From: Mortierella sp. BCC40632
Lineage: Eukaryota > Mortierellomycota > Mortierellomycetes > Mortierellales > Mortierellaceae
Assembly: GCA_011634665.1 (NCBI GenBank)
Contig: WAEK01000003.1
Span: forward strand, 3,442,782 to 3,506,781
Length of the DNA stretch: 64,000 nt
Reading direction: 5' to 3'
Shown: positions 1 to 64,000 of the stretch, in pieces
Position numbering within the stretch: position 1 is the stretch's first letter
Layout of the letters: each line of letters starts with the position of its first letter
The notes under the pieces: model-generated
The model's database searches: none
What the model saw: the letters and a program-made list of their open reading frames with translations, nothing else
Told to the model about the DNA's origin: nothing
Program-made: the position numbers and the translations under genes

Positions 1-167
1 CTGACTTGAGCTGTCTTGAACCCTCTGTTTTCTTCTTCTTCTCTTTGTTTCTTTTGGCTACTCCAGAGCTTCATCGCCTCAGCTGGTGTAAGCGTGTAAA
101 AATCATCGGGCAACTCAACTAATATAAACAAGAGCAAGTAAGAGAGTCAGTTCAATATCACCATAGC

Positions 168-214
<47 letters not shown>

Positions 215-2301
215 TGATTTTCCTTACTCTGGTTTGAGAGAGGAGTCGAGTTGTCGGCAGGTGGTCTAAAGACCTTGGTATTGCGTTCAATCGGCTCCTT
301 GGCTGTTGCGGCATCCGTAGAGCCAGATGTCTGCTGAATGCTCGGGACGGTAACAAGTCGGGGAGAACCCGCATCCTCGTCCTTACTCTTATAGACTGAG
401 TTATGTCTGCTACCTGCAGGTGAAGGTGGCAGAGCACCCGCCTTTTGCTCCTTCTCCACTTCCTGGGCAATCAGCGCGTAGTAATCCATAGTCGAATCTC
501 CGCGCTTTTGAGCATCTCGGAGCTGCATACTCACGCGATGAGCGATTTGTCGGACGAGATCTTGTTGGTTGGGCAAAGCAGCATTCGGCGACTCGGATCT
601 TGGCTGGGGAGTGTCCACGTCCATCTCACTCACGGGTTCTTCCGTAAAGGTGCCTGGAGGCAGACTACGAACAAACCGTTCCCTATCCGAGCTATCCGAT
701 GCCTTGGACAAGCGTTTCACGCGGTCTGTCAAAGCGGCTTGTGTTTCCTGTTCGCGGAGCTGGCGGATCTCCTGATTGGCCTCAATCATGGCGGCACTCA
801 TATCCTGCACAGGAGTATTGCGCTGAAGGTTCAGGTCGATTCCAGCGCCTGGCATGGGCGCGATCATATTGCCTTCACGAGTGTTGGAGTCAATACTACC
901 GGTACGGCTAGTCATTCCAGGTACCTGGACACCCTGTGGGTTGACAATGTCGGCTGACGCGCCACCATGGTACGCATCCTTCGCTAGGATGAAATCTTTT
1001 TCTCCTGCTGTCTTGTCTGTGATGACTTGGCGTGAATGCGCTGCTGATGTGTTGTTTACTGGCATAGCTGTCTCAGGAATTGGAGAGGTTGAAGAAGAAG
1101 CAGTCGAAGTCTGGGGGTTGGTAGCAATGCTCTCTCGCGAAAAATCACGATCAATCTCTTCTCTAAAGTCCTCAATGCCTGCATCGGTAAACCGCATGAG
1201 CACGCGGAAAACTGCGTTTCCTCTGAGAAGACCAGCAAGTTGAAGGGTAGTGGTCTTCAGGGTCGGAATGGAGACATACTAAAAGCAGTAGATTGAGTCG
1301 ATTGGATCAGTACACAAGAGGCAATGGTGTCACCTCAGCTGAGCTTCATTTGAGAATGTTGTCGACCCGGTATGTCCCTTACCTCGCGTTCCAAGAGGAT
1401 AACAACGGGTAAAAGGTAGACTTCGGTTGGTTTGATGGCCTTTTTGAGTCTCTGTAGTGAAAAGATGTTCTTTGTTGTTGCTTGGGGTACTGCTGTCCGT
1501 CGCGTCAGGTTCAATGTCCTAGAGTGCAATAGATTGAGTCATAATTGGGCATATCCGTTGTAAGCACTTTCAACGCGTCCACTCACATTCGCTAATTCGC
1601 AGAAGACGTGATATCGACACGAAGATCAAAAGGAGTCTTACCCATTTGACGCCGCCTCAAACCCAAGGAGAACCTCCCAAAGTGTCGATGTGATGGGAAA
1701 AGGGCGGATGACCCTTCCACCGTCCTCAAGTTGTAGTGCCAGATCAACATGCGTTGGGGCTATGGCAAGAGATGGAAGCTTGGTTAGTGGGCTGAGCAAA
1801 AGTTTTGACCATCGATTCATGCTGGTTCTGTGGGAAAAAAAAAAAAAAAGAGGAGCGCTTTTTTTTTTTTGGTACCTGACTTGTCCTTTGGAACCTTGGC
1901 CAGCTCGAGCTTTGCACCAGGTGCAATGTTGGCATGGCGGATCGAGAGTGAGAGATCCAGAAAGTTCTTTCCACTCCTGTTTGTAGGATAAGAAGGACCG
2001 GGAGTGGCAAAAATAAAAAAGGGAAATTAGCATATAGTCAGTCCGGCTAATGGGCATGAGTAAAGATGGAGCACATTGATGTAGTCAAAGGGGGGAGTGA
2101 GATGCAAGTGGTGGCAAAATGGCATGTAGTGCGGGAGCGACAGGATCCATGGGTGACGTACTTGAGGCCAAAGGTCTCTGGCTCAGGGTAGCTTTGCTTC
2201 TCGCAGACCACGTTGACAACCTGGCGGAGGATCATTGCAGGGGTAGTCTTGACGATTTGTTTCTTTCCTCCTCCGAGGAAGACGGTGAGATTCGATGCCA
2301 T
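1..2301 (-). CDS. ASPSCR1: TUG/Ubx4-type UBX-domain protein (ASPSCR1 homologue), 3' end outside window
   Basis: Family: tether-type UBX proteins, which carry an N-terminal ubiquitin-like fold and a C-terminal UBX that binds Cdc48/p97. Six exons join in frame on the minus strand: 2301-2162, 1976-1876, 1759-1642, 1518-1383, 1278-228 and 118 to beyond base 1. Exon 1 starts MASNLTVFLGGGKKQIVKTT and exons 1-2 give the TUG UBL1 pattern ending LDLSLSIRHANIAPGAKLEL. Exon 3 gives LALQLEDGGRVIRPF followed by TLWEVLLGFE, as in the second TUG domain. Exons 4-5 give VYLLPVVILLERE and TTTLQLAGLLRGNAVFRVLM. Exon 6 (IELPDDFYTLTPAEAMKLW) matches the ELPDEFFELT segment that precedes UBX, so the UBX domain lies left of the window. 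Exon 5 carries a long Ser/Pro/Gln-rich linker. Introns hold long homopolymers, including A43 at about 170-212. The family call is strong; cellular role is from family knowledge. Confidence 0.9.
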
Positions 2302-5238
2302 GTCACAGACTTGGTTAGGATGACAAGGATGCTCTTGCGTGTGCAGGGGAGAGAAAGGGAAAATGAGGATTGATGCTGGGGATGGATGATGGAAAGGAGA
2401 AGGCAAGAGAGCAGCACAGCGGAGCGAGAGCACGAGCGAGGAGGAAGAAAGAGAGGAAGGGAGAAAGGGAGAAAGAGAGAGAGAGAAGGAAGGAAGGAGG
2501 GAAGGAAGGAATGGGAGTACTGAAGTCAGGGAATGAGGGATGAAAGAAAGAGTGATGCGTTGACTGACTTTTCTTCTTTTTTCTTCTTTTCAAGTGAGGG
2601 CCAATATTTAACGAGCACATTCAAGATTCATCGACAAAGTGGTTCTCCTTCTCCTTTTTTTTTTTTTCGAGTACACAGGAAGAGCAGGAGCAGACGAGAC
2701 TCGACTCTCTGGAACTGCGGCCAGAGCAAGGCACCGAGGTCAGTGAACAAGACAAGTCCAAGCCAGGACATTCCGCTCAAGTAGCTCTCGTCGATGACAA
2801 ATCTGTCTCGTTTCTGGCTCTACTCCATTCCATTCCATCCATTCCATCCATCCATTCTATCTCCCCCCTTCCTTTTCATTTCTTAATACATCCATCACAC
2901 TTGGATATACACATACACCTCGTCCTTCCTTTCTTCGTCATTCTGGCTGCTGTCCACGACACTGTGACGCACGTGGCCGCCCTTGACTGTCCTTGGCCAG
3001 ACGCACACGCTCCCCAGTTCCGCACCGGTCCGGAGGATGGTCAGACCCTGATGAGGCGCGGCAAGGCGTAGCTCCCTCTCTCTTGTATGGTTATTCGCTC
3101 TTCATGCGAGTCTTTACTCGATGTTCCTGATCGACGCTATTGGACTGCTGACCGTCCAATTGTTCGCAACAACATAAGGAAGGTATTCAACATTAACACT
3201 TGGCGCGTGCTCTCGCAAAGAATGACCGATTAACTATCAGTTGGCTTGCCTTGGTTCTAACAATGCATGCATCTCCCTTATTTTCTTTCATTTTCGCGCG
3301 GAGGTTTCCTCTTTGGGTTAAACAGCTTGATTTTTTTTTCTTTGGACCAGACGACTAAACAGTACAAAAGTGGAGGCAGCTCGGATTGTATGAGTGTATT
3401 GTGATTCGGTGATGAGTAACTACCATTGAGTACTCGATTTTTCTATTGGCAAGAGTCTATGTTTGGTGAAGGGACCTGAGTATTGGAGATCATCCTGGAG
3501 GAGGGGAGCCAAGCACCCAAACGGGGATGAGTCCAAGAAAGCACTCAGCTTTTTTTTTTTTTTTTTTTCGGCAGACAGGTGATCCTGTTCGTAGTTTAAG
3601 TGATTAGGAGTCAGATTGGCTGGGTACCAAATAAGCAGTCAACTGAGGAGGAGGAGAGACAGGTAGAGTGAGCTGGAGGCGCCACCACATAAGCTTTCAT
3701 ACTTTCTTCCAAAGAGAGTGCGGAGACAGCCTGTCTGCTCTTTGTATCTCTCTAACTCCAAGACCCCGTGGTGCCCTGTTTGTCCTCTCTCTCGGATGGG
3801 GTATGTCGCAGAAAGATGGCTCGTGTCCCTGGTCAGGGCATCAAGGGCCCCTGTCTCCAGTAAATCAGGCAAGGACCTGGGTACCCCTGAATGTAGGTGG
3901 TAGGGACCCGTCCGGCAACCTGTCCTAAGGATGCACGGCGCTGGGGTTGCTGTTTGTTCTGCCTTGATCTCTTAGAGTCCTGTTCTTAGTTCTCAGAGGA
4001 CGTCTTAGCCGACGGGCTAGAGCGTGGTCCCATACACTTCAGGCGTAGAGGCTGTGGTGTAATAAAAACAAAATGGCGCAGGCAGACAGATGGGGGAGGG
4101 GGGAGACAGACAAACAAACAGGCAGATCTAGACAGGCCAACAAACAGGCAGACACAGGGGCTGCAGGCCGGACATATACCAGGAATTGGCCGCGTGTGTT
4201 TCTTTTTGAGCCAGAGAGAGGCCAAGAAGGCAGGGCTGTGCCTGAGAGGCCGTGCCTGTTTGTCTCCTGTTTGTATGTGTGTGAAGGACCTGTTCCTGTC
4301 CAAGCCAGCAAGAGTTTCTGACTTTTTTTTTTTTTTTTTCTTCTCTTCTCTCTTCTCTCTTCTCTCTTCTCTCTCTTCTCTCTCTCTCACTCTTCTCTCT
4401 TCTTTTCTCTTCCACTCTCTTTCTCTCACCACCATCGCCATCTCAATTTCCTGCATCCGTTGCTTCGGACTCTAACTCTCTCAGCCTCCCCCCCCCCCCA
4501 ACCCCGCATCGCCATCTTCGGCAGCATCGTTCGCGCCATCTCCCACCGCTGCTGCCGATTCCATTTCTTCTTGCTTCGCTACCAGTGTCCACCTGCCCTT
4601 CTCCTCCCCTGCATCGCCATCGGCGCGCCAACAGGCGATCCCGACCAGTACTCCTCCCCCTTCACTCCCGTGCGTATATGTTGTTTGTGTGAAGGTGTGT
4701 GGTATTTTTATCTCTCTCTCTTTCTCTCTCACTCTCACTCTCACCCACTCTCACCCACTCTCACTATCTTTCTCTTGCTGTCTGCCCTGTCCCCCTCGGT
4801 CTTTGTCCTCCCTCTCTTTGGCTTCTTCCCCACCCTTCCCACCCTTCCCCAGAGGGACCTTTTTTTATGCACATGCTCCTGTCTCTCCGTTCGCCATCCC
4901 ATCCATCCCTGGTCGACGCTGCTCCTCCTTCTCCTGCTCCTCTTCCTTTCTCTCCTTGAGCCACACATTCCCATTTGTATCCGCATCTGCATCTTCATCC
5001 CCATCTCCATCCGCCTCTGCTACGCTGTTTCGCTCAATCTGTCTGTCTTGATGCGTGAGCCCTTCAGCCTGAGCATTTCTCCTAACCAACTTTCCCGCCT
5101 TCGACTCTCATTCTCCTCCAGAGCAAACACTCTGCTCTCAGTCTCATTCTCTCTCAACCCCACCTCACTTCACTCAAGCCTCCCCTTGGTCACCACTCTA
5201 CCTCATTCACCACCCTGTCAGCGCAGTACTAGTCCGCG
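2302..5238. other. Divergent intergenic region between TUG and KCH1
   Basis: I see no convincing coding exon here. Positions 2400-2560 are purine-rich (GGAA/GAGA), that is a CT-rich leader on the minus strand for the TUG gene. Positions 4320-4480 and 4690-4780 are CT-rich (TTCTCTCT and CTCTCACT repeats) on the plus strand, typical of a fungal promoter or 5' leader ahead of KCH1. A C10 tract sits near 4488. T or A homopolymers occur near 2657, 3550 and 4323. A long open frame across 4460-5299 is pure low-complexity Ser/Leu/Pro from the CT tract and runs out of frame into KCH1. Confidence 0.6.
4321..4480 (+). promoter_or_regulatory. CT-rich leader tract upstream of KCH1
   Basis: A T run followed by about 100 bases of TTCTCTCT-type repeats, with a second CT tract at 4710-4780. 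Such pyrimidine tracts commonly precede transcription starts in filamentous fungi. The distance to the KCH1 ATG at 5239 implies a long 5' leader or an upstream non-coding exon. No clear TATA box was found, so the start site is not placed. Confidence 0.35.
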
Positions 5239-7380
5239 ATGGGTGCACACTGGAAACGAGAGAAGGTCCAGGACCACAAGTTCGACTTTATCAACGTAGA
5301 TGACTTTGTCGACAACTCGTGCTGGCGCCAGTTTACCTACATGCTAGTCTTTGCTGCCATTATCCGTGGTATCCTCGTCTACTGTTCCGATATCTTTACC
5401 GCCGCCAATTTACTCGCCAATTCGAACGAAAACTCTTTTGTGTCCGAGAAGAACGGTGTTGATTTTGTGGGTCTGGGTGAGCTTCCTTTCGAAGTCTACA
5501 AATACCTGTTCACAGCCTGTATCATCCTTGGTTTTATCCTCCTCGGTTTCGACATTCGTCGTGCACGCGCCATCATTGCCTCGCGCGACATTTCGTATGC
5601 GTTCACGTCCATGATTGCCAGCCGATACTACACGGTTCGCTCCTACCCACATTTTTGCTTCTTTAGTCAGATCAACAACTCGAAGAAGACTGTGGATGAA
5701 GTAGCCTTTTTCTGTTTTTTCACTTTTCGAAGTAAGTTAACTGAGCCTTTCTAACCCTGGGAATCGTATCCAGCAAAGAGACAAAAACCAGAAAGACAAA
5801 AAAAAAAAAAAAAAGCCTCCCTGTCAAGTTTCAGCATTTGGAGCGAGCCTTGCCTGTAGGCGGAGCCCCGCTTGCTCACCCGAACCCCAAAAACATATTT
5901 TTCAGGGAAAAAAAGAAACCGCTCTCTCTCATTATCTAACCACCCCTTTTTGTTGTATTGCCTATTACCCCGCTTGCCTTGCCGACGGTTCGTATCGAAT
6001 TGGATAGACTGGAAGCGGCTCATGCTCGCAGATGCCCCCCGTCAGGTCATCAATGCCACGATTCTCTACCAGACATTCCGCGGCCATAAAATCGGCTTTG
6101 GAGAAGACAGTATCTTTGACTGGGATAAGGTCGTTGGCCCTGGCGACAAGAACCTACTTAAGAAGATCACACTGGGAGGTATGATCTTCACAGTGTTTAT
6201 GTTCATGTTCTCGCTTCTTCAGCTCATTGCAGCTGTGATCATGTACATTCCACTTGTCAGCCATATCCAAGGCAATCTCAAGGAGTATTGTTGCCACAAG
6301 ATCGACAAAAGGCAAGTGTCTTTTATCCCCTGTCATTGTCGTTCATCGTTGTTGTGTTGTCCTACACAATATATATTGTCCTCTTTCTTCCCCTTTCTCG
6401 TCAACCCTCCCCTCCCCCAACCTTACAATTGGATAGTTACGCAGGGACCTGAAAATAGAATCACTCCCACCACCACGCGTGATATTCTCTCAATTTCTCT
6501 CAATTTCTCTCTGGAGGTTTGGGCCTGCCTGATACGATGTGAGAGAGTGCTACTCGATTGGCCTCTCGTCCTACCACGAGGGGGGTACCGAGTTGCGCCC
6601 AACGCTCACTTCTCTCATGTGTGTGAATGATGTTTGCATCAACTGACAGTCACTCCTTTTGCATTCTCTTGATTTGGGGACGTATACAGAATTGATGAAC
6701 TTATCCGCATTAAGTCGAGGACAAGAGCCGCAGACGAGGCAAAGAACGGAAAGAACGGAAAGGACATCGCGCTTTCGAATCTAAAGAAGCCTACTCTTCC
6801 ACAGGTCGACATCTTGGATCCACCCGTCGCTCCTGTCAACACGCCCAGACCAGCCTTTGCACAGAAATCCACTCCCTCACCTTACCATGCTCAGCCGCGC
6901 AATAACAACAACGCCTATGGATATCAGGGTCAGGGAGGCTATAATCCTGGTCCATCCACAAAGCCTCAGGAGGCATTTGACCCCTATGCAGACTCGGCTT
7001 ATACCACCGATGACTCGTACGACCACTATGGCAATCAAGATACAGAGTATCTGCAACAACATCAGGGTCATGGTGGAGGTGGCTATGGTCATTATGCTGG
7101 TGCTGGCACAGGTGGTGATTCCAGTTATTACAATAGCCGAGCAGGACCAACGCCTCCACGACCAAGGCGGTACGATGACTATGCACAGCAGCGGCCAGCA
7201 TCGCCAATACAATCTCAACATGGTTCGGACCTGGATAGTCATCATAGCAGCGGCATTGGCGGTCGTTCGGTCGCGGGCGGCTATAACGGCTACGGCAATG
7301 CACGCTATGGTGGAGGTGGCTATAACAATAACAACACCGGACAGAACTGGAACCAATACCGGAATGGTAATGGCTACTAG
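5239..7380 (+). CDS. KCH1: Kch1-family low-affinity potassium transporter, 3 exons, 495 aa
   Basis: Exons 5239-5731, 6008-6311 and 6690-7380 join in frame. Family: the fungal Kch1/Prm6 plasma-membrane K+ influx proteins, linked to calcium-channel activation in yeast. Seen: hydrophobic segments around residues 33-54, 94-111 and 223-248, and the family motif ADAPRQVINATILY (compare TDTPRQVING in yeast Kch1) followed by a charged KIDKRIDELIRIK segment like the yeast NVDELVERQRKK region. The last ~230 residues are a disordered tail rich in Gly, Asn, Gln, Tyr and His, ending YRNGNGY. Intron 1 (5732-6007) is GT-AG. Intron 2 (6312-6689) has a GC donor, AG|GCAAGT, and only this junction restores the frame. 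The start is the first ATG of the conserved frame. Confidence 0.9.
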
Positions 7381-7396
7381 AGGAAGACGAGAATCT

Positions 7397-7432
<36 letters not shown>

Positions 7433-8035
7433 TATACGACTTAAAAAAAAGAAAGAATAAGAACAGGGACCAGGATATACGAGACATGAAAGCACGAGGC
7501 ATGAAAACACGAGAAAGAAGAAAAAAGAAAGAAGAAAAAAAGGGGAAAAGACCCCCTCCCCCTACCAGAGACGTCTTACTCAATTCACGCCCACACCGGA
7601 TACCAGCACATCTTTAGTGCTTTTTCTTTTTTCTTTCTTTTTTCTCTTTTTGTTATACATAGGATAATTCTTTCCTCGACCATCCCACACTCCCCCTCTC
7701 TACAGCAGCAACTGTTCTATTGTATGTACCATGTTTTCTAGCCTCTTCACTTGTGATAATATACATATATGTTCTGAGATCGACAATGCAGCTTTGGCCG
7801 CCCTTGTTTTCTTCCTCTTTGATTCTCTACTGTCTGTTTTTTGTTCAAGGAGTAGGTGAATAGGGGAATCGTGCCTTTTTGTTCTTTCTCCATCTTCTCT
7901 TCGTAGGATTATGCTTTTGATTTTAAGGAAAGGCAGTAAGTAAACATGCAGTCTGTCCCTGTTTTTTTTTTTTAAATACAGCGGTATCGGGCCTTGAGTA
8001 CTATCGTTCTACATCTACATCCTTTCATCCCTGTT
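7381..8035. other. Convergent 3' region between KCH1 and KXD1
   Basis: No gene seen. A genomic A30 tract begins about 20 bases after the KCH1 stop (near 7401), followed by A/G-rich sequence to 7545 and T/C-rich sequence to 7700. The two flanking genes converge here, so this stretch should contain both polyadenylation regions. Confidence 0.5.
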
Positions 8036-8669
8036 TTATCTGTTTTCGTCCACGCTCTCGTTTACGTTCACATCCATTTCTACGTTCCTGTCTCGGTTTA
8101 TATTCCCTCCTCGGTCCTCATCCGCGTCCTCATCCTCGTCCTCGTCCACGTCCTCGTTATTCGGGAGTCCAAGTTTTCCTTTGATAAACCTGCATAATTC
8201 AAGGTATGTTAGAAAGTCGTGTGGTCACTGCGGGGACTCTTTCTTCCACCTCTGGATGTATGACCTTGTAAGTGTGCAGACTGGAGAAAGTAGAGAAGGA
8301 AGGAAGGAAGGAAGGAAGGGGTTCTTTACCTAATCTTTCGAAACACATGATCAAGGTCTCCCTGCAGTTCCTTGACCAGCTTTGTGTGAGCTTCAAACTT
8401 TGGGTGTAGGTCGGTCCATTTGACAGTTGAGAACTCGTTTAGGGCCGTCAGGGATGCGGTTGCCCTTTGGATGGACATTGAGCTGGTACAACAAAACCAA
8501 AGAAAAAAAGAAAAAAAGAAAAAAAAAAAAATGCAGGGAGGGATTTTTTTCTTATTTTTATTTTCCTCTTCTCGGCTCATGCAGAATGCTCAAATGATGT
8601 TGGGGAATGTGCTTCACACATGAACACATATGCACACGCAAACACACACACACACACACACACAAAAAA

Positions 8670-8714
<45 letters not shown>

Positions 8715-8810
8715 TTGGTTTATCTGGTTCTGCCGCCGTTGAATCTCACTGAGTTCTGGCTCGGGAAGGGTGTCGAGGATCTTTGCGGATAAAAGATGTG
8801 AAGCCTCCAT
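8036..8810 (-). CDS. KXD1: KxDL-motif protein (BORC/BLOC-1-related subunit KXD1)
   Basis: Three minus-strand exons. Exon 2 (8482-8330) contains LTALNEFSTVKWTDLHPKF and KELQGDLDHVFRKIR, the coiled KxDL region of human KXD1 (LLNFNNLSSARL, MKRDLDSIFRRIR). Exon 3 (8189-8036) continues RFIKGKLGLPNNEDV and ends in a very acidic Asp/Glu tail. Exon 1 begins at the ATG at 8810 (MEASHLLSAKILDTLPEPEL) and reads on to EIQRRQNQ, matching the AIILAQKN segment of KXD1. Family role: lysosome/vacuole positioning complexes, cytosolic. The exon 1 donor is unresolved: a consensus GTGAGA at 8749 would drop the conserved EIQRRQN and does not restore frame, and no GT follows QNQ (8724) before a ~40-base A tract. 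So the exon 1-2 join is uncertain, the identity less so. Confidence 0.75.
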
Positions 8811-9186
8811 TTTTTTTTTTTTTTTTTTTTTGCAGATGCTCAAGAAGCGGTTGTGGTTGGTTGGTTGGTTAGTTGGTTGGTTAGTTGGTTGGTCAGTTCT
8901 CCTTGCTGAAGTGATGGACATTGACCTTTCCCCCTTGCGGTAGTGGTCAATGGCAAAGCCACACTAGTAGAACGCAGGTGAGCAGAGAAAGGGTTGTGGA
9001 ACCAAATGTGGTTGGGGGGTCACTCCTGCCTACTTACAGGCACCGAGTCGAGTACTTTCTCTTTTTTCTTTCTTTCCATCGTTCCCATCCTTCATTCACT
9101 CTTACCCACGCATATATTTCTATCCTACTTCTCTTCCTCTCTCTCTCTCTCTCGAGCTAATTCAGGAACCACAGCATCCTACTTCA
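8811..9186. repeat. Short divergent promoter with simple repeats
   Basis: The gap between the KXD1 ATG and the NUS1 ATG. It contains a T20 tract at 8811-8832 directly upstream of the KXD1 start and a TTGG/TTAG tetranucleotide repeat at about 8855-8893. A CT repeat lies at 9138-9153, 34 bases before the NUS1 ATG. A separate (CA)n plus T44 tract at 8645-8713 is inside KXD1 intron 1. Confidence 0.5.
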
Positions 9187-11179
9187 ATGGCTCCGCATTC
9201 GGATTCTCAGCTCCGGAGCCGTTCATCGGCTAATCCTGATCACTCTTCAGAAAAACACTCGTCCCAATCAACCACGGGAAATGCACAACCAATCATGTCC
9301 TCCATACCCAAAACTCGAGCTTATCATGAGCTCCTGGCAGACCACCCTGGTATCAAACCCCAACGCAAGACTGTCCAACCCACTGTTATCAAAGCAACTG
9401 GCTCAAAGGTCTCTCAGTCCAAGGGAGTTTCTGCTACTCAGGAAGGCGCAGACAGTAGTAACGTAGATGACTCTCAGACAGCAGTTACGACATCTCTTCC
9501 GTCAGACACCACCATCGATTATTCTGAGAGATCAGGCTGGACAGCTCTTGGACGAGGCCTGCACCTTGTGCTCCTCAAACCGATATACTTTTTGGTCTAT
9601 GCAATCGTGATCCTTGTGCACGAGATGGTCATCTCGGCACGGACAATGGGAACCTACTTTAAAGTCTTTTTCTTGCCTCACAAGTACCCTGTCTCTCCTC
9701 AGCTAGTCCGTATTCTGCGAGACGATCTTGGTCGAGACCTGGTCAAGAAGCCTCGACATCTGGCTGTGGTCCTATCTGCAGAGACGACGGTATTAACGCC
9801 CGAAGGGCCAAGCGAGGCGGAGGAGGAAGCTTGGCAGGAGAAAGTATCTAGCCTTGTCCAATGGGCGGTAGCAAGCGATATCAAGTGTCTCTCTGTAATG
9901 CGGACTGATCGTAAGTCGGAATAGACTAATAGACTGATGAAAGAGAGTGAGAGAGAGAGTGAGAGACTGAGTGAGTGAAAGGGAGCGGTGATGGCGGGAG
10001 GCTCTCACCTCACAGCCGTTCTATATGTGAGCGGAGACATTCTGAGAGGGAAGGAGATTGGGCGAACACTCTCGCTATGCATATGAAAAAAGTGATTGAG
10101 ACATCTTCCCCTCAGACCCCTTCTTGTCGCCAACCTTAAGTTGGCTTGCGAGCCGGCGTTCGGGGCTTGGGTGCTCTCCTTTGTTTGTCATATGAACTTA
10201 ATGCGCTCTTTTTTACGTGGCACTTGCTCCTCGCTCTTCTCTATGCATGTTCTGCTCAGCGCTGCATCGAGCCTTTACATGTGCCTGATAATTCCGACCG
10301 TGCGCTGCCTATTTGCGGGAAAGAGGAACCAAAAAGTAACGGTCGCTTACGCTTCTTTCGCTTTTAATATTTTTCCTTCCTATGAAACAGCCATTCACCC
10401 AGAATCATTGGAGTTACTTCAGGAGCGGATTGAGTATCAGTTGGCTCAATTTTACAAGGAAGAAAAGATTGTCCCCATCGCTCTGGTGAGGACTCTGACG
10501 CCATTTGCAGAATACCCTAGGGCAGTCGCATCTCTTCACAACGGCCGCTCATTCGATCTCGATGTCGTGATCCTCTCTAAACAAGATGGTCATGAGCGTC
10601 TTGCGGGCAATCTTCGGTCGTTGGGTGAGGCTGCCTTGCAGAACAAGCTCCAGAGCAAAGACATAACCATGAATTTGGTAGACGGTCAAATGACAGGTAT
10701 AAGTCGACAAAGGACCAGTACATGGCTCTCTTATTGTACCAACAGAGTGAGCGGTCGTTTAGGAATCATTCACTAACCTCGTTTGGATAATGTTACCTCT
10801 TCCCTCGCCTGTCCCTCCGCCCCTCCCCTTTCCTTCTCTCTTTCTAGCCGATTTGTCAGAGCCAGAGCTGATTATCATTTTCAAGGATGACCTAGACTTG
10901 AGCAGTTACCCGCCTTGGCACATCCGTTTGACAGAAATTTAGTAAGGAAAAAATTCATTTTTGTTGCTTGTCTTATACAACGGATTACTTTCCTCTCCAC
11001 TTTTTGACTGAATGTTCCATGACTGAAAGTTCCATGACTGATCCCCCTCCTTTTTTTAATTTAAAAAAAAAAAAAAAAAAATTAGCCACCATCCAGACCA
11101 ATCCGTGATCCCGCAATATACCACATTCCTTCAAGCATTGCATCGATATGCTAAATGTGAGCAGCGCTTTGGACGATAG
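9187..11179 (+). CDS. NUS1: Nus1/NgBR subunit of cis-prenyltransferase (dehydrodolichyl diphosphate synthase complex), 405 aa
   Basis: Exons 9187-9910, 10391-10696, 10848-10941 and 11086-11179 join in frame. Family: the non-catalytic partner of Rer2/Srt1-type cis-prenyltransferase in the ER membrane, needed for dolichol synthesis. Seen: a Ser/Thr-rich cytosolic lead, one membrane segment at about residues 126-148 (YFLVYAIVILVHEMVIS), the cis-PT-like fold start KPRHLAVVLSAET, WAVASDIKCLSVM, and the C-terminal block PPWHIRLTEIYHHP plus YAKCEQRFGR. The terminal R-x-G motif (RFGR, residues 402-405) is the feature through which Nus1 completes the partner's active site in human NgBR, so this copy looks functional. 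Introns 1 and 4 carry T or A tracts. The gene converges on the AKR-like gene, with 136 bp between stop codons. Confidence 0.92.
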
Positions 11180-11315
11180 ACCGCAAATAGAGGGGAAAAC
11201 AAAACAAAGGTCGATAAATGGGAAATCTATTCCATTACCCATGTCCGTTCTCGACTAATATAATGAACAAAATGAAAACAATGAGGGAAACAATAAAATC
11301 CTTGACGAGCAAATA

Positions 11316-12012
11316 TTATTCGGGATTTCCCATGAGGAGTGGGCACTGGGCAATAAGGTCTAGATCGTTCCTAGTCAGTCGCTTGCTCGCCACAGCAGCC
11401 ATCACTGCATCATGGACATACTCGGGTTGCCTCATTCCAACCAATGTGCAACCCACATTCTCTTGCGCAACACAGTATTGGATTGACTTTGTCGATAAGG
11501 CCGACCCAATGTCCTCTACTTTGTCTGGTCCTACATCCGAGACAAACTCTCGACAGATCATTCCCAACACCAAATTCAGCTCATCGTTCCTCTTGTCTGA
11601 ATCGATCTGACAAAAGGCTGCAATGTCGGCGGTAAGCTTTTTGGCATCGGTTCGATACTTTTCGATCCAATCCATGATTTTTTGCTTCTCCTCTTCGTCA
11701 ATCAATGGTCCTTGTTCACGATCAGGCTGACTCTGTTCATTCGTACTGGTTTCTAGCAGCTTGAGGTCTCGGTCAATGGCAGGGAGGACCTCTCGCTCCA
11801 TAAAATGTTTTGCAGCAAAGTAGTTGGTTGACAATTGAGACAAGTTTTCAGAGAGAACCTAGAGAAGGAGAGAGAAGAAAGAAATAGAGTTGAGAGATGT
11901 TGGTCATGCTAATTCAATCTATCTAGTTTGGTGATTATTGGGAGTTGTTATTTTCTGGGATGACTTACCTCGCTCCAAACAAACTTCATCGCTAGGGACT
12001 CTTCTTCAACTA

Positions 12013-12054
<42 letters not shown>

Positions 12055-13833
12055 TGAAAAGAGGTCATATGGTTTGCGTTTCGACGCTTGTGAGAAAGTC
12101 GGGATCGACCAATGTCGTTCTTTCCGCCAGTTTCGCTCTTCAGTGTGTCCTCATAGTATTGAAAATATATTCGACTTACTCAAATCCTTGATCTCTAGTT
12201 CCATCTCTGCAAGTGAACTGAAGCTGGCATCCAATATGTCCAACAGTCTTCCTGAGCGCTCTGTTAGAAGAAGAAGAAAAAAAAAGGGTCGAGAAATATT
12301 GTTCAGTTGCCTTGACTCTTTCATCCTTTCCTTCCCTTTTATATATTGTTTAATCCCTTGGAGTTGACGCTTTTTACCTTGACGGTCGTGCTGACCCTTG
12401 TTTTCTAAAGTAACGATTTGTCCCGCAGCGATTGCGTTCAGAGGTCGATTCGTAAAGACAAATAAATCAAGTTCCTAGCAATCATTTCCCATCGTAAATG
12501 AATCAACAATATATTTTTTAAAAATAAAATAAAATAAAAAGGTCAGTTTCAACCAGCACCAAGTAAAGTCATTCGTTTGCTCTGCTCTTCTTCTTCTTTT
12601 TTTTTCGTGGAAGGCCCTGGCTCACCTTGGCAAGACGTGCGAGTGATTTTTGTGGAAAGACATCGGTGACAAGATCCCGCTCAAACAGGTTTAGGGGTGT
12701 CTGGATCGCCAAAAAGTTTTCTGGTTTCCATCCAAAATCCTCCTTGGTCAAAACAATTGCCTTCAATGACAAATGATCGTCCGTGGTCGGGATGTGGAGC
12801 GCATTTGAACAGATTCCGTAACCACCAATGCGACCCCGTTCAACCTCTTTGTCCAGGTAGGCAAACGCTTCAGCAATTTCCTTGTAGACTCGAGTCTTTC
12901 CACCACCTCCACCAGGACGACGATCGCCCATCAAACGTTCTGGGTTGTTGAGCATAAAGAGATCCAACTTTTCAAGCTTTAGTCGGTCCAGAGACGCTGT
13001 GATCTGTGCCTCCAGAAACATTGGGTGAATTGAATGATATGATGATTCGTTGATGGTGGCATATGATGGTACATTCCCAAGTGTCTCTTGAGGAAATCCT
13101 GGAGTTGTTGGAAGGACAAATCCTGCTTTGGAGACAACAAATAATTCCTTTGGTATAAAACGGAGGGGGGGTAAAGGTCACGGAAGTCAGCTCATGGCGG
13201 AAAGGTGTGTTCAATAGCACATCACGAGTCAACACTGTACGACAGTTTGTAATATTACTTCTCGCTTAACATTGCCCTTTTTGAAAAGCTCCTGGAGGGC
13301 ATCTCCAATAAAGGTCTCTGAGGCTCCTATAAACGAAATGAAAAGACATGAGTACAGGAAAAGTCCTAGATGACAGTAGAAAAATGGAAAAAAGAGATCT
13401 GACTACACTACGAACACAAGCAAGAAAAATGTCGCCCAGTACCGTGTCCAAAGTGGGAACTCGTGTCAATCACATTCACGCCCGACTGGATCGCCTTGAA
13501 AAGGGCCTCTCGATGACCGGGCTCGGTCCCGCTGGTACGGTACGCGCCGAACCCAAGTTTGGAGAGCTTGAGGTTCCGTTTAGGGACTGTGGATGTTGGT
13601 AAAGACGCGTGTCGAGCCAGAAATGAGGTGGTTGCCTCGGATGTGGCGGATGTCGAGCTCCATTGGGGCATCGAATGGCTCAGGGTCCGCCGACCCATTA
13701 GTCCTTTCCATGCCAGGGGAGATCTTGCACCATGGTCCTTGGTCAGGATCCATCCATGAGCTTCAAGGCGGTTGAACGATGAGCATCGAGCGCCCATTTG
13801 GCGCAAAGCCGTGCGAGTCAGAGACGGAAGCAT
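11316..13833 (-). CDS. Large aldo/keto-reductase-fold protein with substituted catalytic Tyr and His, 580 aa
   Basis: Seven exons join in frame: 13833-13443, 13326-13259, 13147-12626, 12474-12378, 12260-12180, 12009-11969, 11858-11316. The AKR fold is shown by LKLSKLGFGAYRTSG, GVNVIDTSSHFGHG, ELFVVSKAGF, LDRLKLEKLDLFMLNNPE and GRIGGYGICSNAL. The usual tetrad is Asp, Tyr, Lys, His. Here Asp123 and Lys160 are present, but the Tyr position in DTxxxY reads Phe128 and the His position in LxHNPE reads Asn220. Both changes are direct reads. The first ~80 residues are Arg/Ser-rich and lack acidic clusters, consistent with a mitochondrial presequence (inference). The C-terminal half (exons 4-7) is helical and longer than typical AKRs of about 320 aa. 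It may be a non-catalytic or altered-chemistry member. Substrate unknown. Confidence 0.85.
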
Positions 13834-13953
13834 GACGATTTGACCTCTAGACGAATCGCTCCTCCCTTCCAGAGATCAGCGAATTTATATGAAACAAACG
13901 AGTGTGACTTGTGTCTGTTTCAATTGTGAGGAAACTCTTTCTCCCTTGCTCTC

Positions 13954-14590
13954 TTACTTGTCGACCTGCTTTCCAAGAATCCGTTTGACAACACGAGTAA
14001 CCACATTCGTGTCCAGGAATACAAGGTTTTCCAGACTATGTGCATAAGGTGTCGGGATATCAGCACCTATCACTCGAATCACAGGCGCGTCTAGGCGATA
14101 AAAGGCGTAAATCTTGGACCTCCAAACTGAGGATACCCTCCTTCGATCGTCGATCGGGCGGTCTTTTTGACTGATTGGGTGATGGTCTTGGTATCAAGTG
14201 GAAGGGTCAAACGGAGGTTGATTACCTCGGCTTTGCAATGATTTCGAGGGAAAGTGTTTCCTTGTCAGCTGTATCATTTGTATGGCGCCTCTGGCCAAGT
14301 TTTAAACCACCCATAGGAGTATTCAAAACAGCCTGTAGATCGTAGATCGTTCTATGACAACTACCTTCAGGGACCCTTTTACATACTCGAAGTTCCATAG
14401 AGAGATCATCTTGAGACTGAGGGCTGGACCCGCACCAAACCGCGAGGCATTGTGAATGTTAAGCTGTCCACGTCCATGACTGCCCCTTTGGGTCCACCAA
14501 AGATAATAGAACACTCAACATTTTCTCCCAACATGTATAATGTCTTGACCGCAGAGTTGATAATCTTGTCAAAGCCTACAGCAACACCAG

Positions 14591-14624
<34 letters not shown>

Positions 14625-14797
14625 GAGGGTGGTTAAAAATGACTCGCTCACTGGGGTTTTACCTTGTTACCACCACCTTGGCTATTGTAGGTTTGACTGG
14701 CTAAAAGAGTTGTGATGGCAGCTGGATTGGTACAACCCAGGGCAAGGCTATCCGTGGAGAGACGAGTGACAGCAATCTTCTTGAGCATGGATGACAT
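13954..14797 (-). pseudogene. PDB1: Decayed pyruvate dehydrogenase E1 beta copy
   Basis: Minus-strand fragments in changing frames match the PDH E1-beta chain in order. 14600-14480 reads FDKIINSAVKTLYMLGENVE (compare the family's IVNSAAKTYYMSGGNV), then GGPKGA. 14450-14345 reads ASRFGAGPALSLKMI and YVKGSLK (compare GLKVVSP..EDAKGLLKAA). 14250-14130 reads LDTKTITQSVKKTARSTIE (compare LDxxTIxxSVxKTxRLxTVE). 14080-13957 reads ADIPTPYAHSLENLVF and ends VVKRILGKQVDK-stop. Frameshifts and stops separate these blocks. The mitochondrial lead at 14797 (MSSMLKKIAVTRLS) precedes a GTAAAA splice-donor-like site and a ~30-base A tract, and the N-terminal catalytic domain between them is missing. A retained intron argues against a processed retrocopy. 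An intact PDB1 is expected elsewhere. Confidence 0.75.
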
Positions 14798-15369
14798 GAT
14801 ATGATACTGAGATAGACACTCTAAGAGTGGTAAGAGAAGAGAGAAGAGCGAGAGAAGTTGGACTGCGCCATGGGTCAAGAAGTGCAAAAAAAAAAAGAAC
14901 CGCATTTAACATTTTTTTCTAGGCGCTCTAGTGCCTATTCTTGGGTTAAGGTAACAACGGTCGGTGAAGAGGATACTCTGGTATCAATCCCTCTTTCATT
15001 TTTCTTGAGAAAATTTCCTCGATGGTTCTTCTCAGACGCCACCAACGATGCAAGCCTGCCACCTCCTCAGATTCTCAGATTCGGGAGAGTAGAGATCTTT
15101 TTTAGAGCTGTCCCAAGTTACACTTATTTCAGTATCTCGAGCATGGACCTGAAAAAATCGTATCCACTTCATTAGCTTTCATAAAAAAAAAAAAAAAAAA
15201 AAAAAAAAATAGGATATAGTCATCAAAAGTACTTTTTATTATCTAATCGAACCGGTCGATAGCGGGCTGCCCGGCAGCTCCTTGGAAGTAAATAGGTTTT
15301 TTCGCCCTCAAACTTGACGGGTAAATTACTCTTTCAATTGTTGTTGTTTTTTCTCTTCGGCGAATTTTT
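14798..15369. other. Intergenic region
   Basis: No gene seen. It holds the upstream side of the PDB1 remnant and the downstream side of the protease gene. An A27 tract lies at about 15183-15209, 160 bases after the protease stop codon. Confidence 0.45.
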
Positions 15370-16934
15370 TTAGTACTTGATGGGGGCCATTCCGATGCTG
15401 GGAGGAGAGGCCTTGGAGAAGACACAGTAGTTGTTCTTGATAAAGACGTCTCCCAAGATCCAGAGTCCATCCTGACCACCCTGGATACCCGAGAAACAGT
15501 TGCCGCTTCCATCGTTCAAGTCCTCGTAGGCCAAGTCCGCCAAGGCAATGTTGAAGGTCTTGCCACCCATCTTGAAACCAACAACATCAGTGCTGCTCGA
15601 GACCGAGCAAGGAACCAACCATCCATTGTTGGGATCGTTTGTGGCTCCTGGAATCTTGCCATGGATGGCAGCAGCAGCGGCGTTGCCGACAATGACCAAG
15701 GTCGTGCCGGTGTCAATGATACCCTGGGAGGTCTGACCAAGAGATTGTCCATTGACGGAGGCATCCTGGATCAAAACTTGCCAGTAACCTTGCTTGGTCA
15801 CAGGCACATAGGTAAGATCACCTTGATACTTGGTCGAGTCAATGCCTCCAAAGATGTAGGCACCTCCCACTCCACCGTTCTTACGAACAGAGGGCAAGTA
15901 AGCAGAAACAACAGGCTGGGCCAAGGCACCGGCAGCAATGGCATTGTCCAAAAAGGTCTTGACACCGCTGACAGACTCAATCGATGCAAAGCCAAGACCG
16001 AAGAGACCATCCTCGGGCGAGGAGCCGAACTGGCTCGACTCACGAGTGGCCAAACCGATGGTTTGACGAACAGAGATACCACCGACACTGACCAAGTCCG
16101 AGCCAAGGATACCCGAGGCGCTCGAACCGTCACCATAGGAGATAGACCAGCTGCGGCCATCCTTCTGGAAGGAGGTCGACTTGGCAGAGTTGAACTGGTT
16201 GTGCTTCTTGCAGGCGGTGGTAGTGCAGGTCGACGAGGGGAACCAGATGTCAGAGGAGCCCTGATTGCCCAATTTCAGAAAAGGGAGAAGAGGAAATGAG
16301 GCGTTAATTATTTTTTTCGATCGGTGCGGCGAATTACATTTCGTATTTGTCGGAAAAAGAGAGAGAGAGAGATGGCACAGGAGTAGTAACGTGTGTCCGT
16401 GTGAGTGTGTGGAGAAGGAGGGGAGGTGGTATCGATCAGGTGTACACACTTACAGTGTCAAAGTCAAGCTTGAACACCTGGGCAGGGGTTCCAACAGAGA
16501 CGCTTCCGTAGTACTGTTGTGGGGAGAAAATGAGAGAGTAAAGATAGAAAGAAGAAAAAAAAAGTAGGGAGATCGTTAGCCATTCCTACATTCAGGTATC
16601 CTGTGGTTGTTGTACTCTCATACAGAGGAATGTTATCTCAGGCTAGGTATCTGGGTCGTGGAGAATTCTCCTCCCTACTAACCTCGAGGTCATTGCTGAC
16701 GTCGGTCAAGGGAACAGTTCCGGTGGAGCCAGTGCGGATGTTGACCGTTGGGTAGCGCTTGTTTGCCTTGGCGATCTGGGCAGGAGTGTTGTGCTTGAAG
16801 GCAGGGTTGCGGTGGATCGGGACCGAGTGGACGCCCTTGGGAGAAGGATGAGGTCGAGGTCTTCGGTTAATGGGCGAGGCATCGGTCAGGGCCAGGACGG
16901 CGACGGCCAAAGAGATCAAGGCAGTGGTTTTCAT
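15370..16934 (-). CDS. Secreted A1-family aspartic protease (rhizopuspepsin-like), 400 aa
   Basis: Exons 16934-16683, 16513-16454 and 16260-15370 join in phase 0. Residues 1-19 form a signal peptide (MKTTALISLAVAVLALTDAS), followed by a basic propeptide to about residue 84. The first catalytic motif FDT-GSSDIWF (Asp102 area) is split by intron 2 exactly between DT and GS. The flap SYGDGSSASG carries Tyr146, and the second catalytic motif is IIDTGTTLVI with Asp287. A short disulfide loop is suggested by TCTTTACKK. The C-terminus has WILGDVFIKNNYCVF, typical of pepsins. Both Asp motifs are intact, so an active extracellular acid protease is expected. A TATAAAA at 17066-17072 lies about 130 bases upstream of the ATG. 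Start chosen because it gives the signal peptide. Confidence 0.93.
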
Positions 16935-17065
16935 CGTAGAAGATGCTTCTTTTTTTCTTCTTGAAGAACGCTGAAGTGGATGCGGATGGGATGGAGGAGA
17001 AGTAGAGAAGAGGAGGATGGCGGTGGTGGTGAATGATCGGAAAAAAGGGAGGGAGATCGTGTCAC

Positions 17066-17072
17066 TTTTATA
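17066..17072 (-). promoter_or_regulatory. TATA box of the aspartic protease gene
   Basis: TATAAAA on the minus strand, 132 bases upstream of the protease ATG and followed by a purine-rich (CT-poor on plus) leader. Position and sequence fit a core promoter; no experimental support. Confidence 0.5.
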
Positions 17073-18094
17073 GCTGCTTGACATCCAGGAACGAAGTGCT
17101 AATGCACACACACACACACACAAGGCCCGCACGCATGCCGTTGGGCGGATGTAGGGTTAACCATAGGGGTGAATGACATTAAGGTGTCATGTCCCTTTCG
17201 GAGTCCTTCCGGACGAGTGAGAAAATGGTGGTCAAGCAGAAGAGCGTTGGATACGAGATTGGCATTTTGGCCAACGGCAAGAGAGAGAAAGGCTAGAGTC
17301 ATGCGACATATTACGGCAGCCGGTTCAATCGCCACTCGCCCCGCCCCTGAGAAAGGGAAAACCACTCCTCGGGGTTGACTGCAAGGGACGAACTGATGCC
17401 CGATGAGAACAACAACAAAAACAACAACAACAGGGAAGAGAGCCCTGTGCTCGAGTTGTCCTCTGGCGTTGACCTTGCCAAATTGGGACACAGGGTCTAC
17501 AAGGCGCGGCTCGAACAGGCAATACCCTGGCATGCGGTTGGAGGAGAAAGCCAAACTGTTTGTCCTGTGAGCCCCTAGAATTGGATTCATTGCAATCATT
17601 TGCAGTGCCTTATTTTTTTTTTCTTTTCGGCCCGGAATGCTCTCGCCTCGTCTACTCATCGCATCATCAACAGCCGTTGTTGGGTAATAATCCCAGGCTA
17701 CAAATGCTCTCTCTTTCCTTCTATCCACTGCTATTGGTTTTCTTTGGCTTCTTCTTCAGTATCTCTCGTGAAAGAGACAAAAAAAGGCGAGTCAAAGGTA
17801 CAGCCTAACAAACAGCCGTACCAAGCAATGCAGAGCCCAGTTGGCGAAAGAAGATAGAAAGGGAGAGAAAAAAGGTTCGGCTTGGGTCTCGGCGTTGACG
17901 TTCCCACGGGACATCCTGAGAAAGGGTCCTTCCTGAAAAACAAAAAGACAGAGAGTCTTATTCAGTCGAGTCGAATTTCTCTTTCACCGTTTGGCCCTTT
18001 AGTTCGCCTACTCTGAGTTTGTTCAGAGCTGAGAAGTAAAGAAAGATAACGCCTAACCTTTACAGGATGTCGTGAGAACGGGTCCACTGCGCGT

Positions 18095-18134
18095 GCGGAT
18101 GTGTGCGGATGTGTGCAGATGTGTGCGGATGTGA
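18095..18134. repeat. Short tandem repeat, ten-base unit
   Basis: About four copies of GTGTGCGGAT with one copy changed to CAGAT. Simple tandem repeat in the intergenic gap, no coding context. Confidence 0.7.
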
Positions 18135-19083
18135 GTATGTGACTAGAGAGTACTTTTTACCTCTCCGGACTCTTCCTTCTTTCCAAGCTGAGTCTACTCA
18201 GGGCAAGGCTATCTGTTGGCTCTCTTTTTCATGACAGAAAAGAGGAGATAGGGGGGGAAAGTGGACTGTTTTCTAGCAATCGCTTTTTTGTTCTGCTTAT
18301 CAGCAATGGATACATGTCCACATTCCTTCCAACGTCCATTCAAAAATTGTATGGTCGACGGTAGAATGATTTATCTCACATTTCATCGGCTAAATCGAGC
18401 CCTGCATGCATTTCCTTTGCATCCATTAGGTCAGTAGCGTCTCTTTTGAATATCGAGTTCGTTGTACAAGAACCCTTTCTCAGGAGAAAACAATCGCATG
18501 AGTATGAAAGAAAAAGGTACGAAGAGTCATTGGTATCATGAGCCATTTCCCTTCCCCTTCTCCCCCTCTCCCCCTCTCCAACATTGGCGCTGGAAGTGCA
18601 ATGCAAAACAGAGTACTTTTGTGAGACTAAAAGACTCACAAGAAGAAAGTCCCTTGCATACAACCTTGTGAATGTGGAATGACGCGAGAGAGCCAAGAAT
18701 CTCATAGCCAAAGGGATAAACTCTTCGAATGGAATGAATGCTATTGGAGGAAAACAGCTGAGCTGAATGCTCGTGTGCTACTTTCACGCTCTTTCCGCTT
18801 TTCCGTAGACTATCAACCTTCCTTCCCTTTCTCTCTTCCTCTTTCCTGTGAACCTTCTGGGATACGTGTGAAGGTTGTCTAGAGTACCAAAAAAAGGTAC
18901 TTTAGGCATGTGTCTGTTTTCGGCGCTCAGAGAAATGCGTCTAAACAGATGAATGGCGAGCATTGGCTACAAACGGCCATGACACGAAAATGTGAATGTT
19001 TCTATGATTTTGTTTATTGTTGGCAGAGAGGCATGGGTGGATGTCGCGGTCCTTTCCTTTCATGGAAGGTGAAAAAGCGAGCC

Positions 19084-19086
<3 letters not shown>

Positions 19087-19131
<45 letters not shown>
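19087..19131. repeat. T45 homopolymer
   Basis: An uninterrupted thymidine run of about 45 bases. It is one of several A/T runs over 25 bases in this window (others near 170, 8670, 14594, 15183, 21310 and 52711). Confidence 0.9.
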
Positions 19132-19132
<1 letters not shown>

Positions 19133-21509
19133 GAGCCATCTAGAGGGTCTCTCGAATCCTGACAAGCTCTTAGTGGACTATTCAGAAAGCTGCTTGGGAA
19201 TAAGATTCAGGCACCAACCTAATAGTGGGAAAAAGCTCCTTTTGAGTTGTGCAGGACCTAGTCTCTGTCACTGAGCGGGAGAGGGAGTTTTTTCTTCCCT
19301 TTTGGACCAAATGGTTGTTGAGAGAGGATACGGTTGCATCACGAATCCTAACATCAAGAAGAGAGATGCTGAACGGAATAAGTAACCAATCGTAGAGTCG
19401 AGACACCAACACATAGCCCTGCCTCCACTCCTACCCCCAACAGCTTTAGTGAAGAAACGGTTTGCCGTCATTTTACCCTAGACTTCTTTTCTCATGCACA
19501 ACACACATTCACGCACAGGTCTCCTCAGTTTGTTTGTTGTCAATGGGTTGCGCCTATTGGTGAAGCAGGTGTTGAGAATCTCTTCGTTGGGAAAAAAAAA
19601 TCGCTAGAGGCGGATGTAAAGTGGGATGTCCTGCATTCCGTTTGCTCATTGCAAAGGGTCTGAACTGTATTACCACTCCAATAGTCAACAGGAAAAATAA
19701 ATATTCAACACTGCCTACAGAAGTGGCCTAAGAGATGCCCTGGGGAAGAGGGTTCCTGGATAGTCCGAGGCTGGCTTTTCATTCTGAAGGCCCAGATCTC
19801 CGTAGATAACTTTTATCTCCCTCAACCCCAACCCCCCAACCCTTTTCTCTAGGCATTCGGCGCGTCCATATATCAAGTCTAGTGATAAGAGTCTGGTGAA
19901 ATGGGAAAGAGTGTGTCTAGATACCCTGCCGATAGCTATGTCGGATGTGCTGGCTTTTTCGATAGATATCACCAGAACCAGTTTTGGAGCCAGTGAAGTG
20001 GAGCAATGTTTCTTTATGCGAAGCACTAGTTGCGCCAGTTTCCTCTGAGGCTATATATGTTGGAAATACCGGTAATCCCGGTTTGACTAGACAATCAGAG
20101 TTATTGACGGTTTTTTTTAGGAGGAAAGCAGTTTACTGGTAAAAGACCTATTGGTCAAATCATGAATTGCTGTTCTTCGGTTCAAATCACTAGCCGAAAA
20201 AAAAAAAAAAAAAAAAAAAACAATGGGCAGTAGTGTAGACTTAGTGGGAAGCCTTCAACATCGCGAGAAAATTATCAGAGACCGAAGCAAGTCGAAAGTG
20301 CCGAAATCATCGCATCCAGTGCTCCAGAGAAATCCAGATTATACAGGATTCCTTGCTTAAAGATCTATGTATCCAATAGATCGACGCTATGATGGGCGTG
20401 TGGTAACAGAATCAATGAACACAAACTCTTCACAAGGAGACCGCAGGTGTTCGTCTCATTCATGAACCTCCATCTTGACCATCGCCATAGAACAGACAAC
20501 TTGGTATTGATCCCAGCCAATTCTACATGGTATGGAGATCTCGTTTAGAAGGACCGTCTTCACAAAAAGAAAAAAAAAATAGGAGTCTCTCAAGGCAGTT
20601 TATACTTTTGAGTCCCAATTGATTGATCGCTACGTATTGCCACTCGTTGAGCTAAGTCCTCTCCGACAGGCCTGTGCGTGGTTGTGGACATGGTCCTGTG
20701 GGACTGTTGTGGAAAATAACTCTCTCCAGGAAAAGGACAGCATTTCATACAGAGCTCAACCAACAGATACTGCGTGTGTTTAGGAGATTCGCAAGTTGCT
20801 ACATGGGCAATTCATTTTTATAAGGAGGATGCCTGTTCACCATCTCTGTCCAACTGAGGAAAGAGAGAGGATGTTGAAAAGCTGGTTTTACCAGTCGTCA
20901 TCCAGGCTGGGGTCATCTTGGATGAAAGTTTAGCTCGAGAAAGGATCCCGAAGGATTTACATCATGCTGCCACACTATTATTACTATTACTACTCTCTTT
21001 GCTGCATCGGACGCAGCAGAGATATCCTCTCTTTTTACACATCAGCTGTTGACAGCAACGAAAGCAGTAGCAGCAGTACAAACCGGATCGATTTGTTCTT
21101 TAGAACAAAGACCCTGTCTCAAGAGATGGTACATTAAAAAAAAAAGCGCACGGTTTATTACACGAAAAAGGTTGGATCGACATAGTGTGCGTTCTCAGGC
21201 TTGCCCCCTTTCTTCTCTCTTTTTTCTTCTTTGCATCCTCATCTCCAATCCTATTTCGACTCTAATATCTTTTTTCTTTTTCTTTTTTTTTTTTTCTTTT
21301 TTTTTCTTTTTTTTTTTTTTTTTTTATCACTGCTGGATCATGGGCCTAGAATTCCAAAGAGTCGGGTTAAAGAAAAAAAAGAGTCAGATGGATACAAAAA
21401 AGTTCAGTCTACTCCATCAAAAGCAAAAAAAACAAAAACAAAAACAGAAAAAAAAAGAGCCAACAAGGCATAGAAAAATATTAAGAAGCAACCAAGAGCC
21501 AAACAACAC

Positions 21510-24391
21510 TTACAGGAACTCTCTCAGAATAACAGGGACCGAAGTACAAGGGATCAGACCCACTTCCGTAATGACCACTGTTACAAACTCACTGGGAGTC
21601 AGATCATAGAGCAAGTTGAGCAACTTGAGATCTCTTGATTCTCTCCATCCACTCAAGACACCACCATCCGAGCCAGCATTGCTACCATGAACACTGTTGT
21701 GACATCTTGTGCTGCTGTGTCCATAGTTATTGTTACTGTCGTTGACCAACTCATCCGGGTTGCCAATCTCGTTCTGAACAAAACTGTCCAACTGAACTCG
21801 GTCACTGAACTTGTATGTCTCACAACAGACAATCACAGGAATCTTGCGCTCATGAGCCGACATGGCAACAACGGCCGTACCAGCACGCGAGTACAGAGCA
21901 CCGTTCGAGAGCAAAGAATGAGCTCCCAAAATGACCTTGTTCACCTCTCGCATCACATGTCCGATCGCAGTCAAGAGAACGTATGTGCAAGGAACTCCTG
22001 CACTAGCTAATGCTCGGAGCAGTTGCTTGCCTAGTGGACCGAGGTGTAGCAAGGACAAAAATAAAATAAAATAAAGAGAGAAAAAAAAAAAAGGTCAGGT
22101 TTCATGATACCATTGCTATCCCCTGTACTGTGTCCAATTCTTCTTTGGCACTTTGAATCTAACCTTCGAATCGGGGTCGAGAGTCGACAACAATGACTCT
22201 GAATTTGATGCCCTTTTCATGGGCAGCCAAGAGCAAACCCTGAACAACCGAGGAGCGAGCATAAGTCAAGATCACATCGCCGTCCTGGATCTTTTGAAGT
22301 CCAAGGCTCGTGATGACTTGATCCGCCATCGTAATTCTGTCACGAATAAAGTTGTCAATCTTTTCCAAGAACAGTGCACGAGCCTGAAAACAATAGTCAT
22401 TGGTAAAAAAAAAAAGAAAAAAAAATCATACCCATTAGTCTCGATAAGAATGAATGAAGAATGCAGGGAAGGGCTACAGCAATGACCGATATCCCTTTTT
22501 TCTCCTTCTTTTCATTCTTTTTTGTCAAGCATGTCTGTCGTCCGTTAACTTACGTCCTCATCAGGCAGATCCAGGTTCCTTCCAATCTCGTACTTGAGGT
22601 ATCGAATAGCGTTACCCATACTCACGGCCATGGGTCTGCAAGTAACGAGATAGCTGATATGTGGGTTGAGATAGGTCTGCATATGGCGCGAGAGCGTGTT
22701 GTTGGGCGGGGTCTGATAATCTTGGATCGCCTATGTACCAAGTTTCCATTACAAATTATGAAAACAGTTTAGATACTTGATTGAGCACATTCTTTCTCTC
22801 TCCCTCTCCCCTCCCTGTGGGCGTGAGCAGGTTTAAACAGGATACAAGGAAACGTGTACTTCAAGAAAGTAAAAAAAAAACTCACCTTGCGGAAAGCACT
22901 CAACGTGGCAACGCATCGCGCGTTCGCTCCACAGATCTTGAACTGCGCCATCTGAAGACCAACATTCACGACTGCGGGATGCAGATCCTTGGGGGCCGAG
23001 GCCGTGTTTGCAAACTTGGGTGGATCCAAATGAGCAAAGAGTCCCATCTCCTTCGTCAATCGCTCACGCTTCTTTGCCTGACTCGTCGACTCGGCCGCTG
23101 CGATCACCTTCTCGGCATCAGCACCAGGGAACGAAGTGGCCAATGACTTGGAAGGGTTGGGTGAGAATCCTGAGTTAGACTGTGCCGCCACCTGTGCCGC
23201 CGCTCTTCCGGGCGCAGGTAAGCCTGCTGCCTTTCGTGCAGCCTTCTCAGCACGCTGTCGCTCCTGAAGTTCTCGACGCTCGGCCTTGGTCATCGTTTTT
23301 TGAGAGGGAGCACTCGGCTTTGCGCCAGGACCACCCTTACCGCCAGCTCCTGCAGCTCCTCCAGCTCCTTGAGCTCCATCGGCCGAGGGCGAGGCCAAGG
23401 CCTGGATACCCAATCCTGGTCCTTTACCTTCCTTGGCACTACCAATGGGCGAGGCTACGTTGGTGGGTGAGACAATTGAGGAGCGCTTTCCCTTTTGATC
23501 CTTCTTGCCCGATTGTTGCTGCTGATCCTTTGGGAAGCCTGGGGCATCGCGCGGAGAGACCATCTTGTGGGCCTTGTGTGAAGCTGAGCCTCGGTCAGTG
23601 AGACCCCATTGCTCTTCATAGGATGACTTCATAGGCTCGTACGATGACTTTTGAGTCTTGGACGTAGAGATGTTCTGGGGCTCTGTAGCGCTGGTTGGAG
23701 TCGAAGCGAATGAAAGAGAGGGCGTGGCGCTGTTGGGAGTGTTGACGTTGCTGCTGAGATCTGGGGTATTGGTGAAGGCAGACACGGGCGAGTTCAGCGA
23801 GCTGCTACTGTTGCTTCCAGGTGAAGGCAAGTCTGAAGGGTTGACATCGTGCTAAATAAGTCAGAGAAGAGACGAAAGTAATAAAAGGAATGGAATGCGT
23901 GAGAAAGAGAAAGAGAAAGAGAAAGAGAGAGAAGAGAAAGAGCAAGGCGTAGTTGACTGTGTCTCGGAGGCAGCGTCTGAGTGCGGATCGGAGCATTGGG
24001 AAGGGCGTTATGTTGTTTGTGCTGCTATGTGCTTCGCAAGTACTAATGTATCGGCCTGGCTACTTTTGTCAGTGGAAGCCAGCGGGTGCTTGATACTGGA
24101 GGTTGGTGCGGTGCTGAGCGTCCAGACACAAGAGATATGCAACAAATTTTTTGCTGAGTCACTCTCTGTTCTCTCAATGGATACAAACAGTCAGAGTTAC
24201 AAGCTCTGACAAAGATAGTGTCAATCGTTCCTGAATGGATCCAGATTGCATTTCCCACGCAACGTGTATATTGCTACTATCCGGTCTGACTGATTCAGAG
24301 CCTTTCTTTCTTTCTTTCTTTTTTTTTCTCTCCATCTCGAGTAGCAACGTACTTCGGGCGCGAAGCCGACGGTCTTCTTCTTGGGATCCAT
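21510..24391 (-). CDS. GCD2: eIF2B delta subunit (translation initiation factor guanine-nucleotide exchange factor), 640 aa
   Basis: Exons 24391-24353, 23851-22886, 22730-22554, 22383-22164 and 22030-21510 join in frame. Family: a regulatory subunit of eIF2B, which recycles eIF2-GDP in the cytosol and senses phosphorylated eIF2. Seen: a Ser/Pro/Gly-rich disordered N-terminus, the basic stretch KAERRELQERQRAEKAARKA, then the folded domain with HPAVVNVGLQMAQFKICGA, RPMAVSMGNAIRYLK, GDVILTYARSSVVQGLL, RVIVVDSRPRFEG, YVLLTAIGHVMREVNKVILG, VPVIVCCETYKFSDR and the C-terminus GLIPCTSVPVILREFL. Length is similar to yeast Gcd2 (651 aa). The stop overlaps a perfect GTAAGT, so a further small exon is possible, but the natural end matches the family. 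Exon 1 codes only 13 residues. Confidence 0.93.
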
Positions 24392-25874
24392 TTTGACCGA
24401 TTGTGGTGTCAACAAGGAGGAGGGGAAGAAGTGAGAGGCTCTGAGCGACAGTCTTTTTGACTCCCCCTCCCCCTTGCCTATTTACGTCACCGTAAACTAC
24501 TACTACGAGTTGGCTACTTCATTCCCCGCACTACTGTAGCAACCTTATCTTTTTCTGGGTGCTGCTGTTGACTATGGTTCCTGCTTCCAAGAGTAGTTTC
24601 TATGGTCAACGTACGGCTACAGGTAGTCTGCACCTTCGCCTTTCTCGTTATGGCCACGCATTACCCTGCAGATAATATGCCCTGCCATCACACTACGAAC
24701 AGAATAAAGTACTGGGTACTCTCTGTTTGGGCGACAAAGCCTTCGCATTCAAGACATCTTCTGCTGGTACAGTACTCATTGGCACTAATCGCAATAAAAC
24801 TCAAGAACCTTGCCTACTGGCATCGAAGAAACTAGACAGTAAATGGGCGGAACCACTATCCAAAGAAAATTGCAGTAGGGTGTACCTTTTAGACAAAGTA
24901 GGTTTGGAACACCTCTGGTAGCGATGATAGCCTAGCATCTGAGGAGGGTCTGTCAAGGCTGATCCCAATGGTTATTTCTTTCTTTCTTCCTCGCTCCTTC
25001 TCTGCCCAATGGAACCTTCAACCATTCTCAGCAAATTACCTGTTGCTCTGAAAACCCCTTGTTTTTCATGCTTTGACTACGTCCCATCTGTCTCTTTTAA
25101 GACGGAAGTTCTTACCGTTGTAGAACTGGTTTAGTGCCTGCCAATGAGTGAGGTGGTGCGACACATATCCGCTGAATTGAGTGTCGGTGGTGCAAAGTGC
25201 TGTGAAGTGCCAGAGAGCTTGATTCGCAGACCGAAAGCTATGAGAAAGCTGTGATCTTTCTGCGATTGCATCCATTGCCAGTGCTTGAGTGTCGGTTGTA
25301 TGACAACCTTTTTTGCTTTACAGCGAGGCTAAAGAACCATAGTCGACTGTTCTTATTCTGATATCATGGTTTTCAGTTCATATGGCTGTCCCTATCTCAT
25401 ATCGATATCCTGGCTACCTGTTTGGATCTCTTCCTTTTTTAACTCCTCCTTTTTTTTGGGGAGGGGGGGGGGCGTTTGTTACAAATAGATACTTGGAGAG
25501 ACTTACTCCACGCGCAAGATCCAGCACTCACGAATAGATGAGACAATGCATCAGTCCTCGACTGTTGTCATCTAGAATACTTGGCATACACCGTGGATGC
25601 GCTTTGCCGTCAAGGTGTTGTCGTCGACATAGCCCCTCCAGTAGGATCGTGATAGCTTTGGAACTTACCGGTGATAAACAAGAGTTCAGAGGGAAGACAG
25701 AAAATCAATGAGAAAAAAGACATGACTCGACACAGGATCCGTAGGCCAAGAACTCATTTATAGGCGCGTCCTTATCTAAGCTACTTTCTACTTGGATGTA
25801 AGAACTAGGTTTTCATTGTACTTACTATGGCCCAGGGCGAACAAGAATCCCAGGTGCCAGTTACAGCACCAATT
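24392..25874. other. Intergenic region
   Basis: No recognisable gene. A G-rich tract is at about 25459-25473. The sequence is AT-balanced and unique within the window up to the foldback repeat that follows. Confidence 0.4.
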
Positions 25875-26257
25875 ATTCTCCATTTCATCTGTTTTTGTTT
25901 TTTCCACTCTTATTTCCGTGGATTATGCACGGTCCGTTGCATGGGGTTACTGCGAAGGGAGCTGTTAATCCTCAAATAAGCAGGGCAAACGGAAGTCAAA
26001 AACAGGTGAAAAGGACAATACATAGCTCTCGTTATGGAGCGACGGAGGTGAGAAAAATGAACTAAAGATCAATACACGTAAGACGTGCCTCAAACGACTC
26101 CTCCCACGAGATGTTGCCCTTTTCACCTGTTTTTGACTTCATTTTGCGCTGCTTATTTGAGGATTAACAGCTCCCTTCGCAGTAACCCCATGCAACGGAC
26201 CGTGCATAATCCACGAAAATAAGAGTGGAAAAAACAAAAACAGATGAAATGGAGAAT
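25875..26257. repeat. Foldback element: two 140-bp inverted arms with a 103-bp spacer
   Basis: Left arm 25875-26014 (starts ATTCTCCATTTCATCTG) and right arm 26118-26257 are reverse complements with only a few mismatches (for example TTTCC versus TTTTC, and a small difference around 25984-25991). Spacer 26015-26117 has no ORF. No matching target-site duplication is evident at the outer edges (AATT on the left, ACTC on the right). This is a foldback or MITE-like element, or a mutual inverted duplication; the parent transposon is not in the window. Confidence 0.85.
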
Positions 26258-26362
26258 ACTCAAAATGTTCTAACTATTCTACTCTATTTAACATTCCGAG
26301 TCTTCTCTCTAACTAGATAGCCTTGCACCAAGAAGAGGCACGCCTGTACACCCCTCTTTGAG

Positions 26363-26665
26363 ATGGCGACACTCGAACGTCGGTTGCCACTGGAGAGTGA
26401 CCAGGATGTGCAGGAGCCTAATGGCGAGCAAGTGCCGAGCTGTCTCAGGAGATACCTACCTTGGGCCTTGGAACAACACAAAAAAGAGCATGTCTCGTTT
26501 ACTTCCTTTGTCGAGAAGTTCAAGTTGTTGGACTTGCCAGATGCGCAGGCGACATTCGAGGCCTTGATCAAGTCCACACAATTAAAAACTTGGCGCCAGC
26601 AATCGCTGAAGAAAGCATACGACACCTGCAGCGTAGTATTTACGACCCCTAGTCTTCCAAGCTAG
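26363..26665 (+). CDS. Possible small hypothetical protein, 100 aa
   Basis: Reads MATLERRLPLESDQDVQEP to a stop after TTPSLPS. The sequence is not low complexity, and has mixed polar helices (LPWALEQHKKEHVSFTSFVE, DLPDAQATFEALIKSTQLK). I recognise no family. A poly(A)-signal-like AATAAA follows at 26696. It sits 100 bp after the foldback repeat, so it could be a remnant of an accessory-element gene. It might also be chance; the antisense frame is open too. Confidence 0.3.
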   Translation: MATLERRLPLESDQDVQEPNGEQVPSCLRRYLPWALEQHKKEHVSFTSFVEKFKLLDLPDAQATFEALIKSTQLKTWRQQSLKKAYDTCSVVFTTPSLPS

Positions 26666-27346
26666 GGGATATAAAAGTAGCCTTCCCCCCCCTGTAATAA
26701 AGTCAGCTTTCTTTCTTTAAACTTCCTGCCCATTTGCTTTCGCAATTGCCGCCTGTCGCTGTCCTCAAGGTATTGACCGAGCCAAAACCCCGATCAAGAT
26801 CATGATCTACCATCTTTTCACTCTCCCAAACTAAATCAGCTACCTTCTACAGCCACCCCGAACAGATTTGCAGTATTGCTTCCTCGATTCCTTTTGTAGA
26901 AAAGGTAGGAACCAAGAGCCATCTCCAATTAACGGTGCTGAACCCAGCTTTAAGCATGAGACTCGGTGAAAAGTGGAAGATCGGACGAAGAATGCTCCTG
27001 ACTGGCAATCCTTCGATAGCCATTCAGCCAAGTTTCCTTCTGGTCAACATGCGAGGACTTCACGGACCCATCCTAGTTTGATCCGCCACCGGATCAATGC
27101 CTCAAGATCCCTTTATTGATAGCTCCTTTTTATCTACTTGTCATATCCTCATAGAATAGCAAGAATTTGAGACTGTCCCCTCATAGTTGTCGCTGTTCCC
27201 TCTCCTGTAGTTGTCCCCACCTACCATCGTAAGTCATAGCGCCCCTTCCCTGTGACCTAGTAATATCATGAGGAGAGAAAAGAGTAGATATTTATTAGAG
27301 GTATCAATCCTTAGATCCTACACGGCACACCTTCACAAAGCACAAT
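26666..27346. other. Intergenic region
   Basis: Nothing recognised. AATAAA at 26696-26701 may serve the small upstream ORF. Confidence 0.4.
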
Positions 27347-29242
27347 ATGCATGAATATTGGACAAACCGCATACTCAGCAAAGAGCGGCTTAAGACAAAG
27401 ACTAACTTTGATATTGTGGCCACGAAGACTGCACGAATTGTGCAAAATGCAAGCCTACGTGAGACATCAAGGGCTGCGGAGTTGTCGGATGACAACCATC
27501 AGAATCACTTGGAGTGTTCTGCGCAATCAAAGCGAGAGGTGAAGCAAGGTGATACTACTTTTTCAGGAATTCCCTCATTGCCAATTTGAATGTTAGTTTT
27601 TGAAGACTTAATCTGTGCCTCTCTCATACATACTTAGGCCAATCTTCCAAGAGCAACAACAAACGGGCTAGAGCTGGAGACATGACAAACACGGACATTA
27701 ACGGAGATGTGATCACAGTCAGCAATCCTCGCGAGACAGTGGCCGATTCCGGAGATGGTGCTGGTAGCGCAGGACCTGCGACTGAGCCACGACCGTACTT
27801 TCATCCGCAGTCAGCACGACGTATCAATCTCGTCATATTGGAATTCGACGTTGGCGCTGCCTTCAGACTGTTGCAGGAGGAAGCGGCCCCCTTCATTAAC
27901 AATGAAGACCACAAAGTGTCGTTTAAGACATTCCATAAGATGCTGTAAGGTCTTTAATGACGAGCTTTGTGGCCCTGAGAACACATGTCTACCAGTTTGT
28001 GGGAATTCTAGTCACCAACACCGCTCTATATTATGGAAATAGGTCGGCGAACTCGATATGGGATACCTCGGAGCGCTTGCCGGGAATGTCAACTGACGTA
28101 CATCGCTGTATCTTGTCGCAAATCAAACCTCCAGTGATTCGTCTTCCGACCGAGAAAATACAACTGATTCTGCACCTTTCCCACGAGCTGGCAACAACAG
28201 GTGGCATACGATCCCGTGCTCTTGAGACGGAGGAAGACGAAGACCTACTTCACCTGTTCAAGGATCTGTATGTGCTCTTTTTCTGCAACGTGAAGTCATG
28301 CTCTTATCGCGTACGGTTTTGTTCACTCATACTCTTATATTTTTTATAGTTCCAAGCCCCTTCCGCGTATCGCACTCCATGCCATGGTGGACAATGAGGA
28401 CACCTACAGCCACGGGGCCTTTCACTCCCTTATGTCGCTTCTCTTTCCTTCATCGGGTTCGGACTTGCACCTCTCTTGGGCCAACCGTCCATCCCAAGGC
28501 TCTCGAGAGCGGCGGGGGGATGCAAACAAACCGGATTGCACGATTATGAAGGAGAAGTTTGATTTGGCTTTTGCAGAAATTAAGACTCCTAAAGACGATC
28601 GGTGCATGCGTTTGTACATTCAAGATAAGTGGGCGCTGACATCCTTGGGGAAGGATACGATTGACTTGCACTTGCGCGAGCAGCGTTCTATCACGTCCAT
28701 ATTCTGCCTGCAGGTGTTTGGTAAGCAAGAAAGAGTCCAACTTGACCTTGGATCAAGCTCTTGTCTCGCCTTATCTTTCTTTGACAAACTTTATTGATAC
28801 CATCAACTTACTTTATGCCTTCAGGATATCAGCTTGCGGCTTATGAGCTTCGCTTTCAATCTGGCATCTACTTGTGGATTGAAATAGGAGTTGGGTACCT
28901 GCCACGCGATAAGAACGACACCCACTGCTTAATCCGCTGCATGGAACTTCTCAGCTCCGTCAAGGTATTTCATTGCTCAATGAGTGTCCGCGGTAATCGT
29001 AACCTGTAGTTCAAATTGTCTAAATCTTATTTTGACTTGTTTCCTGACAGACGCTCATGGACGCTCTTCCGGTCTGCCAGTACGACTGCACGCCACCTCA
29101 GCGAGATCCAGATCATCTGCTTCCAGAAGAGCTCCGACCACAGCCAACCAACATCTCCCCATCCATTCGACAGTTCTTTGGTCGCAATGTCAAGTCGAAC
29201 GCAAACGCACGAAGGTCAAGCGCAGGCACACTCTCCAATTGA
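27347..29242 (+). CDS. Uncharacterised six-exon gene with D-x4-E-x-K motif (possible PD-(D/E)XK-like fold), 478 aa
   Basis: Exons 27347-27548, 27638-27944, 28043-28267, 28350-28720, 28825-28964 and 29051-29242 join in frame, all introns GT-AG. The first ~70 residues are charged, followed by a basic KSNNKRARAGD stretch (NLS-like). The central part contains RPYFHPQSARRINLVI and ALHAMVDNEDTYSHGAFH. The most conserved-looking block is KFDLAFAEIKTPKDDRCM with Asp316, Glu321 and Lys323, then LYIQDKWALTSLGKDTIDLH, CLQVFGYQLAAYELRFQSG and a final PSIRQFFGRNVK. I recall similar multi-copy proteins of unknown function in Mortierella-type fungi, but know no experimental function. The acidic-x-Lys pattern resembles the core of PD-(D/E)XK nucleases; this is an inference from a short motif only. 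Confidence 0.75.
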
Positions 29243-29997
29243 TGTCACTGCTTGTTCCGCCCACACCACATCTTTCCTGTTCGCACATGCAATGTTATTT
29301 AGCGTAGTGCACTGTTATCAACATGAAATGAGTACATAATTTAGTGAACAAGGACGACGATTGCACCCTCATCGCACCCTCAAAATATTGTAATAGAAAT
29401 AGTTCTTTTCGCGCCAAGGAGAACACTGTCCTTCGATGAATGAAAGTATAAGGAAATATGGTGAAGGAAGAAACATACAAGTGAACAAATCTGTACTTGA
29501 GAAGAGTGTAGGGATGGAAGTGGATGTGAGGCGAGAGAATAACAGAACCGAATACCACACGGGTTATTATTTCTTTGGACACTTCGCTCATACTTTGTAG
29601 ACTTGGTGAAAGAGTTGCATGGTGGATGAATGGTTTTCTCGATGCCGCTTTCTTTTAGCTGGCTATCGCTCGTGCGTTAAAGGCTGTTCCCATTGCAGCT
29701 TACATACAATGAAGATGCAAAATCATTGCTGTCAGGGTGACGATATCGGCCACGCTAATAAAGTTCTGCAGGAGAAACTATTGTTTTGATGGCTCCTTGC
29801 ACGAGAGAGAACTATGCTGAAAAAAAAAAAAAAAAAACCACAAAACTTGGGTGTGCTCCAGCACGGGCTGTTAAATTAGAACATCGACAACAACAAAAGC
29901 GCAACAACAGCACAACAACAGCACCACAGTAGCACAGAGCCCGTGATCCAGCATCAATTAAATGAAGGACTAACCTACCGTCCTTCATGCCACTTTA
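29243..29997. other. Intergenic region
   Basis: No gene recognised. An A16 run lies at 29821-29836. CACGGGCT near 29867 and AGCCCGTG near 29948 form a short inverted pair, possibly a relic of hAT termini, but too short to assign. Confidence 0.35.
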
Positions 29998-30198
29998 TTA
30001 AGTGTAAAAACCATGCTGGGGGGAGTACTTTTCAAAACTACTGGTAAAAATGATGTCGCGAAATGGGCTCTCACTTAGTCTGGCCTTGCGTGATGACAGA
30101 ACTCGCCCCAACTTACTGAACAATCTCTCGAACTCGGAGGTTGTCGCCTGTATACTCAGGTAAACCTTTGCAATACGTGCAAGATCCCTGAGGCGCTC

Positions 30199-30218
30199 GT
30201 GAACCTGGCTGAGTCTCC
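30199..30218 (+). repeat. LINE target-site duplication, left copy
   Basis: GTGAACCTGGCTGAGTCTCC, identical over 20 bases to 31216-31235. Confidence 0.95.
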
Positions 30219-31215
30219 GTGCAGGGTCTGCGAGGAGGAAACTGAGACGATGGAGCACATCTGGGAATGCAGGGACACAAAGGAGGAGCAGGAGGAAGGG
30301 TAGCGAGAGGCCGTGAAGGCCGTGAAGGAGAGTGGAAAGAGGAAGTGGAAGAGAGAGTGCAAGGTGTGGTTGGAGGAAGCGAGGGACGCTAGGAGGAACG
30401 GTGGTTCACCCAAGAGGAAAAAACCAACGTTCACGGAGAAGAGTGAAGGGGATCTTTGGGACTCCTTGGAGGGGATCTTTGAAGGTTGAAGAGATCAGAC
30501 CCAGGGAGTTTGAACAGAGATCGAGGCACAGGAGGAATACAGAGCCGCAACACACAATCATGGAGGCATATCAGGGAATGGTACCTGAAGTGATGATAAC
30601 AAGCTGGAAGAGAATGCACAGGACGACAAGACCGATAGCGAAGGATATGGCGACTCGATTTATCGAAGCCATTGAGGAATTTGGACGCATGCAGATCTGG
30701 GGACAGAGGTGTACAGCCACAGTGGACTGGGAAAAGACGAAAGGAATCACTGCGGTGAGCAAACGCGCCGGGAGACGCAATGGTGACGGGAGACACCAAC
30801 CTAGCCACGGTGATTTCTCAGACTTGAACAGTCCACAGCGGTCGAAGCCCGACCTCAGAGAGGCGTACAGAGAGGCGGATGAAACGGTTCTGAAGTATGT
30901 GCAGGGAAAGACTAAGCTGAATGTGATGGAGCGGCTAGGAAGCTGGAAAAAAGTGTTGACAATGGACGTCGGCTAAAAGACGACGAATGAGCGCAACAGG
31001 CCACGTAGGGGGTGGGCGGACCATACTCGACCCATTCATGCGATGTGAGTGATGCCGAAGAGTATATGGACACTGTAGACTAGTTTCTGTAGTATCCATT
31101 TGCGAGATTCCTTCTCGTTTAAGGTCCAAGTGACAACAGGGCGGCTCCGGCCGCCCTGGTATACCATAAACTCTGCATGCCCACATGGGGTCCTTGTTAA
31201 CAAAAAAAAAAAAAA
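30219..31215 (+). mobile_element. 5'-truncated LINE (non-LTR retrotransposon)
   Basis: A 997-bp plus-strand insertion ending in A14 (31202-31215) and flanked by perfect 20-bp duplications, the signature of target-primed reverse transcription. The 5' end starts inside the C-terminal zinc motif of the reverse transcriptase, CRVCEEETETMEHIWECRDT (30220-30279), followed by a stop at 30301. A second frame (30482-30976) carries the downstream region AYQGMVPEVMITSWKR and RMQIWGQRCTATVDWE, typical of the fungal LINE C-terminus. Both the endonuclease and the RT catalytic core are missing, so the copy is dead on arrival. Confidence 0.9.
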
Positions 31216-31235
31216 GTGAACCTGGCTGAGTCTCC
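31216..31235 (+). repeat. LINE target-site duplication, right copy
   Basis: Identical to 30199-30218; lies directly after the A14 tail. Confidence 0.95.
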
Positions 31236-31384
31236 AAAACTCCTGAGGGATATCTATTAATTACTTACGTAGCCTGAAACAGCCTAAAAAGATATCGATG
31301 CCTAAAGGAAATCCCATTAAGGTTATCTTTCTTTATCGACCCTCCGTCCTCCTTGAGATGAGTGGGCCGATGCTCCTCGGAAAA

Positions 31385-31545
31385 TGGGTTCGATCCATCC
31401 ATTCAAATATAGTTTTTTTTTTTTCCTGCACATCCCAAAAGGTATCGCAGACCCGAGAGGGGCTCCTTTCACCGAGTAGTCGTCGGGTCCTCTCAACCAT
31501 CTCTAGTCGGTTACTTAGAACCAACTGGAGGGTCCCTACTCATAC
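31385..31545. repeat. Dispersed repeat segment, related in inverted orientation to 40165-40325
   Basis: Contains TTTCCTGCACATCCCAAAA, GCAGACCCGAGAGGGG, CCGAGTAGTC and GAACCAAC in an order matching the reverse complement of 40165-40325, with about three quarters of positions alike by eye. The second copy lies inside the Fanzor-bearing element, directly upstream of its unknown gene. It is therefore either a shared promoter/terminal module or the trace of another related element. Confidence 0.6.
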
Positions 31546-32563
31546 TTCGCTTCTGCTTCGCTCTGGTTCTCTATGCGTCGGCATGCTTTCTTGACCGTGA
31601 ATCTAATGCCTTGGCTTGGCGCTATATACTGTAACCATCAATAGAGGGCCTGTGCGGGCCGGCTTTTAAATACCTGCAATGACCAAAAAAAAACTCTTCA
31701 AAGGGCTTATTTGATCCCATTGATGTTGTTGTGGGCAAGAGCTAGCTCTGAGAAAACGGACAGCCCAGCCCTTCGGAGATGATTGCAACAGAAAAGACGA
31801 CCAAGAAAGTGCAAGCAAGTCTGCTTTATTAAAGTATGTATTGAGGTGGGCAAAGCGGAGTGGCAGAGTAAGACGGGTTGCGTCTATCTGTCTGCATTGC
31901 AATAACTGTAAGAGGAGATACCATCGCGACGAGATGGCCGCGGCCAACATATGCAATATTGTAAGGGACCGCCCAAGTACTTACAGCCTGTAAGAGCCGA
32001 TGGCTCATTTCCTTGGCAGGATGGTAGCAGCAGAGGCGGCAGTGGCAGTAATGGTGGCAGTGGCGGTAGTGGTGGCGATGGAAGAGCAGCAACTTCAAAG
32101 CGTAGGGCAGCAGAAGCGACCGCGAGGCAGAAGAAGATGTGACATACTCCAGTTGATTTGTCCGAACGGTGTCTCCACGTCCACGTCCACCACCGACCAG
32201 GTTGGGACATCCTCTGCCACCACTCCCACCAAGCGCAAGGCCATGGTCCAAGGAAAGGGCTGCGCTTCAAAGAAAACAGTCTCAGAAGGTTCACTACGAG
32301 GCTCAGTACTCACTCCCACCGATGACATGAACGTCGTCACCACTATTGGTGGCGAGAGCGTCCTAGTGCCAGTCACCACGTCGCGACACTGAGTCTGAAA
32401 ACCATGTAGATTGCTTCGGTGGCGTAAATAGGTCCTTTGGGTGGGGGACAATGGGCGCGATAATTCCTTCTGTTTCTAGTGGCGCAATAAAGTTCTTTCA
32501 ATTCTAAGGCCTCTATTCGCGGTCAATTGACACAAGGGCTAAACTCATTTGACACGTCTTTAT
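31546..32563. other. Region between dispersed repeat and MULE 3' end, with a doubtful plus-strand ORF
   Basis: A plus-strand open frame at 32000-32392 reads through Gly/Ala/Val low-complexity (GGC repeats) into TTPTKRKAMVQGKGCASKKT and ends VPVTTSRH-stop. No family is recognised and no clear start or splice support was found. AATAAA at 32486 and the stop of the MULE gene at 32564 suggest this is the 3' flank of the MULE. No MULE terminal inverted repeat was identified. Confidence 0.3.
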
Positions 32564-33750
32564 TCACTGGCATCTTCGACCAGCACCACTCTCATTGAGG
32601 CCTTTGACCTGAAGATATGTGTTGTGGAGTACAGCTATTGTCTCTTGGAGGTACTGCAGAGTGCACTTTCTTCTTTTTTTTGCCAGCAGGGCTTGATGAA
32701 TCTTTTCTAAGAGTCTCATCAGCTGTGCTTCGGATTCTTCAAATACTCTTGCGTTCTCTGCCTCTCTGGCTACTCTTGAGGCTTCCATCTTCTCAGCCCT
32801 CTGCTTCTGGAGCAAAAGAAGTAGTTGTGGAGAGAGCATCTTCTCCAAATCCAAAGATGAGTCGAGTGTGTTGTCGCCATTGTCCGTTCCTGCCGAGAGG
32901 GTCCCTGCTGGTTCACCTTCATAGCTGACCTCTACTTCGTGGTACAGTCTTGACACAAGGTACATGTGCTTACAGGGCTCCTTGTGACGAACGTAGTCGT
33001 TGCAAGTGCAAGAAAATATACATGAAAAATTTGACTTCGCACTGACATGATGCGATTCGCCAGAATCAGAGAATGAGCGAACCACAAACTGTGGAGAGCA
33101 AATTAGTTAAAACAGAAACCATACAAACACAAGTAATATCATTTTTTCAAACACGACATACCCTTTTTTCTTGAAAAACTTCGGTAACCATGTCTTTCGC
33201 ATCAATAAATGGTATCACCATCGCTTTTTCTTTCCTTTCTGCGGCCGACTCGGAAAGTGTAATGGGTTGTAACCCGCGGCTAATCTTATAGTACGAGGTT
33301 CTAAAGTCAATGTCGACAGATCCTTGAAGTAAAAACACCAGGTCATCTGGGCGTAAGTCCCTCGCAAATCCCAAGTACTGCCTCTTGAAGGTTTTGTGCC
33401 AGCTTTCAACTAAGTTATTTGTGTTGATATGCTGGTTGTTCTAAAATTGCAGACAGCCATTAAAGTTAGTTGCAAGCAACTTACAAAAAAGCAGGTGTCA
33501 GTGAAGGGTTGTCTCTCACCTCTCTGTGGAAGAGGGCCCATTTCGTTATTCTGTTTGGTTGCATCCATGTCTTAATGTAGGCGATCAGCTTCTTGGCGCG
33601 TGGGAATGCCACTTGAAACTTCCTCCATGCTTCTTGGAGCTCAGTCTCGGAGTCGGCTTTCCGAATTGCATTCAATGCGGGACGCATCCTGACGCTATCT
33701 TCATCCTGATGAAATGTACAGGCCACAAGGGCATTGTCTATGGTCAGTTA

Positions 33751-33789
33751 TCCCTTAAACCGTAAGGTTTGGTAGGCAAATTTGCCGAT
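33751..33789. repeat. Left terminal inverted repeat with subterminal palindrome
   Basis: TCCCTTAAACCGTAAG perfect over 16 bases with the other end, followed after a six-base spacer by TAGGCAAATTTGCC. GGCAAATTTGCC is itself a perfect palindrome, and CCTTA...TAAGG can pair, so the end may fold. Confidence 0.85.
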
Positions 33790-33891
33790 TTAAAAAAATA
33801 ATAATGAGTGGTTAGATTCCATTGAGCGAGCACAAAATACAGGGTATGTTTGTTTCAAACAAGAAATACTTACTGAAACAGGATAAATAAT

Positions 33892-33910
33892 GTCGAGTTC
33901 CACACTCGAC
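33892..33910 (-). ncRNA. Hairpin between Fanzor ORF end and element end; candidate guide-RNA region
   Basis: A perfect 7-bp stem with five-base loop (GTCGAGT / ACTCGAC). Fanzor and TnpB guide RNAs usually derive from the 3' end of the ORF and downstream sequence up to the element end, so the interval 33751-33930 is the place to look. The hairpin alone does not prove an RNA. Confidence 0.25.
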
Positions 33911-33928
33911 TTTGGCTTCCCATTGTTC

Positions 33929-36900
33929 CTATTGACTTCGGCGCAAGAACCATGGCCACTCCATCTTCGACAGCCAGTGGTGAACCGCCATTGCCATGTT
34001 TTGCCCACCATTCACGTCGCGGTTGCGTGCTGACTCATGCTTGGCTTCTGTGTTGGCTCCCGCTGCACTGGCTCTACTGGACTTGACGTTATGACACTCT
34101 GCCTTGCAAATTATCGATCTCTTGTTCTCCTCCGTGCTGTCGCCACAGAGACAACATCGCTGCGATGTGTTGTACTCGTCAACCAGACACACAAAAATAC
34201 CCATCCCTAGTGCCTATTAGGCAGCAGTATCATATTAAAATCATAGTCTTGAAAAAAAAAAAATCCTTTTGTCCTACGCCTTTACTTACATCTGGCACAG
34301 TCTCTCCAGCACGAGATACGTTCCACTCGTTCCACCATTAAATGGCTTAAACACTCCGTCTCCAATGGCAAGAATGACCTGTCGCTTGGATGGCAGACTG
34401 GGCTTTGGCAGGGGTTCTTGCATCTCCTCTGCTGTCTCCAGATTGGCGATGCTAACAGCCGTCTGCAGAATATGTGAAAGGCGCTGGTCTATCTCTGATC
34501 GATGTCTTTGCTGCTTTTTTGGTACTTGAGGATCTTGTAGGACATGGATCCGTAGAATGCTCCAAGCAACCCATCAGCACCAAGTTTCGACCGGACATGC
34601 TCCTCACTGTTCTTGGAGAGTTGTCGCAGTCGTGACTCTTCTGGAACCTTGCCAGGGTCCTCAACGGTTACTGGAACAATCGCTTGCTCTGCTGTATTGA
34701 TATCATCCGTCTCCTTGGCAAGCTGCATCAGGTGCCTGATCCACTTTGTGTGCCTGTTGTACGTTCCCCTGGACAAGTGGTGATTTGAAGCCCGGTCGGG
34801 TCGGGCGCTATCAACTATCACCGCTGTGATGAGCTCGGCAATCCCAGGGTCAACCCCAATCACCACACAGCTTTTTCCCGACAAGCCTGTCAACTGTCTC
34901 CTTATTTTTGAAGAGCTCGGTGACATACGGGATAGAATTCCGACCACCGTTGAGGGGTGTGCAAGAGATTTGCTGGCTTTTGGACATGGGGTAGTACTGC
35001 CTGTCGCCTCTGCATCGCCTTTAGGACTCTGAACCTTTTTGGTCTTGGGATCCAGTGCGCGATAGGCAAGTAACCGGAGCTGATATCCGTCTGTTACGAT
35101 TGTTCCACGCAAACAATGTTTGTGGTGTGGGTGTAGCTGCGGGTGTTCGGTATTGGCTGATTTTACATCTAGATTGCCCATCTGATGACATTTCGCTGCC
35201 TTCAGTGCAGTGATCCATTTTTTGCCTTTCCGACAAAACCGACTCTTCAGCTCTCCATAGCTCCTCTTGGCCGCAGTCCCCTCAGGTTGTTCAGTATTGC
35301 TCTTCCCTCGCCCAGGCAATTGTTTGGCTGCCTCTTCAAGCTCCTCTTCCGCTGTAGCAACCGCCAAGCCAAAAGAGTCAAACAGTCCCGGAAGCTGGGA
35401 TGTCGATGGTCTCCCAACACAGGTTGTTCTGTCATAGTTGGTCTTTTGTCTTCCTCCGACAAAGAGCCTGTAGCAGATCTCGCCTGGATGATCTGAAGCC
35501 CTCTTTGCCGCCTCAGCCTGAGTGGAGACTCCCAGCAGTTCTTTGATTATCCTTTGTTTTGCTTCGTTGACACGGTCCTGTCGAAAGATTGCGCGGACAA
35601 GATACTGCTCGGGGACTGTAAGGAAGGCTGTCGTGTCTCGAACAGCAGGGGCCAATTTCATCCGCTCCAGAGCTGGTAGTTGGAGGTTGAGAATCGTGAA
35701 GACCTCGGCCTGGCTGTACGCTTTCGACACTCCACTTTCCTCCACTGCTGCCAACATAGCTGCGCCCTCTGTCGATTGGGCCCATGTCGGGTTTCTTTGG
35801 CGTACCTATAAAAGATTGGCATTATTAAGATATGTTGAAATGCTGGACAATTCAAACTCTCAACATGGAAAGGTTCATGCTACTTACTCTGCTGATCAAC
35901 TCTGGGACAAACTCGACAAATGTCTTGCGCAATAATTTGTGAAGACTCTGCCCCGACCCTTCAAAGAAGCAGTGGGGTACTTGGCCCTGAAGGTGCGACT
36001 GAAATTGTTGTCGCTGCTGATCAAAATCAGTCCCGGCTCTCTCGGCAAAGTCGCTGACCACTTCCTTGGCGAGGTTCATGCCTGGTGTCCCTCGCTTTGT
36101 CTTGTCACCGCAGTAGAGGTAAATTATAAGTTGTCGACAAAAAAAATCCTCTGTGTCTACCGTCTGTAACCTTTTTTCGATCCTCTACTTGATTGTCCCT
36201 TGCAGAATACATGTTTGCGACTGTCCTGGCAATGAACCATTGGATGACATAGAGTGCAAGTTTAGTGGCCTCTGAGTTGCACTTTTGCTATCGCTAGCAG
36301 TGTGTCACCAATGTACTGTGCGGCTGCTCTGCGTTCTGTTTCTGATATAGAAGGAAGCCGTTCTTTGAGAACTGATTCTACTCGCCACTGGATTGGATCG
36401 CGCTTCTGGGTGATACAGTCAGATGTTGAGTTTAATACTTGGTCAATCAGGTTACCGGGCGATACTCTATTAGATGCTCCTGCTTCCGACTTGCTTTCTG
36501 CTCCCAGGGCCGTTTGAACAGCAAGTCTTGTAGCCTTTTTGCCCTCTTCAGCTTTCCGCGTCGTCGTTTTGTTAAAGGCTCCAGTGGGGTCCTTGCCTCA
36601 CTTGCTTCGATCGTTGTCAGAGAATTCGCATCTTGTTCGTTTCTGTCATTCTCATCGGTTGGCGCTTCTCGCTTTACAGCCCTAGTGAGAAAGATGGGTT
36701 AATCTTGCCCTTTTTTTTTTTTTTTTTTTTTTCCTTAACCCAAGCTGCAACCTATATTGAAAACTTGCCTTTTGAGGAGCCGCTTATCGTGAACTGGCTG
36801 CTTGTCTCAGAAGAACACTCCCGTTGTGGATTTTTAGATGTACTGGTCTCGACTCCCGAACGAGCTGTGCGCCAATTGTCAGTCTCGCCTTGACCAACAG

Positions 36901-37120
36901 CTGGCTCAGAGATCTCTTCTTCCTCTTCTTCCTTTCTCGGAAAGTTGTCAATCATTCCCATACCACGAGGCTGGGTGATTTTGAGAGTCGGGACATTTCG
37001 TTCCTTGGTCATATGTCTTGTAGCACCGCTCTCGGCCTGGATTCGCATGGCGTTTTCATTCCGCTGTTCATCAGCACGCCGAAACGAGAACGAAGGTCTT
37101 GACAACGCTTGCGCTGCCAC
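33929..37120 (-). pseudogene. Fanzor (eukaryotic TnpB-like RuvC nuclease), interrupted frames
   Basis: The RuvC-I motif CVVIGVDPGIAELITAV lies at about 34870-34820. Downstream: ILAIGDGVFKPFNGGTSGTY (34360-34300), CLVDEYNTSQRCCLCGD with the first zinc pair (34190-34140), and RuvC-III NRDVNGGQNMAMAV (34030-33980). The order VDPG, GDGxF, VDEYxTSxxCxxCG, RDxNGGxN is that of Fanzor proteins, RNA-guided DNA nucleases of eukaryotic transposons. The N-terminal ~350 residues are charged and disordered (from ATG 37120), then helical (ALYVIQWFIARTVANMYSAR, VPHCFFEGSGQSLHKLLR). GT-AG introns are seen, for example ending at about 35805 (TTTTATAG) and starting at 34297 (GTAAGT), so this is a eukaryotic gene. 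Frame changes occur at an A6 run (near 34515), an A5 run (near 36530) and near 36270. Catalytic Asp residues are intact. Confidence 0.8.
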
Positions 37121-37230
37121 TATGCCTATACAAGTTTGAAAAAAAAAAAAAAAAAGAGTTGATCATTAAAATAATGTCCCCTGTCATCAACTGGCTGCAG
37201 GCTTTGGAGAAGATTCAGTCCTACCCTGCG

Positions 37231-38331
37231 TCACTGCTTTCTCTTTTTAATCCTAGTGTTGAGCTTGCGAAGCTCCTCGGGGAATTTCTTGGCTGCACTC
37301 AACAACTGGTCCGATAGGCAAAGTATCTCTGAGGGCGTCGAGGGAGGCACTAGTGGTGTCTCCTCTGCGTGGATGAAAATTTTGGTCGCATCGTCAAACT
37401 GGCTTGGATCCACTTCAAGAGCTTTGGCATACCCTGCTAACAGCGCTTGCACCGTCCTTTGACCTGCAGGCAATCGATCCCATAGTCCAACAAGAATTTT
37501 CTGGTTCTTGTTGATGCCATACCCCCTTGACATTTTCGCAATAGTCGTTCCCCGAGGTGATCGCCACTGCTTGCCATACCACAAAGTCCGGAACCCTCAG
37601 TTGTCCCAGGGCCTCGTCGTTGATCGTGTACAGCCAGAATGTGGACTTGATAGCGCGGTCTTGACTGATCAAATGAATGTTGGGGGTAAAGAGCATATCG
37701 CTATCGACTGTCGCTACATAGATCCGTTGTCTAGACCCCAATGCTTCGCGCCTAATGCAGTTATCGGTCTCGCCAGAGCAAACATGAGCGCGGTGGCCAA
37801 GAGCCACGAGGTCATTGGCAACCTTGACCCGCATGCCCATATCGATCCGTATTGAACACTTCCAGGAAGCCATCATGTTCACAAATGCCCGGAGTAGGCG
37901 TCGGCGCAAGTTGCGTGCTGAGCGATCCCCACCATCAGGATACTCCTGGTTTGGTTGAATTGCTGCGTTGAATGCGGACAGAGAGCTGGAACATTGCTCA
38001 CGACTATCCACTTCATTTTGCGATCGATGTTTCCTGGCGACGACCTTTTCAGCGATAGGGAGTCCGTCGATGTGGATAATCGCGTCATTGGAAAAGCTGA
38101 GTTTGAGTTTCTTGCTTATTGCTTTGGCGATCCAGTCGGGCTCTTCGTCTGGCTCCTTGCCCCTGGAAGCCAGGCGCAGCAATTTCTTCTGGAACCAAAA
38201 AGAATGGCAAGGAGATAGGATAAATAGAGTGCAAAGAGGTCGACGTGGACAGAAGGAAGCTCTTTCGGATCTACTGCAGACCGTAGGATACCAGCTTTTG
38301 CAATAGTCTTCCAAGCTTGTTTGACTGTCAT
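37231..38331 (-). CDS. FEN1/XPG-type structure-specific nuclease-like protein, with frame breaks
   Basis: Starts MTVKQAWKTIAKAGILRSAV (38331), like the MGxKGLWxxLxxxG start of XPG/FEN1 proteins. Metal-binding acidic positions are all recognisable: VHVDLFALYL (first Asp), AIIHIDGLPIAEK (second Asp), HVCSGETDNCI (the ExE pair reads E-x-D), VATVDSDMLFTPNI (DxD) and ITSGNDYCENVKG (last Asp and helix-3-turn-helix). The frame changes at about 38210, where a splice acceptor-like TTGGTTCCAG is also present, and at a G5 run near 37530, after which YGINKNQKILVGLWDRL continues the H3TH region. It ends at 37231 with a Lys/Arg-rich tail, 110 bases before the Fanzor start. Carriage of such a nuclease by a transposon is unusual. 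Confidence 0.7.
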
Positions 38332-38449
38332 TTTTTAATGGCTTTGTAGGCTAGTTGGGTGAATGTGAGAGGGGAGAAGTGCAAACAAAGAAAAAAAAGG
38401 AGATTTTTGTTATTTTCAACAGCCCAAATGCTCGTGGATGTGGGAAAAA

Positions 38450-38870
38450 GGACTATTTTGGGGGGGGGGGGAAAGGACTATTTTGAAAAAGGACTCTTCT
38501 GAAAAAAAAAAAAAGGACTCTTTCGAAAAAAAGGACTCTTTTGAAAAAAAAAAAAAAAAAAAAGACAGGCGCTGCTAATACTTACACTGGCACAACCTTT
38601 TTCAAAGTACCAAATGAGGCGTAAAACCGTTGCCAATTTGGTCCGCTCAGGCCTTCTCCTGAGGAGAGGCCCGTGCTTGATGTTCCATACTCACATGCAT
38701 ACTGCCCCAAAACCTACTGCCCCAAAACCTACTGCCCCAAAATCCTACTCTCTCTCTCTCATATCCTACTCTCTCTCTCAAATCCTACTCTCTCAAATCC
38801 TACTCTCTCATATCCTACTCTCATATCCTACTCTCTCATATCCCTTTCTTTTTTTTTTTTTTTTTTTTTT
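38450..38870. repeat. Low-complexity block between FEN1-like and unknown gene
   Basis: 38450-38560 has four or five degenerate AAAGGACTCTTTTGAA units mixed with G11 and A runs; 38700-38845 has CCCAAAACCTACTG triplets, then many CCTACTCTCT units; a T26 run follows at 38848-38873. Likely promoter-side spacer of the minus-strand FEN1-like gene. Confidence 0.7.
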
Positions 38871-38972
38871 TTTTTGGACAAATAACACGCAACACTCGAG
38901 GAGTGAGAATACATTCGTCCGGGTTTATCGACAAAAGGAAAAAAAAAAGAGGAAATACACATGCTCTGTTTG

Positions 38973-40143
38973 CTATTTTTCATTGGGCCAAGTCGTTATC
39001 TTCAGAAAATGAGACAATGCGCCTACGCCTGAATGCATTGCCTCATGAGGGTCGCGACAGCCTCGATTTGCTTGTTGCGGTGAGGGGGGGATAAGAAGAA
39101 AGACTGCAGCCAAGAAAGCCAAAAGGAAGAGGTGACCTCGTGTCTTTACAGCAGCCTTTGATAAATTGTATTTCACTACCAGGAGCAGGTACTTTTGCTG
39201 GATCGCCTCGCGGTCTGTGCATTGGTCATCGGCGTGTCTCTTTTTCCACTCAGTCTTGAACCTTGACCTCAGGTTGATCAGATGCTGGACAACTGCTTGT
39301 TGCTTGCCTTTTGTTGCCACAGTGGCAATTGCAAATTGCTATGAACCGGTATTGGTCTCCCACGCTGCACCACACCAATGCGTTTGCAAAAGCCACTATC
39401 GCCTGTTCTCTCGTTTGAGAATCGTGGATGTCGATGTCGCAAAAGATTTCGTTTCCTTCTTTAAGGATGATGTTTAGGGATTCTCGCCTTTGATAGCATC
39501 TTGAGAGCGGAGCCAATTCAGGGCGGTAGAATATTTGAGGCGTCGCTGTAAAATGGCGGTTGATGGCTGATATGCAACAGACCTCTGGTTCTCTTCCGGG
39601 ATAGGATCATCCAGGTCAATGGACAGAGTAGGAGGAGACTCTAGTATGATTGTTTTGGGATAGCTTGGAGGTGACTGAATCTGTGTTGGCTGGTGTTCTC
39701 GACGATTGTTGTTCTCCACTTCCATATTATCTTTTTGCTAGCCTGGCTTTGAGCCGTCCTATCGCACTGGCCACGGATGATGAGCAGGACCAAGACTTGG
39801 CTGCTTGACTGTCTAAGGCATAGACGGAAGGGTTGCGGGAATTGGTGGGGAATGGCATCATTCTCGCTCTGGCTCCGGTGTTCATGCCATGGTCAATATC
39901 TTCGACAGGGGTGCCGTAAACAATGAGATCCTGTGGTTGTTCCTGAGTCAAGGAGTCTTCAGTCACATTGATCTTGTTGTCAGTGTCAAGAATGCTGCTG
40001 TCAAAGACCATTTTCATCAGTATCGGCTGGAAAGGGTAGCCATTATCTCTTTCTGCGGGGGGTGGGAGGGTTTTATTTTTTTTTTTCTGGCCGGACCGCA
40101 CGGACCTTCTATTGATAGACACAGTGGATGGTGCCAAGGCCAT
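38973..40143 (-). CDS. Unknown protein gene of the Fanzor element (frame-broken)
   Basis: Blocks on the minus strand: 40143-39727 (MALAPSTVSINRRSV...GRLKARLAKR-stop), 39725-39474 (PPTLSIDLDDPIPEENQRS, LQRRLKYSTALNWLRSQDAI), a one-base frame change at about 39476, then LNIILKEGNEIFCDIDIHDS and TREQAIVAFANALVW (to about 39370), then 39320-38973 (QQAVVQHLINLRSRFKTEWK, VKYNLSKAAVKTRGHLFLLA). I recognise no domain. It is the only candidate here for the element's own mobility protein, but no catalytic motif was seen. Boundaries and exon joins are uncertain. Confidence 0.45.
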
Positions 40144-40164
40144 GGATCAGATCCCCAGCAGAAG

Positions 40165-40325
40165 TGAAACATGTATATGGGCTCCTTAAGTTGGTTCTGA
40201 GAACTGGATTAGAGGTGTTTGAGAGGGGACCCGACTACTCGGGGAGAGGAACCCCTCTCGGGTCTGCGATGCCTTTTTGGGATGTGCAGGAAAAAAATGA
40301 AAAAAGCTTATTCCATATGGAGTAA
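40165..40325. repeat. Dispersed repeat segment, inverted relative of 31385-31545
   Basis: Lies just upstream of the unknown gene (which starts at 40143). Shares GACTACTCGG, CCCCTCTCGGGTCTGCGATG and TTTTTGGGATGTGCAGGAAA with the reverse complement of the other copy. Confidence 0.6.
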
Positions 40326-40799
40326 GGATGCGATTATGATTTTGTGAATCTCTGGTCTTCAACACTTAGAAGGAACAGAGAGTGTACAAGAGCCTCTCTG
40401 GCAATGATTTCAAACACAGGAACCAAAAAAGGCGCGTTTGAAAGCAGCACTCCTATTGAAGGTACAAACAATCTTGATCGCAATGAACAGACTGCCCACA
40501 TGGCAGCAAGATAGAGACCGAGCTTTCCCCCAAGTAGTGTAAAACATACTCCAAGCCATGTCGCGCTTAACTGAAACTAAACCTGTCATCATCGAGGGCT
40601 ACCTGGACTTGAGATAAGAGGAGCACGTTTAACCATACGGGGGATCAATCCAGCAGCTCAAGTTGAAGTGGATCGGGCTTGTGTCCATTCCTTGCTTCGG
40701 TGCGTAGTTTGAATTGCTAGTTTCTGACCTTAGAGATTGGGGGGATGTCTCATAAAAAACTTTTGAGAAAACTGCTGAAAACCATCAAAATGTTAAAGT

Positions 40800-40835
40800 T
40801 AAATGGCATTTTTGCCTAGCTTACGGTTTAAGGGA
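40800..40835. repeat. Right terminal inverted repeat of the Fanzor element
   Basis: GGCATTTTTGCCTAG then CTTACGGTTTAAGGGA, followed by TA. Perfect 16-base match to the left end after reverse complementing. Confidence 0.85.
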
Positions 40836-41806
40836 TAACGTTTTTGGTTTCTCTCACAACATCTATTTTCCTAACTTACTTTGTGCAGTTCTCTCAGCTT
40901 TCGTTCCCATGCTTGTCCAACATGGAATAAACAATAATATATCTCCATGGTAGGGTGTGGGAACGCTCTCTTCAGAGCTTCTGTCTCTGCAATTGAGCAA
41001 TCAATCATGAACTTGGATGCACGCATCCCGCATTCGTTTTTCAGCCACGTTAGCCATTCTGCGATCACGTAGCTATCGTAGAATGAAGCAACAGAGGAAT
41101 CAGTACAGCTTCTTTGAAAATTGTGTCCTGAAGCCGGATCAAATGAATAGGTATGGAAAAGGCTTAGTACCTTGACTCCGAGTTACAAACCATGAATGCT
41201 ATTGGTATTCCTGCTTGAATTTTCCGGTCCTTGACCAGAATCGTGAATAGGTATGCAGAGGCGTATACTTTGTCATTTTCTGGGCTCGGCATCAGCGATT
41301 TAACTGCTTTGTGCGTTGAGTCCATGCACAAGATAGTGGTATTATCTTTCATGATCTGGTTGTCAATGAAAACAAGGTGAGTATTTGGTCATTTCATTGT
41401 TCAACGTGCCGTACGATGAGCCATGTGATCACCTACTTTCAGTTGGAACCGTGTGCACCAGGCAAATAGGTAATGGTCTCTGTTCTGATGGACATCACTC
41501 TTGAACATACTTTTGCCTCCTTCGTCATTGATCTGGTCAAGCCAAATCTTCACACTAAATGTTGGACTGAGGGCTTTACGAGACTGCTTCGTTCGGTTAC
41601 GGTAAACTACTGTTCGAACATCATCATACATCATGTACAGACATGGGGGCAGCGAGTTGGTGCACTCTTGATCCTCGAGCTATTGCAAAATAAATGAGAA
41701 TCGCAGCACATGAGTGGGAAGAGCAAAGACTAAAATTTAAGTGATAATTCGAAAATTCTTCAGAAATGTACCTGACGGAGAATCCAGTTGTCAAGACGGA
41801 GCCGTG

Positions 41807-41989
41807 TGCAACAGTCAGAGGCCAGGGAGTCTTTGGTTTGGGCAGTTTATTGCTAAAGATTAAAGTAATGAGAAAGCTAACTATTTATACAAGTGGTTTG
41901 GTGGCAAATGGAAGGGGGCGCGGCAGTGGTGGCAACTGGACAGTCACAAATAGTGGCAAAGGGCGCAGCTTGAAGAGGACACTGTCGCA
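41807..41989 (-). repeat. 3' LTR of element A
   Basis: 183 bp, starts TGCAACAGTCAGAGG and ends GACACTGTCGCA on the plus strand. Contains TATTTATAC. Confidence 0.92.
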
Positions 41990-41999
41990 CCTTCCCCTT

Positions 42000-42605
42000 T
42001 TAAAAATTTAGGTCGTGTTTCTGCTTGTACTCGTCCACAGTTTCCTGGCAATGTGTAAGATCCTTTACTTTTTCCCATGTTGCCTCGTCTCGAGAGTAGC
42101 CCTTCCATAAAATAAGGAACTGATGCTGCCGTCGATAGTACCGATAGTCCAGAATACTGTCTACTTCAAACTCTTCTTCTCCATCGATGATTTCAGGCTC
42201 TGGTTCTGAATGTACTGTTGTCCGAGGGCCGAGTGATTCTGGCGACTCTTCATAGTGTCGGAAACGATCCACATGGAACACGTCGTGTATTTTCATTGTC
42301 GGAGGTAATTCAACTTTGAAGGTGACAGGGGACAATTGCTGAAGGAGTGTGTAGGGTCCAATGAATCTCGGCTTCAGTTTATCTGATGGTCTGTTTTGGT
42401 CTGCTGGGATAGTGATATGTTCCGCGTTGAGCAAGACTTTGTCGCCTTCTTTGAAGCTGTGCTCGATCCTATGTTTGTCTGCGTTCCAAGTCTGCCTTTC
42501 CTGTGCGAGTCGAATAGAATCCTGGGCCTCCTTGAGTATCCTGCTCTGGTCGCTTACAAAACTTTCAACCTTGGGAGCTTTAGACGGTTGGGGTTGGAGT
42601 AGAGC
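42000..42605 (-). CDS. Element A integrase C-terminus and chromodomain
   Basis: Reads SFKEGDKVLLNAEHITIPAD, KPRFIGPYTLLQQLSPVTFK (integrase GPY region), [16 protein letters not shown], and the chromodomain VDSILDYRYYRRQHQFLILW followed by KGYSRDEATWEKVKDL. Ends HDLNF-stop just before the polypurine tract. Upstream it joined the integrase core at 47667 before B was inserted. Chromodomains of gypsy integrases direct integration to particular chromatin. Confidence 0.85.
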   Translation of the reverse strand, partial: ALLQPQPSKAPKVESFVSDQSRILKEAQDSIRLAQERQTWNADKHRIEHSFKEGDKVLLNAEHITIPADQNRPSDKLKPRFIGPYTLLQQLSPVTFKVELPPTMKIHDVFHVDRFRHYEESPESLGPRTTVHSEPEPEIIDGEEEFEVDSILDYRYYRRQHQFLILWKGYSRDEATWEKVKDLTHCQETVDEYKQKHDLNF

Positions 42606-42610
42606 GGATG
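42606..42610. repeat. Target-site duplication of element B (left)
   Basis: GGATG, repeated at 47662-47666. Confidence 0.9.
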
Positions 42611-42680
42611 TGTACCAGTATAAATAGACCCTCCCTCCCCCTCTAATAAACAGCAGCTCTTCTGACCCCTTACTGTTGCA
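42611..42680 (+). repeat. 5' LTR of element B, 70 bp
   Basis: Begins TGTACCAG, has TATAAATAG at positions 9-17, AATAAA about 18 bases further on, and ends ACTGTTGCA. So promoter and polyadenylation signal are packed into 70 bases. Confidence 0.93.
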
Positions 42681-42882
42681 TGGCAGCAAAGGTATTCTGA
42701 TTCACCCTGAACCCTGGCCCCTGATAATTTTTTTCACAACGTCCGCTATAACCACTCCCACCCTGAGCCCCTCCCCCCTGACCCCCCTGACCCCTGCCCC
42801 CCCCCTCCCAACCCCCCAAACACCAGAACCTTGCCTACTCCTTGATCCCCTTGTTGAAGCCTTATCACGTCTCGATATCACA

Positions 42883-44074
42883 ATGTCCTCCGAAGCCCAA
42901 CCCTCTGCCCCTTCCTACCGTTACCCCCATCCTGAGAAGTATCAAGGTAGCCGCGATGGATTCACTGCCCTGACATGGCTCCGCAGTGTGAAGCGATATT
43001 TTCTGGCGACGGCCACACCAGATTCAATCAAGACAGTGGTCGCTGCTTCCCTTCTAGGCGATGCAGCAGGACAATGGTTCGACGGTTCCGGTCTCGCCGA
43101 TGATGCTGACTTTGCCGAGTTTGAGAAAAAATTCAAGTTGGCTTACATCCCCTCCGACTTTGACCAAGTGCTGCGATCAAGACTGGCGACTCTGAAAATG
43201 ACCACTACTGTTGATGCTCATGTCGCCGAAACCAAGCGCCTCCCTTACGGCTCTCCTCGCCGATGCCACCTCGGACTTTACTCGTGCCGAGCTGGAGAAG
43301 TTTGCACACGTCTCCTTTTTGGAAGGATGCCCCAAGAACTTACAGCAACTCCTCAGAGCTCTCATGATCACTCAGGTTTTGAATATCTACCAACTCCTCG
43401 AGGCAGCCGAGCAGTACGACAGAGTGTACAACTTTACACCAGACAACCCAAGGAATAACCAGTCGGGATTCGTGACAACCCAAGCTTCCGTTGTGGCAGC
43501 ACAAATGCAGGCTCCAGCATCTGGCCCAACCCCGATGGAGATCGATAATCTTCGAATGGAGATCAATGCCCTCCGACGACACCTCCAAGGCTCAAGCCCC
43601 CTCCCAAAATTAACTGACACCGAAAGGAAAAAGCTCATGGCCAGGGGTGCTTGCTTCAAGTGCCGCCGTGATGGACACCGCGCAAATGAGTGCCCAGGCA
43701 AAAATGGCGGTCGGCATGTGAATAACATAGCGACCGATGGGGGGCACCGGCTCCGCGGAGTCGGGAAAAGCCTCGAGCGACCGGGATTAGTCCAGGACCC
43801 GGCCGCTGAAGCTCCCTCCTCCTTGTCTCTGGACAGGGGGAGTGCAAGTAGTCTAGAGTTAAGTATTAAAAATACGGAGAATAAAATTGTTTGTACCCAC
43901 TCCACCTCACTACCCACTCCTCCTATTGAAACTCCCCTATTATGTAAGAAAGACCCTGACCTACCCCCAACCCCTGACCACATGTTTTCGGACCCTCAAT
44001 CTGACTTTTTGTCAGTGAGAAGACAAACTCGTGTGCGACGGTGGACCTGGACCCACTTGCTCCCTCGTCTTTAG
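42883..44074 (+). CDS. Element B Gag, frame-broken
   Basis: Starts MSSEAQPSAPSYRYPHPEKY, with gag-like GFTALTWLRSVKRYFLATAT and AAGQWFDGS; the frame changes near 43215 and continues TRAELEKFAHVSFLEGCPKN. A single zinc knuckle CFKCRRDGHRANEC (CX2CX4HX4C) lies near 43650. Gag packages element RNA into virus-like particles. Two frames are needed to read the whole protein. Confidence 0.8.
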
Positions 44075-44137
44075 ACTCTCCCTCCAAGGATACAAAGAAA
44101 TCAAAAAGCCGAAAAAAGATTAAGCTTTTGTTCTTTT

Positions 44138-47100
44138 TTGTCTCTCAAGGACGCAGAACGGACTCTGCTGACATTCATTGGCTCTGTGAATGGTCACCCA
44201 GCAAAAATATTGATCGACGGTGGTGGTGCTGAAGGTAATGTCATCAGCTACTCTTTTCAGAAAGAAACACTCCATTCCCACCACCTCAATCGACCCTATC
44301 CCTATTGTCCTCTCCCAAACGGCTCTGCATCATTCGCGGCGAATGCATGCACTATTCAACTACAACGAGACAAGTATGATGACTTCATCGATGCAATCGA
44401 ATACAAGTTATCAAAAGTACGACTTAATCCTCGGAAAACCTTTGGCTCACACGGATCAACCCCGTATCAACTGGCAGACAAACGACTTACACTTCCGACA
44501 CAATGGCAATAAGGTATTCTGGTGCTGTTCGGAGTCAGACGCCCCATCACTTACCCGTACCACCGATGAATTTGTCTTGAGCCCCATCAACTTCCACTCC
44601 ATGATGACCCAACCAGGAAGTGAGGTATTTATGGCACTGGTCAACCTCGCTCCCAATGAGGCAGAAAAAGAGACACCTCCTGAAGTGACCCCGATCCTGG
44701 AAGAGTACTCCGACGTGTTTCCCAAAACACTTCCTGATGGCCTCCCACCGGACAGAGGCGACGAAATGCACATCGAGACTGACCCAACAGCCGACCCCCT
44801 GTTCGACCTGTTATTCGTCTTTCAATTGCCGAACTGGATGAGCTTCGTAAGCAACTTGATGAGCTATTGAAAAAGGGATTCATCAAGCCAAGTACTTCTC
44901 CATATGGTGCCCCTGTCCTTTTTGTGAAGAAGAAAGAAGGTACATTGCGTATGTGTGTCGACTACCGGGGATTGAACCGTATCACAAAAGAAAAACAGGC
45001 ACCCTCTTCCACGCATCGATGAGCTCATCGATAGGATCCGAGACTCCAAGTACTTTTACCAAGCTGGATCTAATGTCTGGCTATCACCAACAGCGCATCT
45101 ATGGCCCTCATACGCACAAGACGGCTTTCCGATGCAGATATGGCCACTTTGAATTTAATGTTATTCCTTTTGGATTGACCAACGCCCCTGCTGCTTTCTC
45201 GGCAATGATGCGAAAGGCTATGGACCCACTTCTCGACAAATGCATTGTTATTTATCTTGACGACATTCTAATATTCTCCAAGACAAAAGAAGACCACCTA
45301 GAACACATCCGAAAAAGTCCTTGAATTACTCCGCAAGAATAGACTTTATGCAAAAGCTCAGCAAATGTTCATTCCTTCAAGAAGAGACCGAGTTCCTCGG
45401 CCATATCATCTCCAAGGACGGTATCAAGCCCAACGGTGGTTTGATCAAGGCTATCCAGGAATGGCCTACCCCTGAGAAGCAGAAAGACGTACAACAGTTC
45501 ATTGGTCTTGCTCAGTTTTATCAGCAATACATCAAAGGGTTTGCTGACATTGCTCTACCACTAACAGCACTACTCGGAGAAGGAAAACCGTTCAAGTGGG
45601 GAGATGAGGAGAACAAGGCTTTCCTCTCGCTCAAAGACGTCATGACTAAAGCACCAGTTCTCATTATTTACGACCCTGATCGCGCAACCATTGTGGAAAC
45701 TGACGCTTCTGGATTCGCCGTGGCAGCCGTATTACTCAAAAGGACGATTCAGGACAATGGAGACCAGTTGCCTTCACCTCAAAGAAAATGAACTCTGCCG
45801 AACGCAATTATCCAACACATGAACAGGAGCTATTGGCCGTTGTCCATGCACTTAGAACTTGGCGCTATTATTTGGATGGAAAGAAGTTCACTGTCAACAC
45901 CGATCACGCCACTCTCCGCCACTTTCCAACCCAGCCCAAACTCACCAAAAGACAGGCCCGATGGATGGAGCTATTACAAGAGTATGATTTCCAATTCCGC
46001 TATAAGCGTGGAGCCGACAACATTGTTCCTGATGCTCTATCACGACGCCCCGATCTAAAAAATGACCCGCCCTGTACAATTAATTCAGTGGAGGTCTCGC
46101 TTGACCCAGGTATTAGGCAGCGCCTGATAGAAGGCTATATGACCGATCCTTGTCTGAAGTCGATCTATGAAAGCTGCCTCCAGGGAAGTCCACCCCCCAC
46201 GCTACCATCTGAAGAAGGATTTGCTTTTATGTTTTACGCCGGGGTGACACCTTGCTATGTATTCCTCGCAAAGCTGACATTCGTCTCGATCTATTGCATG
46301 ATGCCCACGACTCTGCCATAGCAGGACACTTGGGATTCGACAAGACATATGACAAGATAAGAAGGATTGCCTTCTGGCCCAAGATCGCGAGGGACACCAG
46401 GCTTTATGTGCAATCGTGTGAGAGCTGTCAGCGCAATAAGCCTAGCAACCATCGACCAGTAGGACTACTCCAACCCTTGACAGTACCCGGACAACGATGG
46501 GAAACCGTGACAATGGACTTTGCAGTTAATCTACCCAAGACTCCTCGAGGATATGACGCAATCGCAGTATTTGTTGATAAATTGTCGAAGCAAGTCCACT
46601 TTGCCCCTTGTAAGACTACGGATACAGCAGCCGATACTGCAAGGATATTTTTCGACAATATATTCAGACTACACGGGATGCCTACGACCATTGTCTCAGA
46701 CCGCGACACCAAGTTCTGCAGTCACTTCTGGCAGGAACTGCACAAGCTCATGAATGTTAAGTTGGCTATGTCGACAGCTTTCCACCCCCAGACAGATGGA
46801 CAGTCGGAGCGAGCAATTAGGACACTCTCATCAATACTACGAGCATTTGTCGATCAAAAGCAGACCAACTGGGACCTCTTTTTGTCTGCTGCCGAATTTG
46901 CATACAACAACTCGGTCAACCCTACCACTGGATACTCGCCCTTCTTCTTGACCATGGGCTGCCACCCCTAGACTCCCCTCATCTCTTCTCCAACCTACGG
47001 AAACCAGTGTACCAAGTGTGGATGACTTTGTCAACGCTCAGTCCTCCAGCCTCCAAATAGCCCAGGAAAATATCCGTTTGGCACAAGAGAACCAGGAGTG

Positions 47101-47581
47101 GAATGCAAATACAAAGCGTGTGGACCATGACTACAAAGTTGGTGATATGATCATGCTGAACGCAGAGAACATCACCATCCCAGCATACAGCACAAGATCA
47201 TCGAAAAAGCTGCAACAGCGCTTTATTGGACCATTCCCCCTCCTGGAAAAGCACTCACCTGTTACTTTCAAGGTTGAACTGCCTCCTGCCATGAAAATCC
47301 ACGATGTCTTCCATGTGGACAGGTTCAGACACTACCACCCTTCACCAGAGGACCTTGGAGCTAGGACTCCTCCACGACCTGACCCCGAGATAGTCGACGG
47401 CGAAGAGGAGTACGAGGTAGAAGAAGTGTTGGAGTACCGAAGGCACAGGAGGCAACACCAATTCCTAGTTCGCTGGAAGGGATACACTAGAGAAGACGAT
47501 ACCTGGGAACCAGTCAAGAACCTAGAGCATTGCCCCGATCTAGTAGAAAAATTTAAAAAAGATAATGGGTTGGATTTTTAA
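44138..47581 (+). CDS. Element B Pol: protease, RT, RNase H, integrase, chromodomain; frame-broken
   Basis: Protease-like [20 protein letters not shown] (44160) with GG in place of the usual [60 protein letters not shown] and the catalytic [13 protein letters not shown] (45250). RNase [14 protein letters not shown] and [13 protein letters not shown]. Integrase: [71 protein letters not shown]. Chromodomain: [20 protein letters not shown] then [14 protein letters not shown], ending GLDF-stop at 47581. A frame change with stop occurs at CACCCCTAG (46965-46973), and others near 44500, 44830 and 45010. Confidence 0.85.
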
Positions 47582-47591
47582 AAGGGAAAGG

Positions 47592-47661
47592 TGTACCAGT
47601 ATAAATAGACCCTCCCTCCCCCTCTAATAAACAGCAGCTCTTCTGACCCCTTACTGTTGCA
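47592..47661 (+). repeat. 3' LTR of element B, 70 bp
   Basis: Base-for-base the same as 42611-42680 by eye; followed by the GGATG duplication. Confidence 0.93.
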
Positions 47662-47666
47662 GGATG

Positions 47667-50654
47667 GGATACGGGGATGGTAGCCCATGTTCAAAAAGAA
47701 GGGAGAGTAACCAGTTGTTGGGTTGACCGAGTTGTTGTATCCAAATTCGAGTGAAGGTAATGAAAGATCCCAGTTTGTCTGTTGTTGATCTATGACAGAC
47801 CGGAGCATCGTTGTGAGAGTTTGGATTGCGCGTTCTGATTGTCCATCTGTTTGGGGGTGGTGTGCAGTTGACATGGCTAGTCTTGTGTCCATTAGTCGAT
47901 GTAACTCCTGCCAGAACTGACTAGTAAACTTTGTATCCCGATCTGACACAATAGTTGTTGGCATTCCATGAAGTCGGAAGACATTTTTGAAGAAGCAATG
48001 GGCCACGTCAACAGCTGTGTCAGTTGTTCTACTTGGTGCAAAGTGGGCCTGCTTTTGATAGTTTGTCGACAAAAACTGTGATTGCATCGAATCCTCTCTC
48101 TCTGTTCGTGGTAATTGAACGACAAAATCCATTGTTACTGTTTCCCATCGCTGATCTGGGATTGGAAGTGGATGGAGGAGTCCTGTTGGTGCACGATTGC
48201 TATGTTTGTTCCTTTGGCAACTCTCACAAGTTCTGACGTACGTCCTGATATCATTGACTATCTGTGGCCAGAATGCAAAGCGTCTCAAGTTGTCGTAGGT
48301 TTTATCGAATCCCAAGTGTCCTGCTATGGCTGAGTCGTGTGCATCATGGATAAGTGAGTGGCGGATGTCAGCATTCCTGGGGATACAAATTACTGATTTG
48401 CCTCGTCGTAGTACGTGGAGTAGGCCATCGAATATAGCATATCCTTGAGGTGGTTGTCCTTTCATGCAGCTGTAATAAATAGGCCATAAACGGCTGTCGT
48501 CTCTGTAGCTAAGGATGAGTCGTTTTCGAAGATCGCGGTCCAGAGCTATTTCCATGGAATTAAAATCGACAGGTTGGGGTAGGGAGTGGTCAGGTCGGGG
48601 GAGAGAGCGTCTGATACGATGTTTTCCGATCCTTTCTTGTACTTGAAGGTGAAGTCGTACTCCTGAAGGAGTTCCATCCAACGAGCTTGGCGACGGGTGA
48701 GCTTCGGTTGTGTAGGAAAGTGTCGTAGGGTAGCATGATCGGTGTATACAATGAAATGTGTTCCATCGAGATAGTATCGCCATGTTTTCAGGGGGCATGT
48801 ACAACTGCCAACAGTTCCTGCTCATGTGTTGGATAGTTCCTTTCTGCTGAGTTCATTTTGCGAGACGTGAAGGCGACTGGTCGTGACTCTCCATTTTTGT
48901 CTATCTGAAATAGGACAGCTCCCACAGCAAATCCAGATGCATCTGTCTCCACGGATGTAGTCAATTCAGGGTCAAATATCCTGAGGACTGGTGCTTCACT
49001 AACAGCTTTTTGAGGGCGATAAAGGCTGACTCATGGCTGTCATTCCATTCGAAGGGGACGTCGTCTCCTAAGAGAGATGTCAGGGGCAGAGCTATCTGAG
49101 CAAAGTTGTTGACATAGTTATGGTAGAACTGAGCGAGGCCGATGAACTGTTGAACTTCCTTTTGCTTTGTTGGTCGAGGCCATTCTCTGATAGCTTTGAC
49201 GAGTCCAGCGTTTGTTTGAATGCCATCCTTGGTGAGAATGTGTCCCAAAACTCCGTTTGTTGTTGTAGAAATGAACATTTGCTGAGCTTTGCGTAGAGGC
49301 CGTGCTTCCTGAAGAGAGAGAGAACTGTTCGTAGATGGTCCAGGTGTTCTTTCTTGGATTTAGAGTAGATTAGCACGTCGTCTAAGTAAGCTACAACAAT
49401 TTCGTCCAAGACAGGGTTCAAGACGGTGCGCATCATTGAAGAGAAGGAAGCTGGGGCGTTTGTCAGACCAAAAAGGAACAACATTAAATTCATAATGTCC
49501 ATATCGGCAACGGAAGGCTGTTTTGTGGGTATGCGGTTCGTAGACTCGTTGTTGATGGTATCCTGATAAGAGGTCGAGTTTCGAGAAATACTTGGCACCT
49601 CTGAATCTGTCAATCAACTCGTCAATTCGAGGCAGAGGGTGGCGGTTCTTTTTGGTGATTCGGTTGAGACCTCTGTAATCCACACACATTCTGAGGGTTC
49701 CTTCCTTTTGCGAACGAATAGGACGGGAGCGCCATAGGGTGATGTGCTAGGCTTAATGAACCCTTTTTTCAACAGGTCGTCTAACTGCTTTTTAGTTCAT
49801 CAAGTTCAGCGATTGAAAGTCGAATGACAGGTCGGACAGGTGGATCGGCGGTAGGGTCGGTCTCAATTCGCATTGCATCTCCTCTGTCTGGTGGGAGTCC
49901 ATCAGGGGAGAGAGTCGGGAAATACATCAGGGAACTCTTCCATAACTATTTTTCGGATTTCAGGGTCAGCATTTTCCAAGGGGTTGGTGACAGGCTTGAC
50001 ATTTCCTTCTTTGAGTAGGGCAATAAAGACTTCACTACCAGGAAGGGCGGCGATGGTGTTGAAGTGCATGTGGCTAAGGAGGAGTCCACCAGAGGTTGTC
50101 GTTACTGAAGTGGGTTTGAAGCCGCGACATGTCCAGTGAACTGTCTTTCCGTTGTGATCAAAGACTAGTTTGTTCGTCTGCCAGTTGATATTCGGGTTGA
50201 TGTCAGTGAGCCAGGGTTTACCGAGGATGATGTCGTATTTTTGGAGGTCATAAGCGATAGTGTCTACCGTGTCAGTGTAATTATCGCGTGCAAGTGTAAT
50301 GGTTGCCGTGTGGGATGTCGTAGATGAAGAGCCGTTAGGGAGGAGGACTGGGATGGGGTTGCACGACTTTACGGGGATCGAGTGTTGGGATAAAAATCGT
50401 TTGCTGATAACATTCATTTCAGCCCCGCCATCGATTAAAATCTTTGCAGGGTGGTTGTTGACTGCGCCGATGAAAGTAAGGAGTCGTTGTTGAGCCTTTG
50501 CAATAGTGAAGCTATGAAGACCCAATCCTTTCTTTTTCTTCGGTTTGTGTGTTGACTCTGGCGATGGGTCTAGCTGTAATTCAGGAGCAGGTGGGTCCAG
50601 GTCCACTTTGTCACTAATACAAGCCTTCTCCTCAGTCTTTGACGACGTTGGCAT
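47667..50654 (-). CDS. Element A Pol: protease, RT, RNase H and integrase core; frame-broken
   Basis: Minus strand. Protease-like [20 protein letters not shown] followed by GGAEMNVIS (50490-50400). [57 protein letters not shown] and [14 protein letters not shown] (49400). RNase H between about 48980 and 48600. Integrase: [83 protein letters not shown] up to the B insertion. The RT frame breaks at a T5 run (CCTTTTTGG near 49470); element B has T4 at the same place and reads through. Confidence 0.85.
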
Positions 50655-50853
50655 TGGTTCATGGATGTTTGTGTGGGCCTTGGTTGGGTCGTGAGTATTA
50701 TTGTCATTATTTTTCTGAGGAGTGGACGAAGTAGAGTTGAATACTTTTTTTTTATTTTTATTCGCTTGAGAACTTAACTCTGGTCTTGGAACACTCCCCT
50801 GATCCAGGTGGATGGGAGGAGAGGGGTTTCAGCAACTAAGCCCTGGACTGATC

Positions 50854-51748
50854 TTAATTGCTGGGGCCTTTTCCCTGCTCGGGCTGAGGGGGAGAGGTCT
50901 CTTCGGATTCTATGTTGTTGAAACGTTTTCCACTGCGACATTCGTTAGCCATATGTCCATCCTTGCGGCAGCGGAAGCAAGCTCCTCGTTGGCGGAGTCG
51001 CTCGCGTTCTTGTGGCGATAGTTTGGGTGTTGATGAGGGGCGGGAAGAGAACTGTCGACGAAGGGCGTTAAGTTCGGTCCTGAGGTTATCAATTTCCATA
51101 GCCATCGGGTCTTTTTGAGTGCTGTTGGAACCGGAGGGGGAAGAGGGACCATGGTGATTATCGTGGGAGAAATAACTGGAGGGGTAGAGGATATCGTGGA
51201 CGATTGTTGCCTCGGTGATTGCTTTTTTCAAGGGTCTTGGGTTGGCGTAGTCGAACCTGTTTAGAAGTTTCTGGATCGAGGCCACGAAGAAACCGGAAAA
51301 GTGAAGCGTCCTTGTCTTCCTTTGGGATGAGACGAAGGTATCTTCTGAACTCATTTGTATATTCAGCGACGCCTCTTTTTCCTTGGATCAGATTTTCCAA
51401 CTTTAAACGAGCAGCGTGGACAGCATCAGGAGGCGTGAACCTTGCGATAAACGAAGCGCGGAAATTCTCCCAGGGGGTGTCAATCTTGATCTCAGATGTG
51501 CGCCACCAAGAGCGTGCGTCTTTTGTGAGGGCAAGTACAAAGTACCGAACCCAAAGATTCTTGGAGAGCTGTAAGACAGTGAAATACTCTTCATAGCTAT
51601 CGGCAAAATTTAGACACTCTTCAGCATCGATAATGCCACTAAAGGGCTCGGGCTTGGGCGGTTTGAGGACGGCGGCAAGGGTTCTTGCTTGATCATTCGC
51701 GGCCAATCCTTGAAGAATGGAGGCGGAGGCGTCGGCTTCTTGGCTCAT
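50854..51748 (-). CDS. Element A Gag, frame-broken
   Basis: Starts MSQEADASASILQGLAANDQ; the capsid part reads AEECLNFADSYEEYFTVLQL, DARSWWRTSEIKIDTPWENF, LIQGKRGVAEYTNEFRRYLR. The frame changes at an A6 run near 51227 and continues AITEATIVHDILYPSSYF to a zinc knuckle CFRCRKDGHMANEC near 50960. Unlike element B's Gag it has no sequence similarity obvious by eye in the capsid part, although the Pol proteins are close. Confidence 0.8.
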
Positions 51749-51895
51749 GATGGAAAGGGAAGAAAAATAATCGGAAAGGGGGTCTTGATCTTGGGGTACT
51801 TGGGTTGGAGTCGTGGGGTCCGAGGGGTGGCAGGGTTTCGAGGGGGGAGTCGGTGTCAGAGGGGTCGGTGGAAAGAGATTGTACCTTTGCTGCCA

Positions 51896-52079
51896 TGCAA
51901 CAGTCAGAGGCCAGGGGAGTCTTTGGTTTGGGCAGTTTATTGCTAAAGATTAAAGTAATGAGAAAGCTAACTATTTATACAAGTGGTTTGGTGGCAAATG
52001 GAAGGGGGCGCGGCAGTGGTGGCAACTGGACAGTCACAAATAGTGGCAAAGGGCGCAGCTTGAAGAGGACACTGTCGCA
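51896..52079 (-). repeat. 5' LTR of element A
   Basis: 184 bp; one extra G (CCAGGGGAGT versus CCAGGGAGT) relative to the other LTR. Confidence 0.92.
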
Positions 52080-52628
52080 CCGTGCCTTAATCGACTTCCA
52101 GTCAAGACCATTTTTAGCCATGTCTTTGACCCACTTGAGCTCTATCCCACTTAATGGCAACCTTGATCTGGCCTTTGGTGAATCGTCGTGGTTATGGCGC
52201 CAATGGTATTCCACTTCTATTGCATCTTGGTCCCGTAGTTTTCGCATTCTGATTCTGGCTGGACATCCACTACCAACAGATGCCCGGCTAATTTGTAACA
52301 GCGAGACAGGACGGTGCCTTCGACAACAGAACCGAAAGCTCCAATCGTACAATGGTGGTCTTCCAACAGACCCTGAAATCTTCGTATGAGTTGGGAGCGG
52401 ATCGTTGGCATTCTCCCTTTTTGTGGGGATGTGTCGAAGTCCTCCTTCGGTTCTCCATTGCCATTGTACAGCAACTCGCTCGGCGTGCCAGAAGGTCTTG
52501 AATTCCTCGCCCGTGAATACTGTCTTCCACACATCTTCCGTCTTGGGGAATGAGAAGGGCTCGGCGAAATTACGGGGGTCGAAATCGTCCGCTATCAGGA
52601 AGACGTCTCTAACCCTCAAAACACTCAT

Positions 52629-52711
52629 GGCTGTTTGAGGTAATCGAAAGGGAAGTGGGACAGGAGAGAGGGATAAAGTGCAAGGAGGAAACCAGGTTCC
52701 AAAAAAAATAA

Positions 52712-52742
<31 letters not shown>

Positions 52743-52899
52743 AAATCTCCGATTCCACCCGATCTCGATACTAATTGGTGGAAGAATCGCTTCTAGTGTA
52801 GCCAGTCATATTGACCTCAGGTTAGGACGGGAAGATGGTCACCATTGGGAACTAGGCGTTTAATGTCAATATAATGCAATAAAAACATACCGCGCTCCA
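52629..52899. other. Short region between MULE start and Myb/SANT-like gene
   Basis: Contains an A30 run at 52711-52740; no gene. Confidence 0.5.
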
Positions 52900-53985
52900 C
52901 TAGGTTGATTGGGACTGGAATGATCGATCTTGTTGCTGAAGAAGTTTCTCAAGTTCCTTTTCCTTGGACAACGCCCTCTTCTTCTCTTTCCCTTGAAATA
53001 TCGCTGCATTAATTTCAGCAAGGCGGATCGTTTTCCTGAGTTCGATCTCTGCCATCTCTGTTTCTTTCTTGGCGTCGATCTCATATTGAACCAGCGTGCT
53101 CAAAGCTTTGAAAATCTCACTGATAGGCTTGTGAAGTTGCTCAGTGAACCTCCTGTCGCCCTTTGATCGTTCATCTTGGTTTACCTGTAGTGCTGCTCGA
53201 TTGATTGAACGACCTTGGAATCCAATACTCCTCAAGGGCTCGTCTTCATCCTCCTCGACTTCATCGATATCACTGTCCACTACGACCGTAGCAGGGCGCT
53301 TCTCTGCTTGTTTTTGCTCAGTTCTCGTATTCGTATCATCTTCATCCTCTTCACCCCCTTCATCCGAACAATGCCAGGTGCTGCCTGTCTGCTGAGAACC
53401 ATCAGAAATAATACCGCTGTCGAAGTTGCTAGATAGATCGGTATTAATACTTGAACCATCGTTCCACACCGAAGCCCATACTGGCTCTAATAAGTAGTAA
53501 TGAGCATATTTCTTCTTGACCGCTTCCTGCCGAGTCGGCTCGTCCATATTAACTAAAATTGGGGAATATCGAAGACGATGCGCAAGCTTAAAATACTGGG
53601 ACATTTTGGCAATCTTGTTCTTGATCTTCCACTCATCAACCACAAATCCAACATGCTCCTTTTGCTGGTTGAACTCATACGCAAGCTGACGATGAACAGC
53701 CGCTTTCGTCCTATATCGAGCTCCCTGCTGAGTATTGCTTTCCTTGCGGACCTGTAGAGGGAGATAAACGTCTGGATCCGTGAGCCTTTTAGCTAGCCAT
53801 AGCTCTCTGCTGCCTTGGAAAAGCGAGTCTTCTACACTAGTTCTCGCGCCCTTGGAAGGTGGGGGAGGGGATTCATCAGAAGATAACATCCTGCGCTTAG
53901 TTGCATTCGTCATAGCGGTGATTGCCCTTGGAACGTTGGGACCTGAAGCTGCTCTCTCTTTTCCTGATACAGGTGGGGGAGTCAT
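52900..53985 (-). CDS. Myb/SANT-like (trihelix-type) hypothetical protein, 361 aa
   Basis: A single open frame from ATG 53985 (MTPPPVSGKERAASG) to TAG 52902. Residues ~60-170 look like a Myb/SANT-type DNA-binding module: SRELWLAKRLTDPDVYLPLQ, RTKAAVHRQLAYEFNQQKEH, VDEWKIKNKIAKMSQYFKLA. A strongly acidic centre (DEGGEEDEDDTN, DIDEVEEDEDEP) is followed by a C-terminal coiled coil rich in Lys and Glu (ALSKEKELEKLLQQQ). It is on the same strand as, and immediately upstream of, the MULE transposase, so it may be a second gene of that element, as Myb-like proteins accompany transposases in other superfamilies. The frame stays open upstream to the D insertion at 54101, so the true start could be earlier. 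Confidence 0.6.
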   Translation of the reverse strand: MTPPPVSGKERAASGPNVPRAITAMTNATKRRMLSSDESPPPPSKGARTSVEDSLFQGSRELWLAKRLTDPDVYLPLQVRKESNTQQGARYRTKAAVHRQLAYEFNQQKEHVGFVVDEWKIKNKIAKMSQYFKLAHRLRYSPILVNMDEPTRQEAVKKKYAHYYLLEPVWASVWNDGSSINTDLSSNFDSGIISDGSQQTGSTWHCSDEGGEEDEDDTNTRTEQKQAEKRPATVVVDSDIDEVEEDEDEPLRSIGFQGRSINRAALQVNQDERSKGDRRFTEQLHKPISEIFKALSTLVQYEIDAKKETEMAEIELRKTIRLAEINAAIFQGKEKKRALSKEKELEKLLQQQDRSFQSQST

Positions 53986-54101
53986 GGACGATAAAGTCGA
54001 CTTGGCTCTGCTGTTGAAATGAACAAAACGGTGTGGCAGCCATTCATGATTGAGACACAATGTTGGTGGATCATCAAGATGGGAGCTTGTGACCTGTGGC
54101 T

Positions 54102-54113
54102 TGTCATGGGTTC
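54102..54113 (-). repeat. Outer 12 bp of the element D 3' LTR, cut off by C1
   Basis: TGTCATGGGTTC; continues at 59366 after element C1. GGTTC is duplicated by C1 (54109-54113, 59361-59365). Confidence 0.75.
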
Positions 54114-54380
54114 TGTAACAAGGCAAGAGGAATAGGGAAGGAGAAGAACAAGGACAGGGACTAGGACAAAGGCTAGGGACAAGAAGTGAGTTACTAACTG
54201 ACGTTTATTGAGAAAGAAAGAGAGGAAATAAATACTAGAGAAGATATGTAGAAAAAGGGGTGAACCCTTTCCATGGAGCGCGGCAATGGGGGAAGAAAAT
54301 TCGTGTCCGTCCGTACAGATCGAAACATTCCAGCAAGGACATTCTCAAAGAGACGCACCAAGGTAGCATACTCTTTGACA
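54114..54380 (-). repeat. 3' LTR of C1
   Basis: 267 bp, TGTAACAAGG...CTTTGACA on the plus strand. Confidence 0.93.
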
Positions 54381-54389
54381 CTCCCCCTC

Positions 54390-57300
54390 TTAAAAGAGGT
54401 CCTTCTCCTTGAGAGTATCTCGGTAATCTTGAATAACATCCTGTGCGTTCTCGAGGTCTTCGAGCGTCTGCCAAGTGCTATCTTTTACCGGGAAACCAAC
54501 CCATTTGACTAGGAATTTAATTAGACCTTCCTTTGTCTTCTTGTGCTTGACGATTCGCTCCACCTCATAGGGCTGTTCATAGTACTCATCGCTATCGTCA
54601 ATGAGAGGTTCCTTGTCAGGCCTCAGCTCTTCATTATCCGCAAACTCGTCACTCCTACGAGTAGTAGCCCTGAGCTTGGAGACGTGGAACACAGGATGCA
54701 GTCGACTTCTAGGAGGTAACTGCAACTTGTAGTTCAAGGGACTTGGTTGAGCAATAATTTTGTAAGGTCCTAGGAATGGTCTCCTCAGTTTGTTGACCTT
54801 CTTTGTCGCATTTTCCGTGGCGGTTTTGATATCGGTTGCGTCGATATAGACAAGATCGTCTATTTCAAATATGGCCTCGCGTCTGTGGGCATCGTACTGG
54901 TCAGAGTACTTTTTGTGACTGTCTTGGATAGCGTCATAAACAATTCGGGAATCTCGCTTGGTGTTTCTCCATCTCTTCTTTCACATTAGGTTGTTTGACC
55001 CATGAGCTTTTTTTTCCGTCAAGAGTGTCGCTGGTGTTAACGGTACGTGTCCATACATCACTTCGAATGGGCTAAGTCCTGTAGCGGATGACTTGGCAGA
55101 ATTATGCGCAGACTCGGCATGGATGAGGGAATTCGTCCCAATCATCGTGAGCCTCATTCGTGTATAAGCGCAGATACTGTTCCAAGGACTGGATGATTCG
55201 CTCTGCTTGTCCGTTTGATTGTTGATGTCTAGCGGTTGACATGTCTAGACTCGTTCCAAGATGCTCGAAAAGGCTCTTCCAGAATGTACTGGTGAATCTG
55301 GTGTCTCGGTCCCGACACGATTGACTTGGGAACTCCATAATGTCGGAACACTTGCTGGAAAAATATGTTGGCAACATCCTTGGCGGTGCAACTGGTTTTG
55401 TGGCGACAAACACAGCGGCTTTACTAAACCTGTCCACAAATACTACTATTGCATCATGTCCTGCTTTCGTTTTAGGTAGATGTGTCACCAGGTCCATTGC
55501 AATGTGCGTCCAAGGTTTCTCTGGAATGGGTAATGGCTGCAATAGCCCCAGTTCTTTTGTCGTTCTGTGCTTGCTAAGTCGACACTCGTGGCACGAGCTA
55601 ACATAATTTTTGACGGATTGCCACATGCCCGGCCAATAGTATCCTTCAGATAGCCGGACGTATGTCTTGTCAACACCAAGGTGTCCTGCTAACGACGAGT
55701 CATGGATTTCCTTCATGATCGTAGACTTTTCCTCTGGTAGGTTGGGTACACATAATCGCATGTCTTTCTTAAGGTAGAGGAGGTTGTCATGGAGCGTGAA
55801 CTCGTACGGGTTATTCTTTCCTTGAACTGCTCTAACTCGTTTCAACCAATCGCCAAAATCTTCATCCTCCTCGTAGGCCTCTCTGCAAGCTTCCAAGATT
55901 GTGGATCCGATTACTGGTTTTGACTCCATACTGGCTGCATCTTGGTAGTCCGGCCTTCTTGAAAGAGCATCAGGTACAACATTGAGTGGTCCTTTTTTGT
56001 ATCGTATCACAAAATTATACTCTGCTAGTTTTTCCATCCAGCGAATTTGGCGAGGACTGAGCGTGTTCTTTGTATCCAGATATTTTAGTGATTCATGATC
56101 GGTGAAAACAATAAAGGGCTCGGCTGTCGAATGCAGATATACTCGCCATTTTTGGAGTGCATGGACGGCGGCAAGTTGTTCTTTTTCATGGATTGGGTAA
56201 TTAATCTCTGCAGCGGACAGTTTCCTTGATTCGAACGCGACTGGTCGACCGTTCTGCATTAACGCTGCACCAATAGCATATTTCGAGGAGTCGACATGGA
56301 CTTCAACAGGAGTTCGGGATTGAAGACAGCCAGGACTGGGGCGTTCATAATTGCCTTTTTCAATTTTTGAACGCACGTTTTTGTTCTTTCAACCATCGGA
56401 AGGTCATCTTTTTTTTTTCAGTAGTTCAGTGAGGGGAGCGGCAATCTTGGCGAGCTTGTGAATGAAGCGTCGGTAGTAGTTGACAAGTCCTAGAAACGAT
56501 TGGATATCTAGGACACAGCGCAAGGCTGGCCACTCGGCTATTGCCTGGACTTTGGAGGGGTCGACCGATACGCCCTTGCTGGACACGATGTGTCCTAGGA
56601 AGCCAACTTCGCTCTTGGCAAATTCGCACTTGGACAGCTTGGCATACAGTCGATGTTCTCGTAATTTGCGCAAGATAATTTCCAAATGAACTAAATGTTG
56701 TTCCATGTTCTTGCTGAATATCAATAGATCGTCGAGGTATATGATCACACAACCATCCAGTTCGGTTCGGAAAACTTCGTTCATTAATGTCATGAAGGTG
56801 GCAGGAGCATTGGTCAATCCGAATGGCAGCACAAAGGAACTCATATAGGCCGTATCTTGTGCGAAAAGCGGTCTTGTGTACGTCGTTTTCGTGAATTCGA
56901 ACTTGGTGATAACCTGTTCGTAAATCCATTTTGCTAAACACTTCTGCGCCGTTCAGTCGATCAAGCAACTCATCAATTCTTGGTAACGGATAAGTATTCC
57001 TGATTGTTTGTTTGTTCAATGCTCTGTAGTCAATGCACATTCTCAAGTCGCCTTCTTTTTTCCGCACAAACAATACAGGAGCACCGTAAGGGGATTGACT
57101 AGGTCTAATGAACCCGTGTCGTAGCAGGTCATCAATTTGTTTTGAGCTCGTCCATTTCGGCCAAGGAAAGTTGATAGGTAGGCCTAGAGGGGGGCGGCGT
57201 CGATCCAGGAATCAGGTCAATGTGATGGTCTACTGACCGCTCAGGAGGTAGTTCTTTCGGGGGAGTTCCTCTGGAAATACATCGCTGTATTTTTCTAGGA

Positions 57301-58250
57301 GAACTTCTACCTCCGGTGGCTGACTTTCGCTTTTCTTGTTATCCTCCTCGTTCGATCGCACAATGCACAAGTAGGCTTGGTGTTTTCCAAGGGAACGTTT
57401 GAATTGCATTGCGGACAATACTGGTTGGTGTGTCGGTCGGGTGTATCCTTGGATTACAATGTCAGGTTCGACTCGGATGACGTGGTTGGCAAGGTCTAAT
57501 ATTGGTTGCGGTTTACTATGTGCCAGCCAACGTTTGCCCAGGATTGCTTCGAATTTCATGTCGACAACATTGAATTGGATTACTGGGCAAAAATTGTCGG
57601 CAAGTCGGAGTCGGATGTGGCAATATTGGGTACAAAGTGTTGGTTGGCCATTGCCAAACGCAACTGTTGTTGGATTTCGCTTTTTGACGTTGCGATATGA
57701 AGGCGCTTGACTACCTCGTAATTAATGTAACTTGCGGATGCGCCGCTATCTACCATAATGTCGATAGTATGATCCTTGAAACGACCGGCCACATACATGA
57801 GAGGTTCGTCTTCGATTTCTTCTGGTAATTCAGGGTTAACTTCCTGACTGTTGGAATCTGGACATGGACTAGCAGAAAACTTATTCTGGGGACTGGGAGT
57901 GAAGGTTGAGTCGTCTGACTCACTACTGGATTCACGGGACACGGCACTACATTCTGCACTTGCAGGGAACTCGGGGCCAAGGCTACTATTGGTATCTTGA
58001 ACAGGCAGCGGCTCACGTGAACCGACGACATTTAACGGGGTTGGACTGGGAATGGCACTCGCTGAGAACCGGAAACCAACTTTGGTCTCGGAACTGGGAT
58101 CAATTGTTAACCCACTTGGATCGACAATTTTAGGCTGGGAGGAGATACGAAGCTCACTTGAGCTGGAGGGACATGATTCTGATTGTTTAGAAATGTCACT
58201 CGACGTTTCTGGACAATTTGTGGGTTTTAGGGAACACTCCTTCTGGACAA
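54390..58250 (-). CDS. C1 Pol: protease, RT, RNase H, integrase, chromodomain; frame-broken
   Basis: Protease with a proper active site: [20 protein letters not shown] (57760). [59 protein letters not shown] and [15 protein letters not shown] (56740). RNase [34 protein letters not shown]. Integrase: [74 protein letters not shown]. Chromodomain: [20 protein letters not shown] then [13 protein letters not shown], ending KEKDLF-stop at 54390. The RT frame changes near 56860 and the integrase ends around 55100 in another frame. Confidence 0.85.
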
Positions 58251-59057
58251 TCACCAATAACATTTACGACCGTAGTCCCATATAAAGATCCAGAATTCTT
58301 TATTGGGACGGGGGTTTTTTCCCGACGCATTCTTTTTCTTTGCCTCACAGTTCTTGGCTTGATGGCCAGGTTGGTGACAATAGAAGCATGCACGATTTTT
58401 CCAGTCCGCTTGTTTTTGAGGACTCATCTTGTGCATGTTCATAGCGTCTAGCTCCATCGGTTCTGCTTGGCTATTCGAGGACTCAGGCCTTGCTGGTTCA
58501 TGTTTGGGTTGTGGTTCCCAAGAATGTTGCTTCCCACGTTGGTACACTCGGTCGAGGCTCTCAGACACTTGAACAATCGTGTACAGGTCTTGTCGAAGGC
58601 TTGGATTACCGGCGAAATGTTCTTGAAGTCTTTGTCCAAGCCCCTTGGAGGAAGACCTGGATCGCTTCTGCCTCACTCATGTCAGTGAGGACAGAGCGTA
58701 GGGTTTCGAACTCATTGATGTAATCCGTGACAGACCCTTTCTGTTTTAGGTTGTACAATTTGCTACGAGCGAACAATTTGGTGTTGGGGCTCGAGTAGTA
58801 GCGTTTTTCAACGCAGCCTTGAAACTGATCCAATCGTTATCATTGAGGACAGCTGGAAACGTAAGGGTCCGGACCCAGTTGCGCGCGTTGCCTTGGAGAA
58901 GAAGACGGCACCCTTGGATCCGTTGACTCGCGTTGAGACTGAGAGCATCGCTATACTCTTCAATATCCTTGATCCAGTTGGAAACGTTTTCGTTTGGAAG
59001 GCCTTTGAATTCATGGAGATGGACATTTTTAACAAAGGTATCGAAGTGGTTAGGCAT
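58251..59057 (-). CDS. C1 Gag, frame-broken
   Basis: Starts MPNHFDTFVKNVHLHEFKGL and reads to FKAAL, where TTGAAAAACGC (near 58803) lacks one G compared with C2 (TTGGAAAAACGC) and the frame is lost; it resumes KRYYSSPNTKLFARSKLYNL. Another change near 58650 leads to DLYTIVQVSESLDRVYQRG and the zinc knuckle CFYCHQPGHQAKNC near 58390. Confidence 0.8.
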
Positions 59058-59093
59058 AATGGAGGTGGTGGAAGGGAACTTCCTTTGCTACCA

Positions 59094-59360
59094 TGTAACA
59101 AGGCAAGAGGAATAGGGAAGGAGAAGAACAAGGACAGGGACTAGGACAAAGGCTAGGGACAAGAAGTGAGTTACTAACTGACGTTTATTGAGAAAGAAAG
59201 AGAGGAAATAAATACTAGAGAAGATATGTAGAAAAAGGGGTGAACCCTTTCCATGGAGCGCGGCAATGGGGGAAGAAAATTCGTGTCCGTCCGTACAGAT
59301 CGAAACATTCCAGCAAGGACATTCTCAAAGAGACGCACCAAGGTAGCATACTCTTTGACA
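59094..59360 (-). repeat. 5' LTR of C1
   Basis: 267 bp, same as 54114-54380 by eye. Confidence 0.93.
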
Positions 59361-59365
59361 GGTTC

Positions 59366-59607
59366 CAACGCTCATTCAGAATCAGAACCATTGGTTTCGG
59401 CGTGGGAATCAGATGGGGAAAGAAATTATGCAGAAACGCTTCTGATCTAACAAAGAAGGGAGTGGCAGGAAAAGATGATCTTTATTGGTGGTAGGTGAAG
59501 GGACTATTTATACATGTGAGTGAGGTGGACCTTTTAAGTTATAGGGGTGGGAGTGGACATGACCTCAAAGGTTAAAGGGGTGGGTGCTGATGGTCGATAC
59601 TGTGACA
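59366..59607 (-). repeat. Main part of the element D 3' LTR
   Basis: With 54102-54113 it forms a 254-bp TGTCA...TGACA LTR. A purine tract (GGGGGAAGG on the minus strand) and the D coding region follow. The other D LTR is outside the window. Confidence 0.75.
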
Positions 59608-60652
59608 CCTTCCCCCATTAAGTGAAGCAGGTCGTGATCCTTACAGTACTGTCTAAGGGTGTCTTCACAATGTGAAAGATTTTTGAGAGGCTCCCAGGTG
59701 GCATCTGAAGCAGCATCGTACCCGACCCATTTGACAAGAAAACTTGTCTTTTTTCGTTTTGGGTGGCGTCCTGTGCGCTAAGATAGCCTCTACTTCATGT
59801 TCCTCATTACCCTCAATGATATCGGGTTCTGGAGGAGGTGAAGACCGGCGGCCAAGCGACTCTGGAGATGGAACAAACGGTTTAAAACGGTCGACATGAA
59901 ATACGTCATGTATTTTCAATGTAGGGGGTAGCTCGACCTTGAAGGAGACCGGGCTTCGTTGTTCGAGGAGTGTGAACGGGCCAAAGTATCGAGCCTGTAG
60001 TGATGCAGCTGGTCGGCTAGAGTCATACGCAGTTGTGATGTTTTCCGTACTGAGCAAGACTTGGTCTCCCACTTTGAATGAGTGTGGCCTCCGGTGAGCA
60101 TCAGCATTCTTGATTTGCTGATTCTGAGCCGAGAGAAGGCTGTCTTGTGCCAGAGATAATGAGGTCTTCTGCAAGGCAACAAATTTGTCCATGTCTGTGG
60201 GACAAGCTTCTTCAGGGGGCCCGAGGAGGGAAGCAGGAACCCGTGGATGGAATCCATGATTGAGAAAAAATGGGGAGACTCCTGTGGATGAATTGACGGC
60301 ATTGTTGTATGCGAATTCTAATCTGCAGCAGGGAGGTATAGGTCCCAGTCATCCTGTTTGTGGTTCACTAGACTCCGAAGAACTGACTTAAGAGTTTGAA
60401 TGGCTCGTTCGGATTGACCATCTGTCTGCGGATGAAATGCTGAGGACATGGCAAGCTTCGTTCCTAGTCGCTCGTGGAGGCGCTTCCAAAAGGAACTAGT
60501 GAACTTGCTATCCCGGTCGGAGACAATCGTGGAGGGCAACCCATGGAGGCGAAAGACATTTGCAAAGAAACAATTGGCAACGTCCTTTGCTGAATCTGTA
60601 GTCCGACTAGGGGCAAAATGGACCTGTTTCGACAATTTGTCTACGAAGACAG
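59608..60652 (-). mobile_element. Ty3/gypsy element D, integrase and chromodomain part, cut by C2
   Basis: Minus strand. Integrase [56 protein letters not shown]; then [57 protein letters not shown] and a chromodomain around EHEVEAILAHRTPPKTKKD, with a frame change near 59755. The upstream part of D must continue beyond the right edge, past C2. Confidence 0.85.
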
Positions 60653-61568
60653 TGTCAAAGAGTATGCTACCTTGGTGCGTCTCTTTGAGAATGTCCTTGC
60701 TGGAATGTTTCGATCTGTACGGACGGACACGAATTTTCTTCCCCCATTGCCGCGCTCCATGGAAAGGGTTCACCCCTTTTTCTACATATCTTCTCTAGTA
60801 TTTATTTCCTCTCTTTCTTTCTCAATAAACGTCAGTTAGTAACTCACTTCTTGTCCCTAGCCTTTGTCCTAGTCCCTGTCTGTCACGTACCTAGGCGAAT
60901 GAACCTGTCTATAGGATCCTCATTCCTAAAGGAATGAGGAATGAGGAAAAGAATAGATTGAGACGGAGCTCTGATGAGCTCCGTCCCAAAAATACTGAGT
61001 GCGCGCTCCGCGCCACTCAGCAGTCACCTCTTGTCCCTCCTCCGACGCGCCGCCTAGAATCCTACACACCGACTGGCCTGGGTCCCCAGTTCTCTGGGCT
61101 CCTGCCCCTAGATAGAAACACATAAATAGCCCTTAGATAGACATAGCATCGAACTTCAGTCTGCAATACATATTATCCTTGCCCTATAGAAAAATCTGCC
61201 TTGTCTGTCCTTGACACTGTCCTTGTTCTTCTCCTTCCCTATTCCTCTTGCCTTGTTACATGGTAGCAAAGGAAGTTCCCTTCCACCACCTCCATTATGC
61301 CTAACCACTTCGATACCTTTGTTAAAAATGTCCATCTCCATGAATTCAAAGGCCTTCCAAACGAAAACGTTTCCAACTGGATCAAGGATATTGAAGAGTA
61401 TAGCGGTGCTCTCAGTCTCAACGCGAGTCAACGGATCCAAGGGTGCCGTCTTCTTCTCCAAGGCAACGCGCGCAACTGGGTCCGGACCCTTACGTTTCCA
61501 GCTGTCCTCAATGATAACGATTGGATCAGTTTCAAGGCTGCGTTGGAAAAACGCTACTCGAGCCCCAA
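60653..61568 (+). mobile_element. Ty3/gypsy element C2 (5' part): LTR, primer-binding site and Gag start
   Basis: Plus-strand copy of the C family inserted in D. 5' LTR 60653-61260 is 267 bp once the solo LTR and its duplication (60881-61221) are removed, the same length as the C1 LTRs. TGGTAGCAAAGG follows at 61261. Gag from ATG 61297 reads MPNHFDTFVKNVHLHEFKGL to LEKRYSSPN with no frame break, then stops at the insertion of E at 61569. The remainder lies to the right of the window. Confidence 0.9.
60881..61216. repeat. Solo LTR inside the C2 LTR
   Basis: 336 bp with TGTCA...TGACA ends and CTGTC duplications (60876-60880 and 61217-61221). No internal region, so it is the product of LTR-LTR recombination or a lone LTR insertion. 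It contains ATAAATAG at about 61123 and CG-rich inverted stretches near 60995. Confidence 0.9.
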
Positions 61569-61651
61569 TGTCATGGACAAATACAGGACTCTCCTTTAGA
61601 GACAGGAAGGTAAGGGCAAGGAAAGATATTTATTGCAGACTGACGGAAATA

Positions 61652-63288
61652 CAGTGGGCGCCAAAATGGTTTCAATAATTCTCAATTTTTCATATTTTAG
61701 CAATTTTCTACCCATCGAGAATATGTAAATGCACCTTGTTGCTTAGATTGAAAACAATACCCAGAATGCCTTGTTCACGACAGTGTAAACAGATTTTCAA
61801 TATGTTGTCAGAAAGGCGTGCTATGAGGTAAATTGTTGAAGCTAGATATTGGAACCATTTCGCCACTTGGGCACGCCATTTATATTTATTGCTATTTCAT
61901 CTCTTTTTTCACAATCGTTTGTCTTATATCTACAGTCAGTCAGAGAGATTAAAAGAAGATGAATAGATCTTGACAAGTTTGATATAAAATACGGGTGCAA
62001 TCGCTCGAAAATGGTCGATATTCCTCCATCATGAAAAAAACGAAAGAAGACACTCAAAACTCTATCATAAGCCAGCTAAAAGCAGGCTACTCCGTCAAGA
62101 ATGTCGCTAGACGATTATCAGTCAGCCCTGCTTCTGTTTCAAGGATCCGAACCAAGCATTTACCTACTCTACAAAGGCAACCAACAGGAAGACCAAGAAT
62201 TCTCTCGGCTCGCTCCAAGAATGATCTCAACAGAAAGTTACTTTCCGGCATGTTGAAGACTGGCAAGCAGGTCCACAAGAGCCTCAATGGTGAAGGGACA
62301 GTTATCTCGTACAGATCAGTCCTTTCGCAACCTCAGGGAGATCGGCTTTCAAGCGAAGAAAAAAAAAAAAGTCAAAAAGCCTTTCCTTAGTAAGACGACA
62401 CAAGCAAGCGCGGTTGGAGTGGGCAAGAGGTCATAAAAATTGGACCATCGATGACTGGAAGCGAGTGGTATTCTCAGATGAACAAAAAGATAAACATCTG
62501 GAACTCGGACGGGATACAATATTACTGGGCTAAGCCAGGCGATCCGGTTCAACCATTTCATCTTCAACCTACTGTCAAGCATGGAGGTGGATCCTTGATG
62601 TTCTGGGGCTGTATGACGTCCAAGGGACTTGGCTATGGCTGTCAGATCTATGAAGGAACTATGAAAAAGGAGGATTACATCAATATTCTCGACACAACAT
62701 TGAAAGAAAGTCTCTCGAGTATTATGATCTCGGAAAAAATGACTTCATTTTTCAGCACGACAACGACCCCAAACACAAAGCCAAAGCAACAACCAAGTAC
62801 CTGGAGGATCAGGATATTGAGGTTCTTCGATGGCCTGCACAATCAGCAGATTTAAATCCAATCGAGCATGTTTGGGACAAGCTGAAGGTTCAGATTGGTC
62901 AACGAGAGAAGCGGCCTACGAGTGTTCATGAATTGTGGGATATGGTGCTGGAGGAATGGGAGCTGATACCACAGGATATGATTGACAAGCTCTATGAGTC
63001 GATGCCACGAAGAGTAGAGGCCGTGTTGAAAGCGAAAGGGGGGAATACGAGGTATTGAAGAATTTTCCCGGACTAGTGGCAAAATGGTTTCTATGAGACG
63101 ACAACATTGGAGGCGGCATAGCTCGCTCATGTGAAGTGATAAAGGCCCGCTTTCTTATTTCTCGGGTCCACCATTGATAAGACTTTCCTTTCTATTAGAA
63201 TTGAATATGAAAGAGAAAGAAAGAATAAACGAGAAAATTAGAAAAAGCGAAATTTCTGAAAACATTGAAACCATTTTGGCGCCAACTG
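61652..63288 (+). mobile_element. Tc1/mariner element
   Basis: 1637 bp, flanked by TA on both sides (61650-61651, 63289-63290). Terminal inverted repeats: CAGTGGGCGCCAAAATGG at the left, CCATTTTGGCGCCAACTG at the right, one mismatch in the first 18. Confidence 0.95.
62031..63058 (+). pseudogene. Tc1-type DD34E transposase, frame-broken
   Basis: N-terminal helix-turn-helix pair: KAGYSVKNVARRLSVSPASV and PTGRPRILSARSKNDLNRKL. Catalytic blocks: VVFSDEQK (first Asp), FQHDNDPKHKAKATTKYLED (second Asp) and WPAQSADLNPIEHVWDKLK (Glu), with 34 residues between second Asp and Glu. Ends KGGNTRY-stop at 63058. The reading frame changes at an A11 run near 62365, near 62500 and near 62735, so no intact protein is encoded. 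It jumps by cut and paste into TA. Confidence 0.9.
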
Positions 63289-63471
63289 TAGGATGCGCCT
63301 ATTGCGCCCTTTTATACTAGATTTTTGTTCTTGCTCGAAAATAATAAACTTCATCCTTTCCGAGTGCTCGCGCACTTCGGAAAGTATAACACAACCTTTT
63401 TTCCTCCACCTGCCGATGGAGGATACTTGCCCGCGATCCTATAGTAAAAGGAGAGTTAATAGGACATGACA

Positions 63472-63901
63472 ATCCCCTCCCTAGGCGCGAGCTCCGAGAG
63501 CGCCATCTGGTGGCCTTGGCTTGTCAGGATATCTTGCATGGAAATCTTGTACTAGGTCAGGGCAATTTTCGACGTCGGTCACGCTCTGCCACGTCTGCTC
63601 GTTGTGACCAAGCCACTTGACCAAATACTGTAGTCGGCGGTATCTCCATCTTGAATCGAATCTCTTCAACCTCCCATTCTACTTCTCCATTCTACATCAA
63701 TGCGGGAGGGGGAGCAGCAATGCGTCCCCAATAATGTCGTTCTCCAGGTAAGGCTCCAAGAGGGAAACATGGAAGACAGGATGCAGGCGTGACAACTCTG
63801 GTGGAAGCTCCAGACGGACGGAATGACCGCGAGCCTACTGCCTCTGTGATCTTGGAATGGACCCCAATCCAACATTGTCCAACTTCGAGGAGGGGCGCTT
63901 G
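63472..63901 (-). mobile_element. Element E, chromodomain end of Pol
   Basis: Minus strand, cut at 63901 by B2. Reads a degenerate integrase tail and then the chromodomain RFDSRWRYRRLQYLVKWLGH, NEQTWQSVTDVENCPDLVQD, ending PDGALGARA-stop at 63481, ten bases from the LTR. One frame change near 63680. Confidence 0.8.
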
Positions 63902-64000
63902 TGTACCAGTATAAATAGACCCTCCCTCCCCTCTAATAAACAGCAGCTCTTCTGACCCCTTACTGTTGCATGGCAGCAAAAGGTATTCTGATTCACCCTG
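63902..64000 (+). mobile_element. Second copy of element B (B2), 5' LTR and primer-binding site
   Basis: 63902-63970 is a 69-bp version of the B LTR (one C fewer in the CCCC run), followed by TGGCAGCAAAAGG, one A longer than in B, and the start of the B leader (TATTCTGATTCACCCTG). It runs off the window. Confidence 0.92.

Follow-up and report, generated by a model that had tools for sequence, protein, structure and literature searches.

A Mortierella transposon carrying a FEN1/XPG-like nuclease and a Fanzor, most likely as one spliced gene

The element and its terminal repeats

The window, that is, the whole 64,000-nucleotide stretch of Mortierella sp. BCC40632 DNA that was analysed, contains at positions 33749-40837 (minus strand) a degenerate member of a transposon family. 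Both nuclease parts, the linker between them and a third open reading frame (ORF) are all located on the minus strand, in agreement with the single coding strand described in the initial annotation. One terminal inverted repeat (TIR), with the TA included (GTTATCCCTTAAACCGTAAG), lies on the Fanzor 3' side at 33747..33766, and a repeat search has revealed its partner on the opposite side at 40820..40839; the arms, already reported as perfect and accompanied by TA, are even perfect over 20 bp. Similar ends are found on a piggyBac-bearing element. When up to three mismatches were allowed, these two ends were the sole matches to the TIR pattern in the window, with 0 matches in 100 shuffles. In the whole genome, a 19-base end pattern gave 33 matches with up to two mismatches (0 for the reversed-pattern control) and 55 with up to three (33 for the control); weaker end matches carry little weight because the reversed pattern also matches at the latter threshold.

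Nine two-ended copies were found, with TA at both ends in 9/9, and no duplication beyond the TA was seen by eye in them. Both the FEN1-like nuclease and the Fanzor are present between the same TIRs in every one of the nine, and the TIR element with these two nucleases is confirmed as real. For one insertion, the flanks were joined and compared with uninterrupted paralogs of 66-67% identity: at this single locus, keeping both TA copies gave the paralog length, corresponding to a TATA target without net duplication, and keeping a single TA left the site 2 nt shorter than the paralog. In the window copy, both nuclease parts are frameshifted and their junction is out of phase; frameshifts were present in every 7-kb copy that was read.

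The third ORF (38976..40146, minus strand), which the initial annotation had counted in a three-gene set, is real and constitutes a passenger of the 7-kb subclass. It was ruled out as a core gene because none of the seven loci of the 5-kb class matched it and its family is dispersed, with 97 genomic matches; a unit of three genes is not supported.

The Fanzor and FEN1/XPG-like parts

The Fanzor part was delimited in three exons, all on the minus strand. The last exon (33929..34204), recognized by Pfam TNB and motifs, includes an alternative catalytic Glu motif (DEYNTS), a zinc motif and RD; its TNB match covers 33929-34204 with an E-value of 1.7e-4 and 22.1 bits, under the curated cut-off of 26.3. 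The main exon (34283..35805), identified by its motifs and frameshifted here, includes the TDG motif and the RuvC-I motif VIGVDPG (codons near 34860), and a second exon (35855..36660, approximate boundaries) is decayed in this copy. The Fanzor-type RuvC nuclease reported from the window was borne out by the TNB match, below cut-off, together with the motifs VIGVDPG, DEYNTSQRCCLC and RNRDVN. The Fanzor1 RuvC-I DPG signature is found in the window (VIGVDPG), family 2 (VTAVDPG) and family 3 (LCLDPG), with the variants DLG in family 5 and the annotated protein P0003, and DAG in the annotated proteins P0004 and P0005. The TDG motif of the WED domain, a Fanzor1 feature (PMC10711439), is present as TDGYQLRLLAYR in families 1a and 1b and as TDGFRLQLL in P0003, and is TNG in families 2 and 3. 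The C-terminal Fanzor1 set of alternative Glu, zinc motif and RD was also found (DEYNTSQRCCLC...RNRDVN), the alternative Glu being judged by eye. Pfam TNB matched the annotated proteins P0003, P0004 and P0005 at 1.2e-11, 2.4e-9 and 5e-11, respectively.

The FEN1/XPG-like part (37225..38331, minus strand), defined by profile and alignment, is frameshifted here; its length is 368 aa where a sister copy is intact, and most members start with MG. Used as single queries, a FEN1-like protein gave no match in Pfam and a FEN1-like sequence no FEN1 match in the PDB, and FEN1 was not found in the PDB up to E 1 with P0003 as lone query. A profile of seven sequences (A4) matched Rad2 (1.1e-9), FEN1 (7.8e-7) and EXO1 (1.1e-5) in the PDB, where 27 of its 33 matches were of FEN1, EXO1 or Rad2 type; a three-protein profile retrieved Rad2 at 7e-4 only. 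Pfam XPG models gave weak matches to 3/7 FEN1-like members, and the curated XPG cut-off was reached by no match in the proteins scanned against Pfam. The positions that we take to be D86, K93, R100, E158, E160, D179, D181 and D233 of FEN1 are kept in all seven aligned sequences, with E160 as Asp throughout, and D34 is kept in all six sequences that extend that far. The catalytic residues are also retained in distant families at 21-32% identity. From these profiles and residues, the FEN1-like part is assigned to the FEN1/XPG 5' nuclease family, with a predicted nuclease activity.

Junction, co-inheritance and selection

The FEN1-like part is followed by a junction intron (GTAGGA...TATAG, 37126..37224, minus strand), out of phase here and in phase in sister copies, and by a linker exon (36752..37125, minus strand, lower boundary approximate) that leads to the Fanzor part and resembles, by eye, a stretch of P0001. 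A scripted analysis revealed that a canonical GT-AG intron unites the two frames in phase in 10 of the 16 copies tested and in each of four families or subfamilies (1b, 3/4; 1a, 1/5; family 2, 3/4; family 3, 3/3); the family 2 copy L031 is in phase too, by eye, and was not counted by the script. The junction is in phase in just one of five copies of the 7-kb class. In family 2, the small middle exon has an indel that preserves the frame, and the linker ahead of the earliest possible Fanzor start showed a dN/dS of 0.39. Single annotated proteins with both parts are present in three other fungi of the Mortierellaceae: P0003 (named partial) and P0004, with fusion query coverages of 94% and 97%, and P0005, which begins in the FEN1 tail and continues into the Fanzor.

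The initial annotation had described the FEN1-like nuclease as a separate gene, a reading that is not supported, as the splice junctions and the annotated fusion proteins point to one gene. Most likely, both parts belong to one spliced gene, as predicted from splice signals and the gene models of others. Two co-directional neighbour genes, retained together as both help the element and yielding separate proteins, would fit the FEN1 frame that stops near a splice-like site in several copies and the five or six of 16 copies that are out of phase once spliced. This arrangement is nevertheless improbable, considering that the linker exon of family 1b lacks a start codon ahead of the coding sequence conserved against 1a, that in-phase junctions are found in all four groups and that the relatives are annotated as single proteins.

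For the two nuclease parts, the identity matrices are in agreement (Mantel r 0.84, 3 of 5040 permutations). A pooled list of 59 FEN1-like places was compiled, in which exon pieces were merged by hand and the four strongest XPG_I matches were omitted as presumed host repair genes, judged by their score. Of these 59 places, 35 are followed within 6 kb downstream by a same-strand Fanzor zinc domain, against 0 with one on the opposite strand; the other 24 have no TNB match in that interval, seven of them being explained by other Fanzor exons or an insertion. Conversely, 26 of 61 TNB matches have no FEN1-like match within 6 kb upstream. An independent check with the weaker Pfam XPG_I genome matches showed that 10 of 14 are followed, 2.8-3.8 kb downstream, by a same-strand TNB match. 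Because the nine copies hold both nucleases and most FEN1-like places are followed by a Fanzor, neither copies lacking the FEN1-like gene nor its occurrence mostly outside such elements was observed. At least five homologous proteins were found, four from Mortierellaceae species by taxonomy and one from a Mortierella sp. by name, in protein searches that scored only the approximately 8,000 candidates sharing most words; profile scans of viral contigs confirmed no homologue.

In the comparison of families 1a and 1b, the FEN1-like part had a dN/dS of 0.14 and three segments of the Fanzor had values of 0.09-0.20, at a dS of 1.2-1.7 that is close to saturation, and within family 3 the FEN1-like part gave 0.25. 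Judging from these substitution ratios, purifying selection is acting on both nuclease parts.

Mobilization, possible function and known systems

No transposase was seen in the FEN1-Fanzor element. A locus bounded by similar terminal repeats (L026), in which no FEN1-like frame was seen, encodes a piggyBac-type transposase (DDE_Tnp_1_7, 4.4e-37 and 1.3e-18) with a weak zf-Tnp_2 zinc-finger match, and two more piggyBac-type loci are present at such repeats. A piggyBac-type transposase is encoded by an open frame of 553 aa at C8:1300115-1302262. Transposons of the piggyBac superfamily duplicate a TTAA target. This duplication is absent in the nine two-ended copies, which have TA on both sides instead. 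The TA flanks were the only Tc1/mariner feature when the frames of L019, L025, L026 and L027 were inspected, and an assignment to mariner from these flanks alone was set aside once a piggyBac-type transposase had been located between repeats of this type. L027 also holds a Harbinger-type transposase (DDE_Tnp_4, 1.4e-18), which is bordered by weak end-like matches. Family 2 has the same fusion with different ends (TACAGT...ACTGTA), and a piggyBac-type fragment, which may be nested, was located in C6 between a 14.4-kb pair of family 2-like ends. Mobilization probably occurs in trans, through the piggyBac-type transposase of another element whose terminal repeats are of the same type.

A candidate omega or right-end RNA scaffold with five helices was located at 33749..33910 (minus strand), in which an internal UAUCC pairs with the terminal GGGAUA to form the closing helix. 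Two pairs had changes in both partners, a number attained in 41 of 500 shuffles; the single-strand fold gave a z of -0.66, and Rfam gave no match. The candidate, suggestive only, would agree with published work in which the terminal repeats and bases of the target site contribute to Fanzor1 scaffolds (PMC10711439).

We lean slightly towards an element, without a visible transposase, in which a single FEN1-Fanzor protein would cut under RNA guidance, trim or resect 5' ends and favour copy-back. The main gene would produce a single polypeptide of some 1,000 residues, with an N-terminal FEN1/XPG-type 5' nuclease, a linker and a C-terminal Fanzor, and an RNA derived from the element's 3' end and terminating at GGGAUA would take as guide the host flank beyond the TA. 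The guided Fanzor could cut an empty site that matches the guide, whether this was left by excision or lies on the homologous chromosome, and the FEN1-like part could trim or resect the 5' strands at the break, shifting repair from simple end joining to copying off the element-bearing chromosome, so that the transposon would be kept and spread. The predicted processing by a flap-type nuclease of ends made by an RNA-guided cutter is plausible. The broader proposal of a natural programmable cut-and-resect enzyme, ancient in Mortierellaceae transposons with unrelated ends and forcing recombinational copy-back, is advanced more tentatively, at somewhat less than even confidence.

The FEN1-like part might instead serve transposition, by flap removal or gap filling at transposase-made ends, with the Fanzor merely bringing it there. 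The common terminal repeats link the element to a cut-and-paste transposase and the nuclease lies inside all nine two-ended copies, but this role is unlikely, since family 2 retains the same fusion with different ends (the piggyBac-type fragment there being possibly nested) and the piggyBac-type L026 has no visible FEN1-like frame. That the FEN1-like part is catalytically dead and just helps the Fanzor to bind DNA junctions is very unlikely: the Asp at E160 in 7/7 aligned members and the failure of every protein scanned to reach the curated XPG cut-off would suit it, whereas the other catalytic acidic residues and the active-site Lys and Arg are kept at 21-32% identity and dN/dS is 0.14. It is extremely unlikely that the fusion is an inter-transposon weapon that cuts rival elements through RNA from their flanks; a 7-kb copy is indeed inserted in the Fanzor frame of another FEN1-Fanzor element, but this is one insertion only, seen twice through a locus duplication.

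The presence of a flap nuclease or exonuclease in the same protein, with catalytic residues kept across divergent families, suggests that the fate of DNA ends after the cut matters to the transposon, and it makes the retention or homing idea for Fanzors in transposons directly testable. A natural eukaryotic single-protein nuclease and end-processor could also be a starting point for genome editing. The piggyBac-type transposase is a candidate partner for Fanzor elements without their own.

No description of a FEN1-Fanzor fusion was found in the literature searched, and neither XPG nor FEN1 occurs in the main text of PMC3627910. The element resembles Fanzor1 transposons (Bao and Jurka 2013, PMC3627910; Saito et al. 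2023, PMC10432273), which often lack a transposase of their own, in its terminal repeats and TA flanks and in a Fanzor that bears DPG, TDG, RD and the zinc motif, but here the Fanzor is joined to an N-terminal FEN1/XPG nuclease. This nuclease shares with the FEN1/EXO1/Rad2 (XPG) family the catalytic acidic residues, the active-site Lys and Arg, an MG start in most members and the profile matches to solved structures, and differs from it in being transposon-borne, in the change of E160 to Asp, in its fusion to an RNA-guided nuclease and in a divergence too large for single-sequence searches. The link to the piggyBac superfamily lies in terminal repeats shared with an element encoding a DDE_Tnp_1_7 transposase, whereas the Fanzor elements showed no transposase and their flanks are TA and not a TTAA duplication. 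Academ DNA transposons likewise carry an XPG-type nuclease, tied there to a DDE transposase, and are not known to include a Fanzor. A Fanzor beside a second nuclease in one transposon is also known from the algal-virus mariner elements (PGv-1), but there the second nuclease is a GIY-YIG nuclease, encoded as a separate protein and accompanied by a mariner transposase (PMC3627910). A 5' exonuclease has been attached to an RNA-guided nuclease in the engineered N-terminal T5 exonuclease-Cas12a fusion (PMC8945719) and in the EXO1-Cas9 editor, which increased HDR and decreased end joining (PMC11107001). Those enzymes are man-made, whereas the FEN1-Fanzor appears to have evolved and, if the proposed function is true, would be a natural counterpart of the T5 exonuclease-Cas12a editors.

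The element, its ends and its copies

The window element lies at 33749-40837 on the minus strand, with terminal arms that are perfect over 20 bp. A search of the 49.9-Mb genome (62 contigs) with a 19-base terminal pattern gave 33 matches at up to 2 mismatches and none with the reversed pattern used as control, and 20 regions were taken for reading. Nine two-ended copies were found (L009-L017): five of about 7.1 kb (family 1a), which are 97-100% identical to the window element (one of the five, L010, is the window copy itself), and a shorter class of four, 4.6-5.1 kb long (family 1b), with piecewise identities of 72-84%. The initial annotation had placed a FEN1/XPG-like nuclease and a Fanzor within the same terminal repeats, and this arrangement held in the other copies, as both matches are present in all nine. 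The nine copies do not all represent separate insertion events: L009 and L012 sit in one duplicated site, the right flank of L015 recurs at L017, and the left flank of L010 also borders the partial copy L020.

Terminal-repeat matches without the nuclease pair exist as well (L019, L021, L023, L025, L026, L027). The sole BLAST match of L019 was a short Fanzor-side remnant, BLAST gave no match in L025 and L027, and L021 (1005-1092) and L023 (8643-8730) each contain an 88-bp MITE-like element whose terminal repeats are similar. Within the window element, 38447-38560 and 38700-38875 contain arrays of short tandem repeats and long runs of T. Beside it, retrotransposon frames extend over 42000-60348; the two scanned match RNase H and integrase models and the others were recognized by eye. 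Genome matches to the third ORF of the 7-kb subclass number 97, many of them outside FEN1-Fanzor elements.

A FEN1-like part and a Fanzor part in one predicted gene

The FEN1-like part comprises 368 aa in an intact sister copy, with the N-terminus MGVKQAW. Searched as a single sequence, it matched no Pfam family and no FEN1 structure in the PDB, and the relative P0003 as lone query found no FEN1 structure in the PDB either. A profile of seven divergent members matched Rad2 (1.1e-9), FEN1 (7.8e-7) and EXO1 (1.1e-5) in the PDB, and 27 of its 33 matches up to E 1 were of FEN1, EXO1 or Rad2 type; Pfam XPG models gave weak matches in three of the seven members (best, 3.8e-4). The aligned positions that we take to be FEN1 D86, K93, R100, E158, E160, D179, D181 and D233 are kept in all seven members, with Asp always at E160, and D34 is kept in the six members long enough to include it. 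In pairwise comparison the distant members are 21-32% identical; the figure rises to 38-44% within the set of family 5, P0003 and P0004, and to 68% for 1a against 1b. For this last pair, dN/dS was 0.14 in the FEN1-like part and 0.09-0.20 in three Fanzor segments, with dS close to saturation (1.2-1.7); the FEN1-like part gave 0.25 within family 3. A 345-aa FEN1-like frame was also read in L033 (C27:227217), with no Fanzor seen downstream.

The FEN1-like nuclease had initially been annotated as a separate gene, a reading that in-phase splice junctions and single annotated relatives containing both parts do not support; most likely, as judged from sequence, the two parts form one spliced gene. 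The FEN1 frame leads to a splice-like GT donor; the predicted acceptor is an AG that precedes the Fanzor exons. The predicted junction splices in phase in 3/4 copies of family 1b (the exception is L014), 1/5 of family 1a (L012), 3/4 of family 2 and 3/3 of family 3; the family 2 copy L031, with a variant donor, is in phase too by eye. In the window element the predicted junction intron (37126-37224, minus strand) is out of phase in this decayed copy. The family 2 splice path includes a small middle exon, and length changes from copy to copy leave its frame intact. The family 1b linker exon has no Met before the sequence conserved with 1a, and its dN/dS against 1a was 0.39 up to the first possible start and 0.31 beyond.

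Independent gene models, retrieved with a family 3 composite query, agree with the one-gene reading: P0003 of Mortierella sp. AD011 (1194 aa, named partial, 94% of the query covered) and P0004 of Gryganskiella cystojenkinii (1295 aa, 97%), both with TNB, the domain marking the Fanzor zinc-motif end, above cut-off and XPG below it, and P0005 of Podila clonocystis (987 aa, 56%), which starts in the FEN1 tail and has TNB above cut-off. In P0001 of Actinomortierella ambigua the FEN1-like part continues, by eye, into a linker-like stretch, and P0002, from Lunasporangiospora selenospora, is a fragmentary FEN1-like protein. All protein relatives found are from Mortierellaceae (one, Mortierella sp., placed by name), which makes a host in that family probable.

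Association across families and the genome

Both parts were read in four families: 1 (1a/1b), 2 (four copies at 98%, with ends TACAGT...ACTGTA), 3 (no clear terminal repeats found) and 5 (L038). For seven members, pairwise identities in the FEN1 part track those in the Fanzor part (matrix correlation r 0.84, a value as high in 3 of 5040 permutations). The two trees agree in grouping 1a and 1b with 2, then 3, but place family 5, P0003 and P0004 in different orders.

Searches with the Pfam XPG_I model and with two FEN1-like sequences yielded 59 pooled FEN1-like places, after exclusion of the four strongest XPG_I matches as probable host repair genes. A TNB match lies within 6 kb downstream on the same strand in 35/59, upstream on the same strand in 4/59, and within 6 kb on the opposite strand in none. 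Among the 24 places without downstream TNB, five have TNB-less Fanzor exons (three on C25, one each on C15 and C6) and two are interrupted by an inserted 7-kb element (C1, C7), neither of which accounts for the other 17. Conversely, a FEN1-like match is upstream of 35/61 TNB matches; the other 26 indicate that Fanzors without a detected FEN1 part exist too. With the Pfam models alone, 10/14 weaker XPG_I matches have TNB 2.8-3.8 kb downstream. L036rc (1-1964) and L037 (1-1657), two regions 98.9% identical, contain what by eye is a fourth type of Fanzor (FAGTDPGIRTMSVTC), immediately upstream of a family 3 FEN1-Fanzor element; the stretch is too short to show whether a FEN1 part comes before it.

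Mobility, a candidate RNA and related systems

No transposase family was detected among nine scanned frames of the window element or in the third ORF. L026 (2,059 bp) has terminal repeats of similar sequence and encodes a DDE_Tnp_1_7 transposase in two frames (4.4e-37 and 1.3e-18), with a zf-Tnp_2 match just below cut-off. In the genome, one of these frames matched four main loci and, weakly, a fifth, three of the four (C18, C8, C1) being at terminal-repeat matches. The piggyBac-type element at G000:C8:1300115-1302262, with family 1-like ends and an open 553-aa frame, is a candidate transposase source. Relative to the terminal pattern, the ends at C8 and C1 carry 2 or 3 mismatches, and these loci give weaker support because the reversed control also matches at up to 3 mismatches (33 matches versus 55). 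A Harbinger-type transposase frame (DDE_Tnp_4, 1.4e-18) was also located between weak family 1 end-like matches at L027 3974-5170.

The canonical TTAA duplication of piggyBac was not seen at the element flanks. In L009 (C1:551399-558581) and L012 (C7), a 7-kb element interrupts the RuvC frame of a second FEN1-Fanzor element of diverged sequence, and the two host sites belong to one duplicated segment; for one insertion, comparison with paralogs of only 66-67% identity suggests that the target may have been TATA without net duplication. At G000:C6:1119921-1134322, family 2-like ends 14.4 kb apart flank part of a piggyBac-type transposase together with a match to the Fanzor zinc domain; this content within one end pair probably reflects nested insertions.

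Between the Fanzor stop and the element end, a five-helix consensus common to 12 copies (8 distinct) is suggestive of a Fanzor RNA scaffold, in line with PMC10711439, which reports Fanzor1 scaffolds partly formed by terminal repeats and target-site bases. In its closing helix an internal UAUCC pairs with the terminal GGGAUA, and 99.6% of the cells pair. Two pairs are changed on both sides, a covariation level reached in 41 of 500 shuffles, and the fold of a single strand is hardly more stable than that of shuffled sequences (z -0.66).

Fanzors are DNA nucleases directed by an RNA whose end corresponds to flanking sequence, and the substrates of FEN1-family enzymes are 5' flaps and ends. One fused protein could couple an RNA-guided cut with 5'-end processing at the empty site, by which the element would be preferentially copied back. 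No description of a FEN1-Fanzor fusion was found in literature titles and abstract openings, a scope outside which most subscription papers fall, and an earlier description is possible; the main text of PMC3627910 makes no mention of XPG or FEN1. T5 exonuclease has been placed on the Cas12a N-terminus (PMC8945719), and an EXO1-based Cas9 editor is reported to raise HDR and lower end joining (PMC11107001). Both follow an idea related to the FEN1-Fanzor arrangement, but they are engineered.
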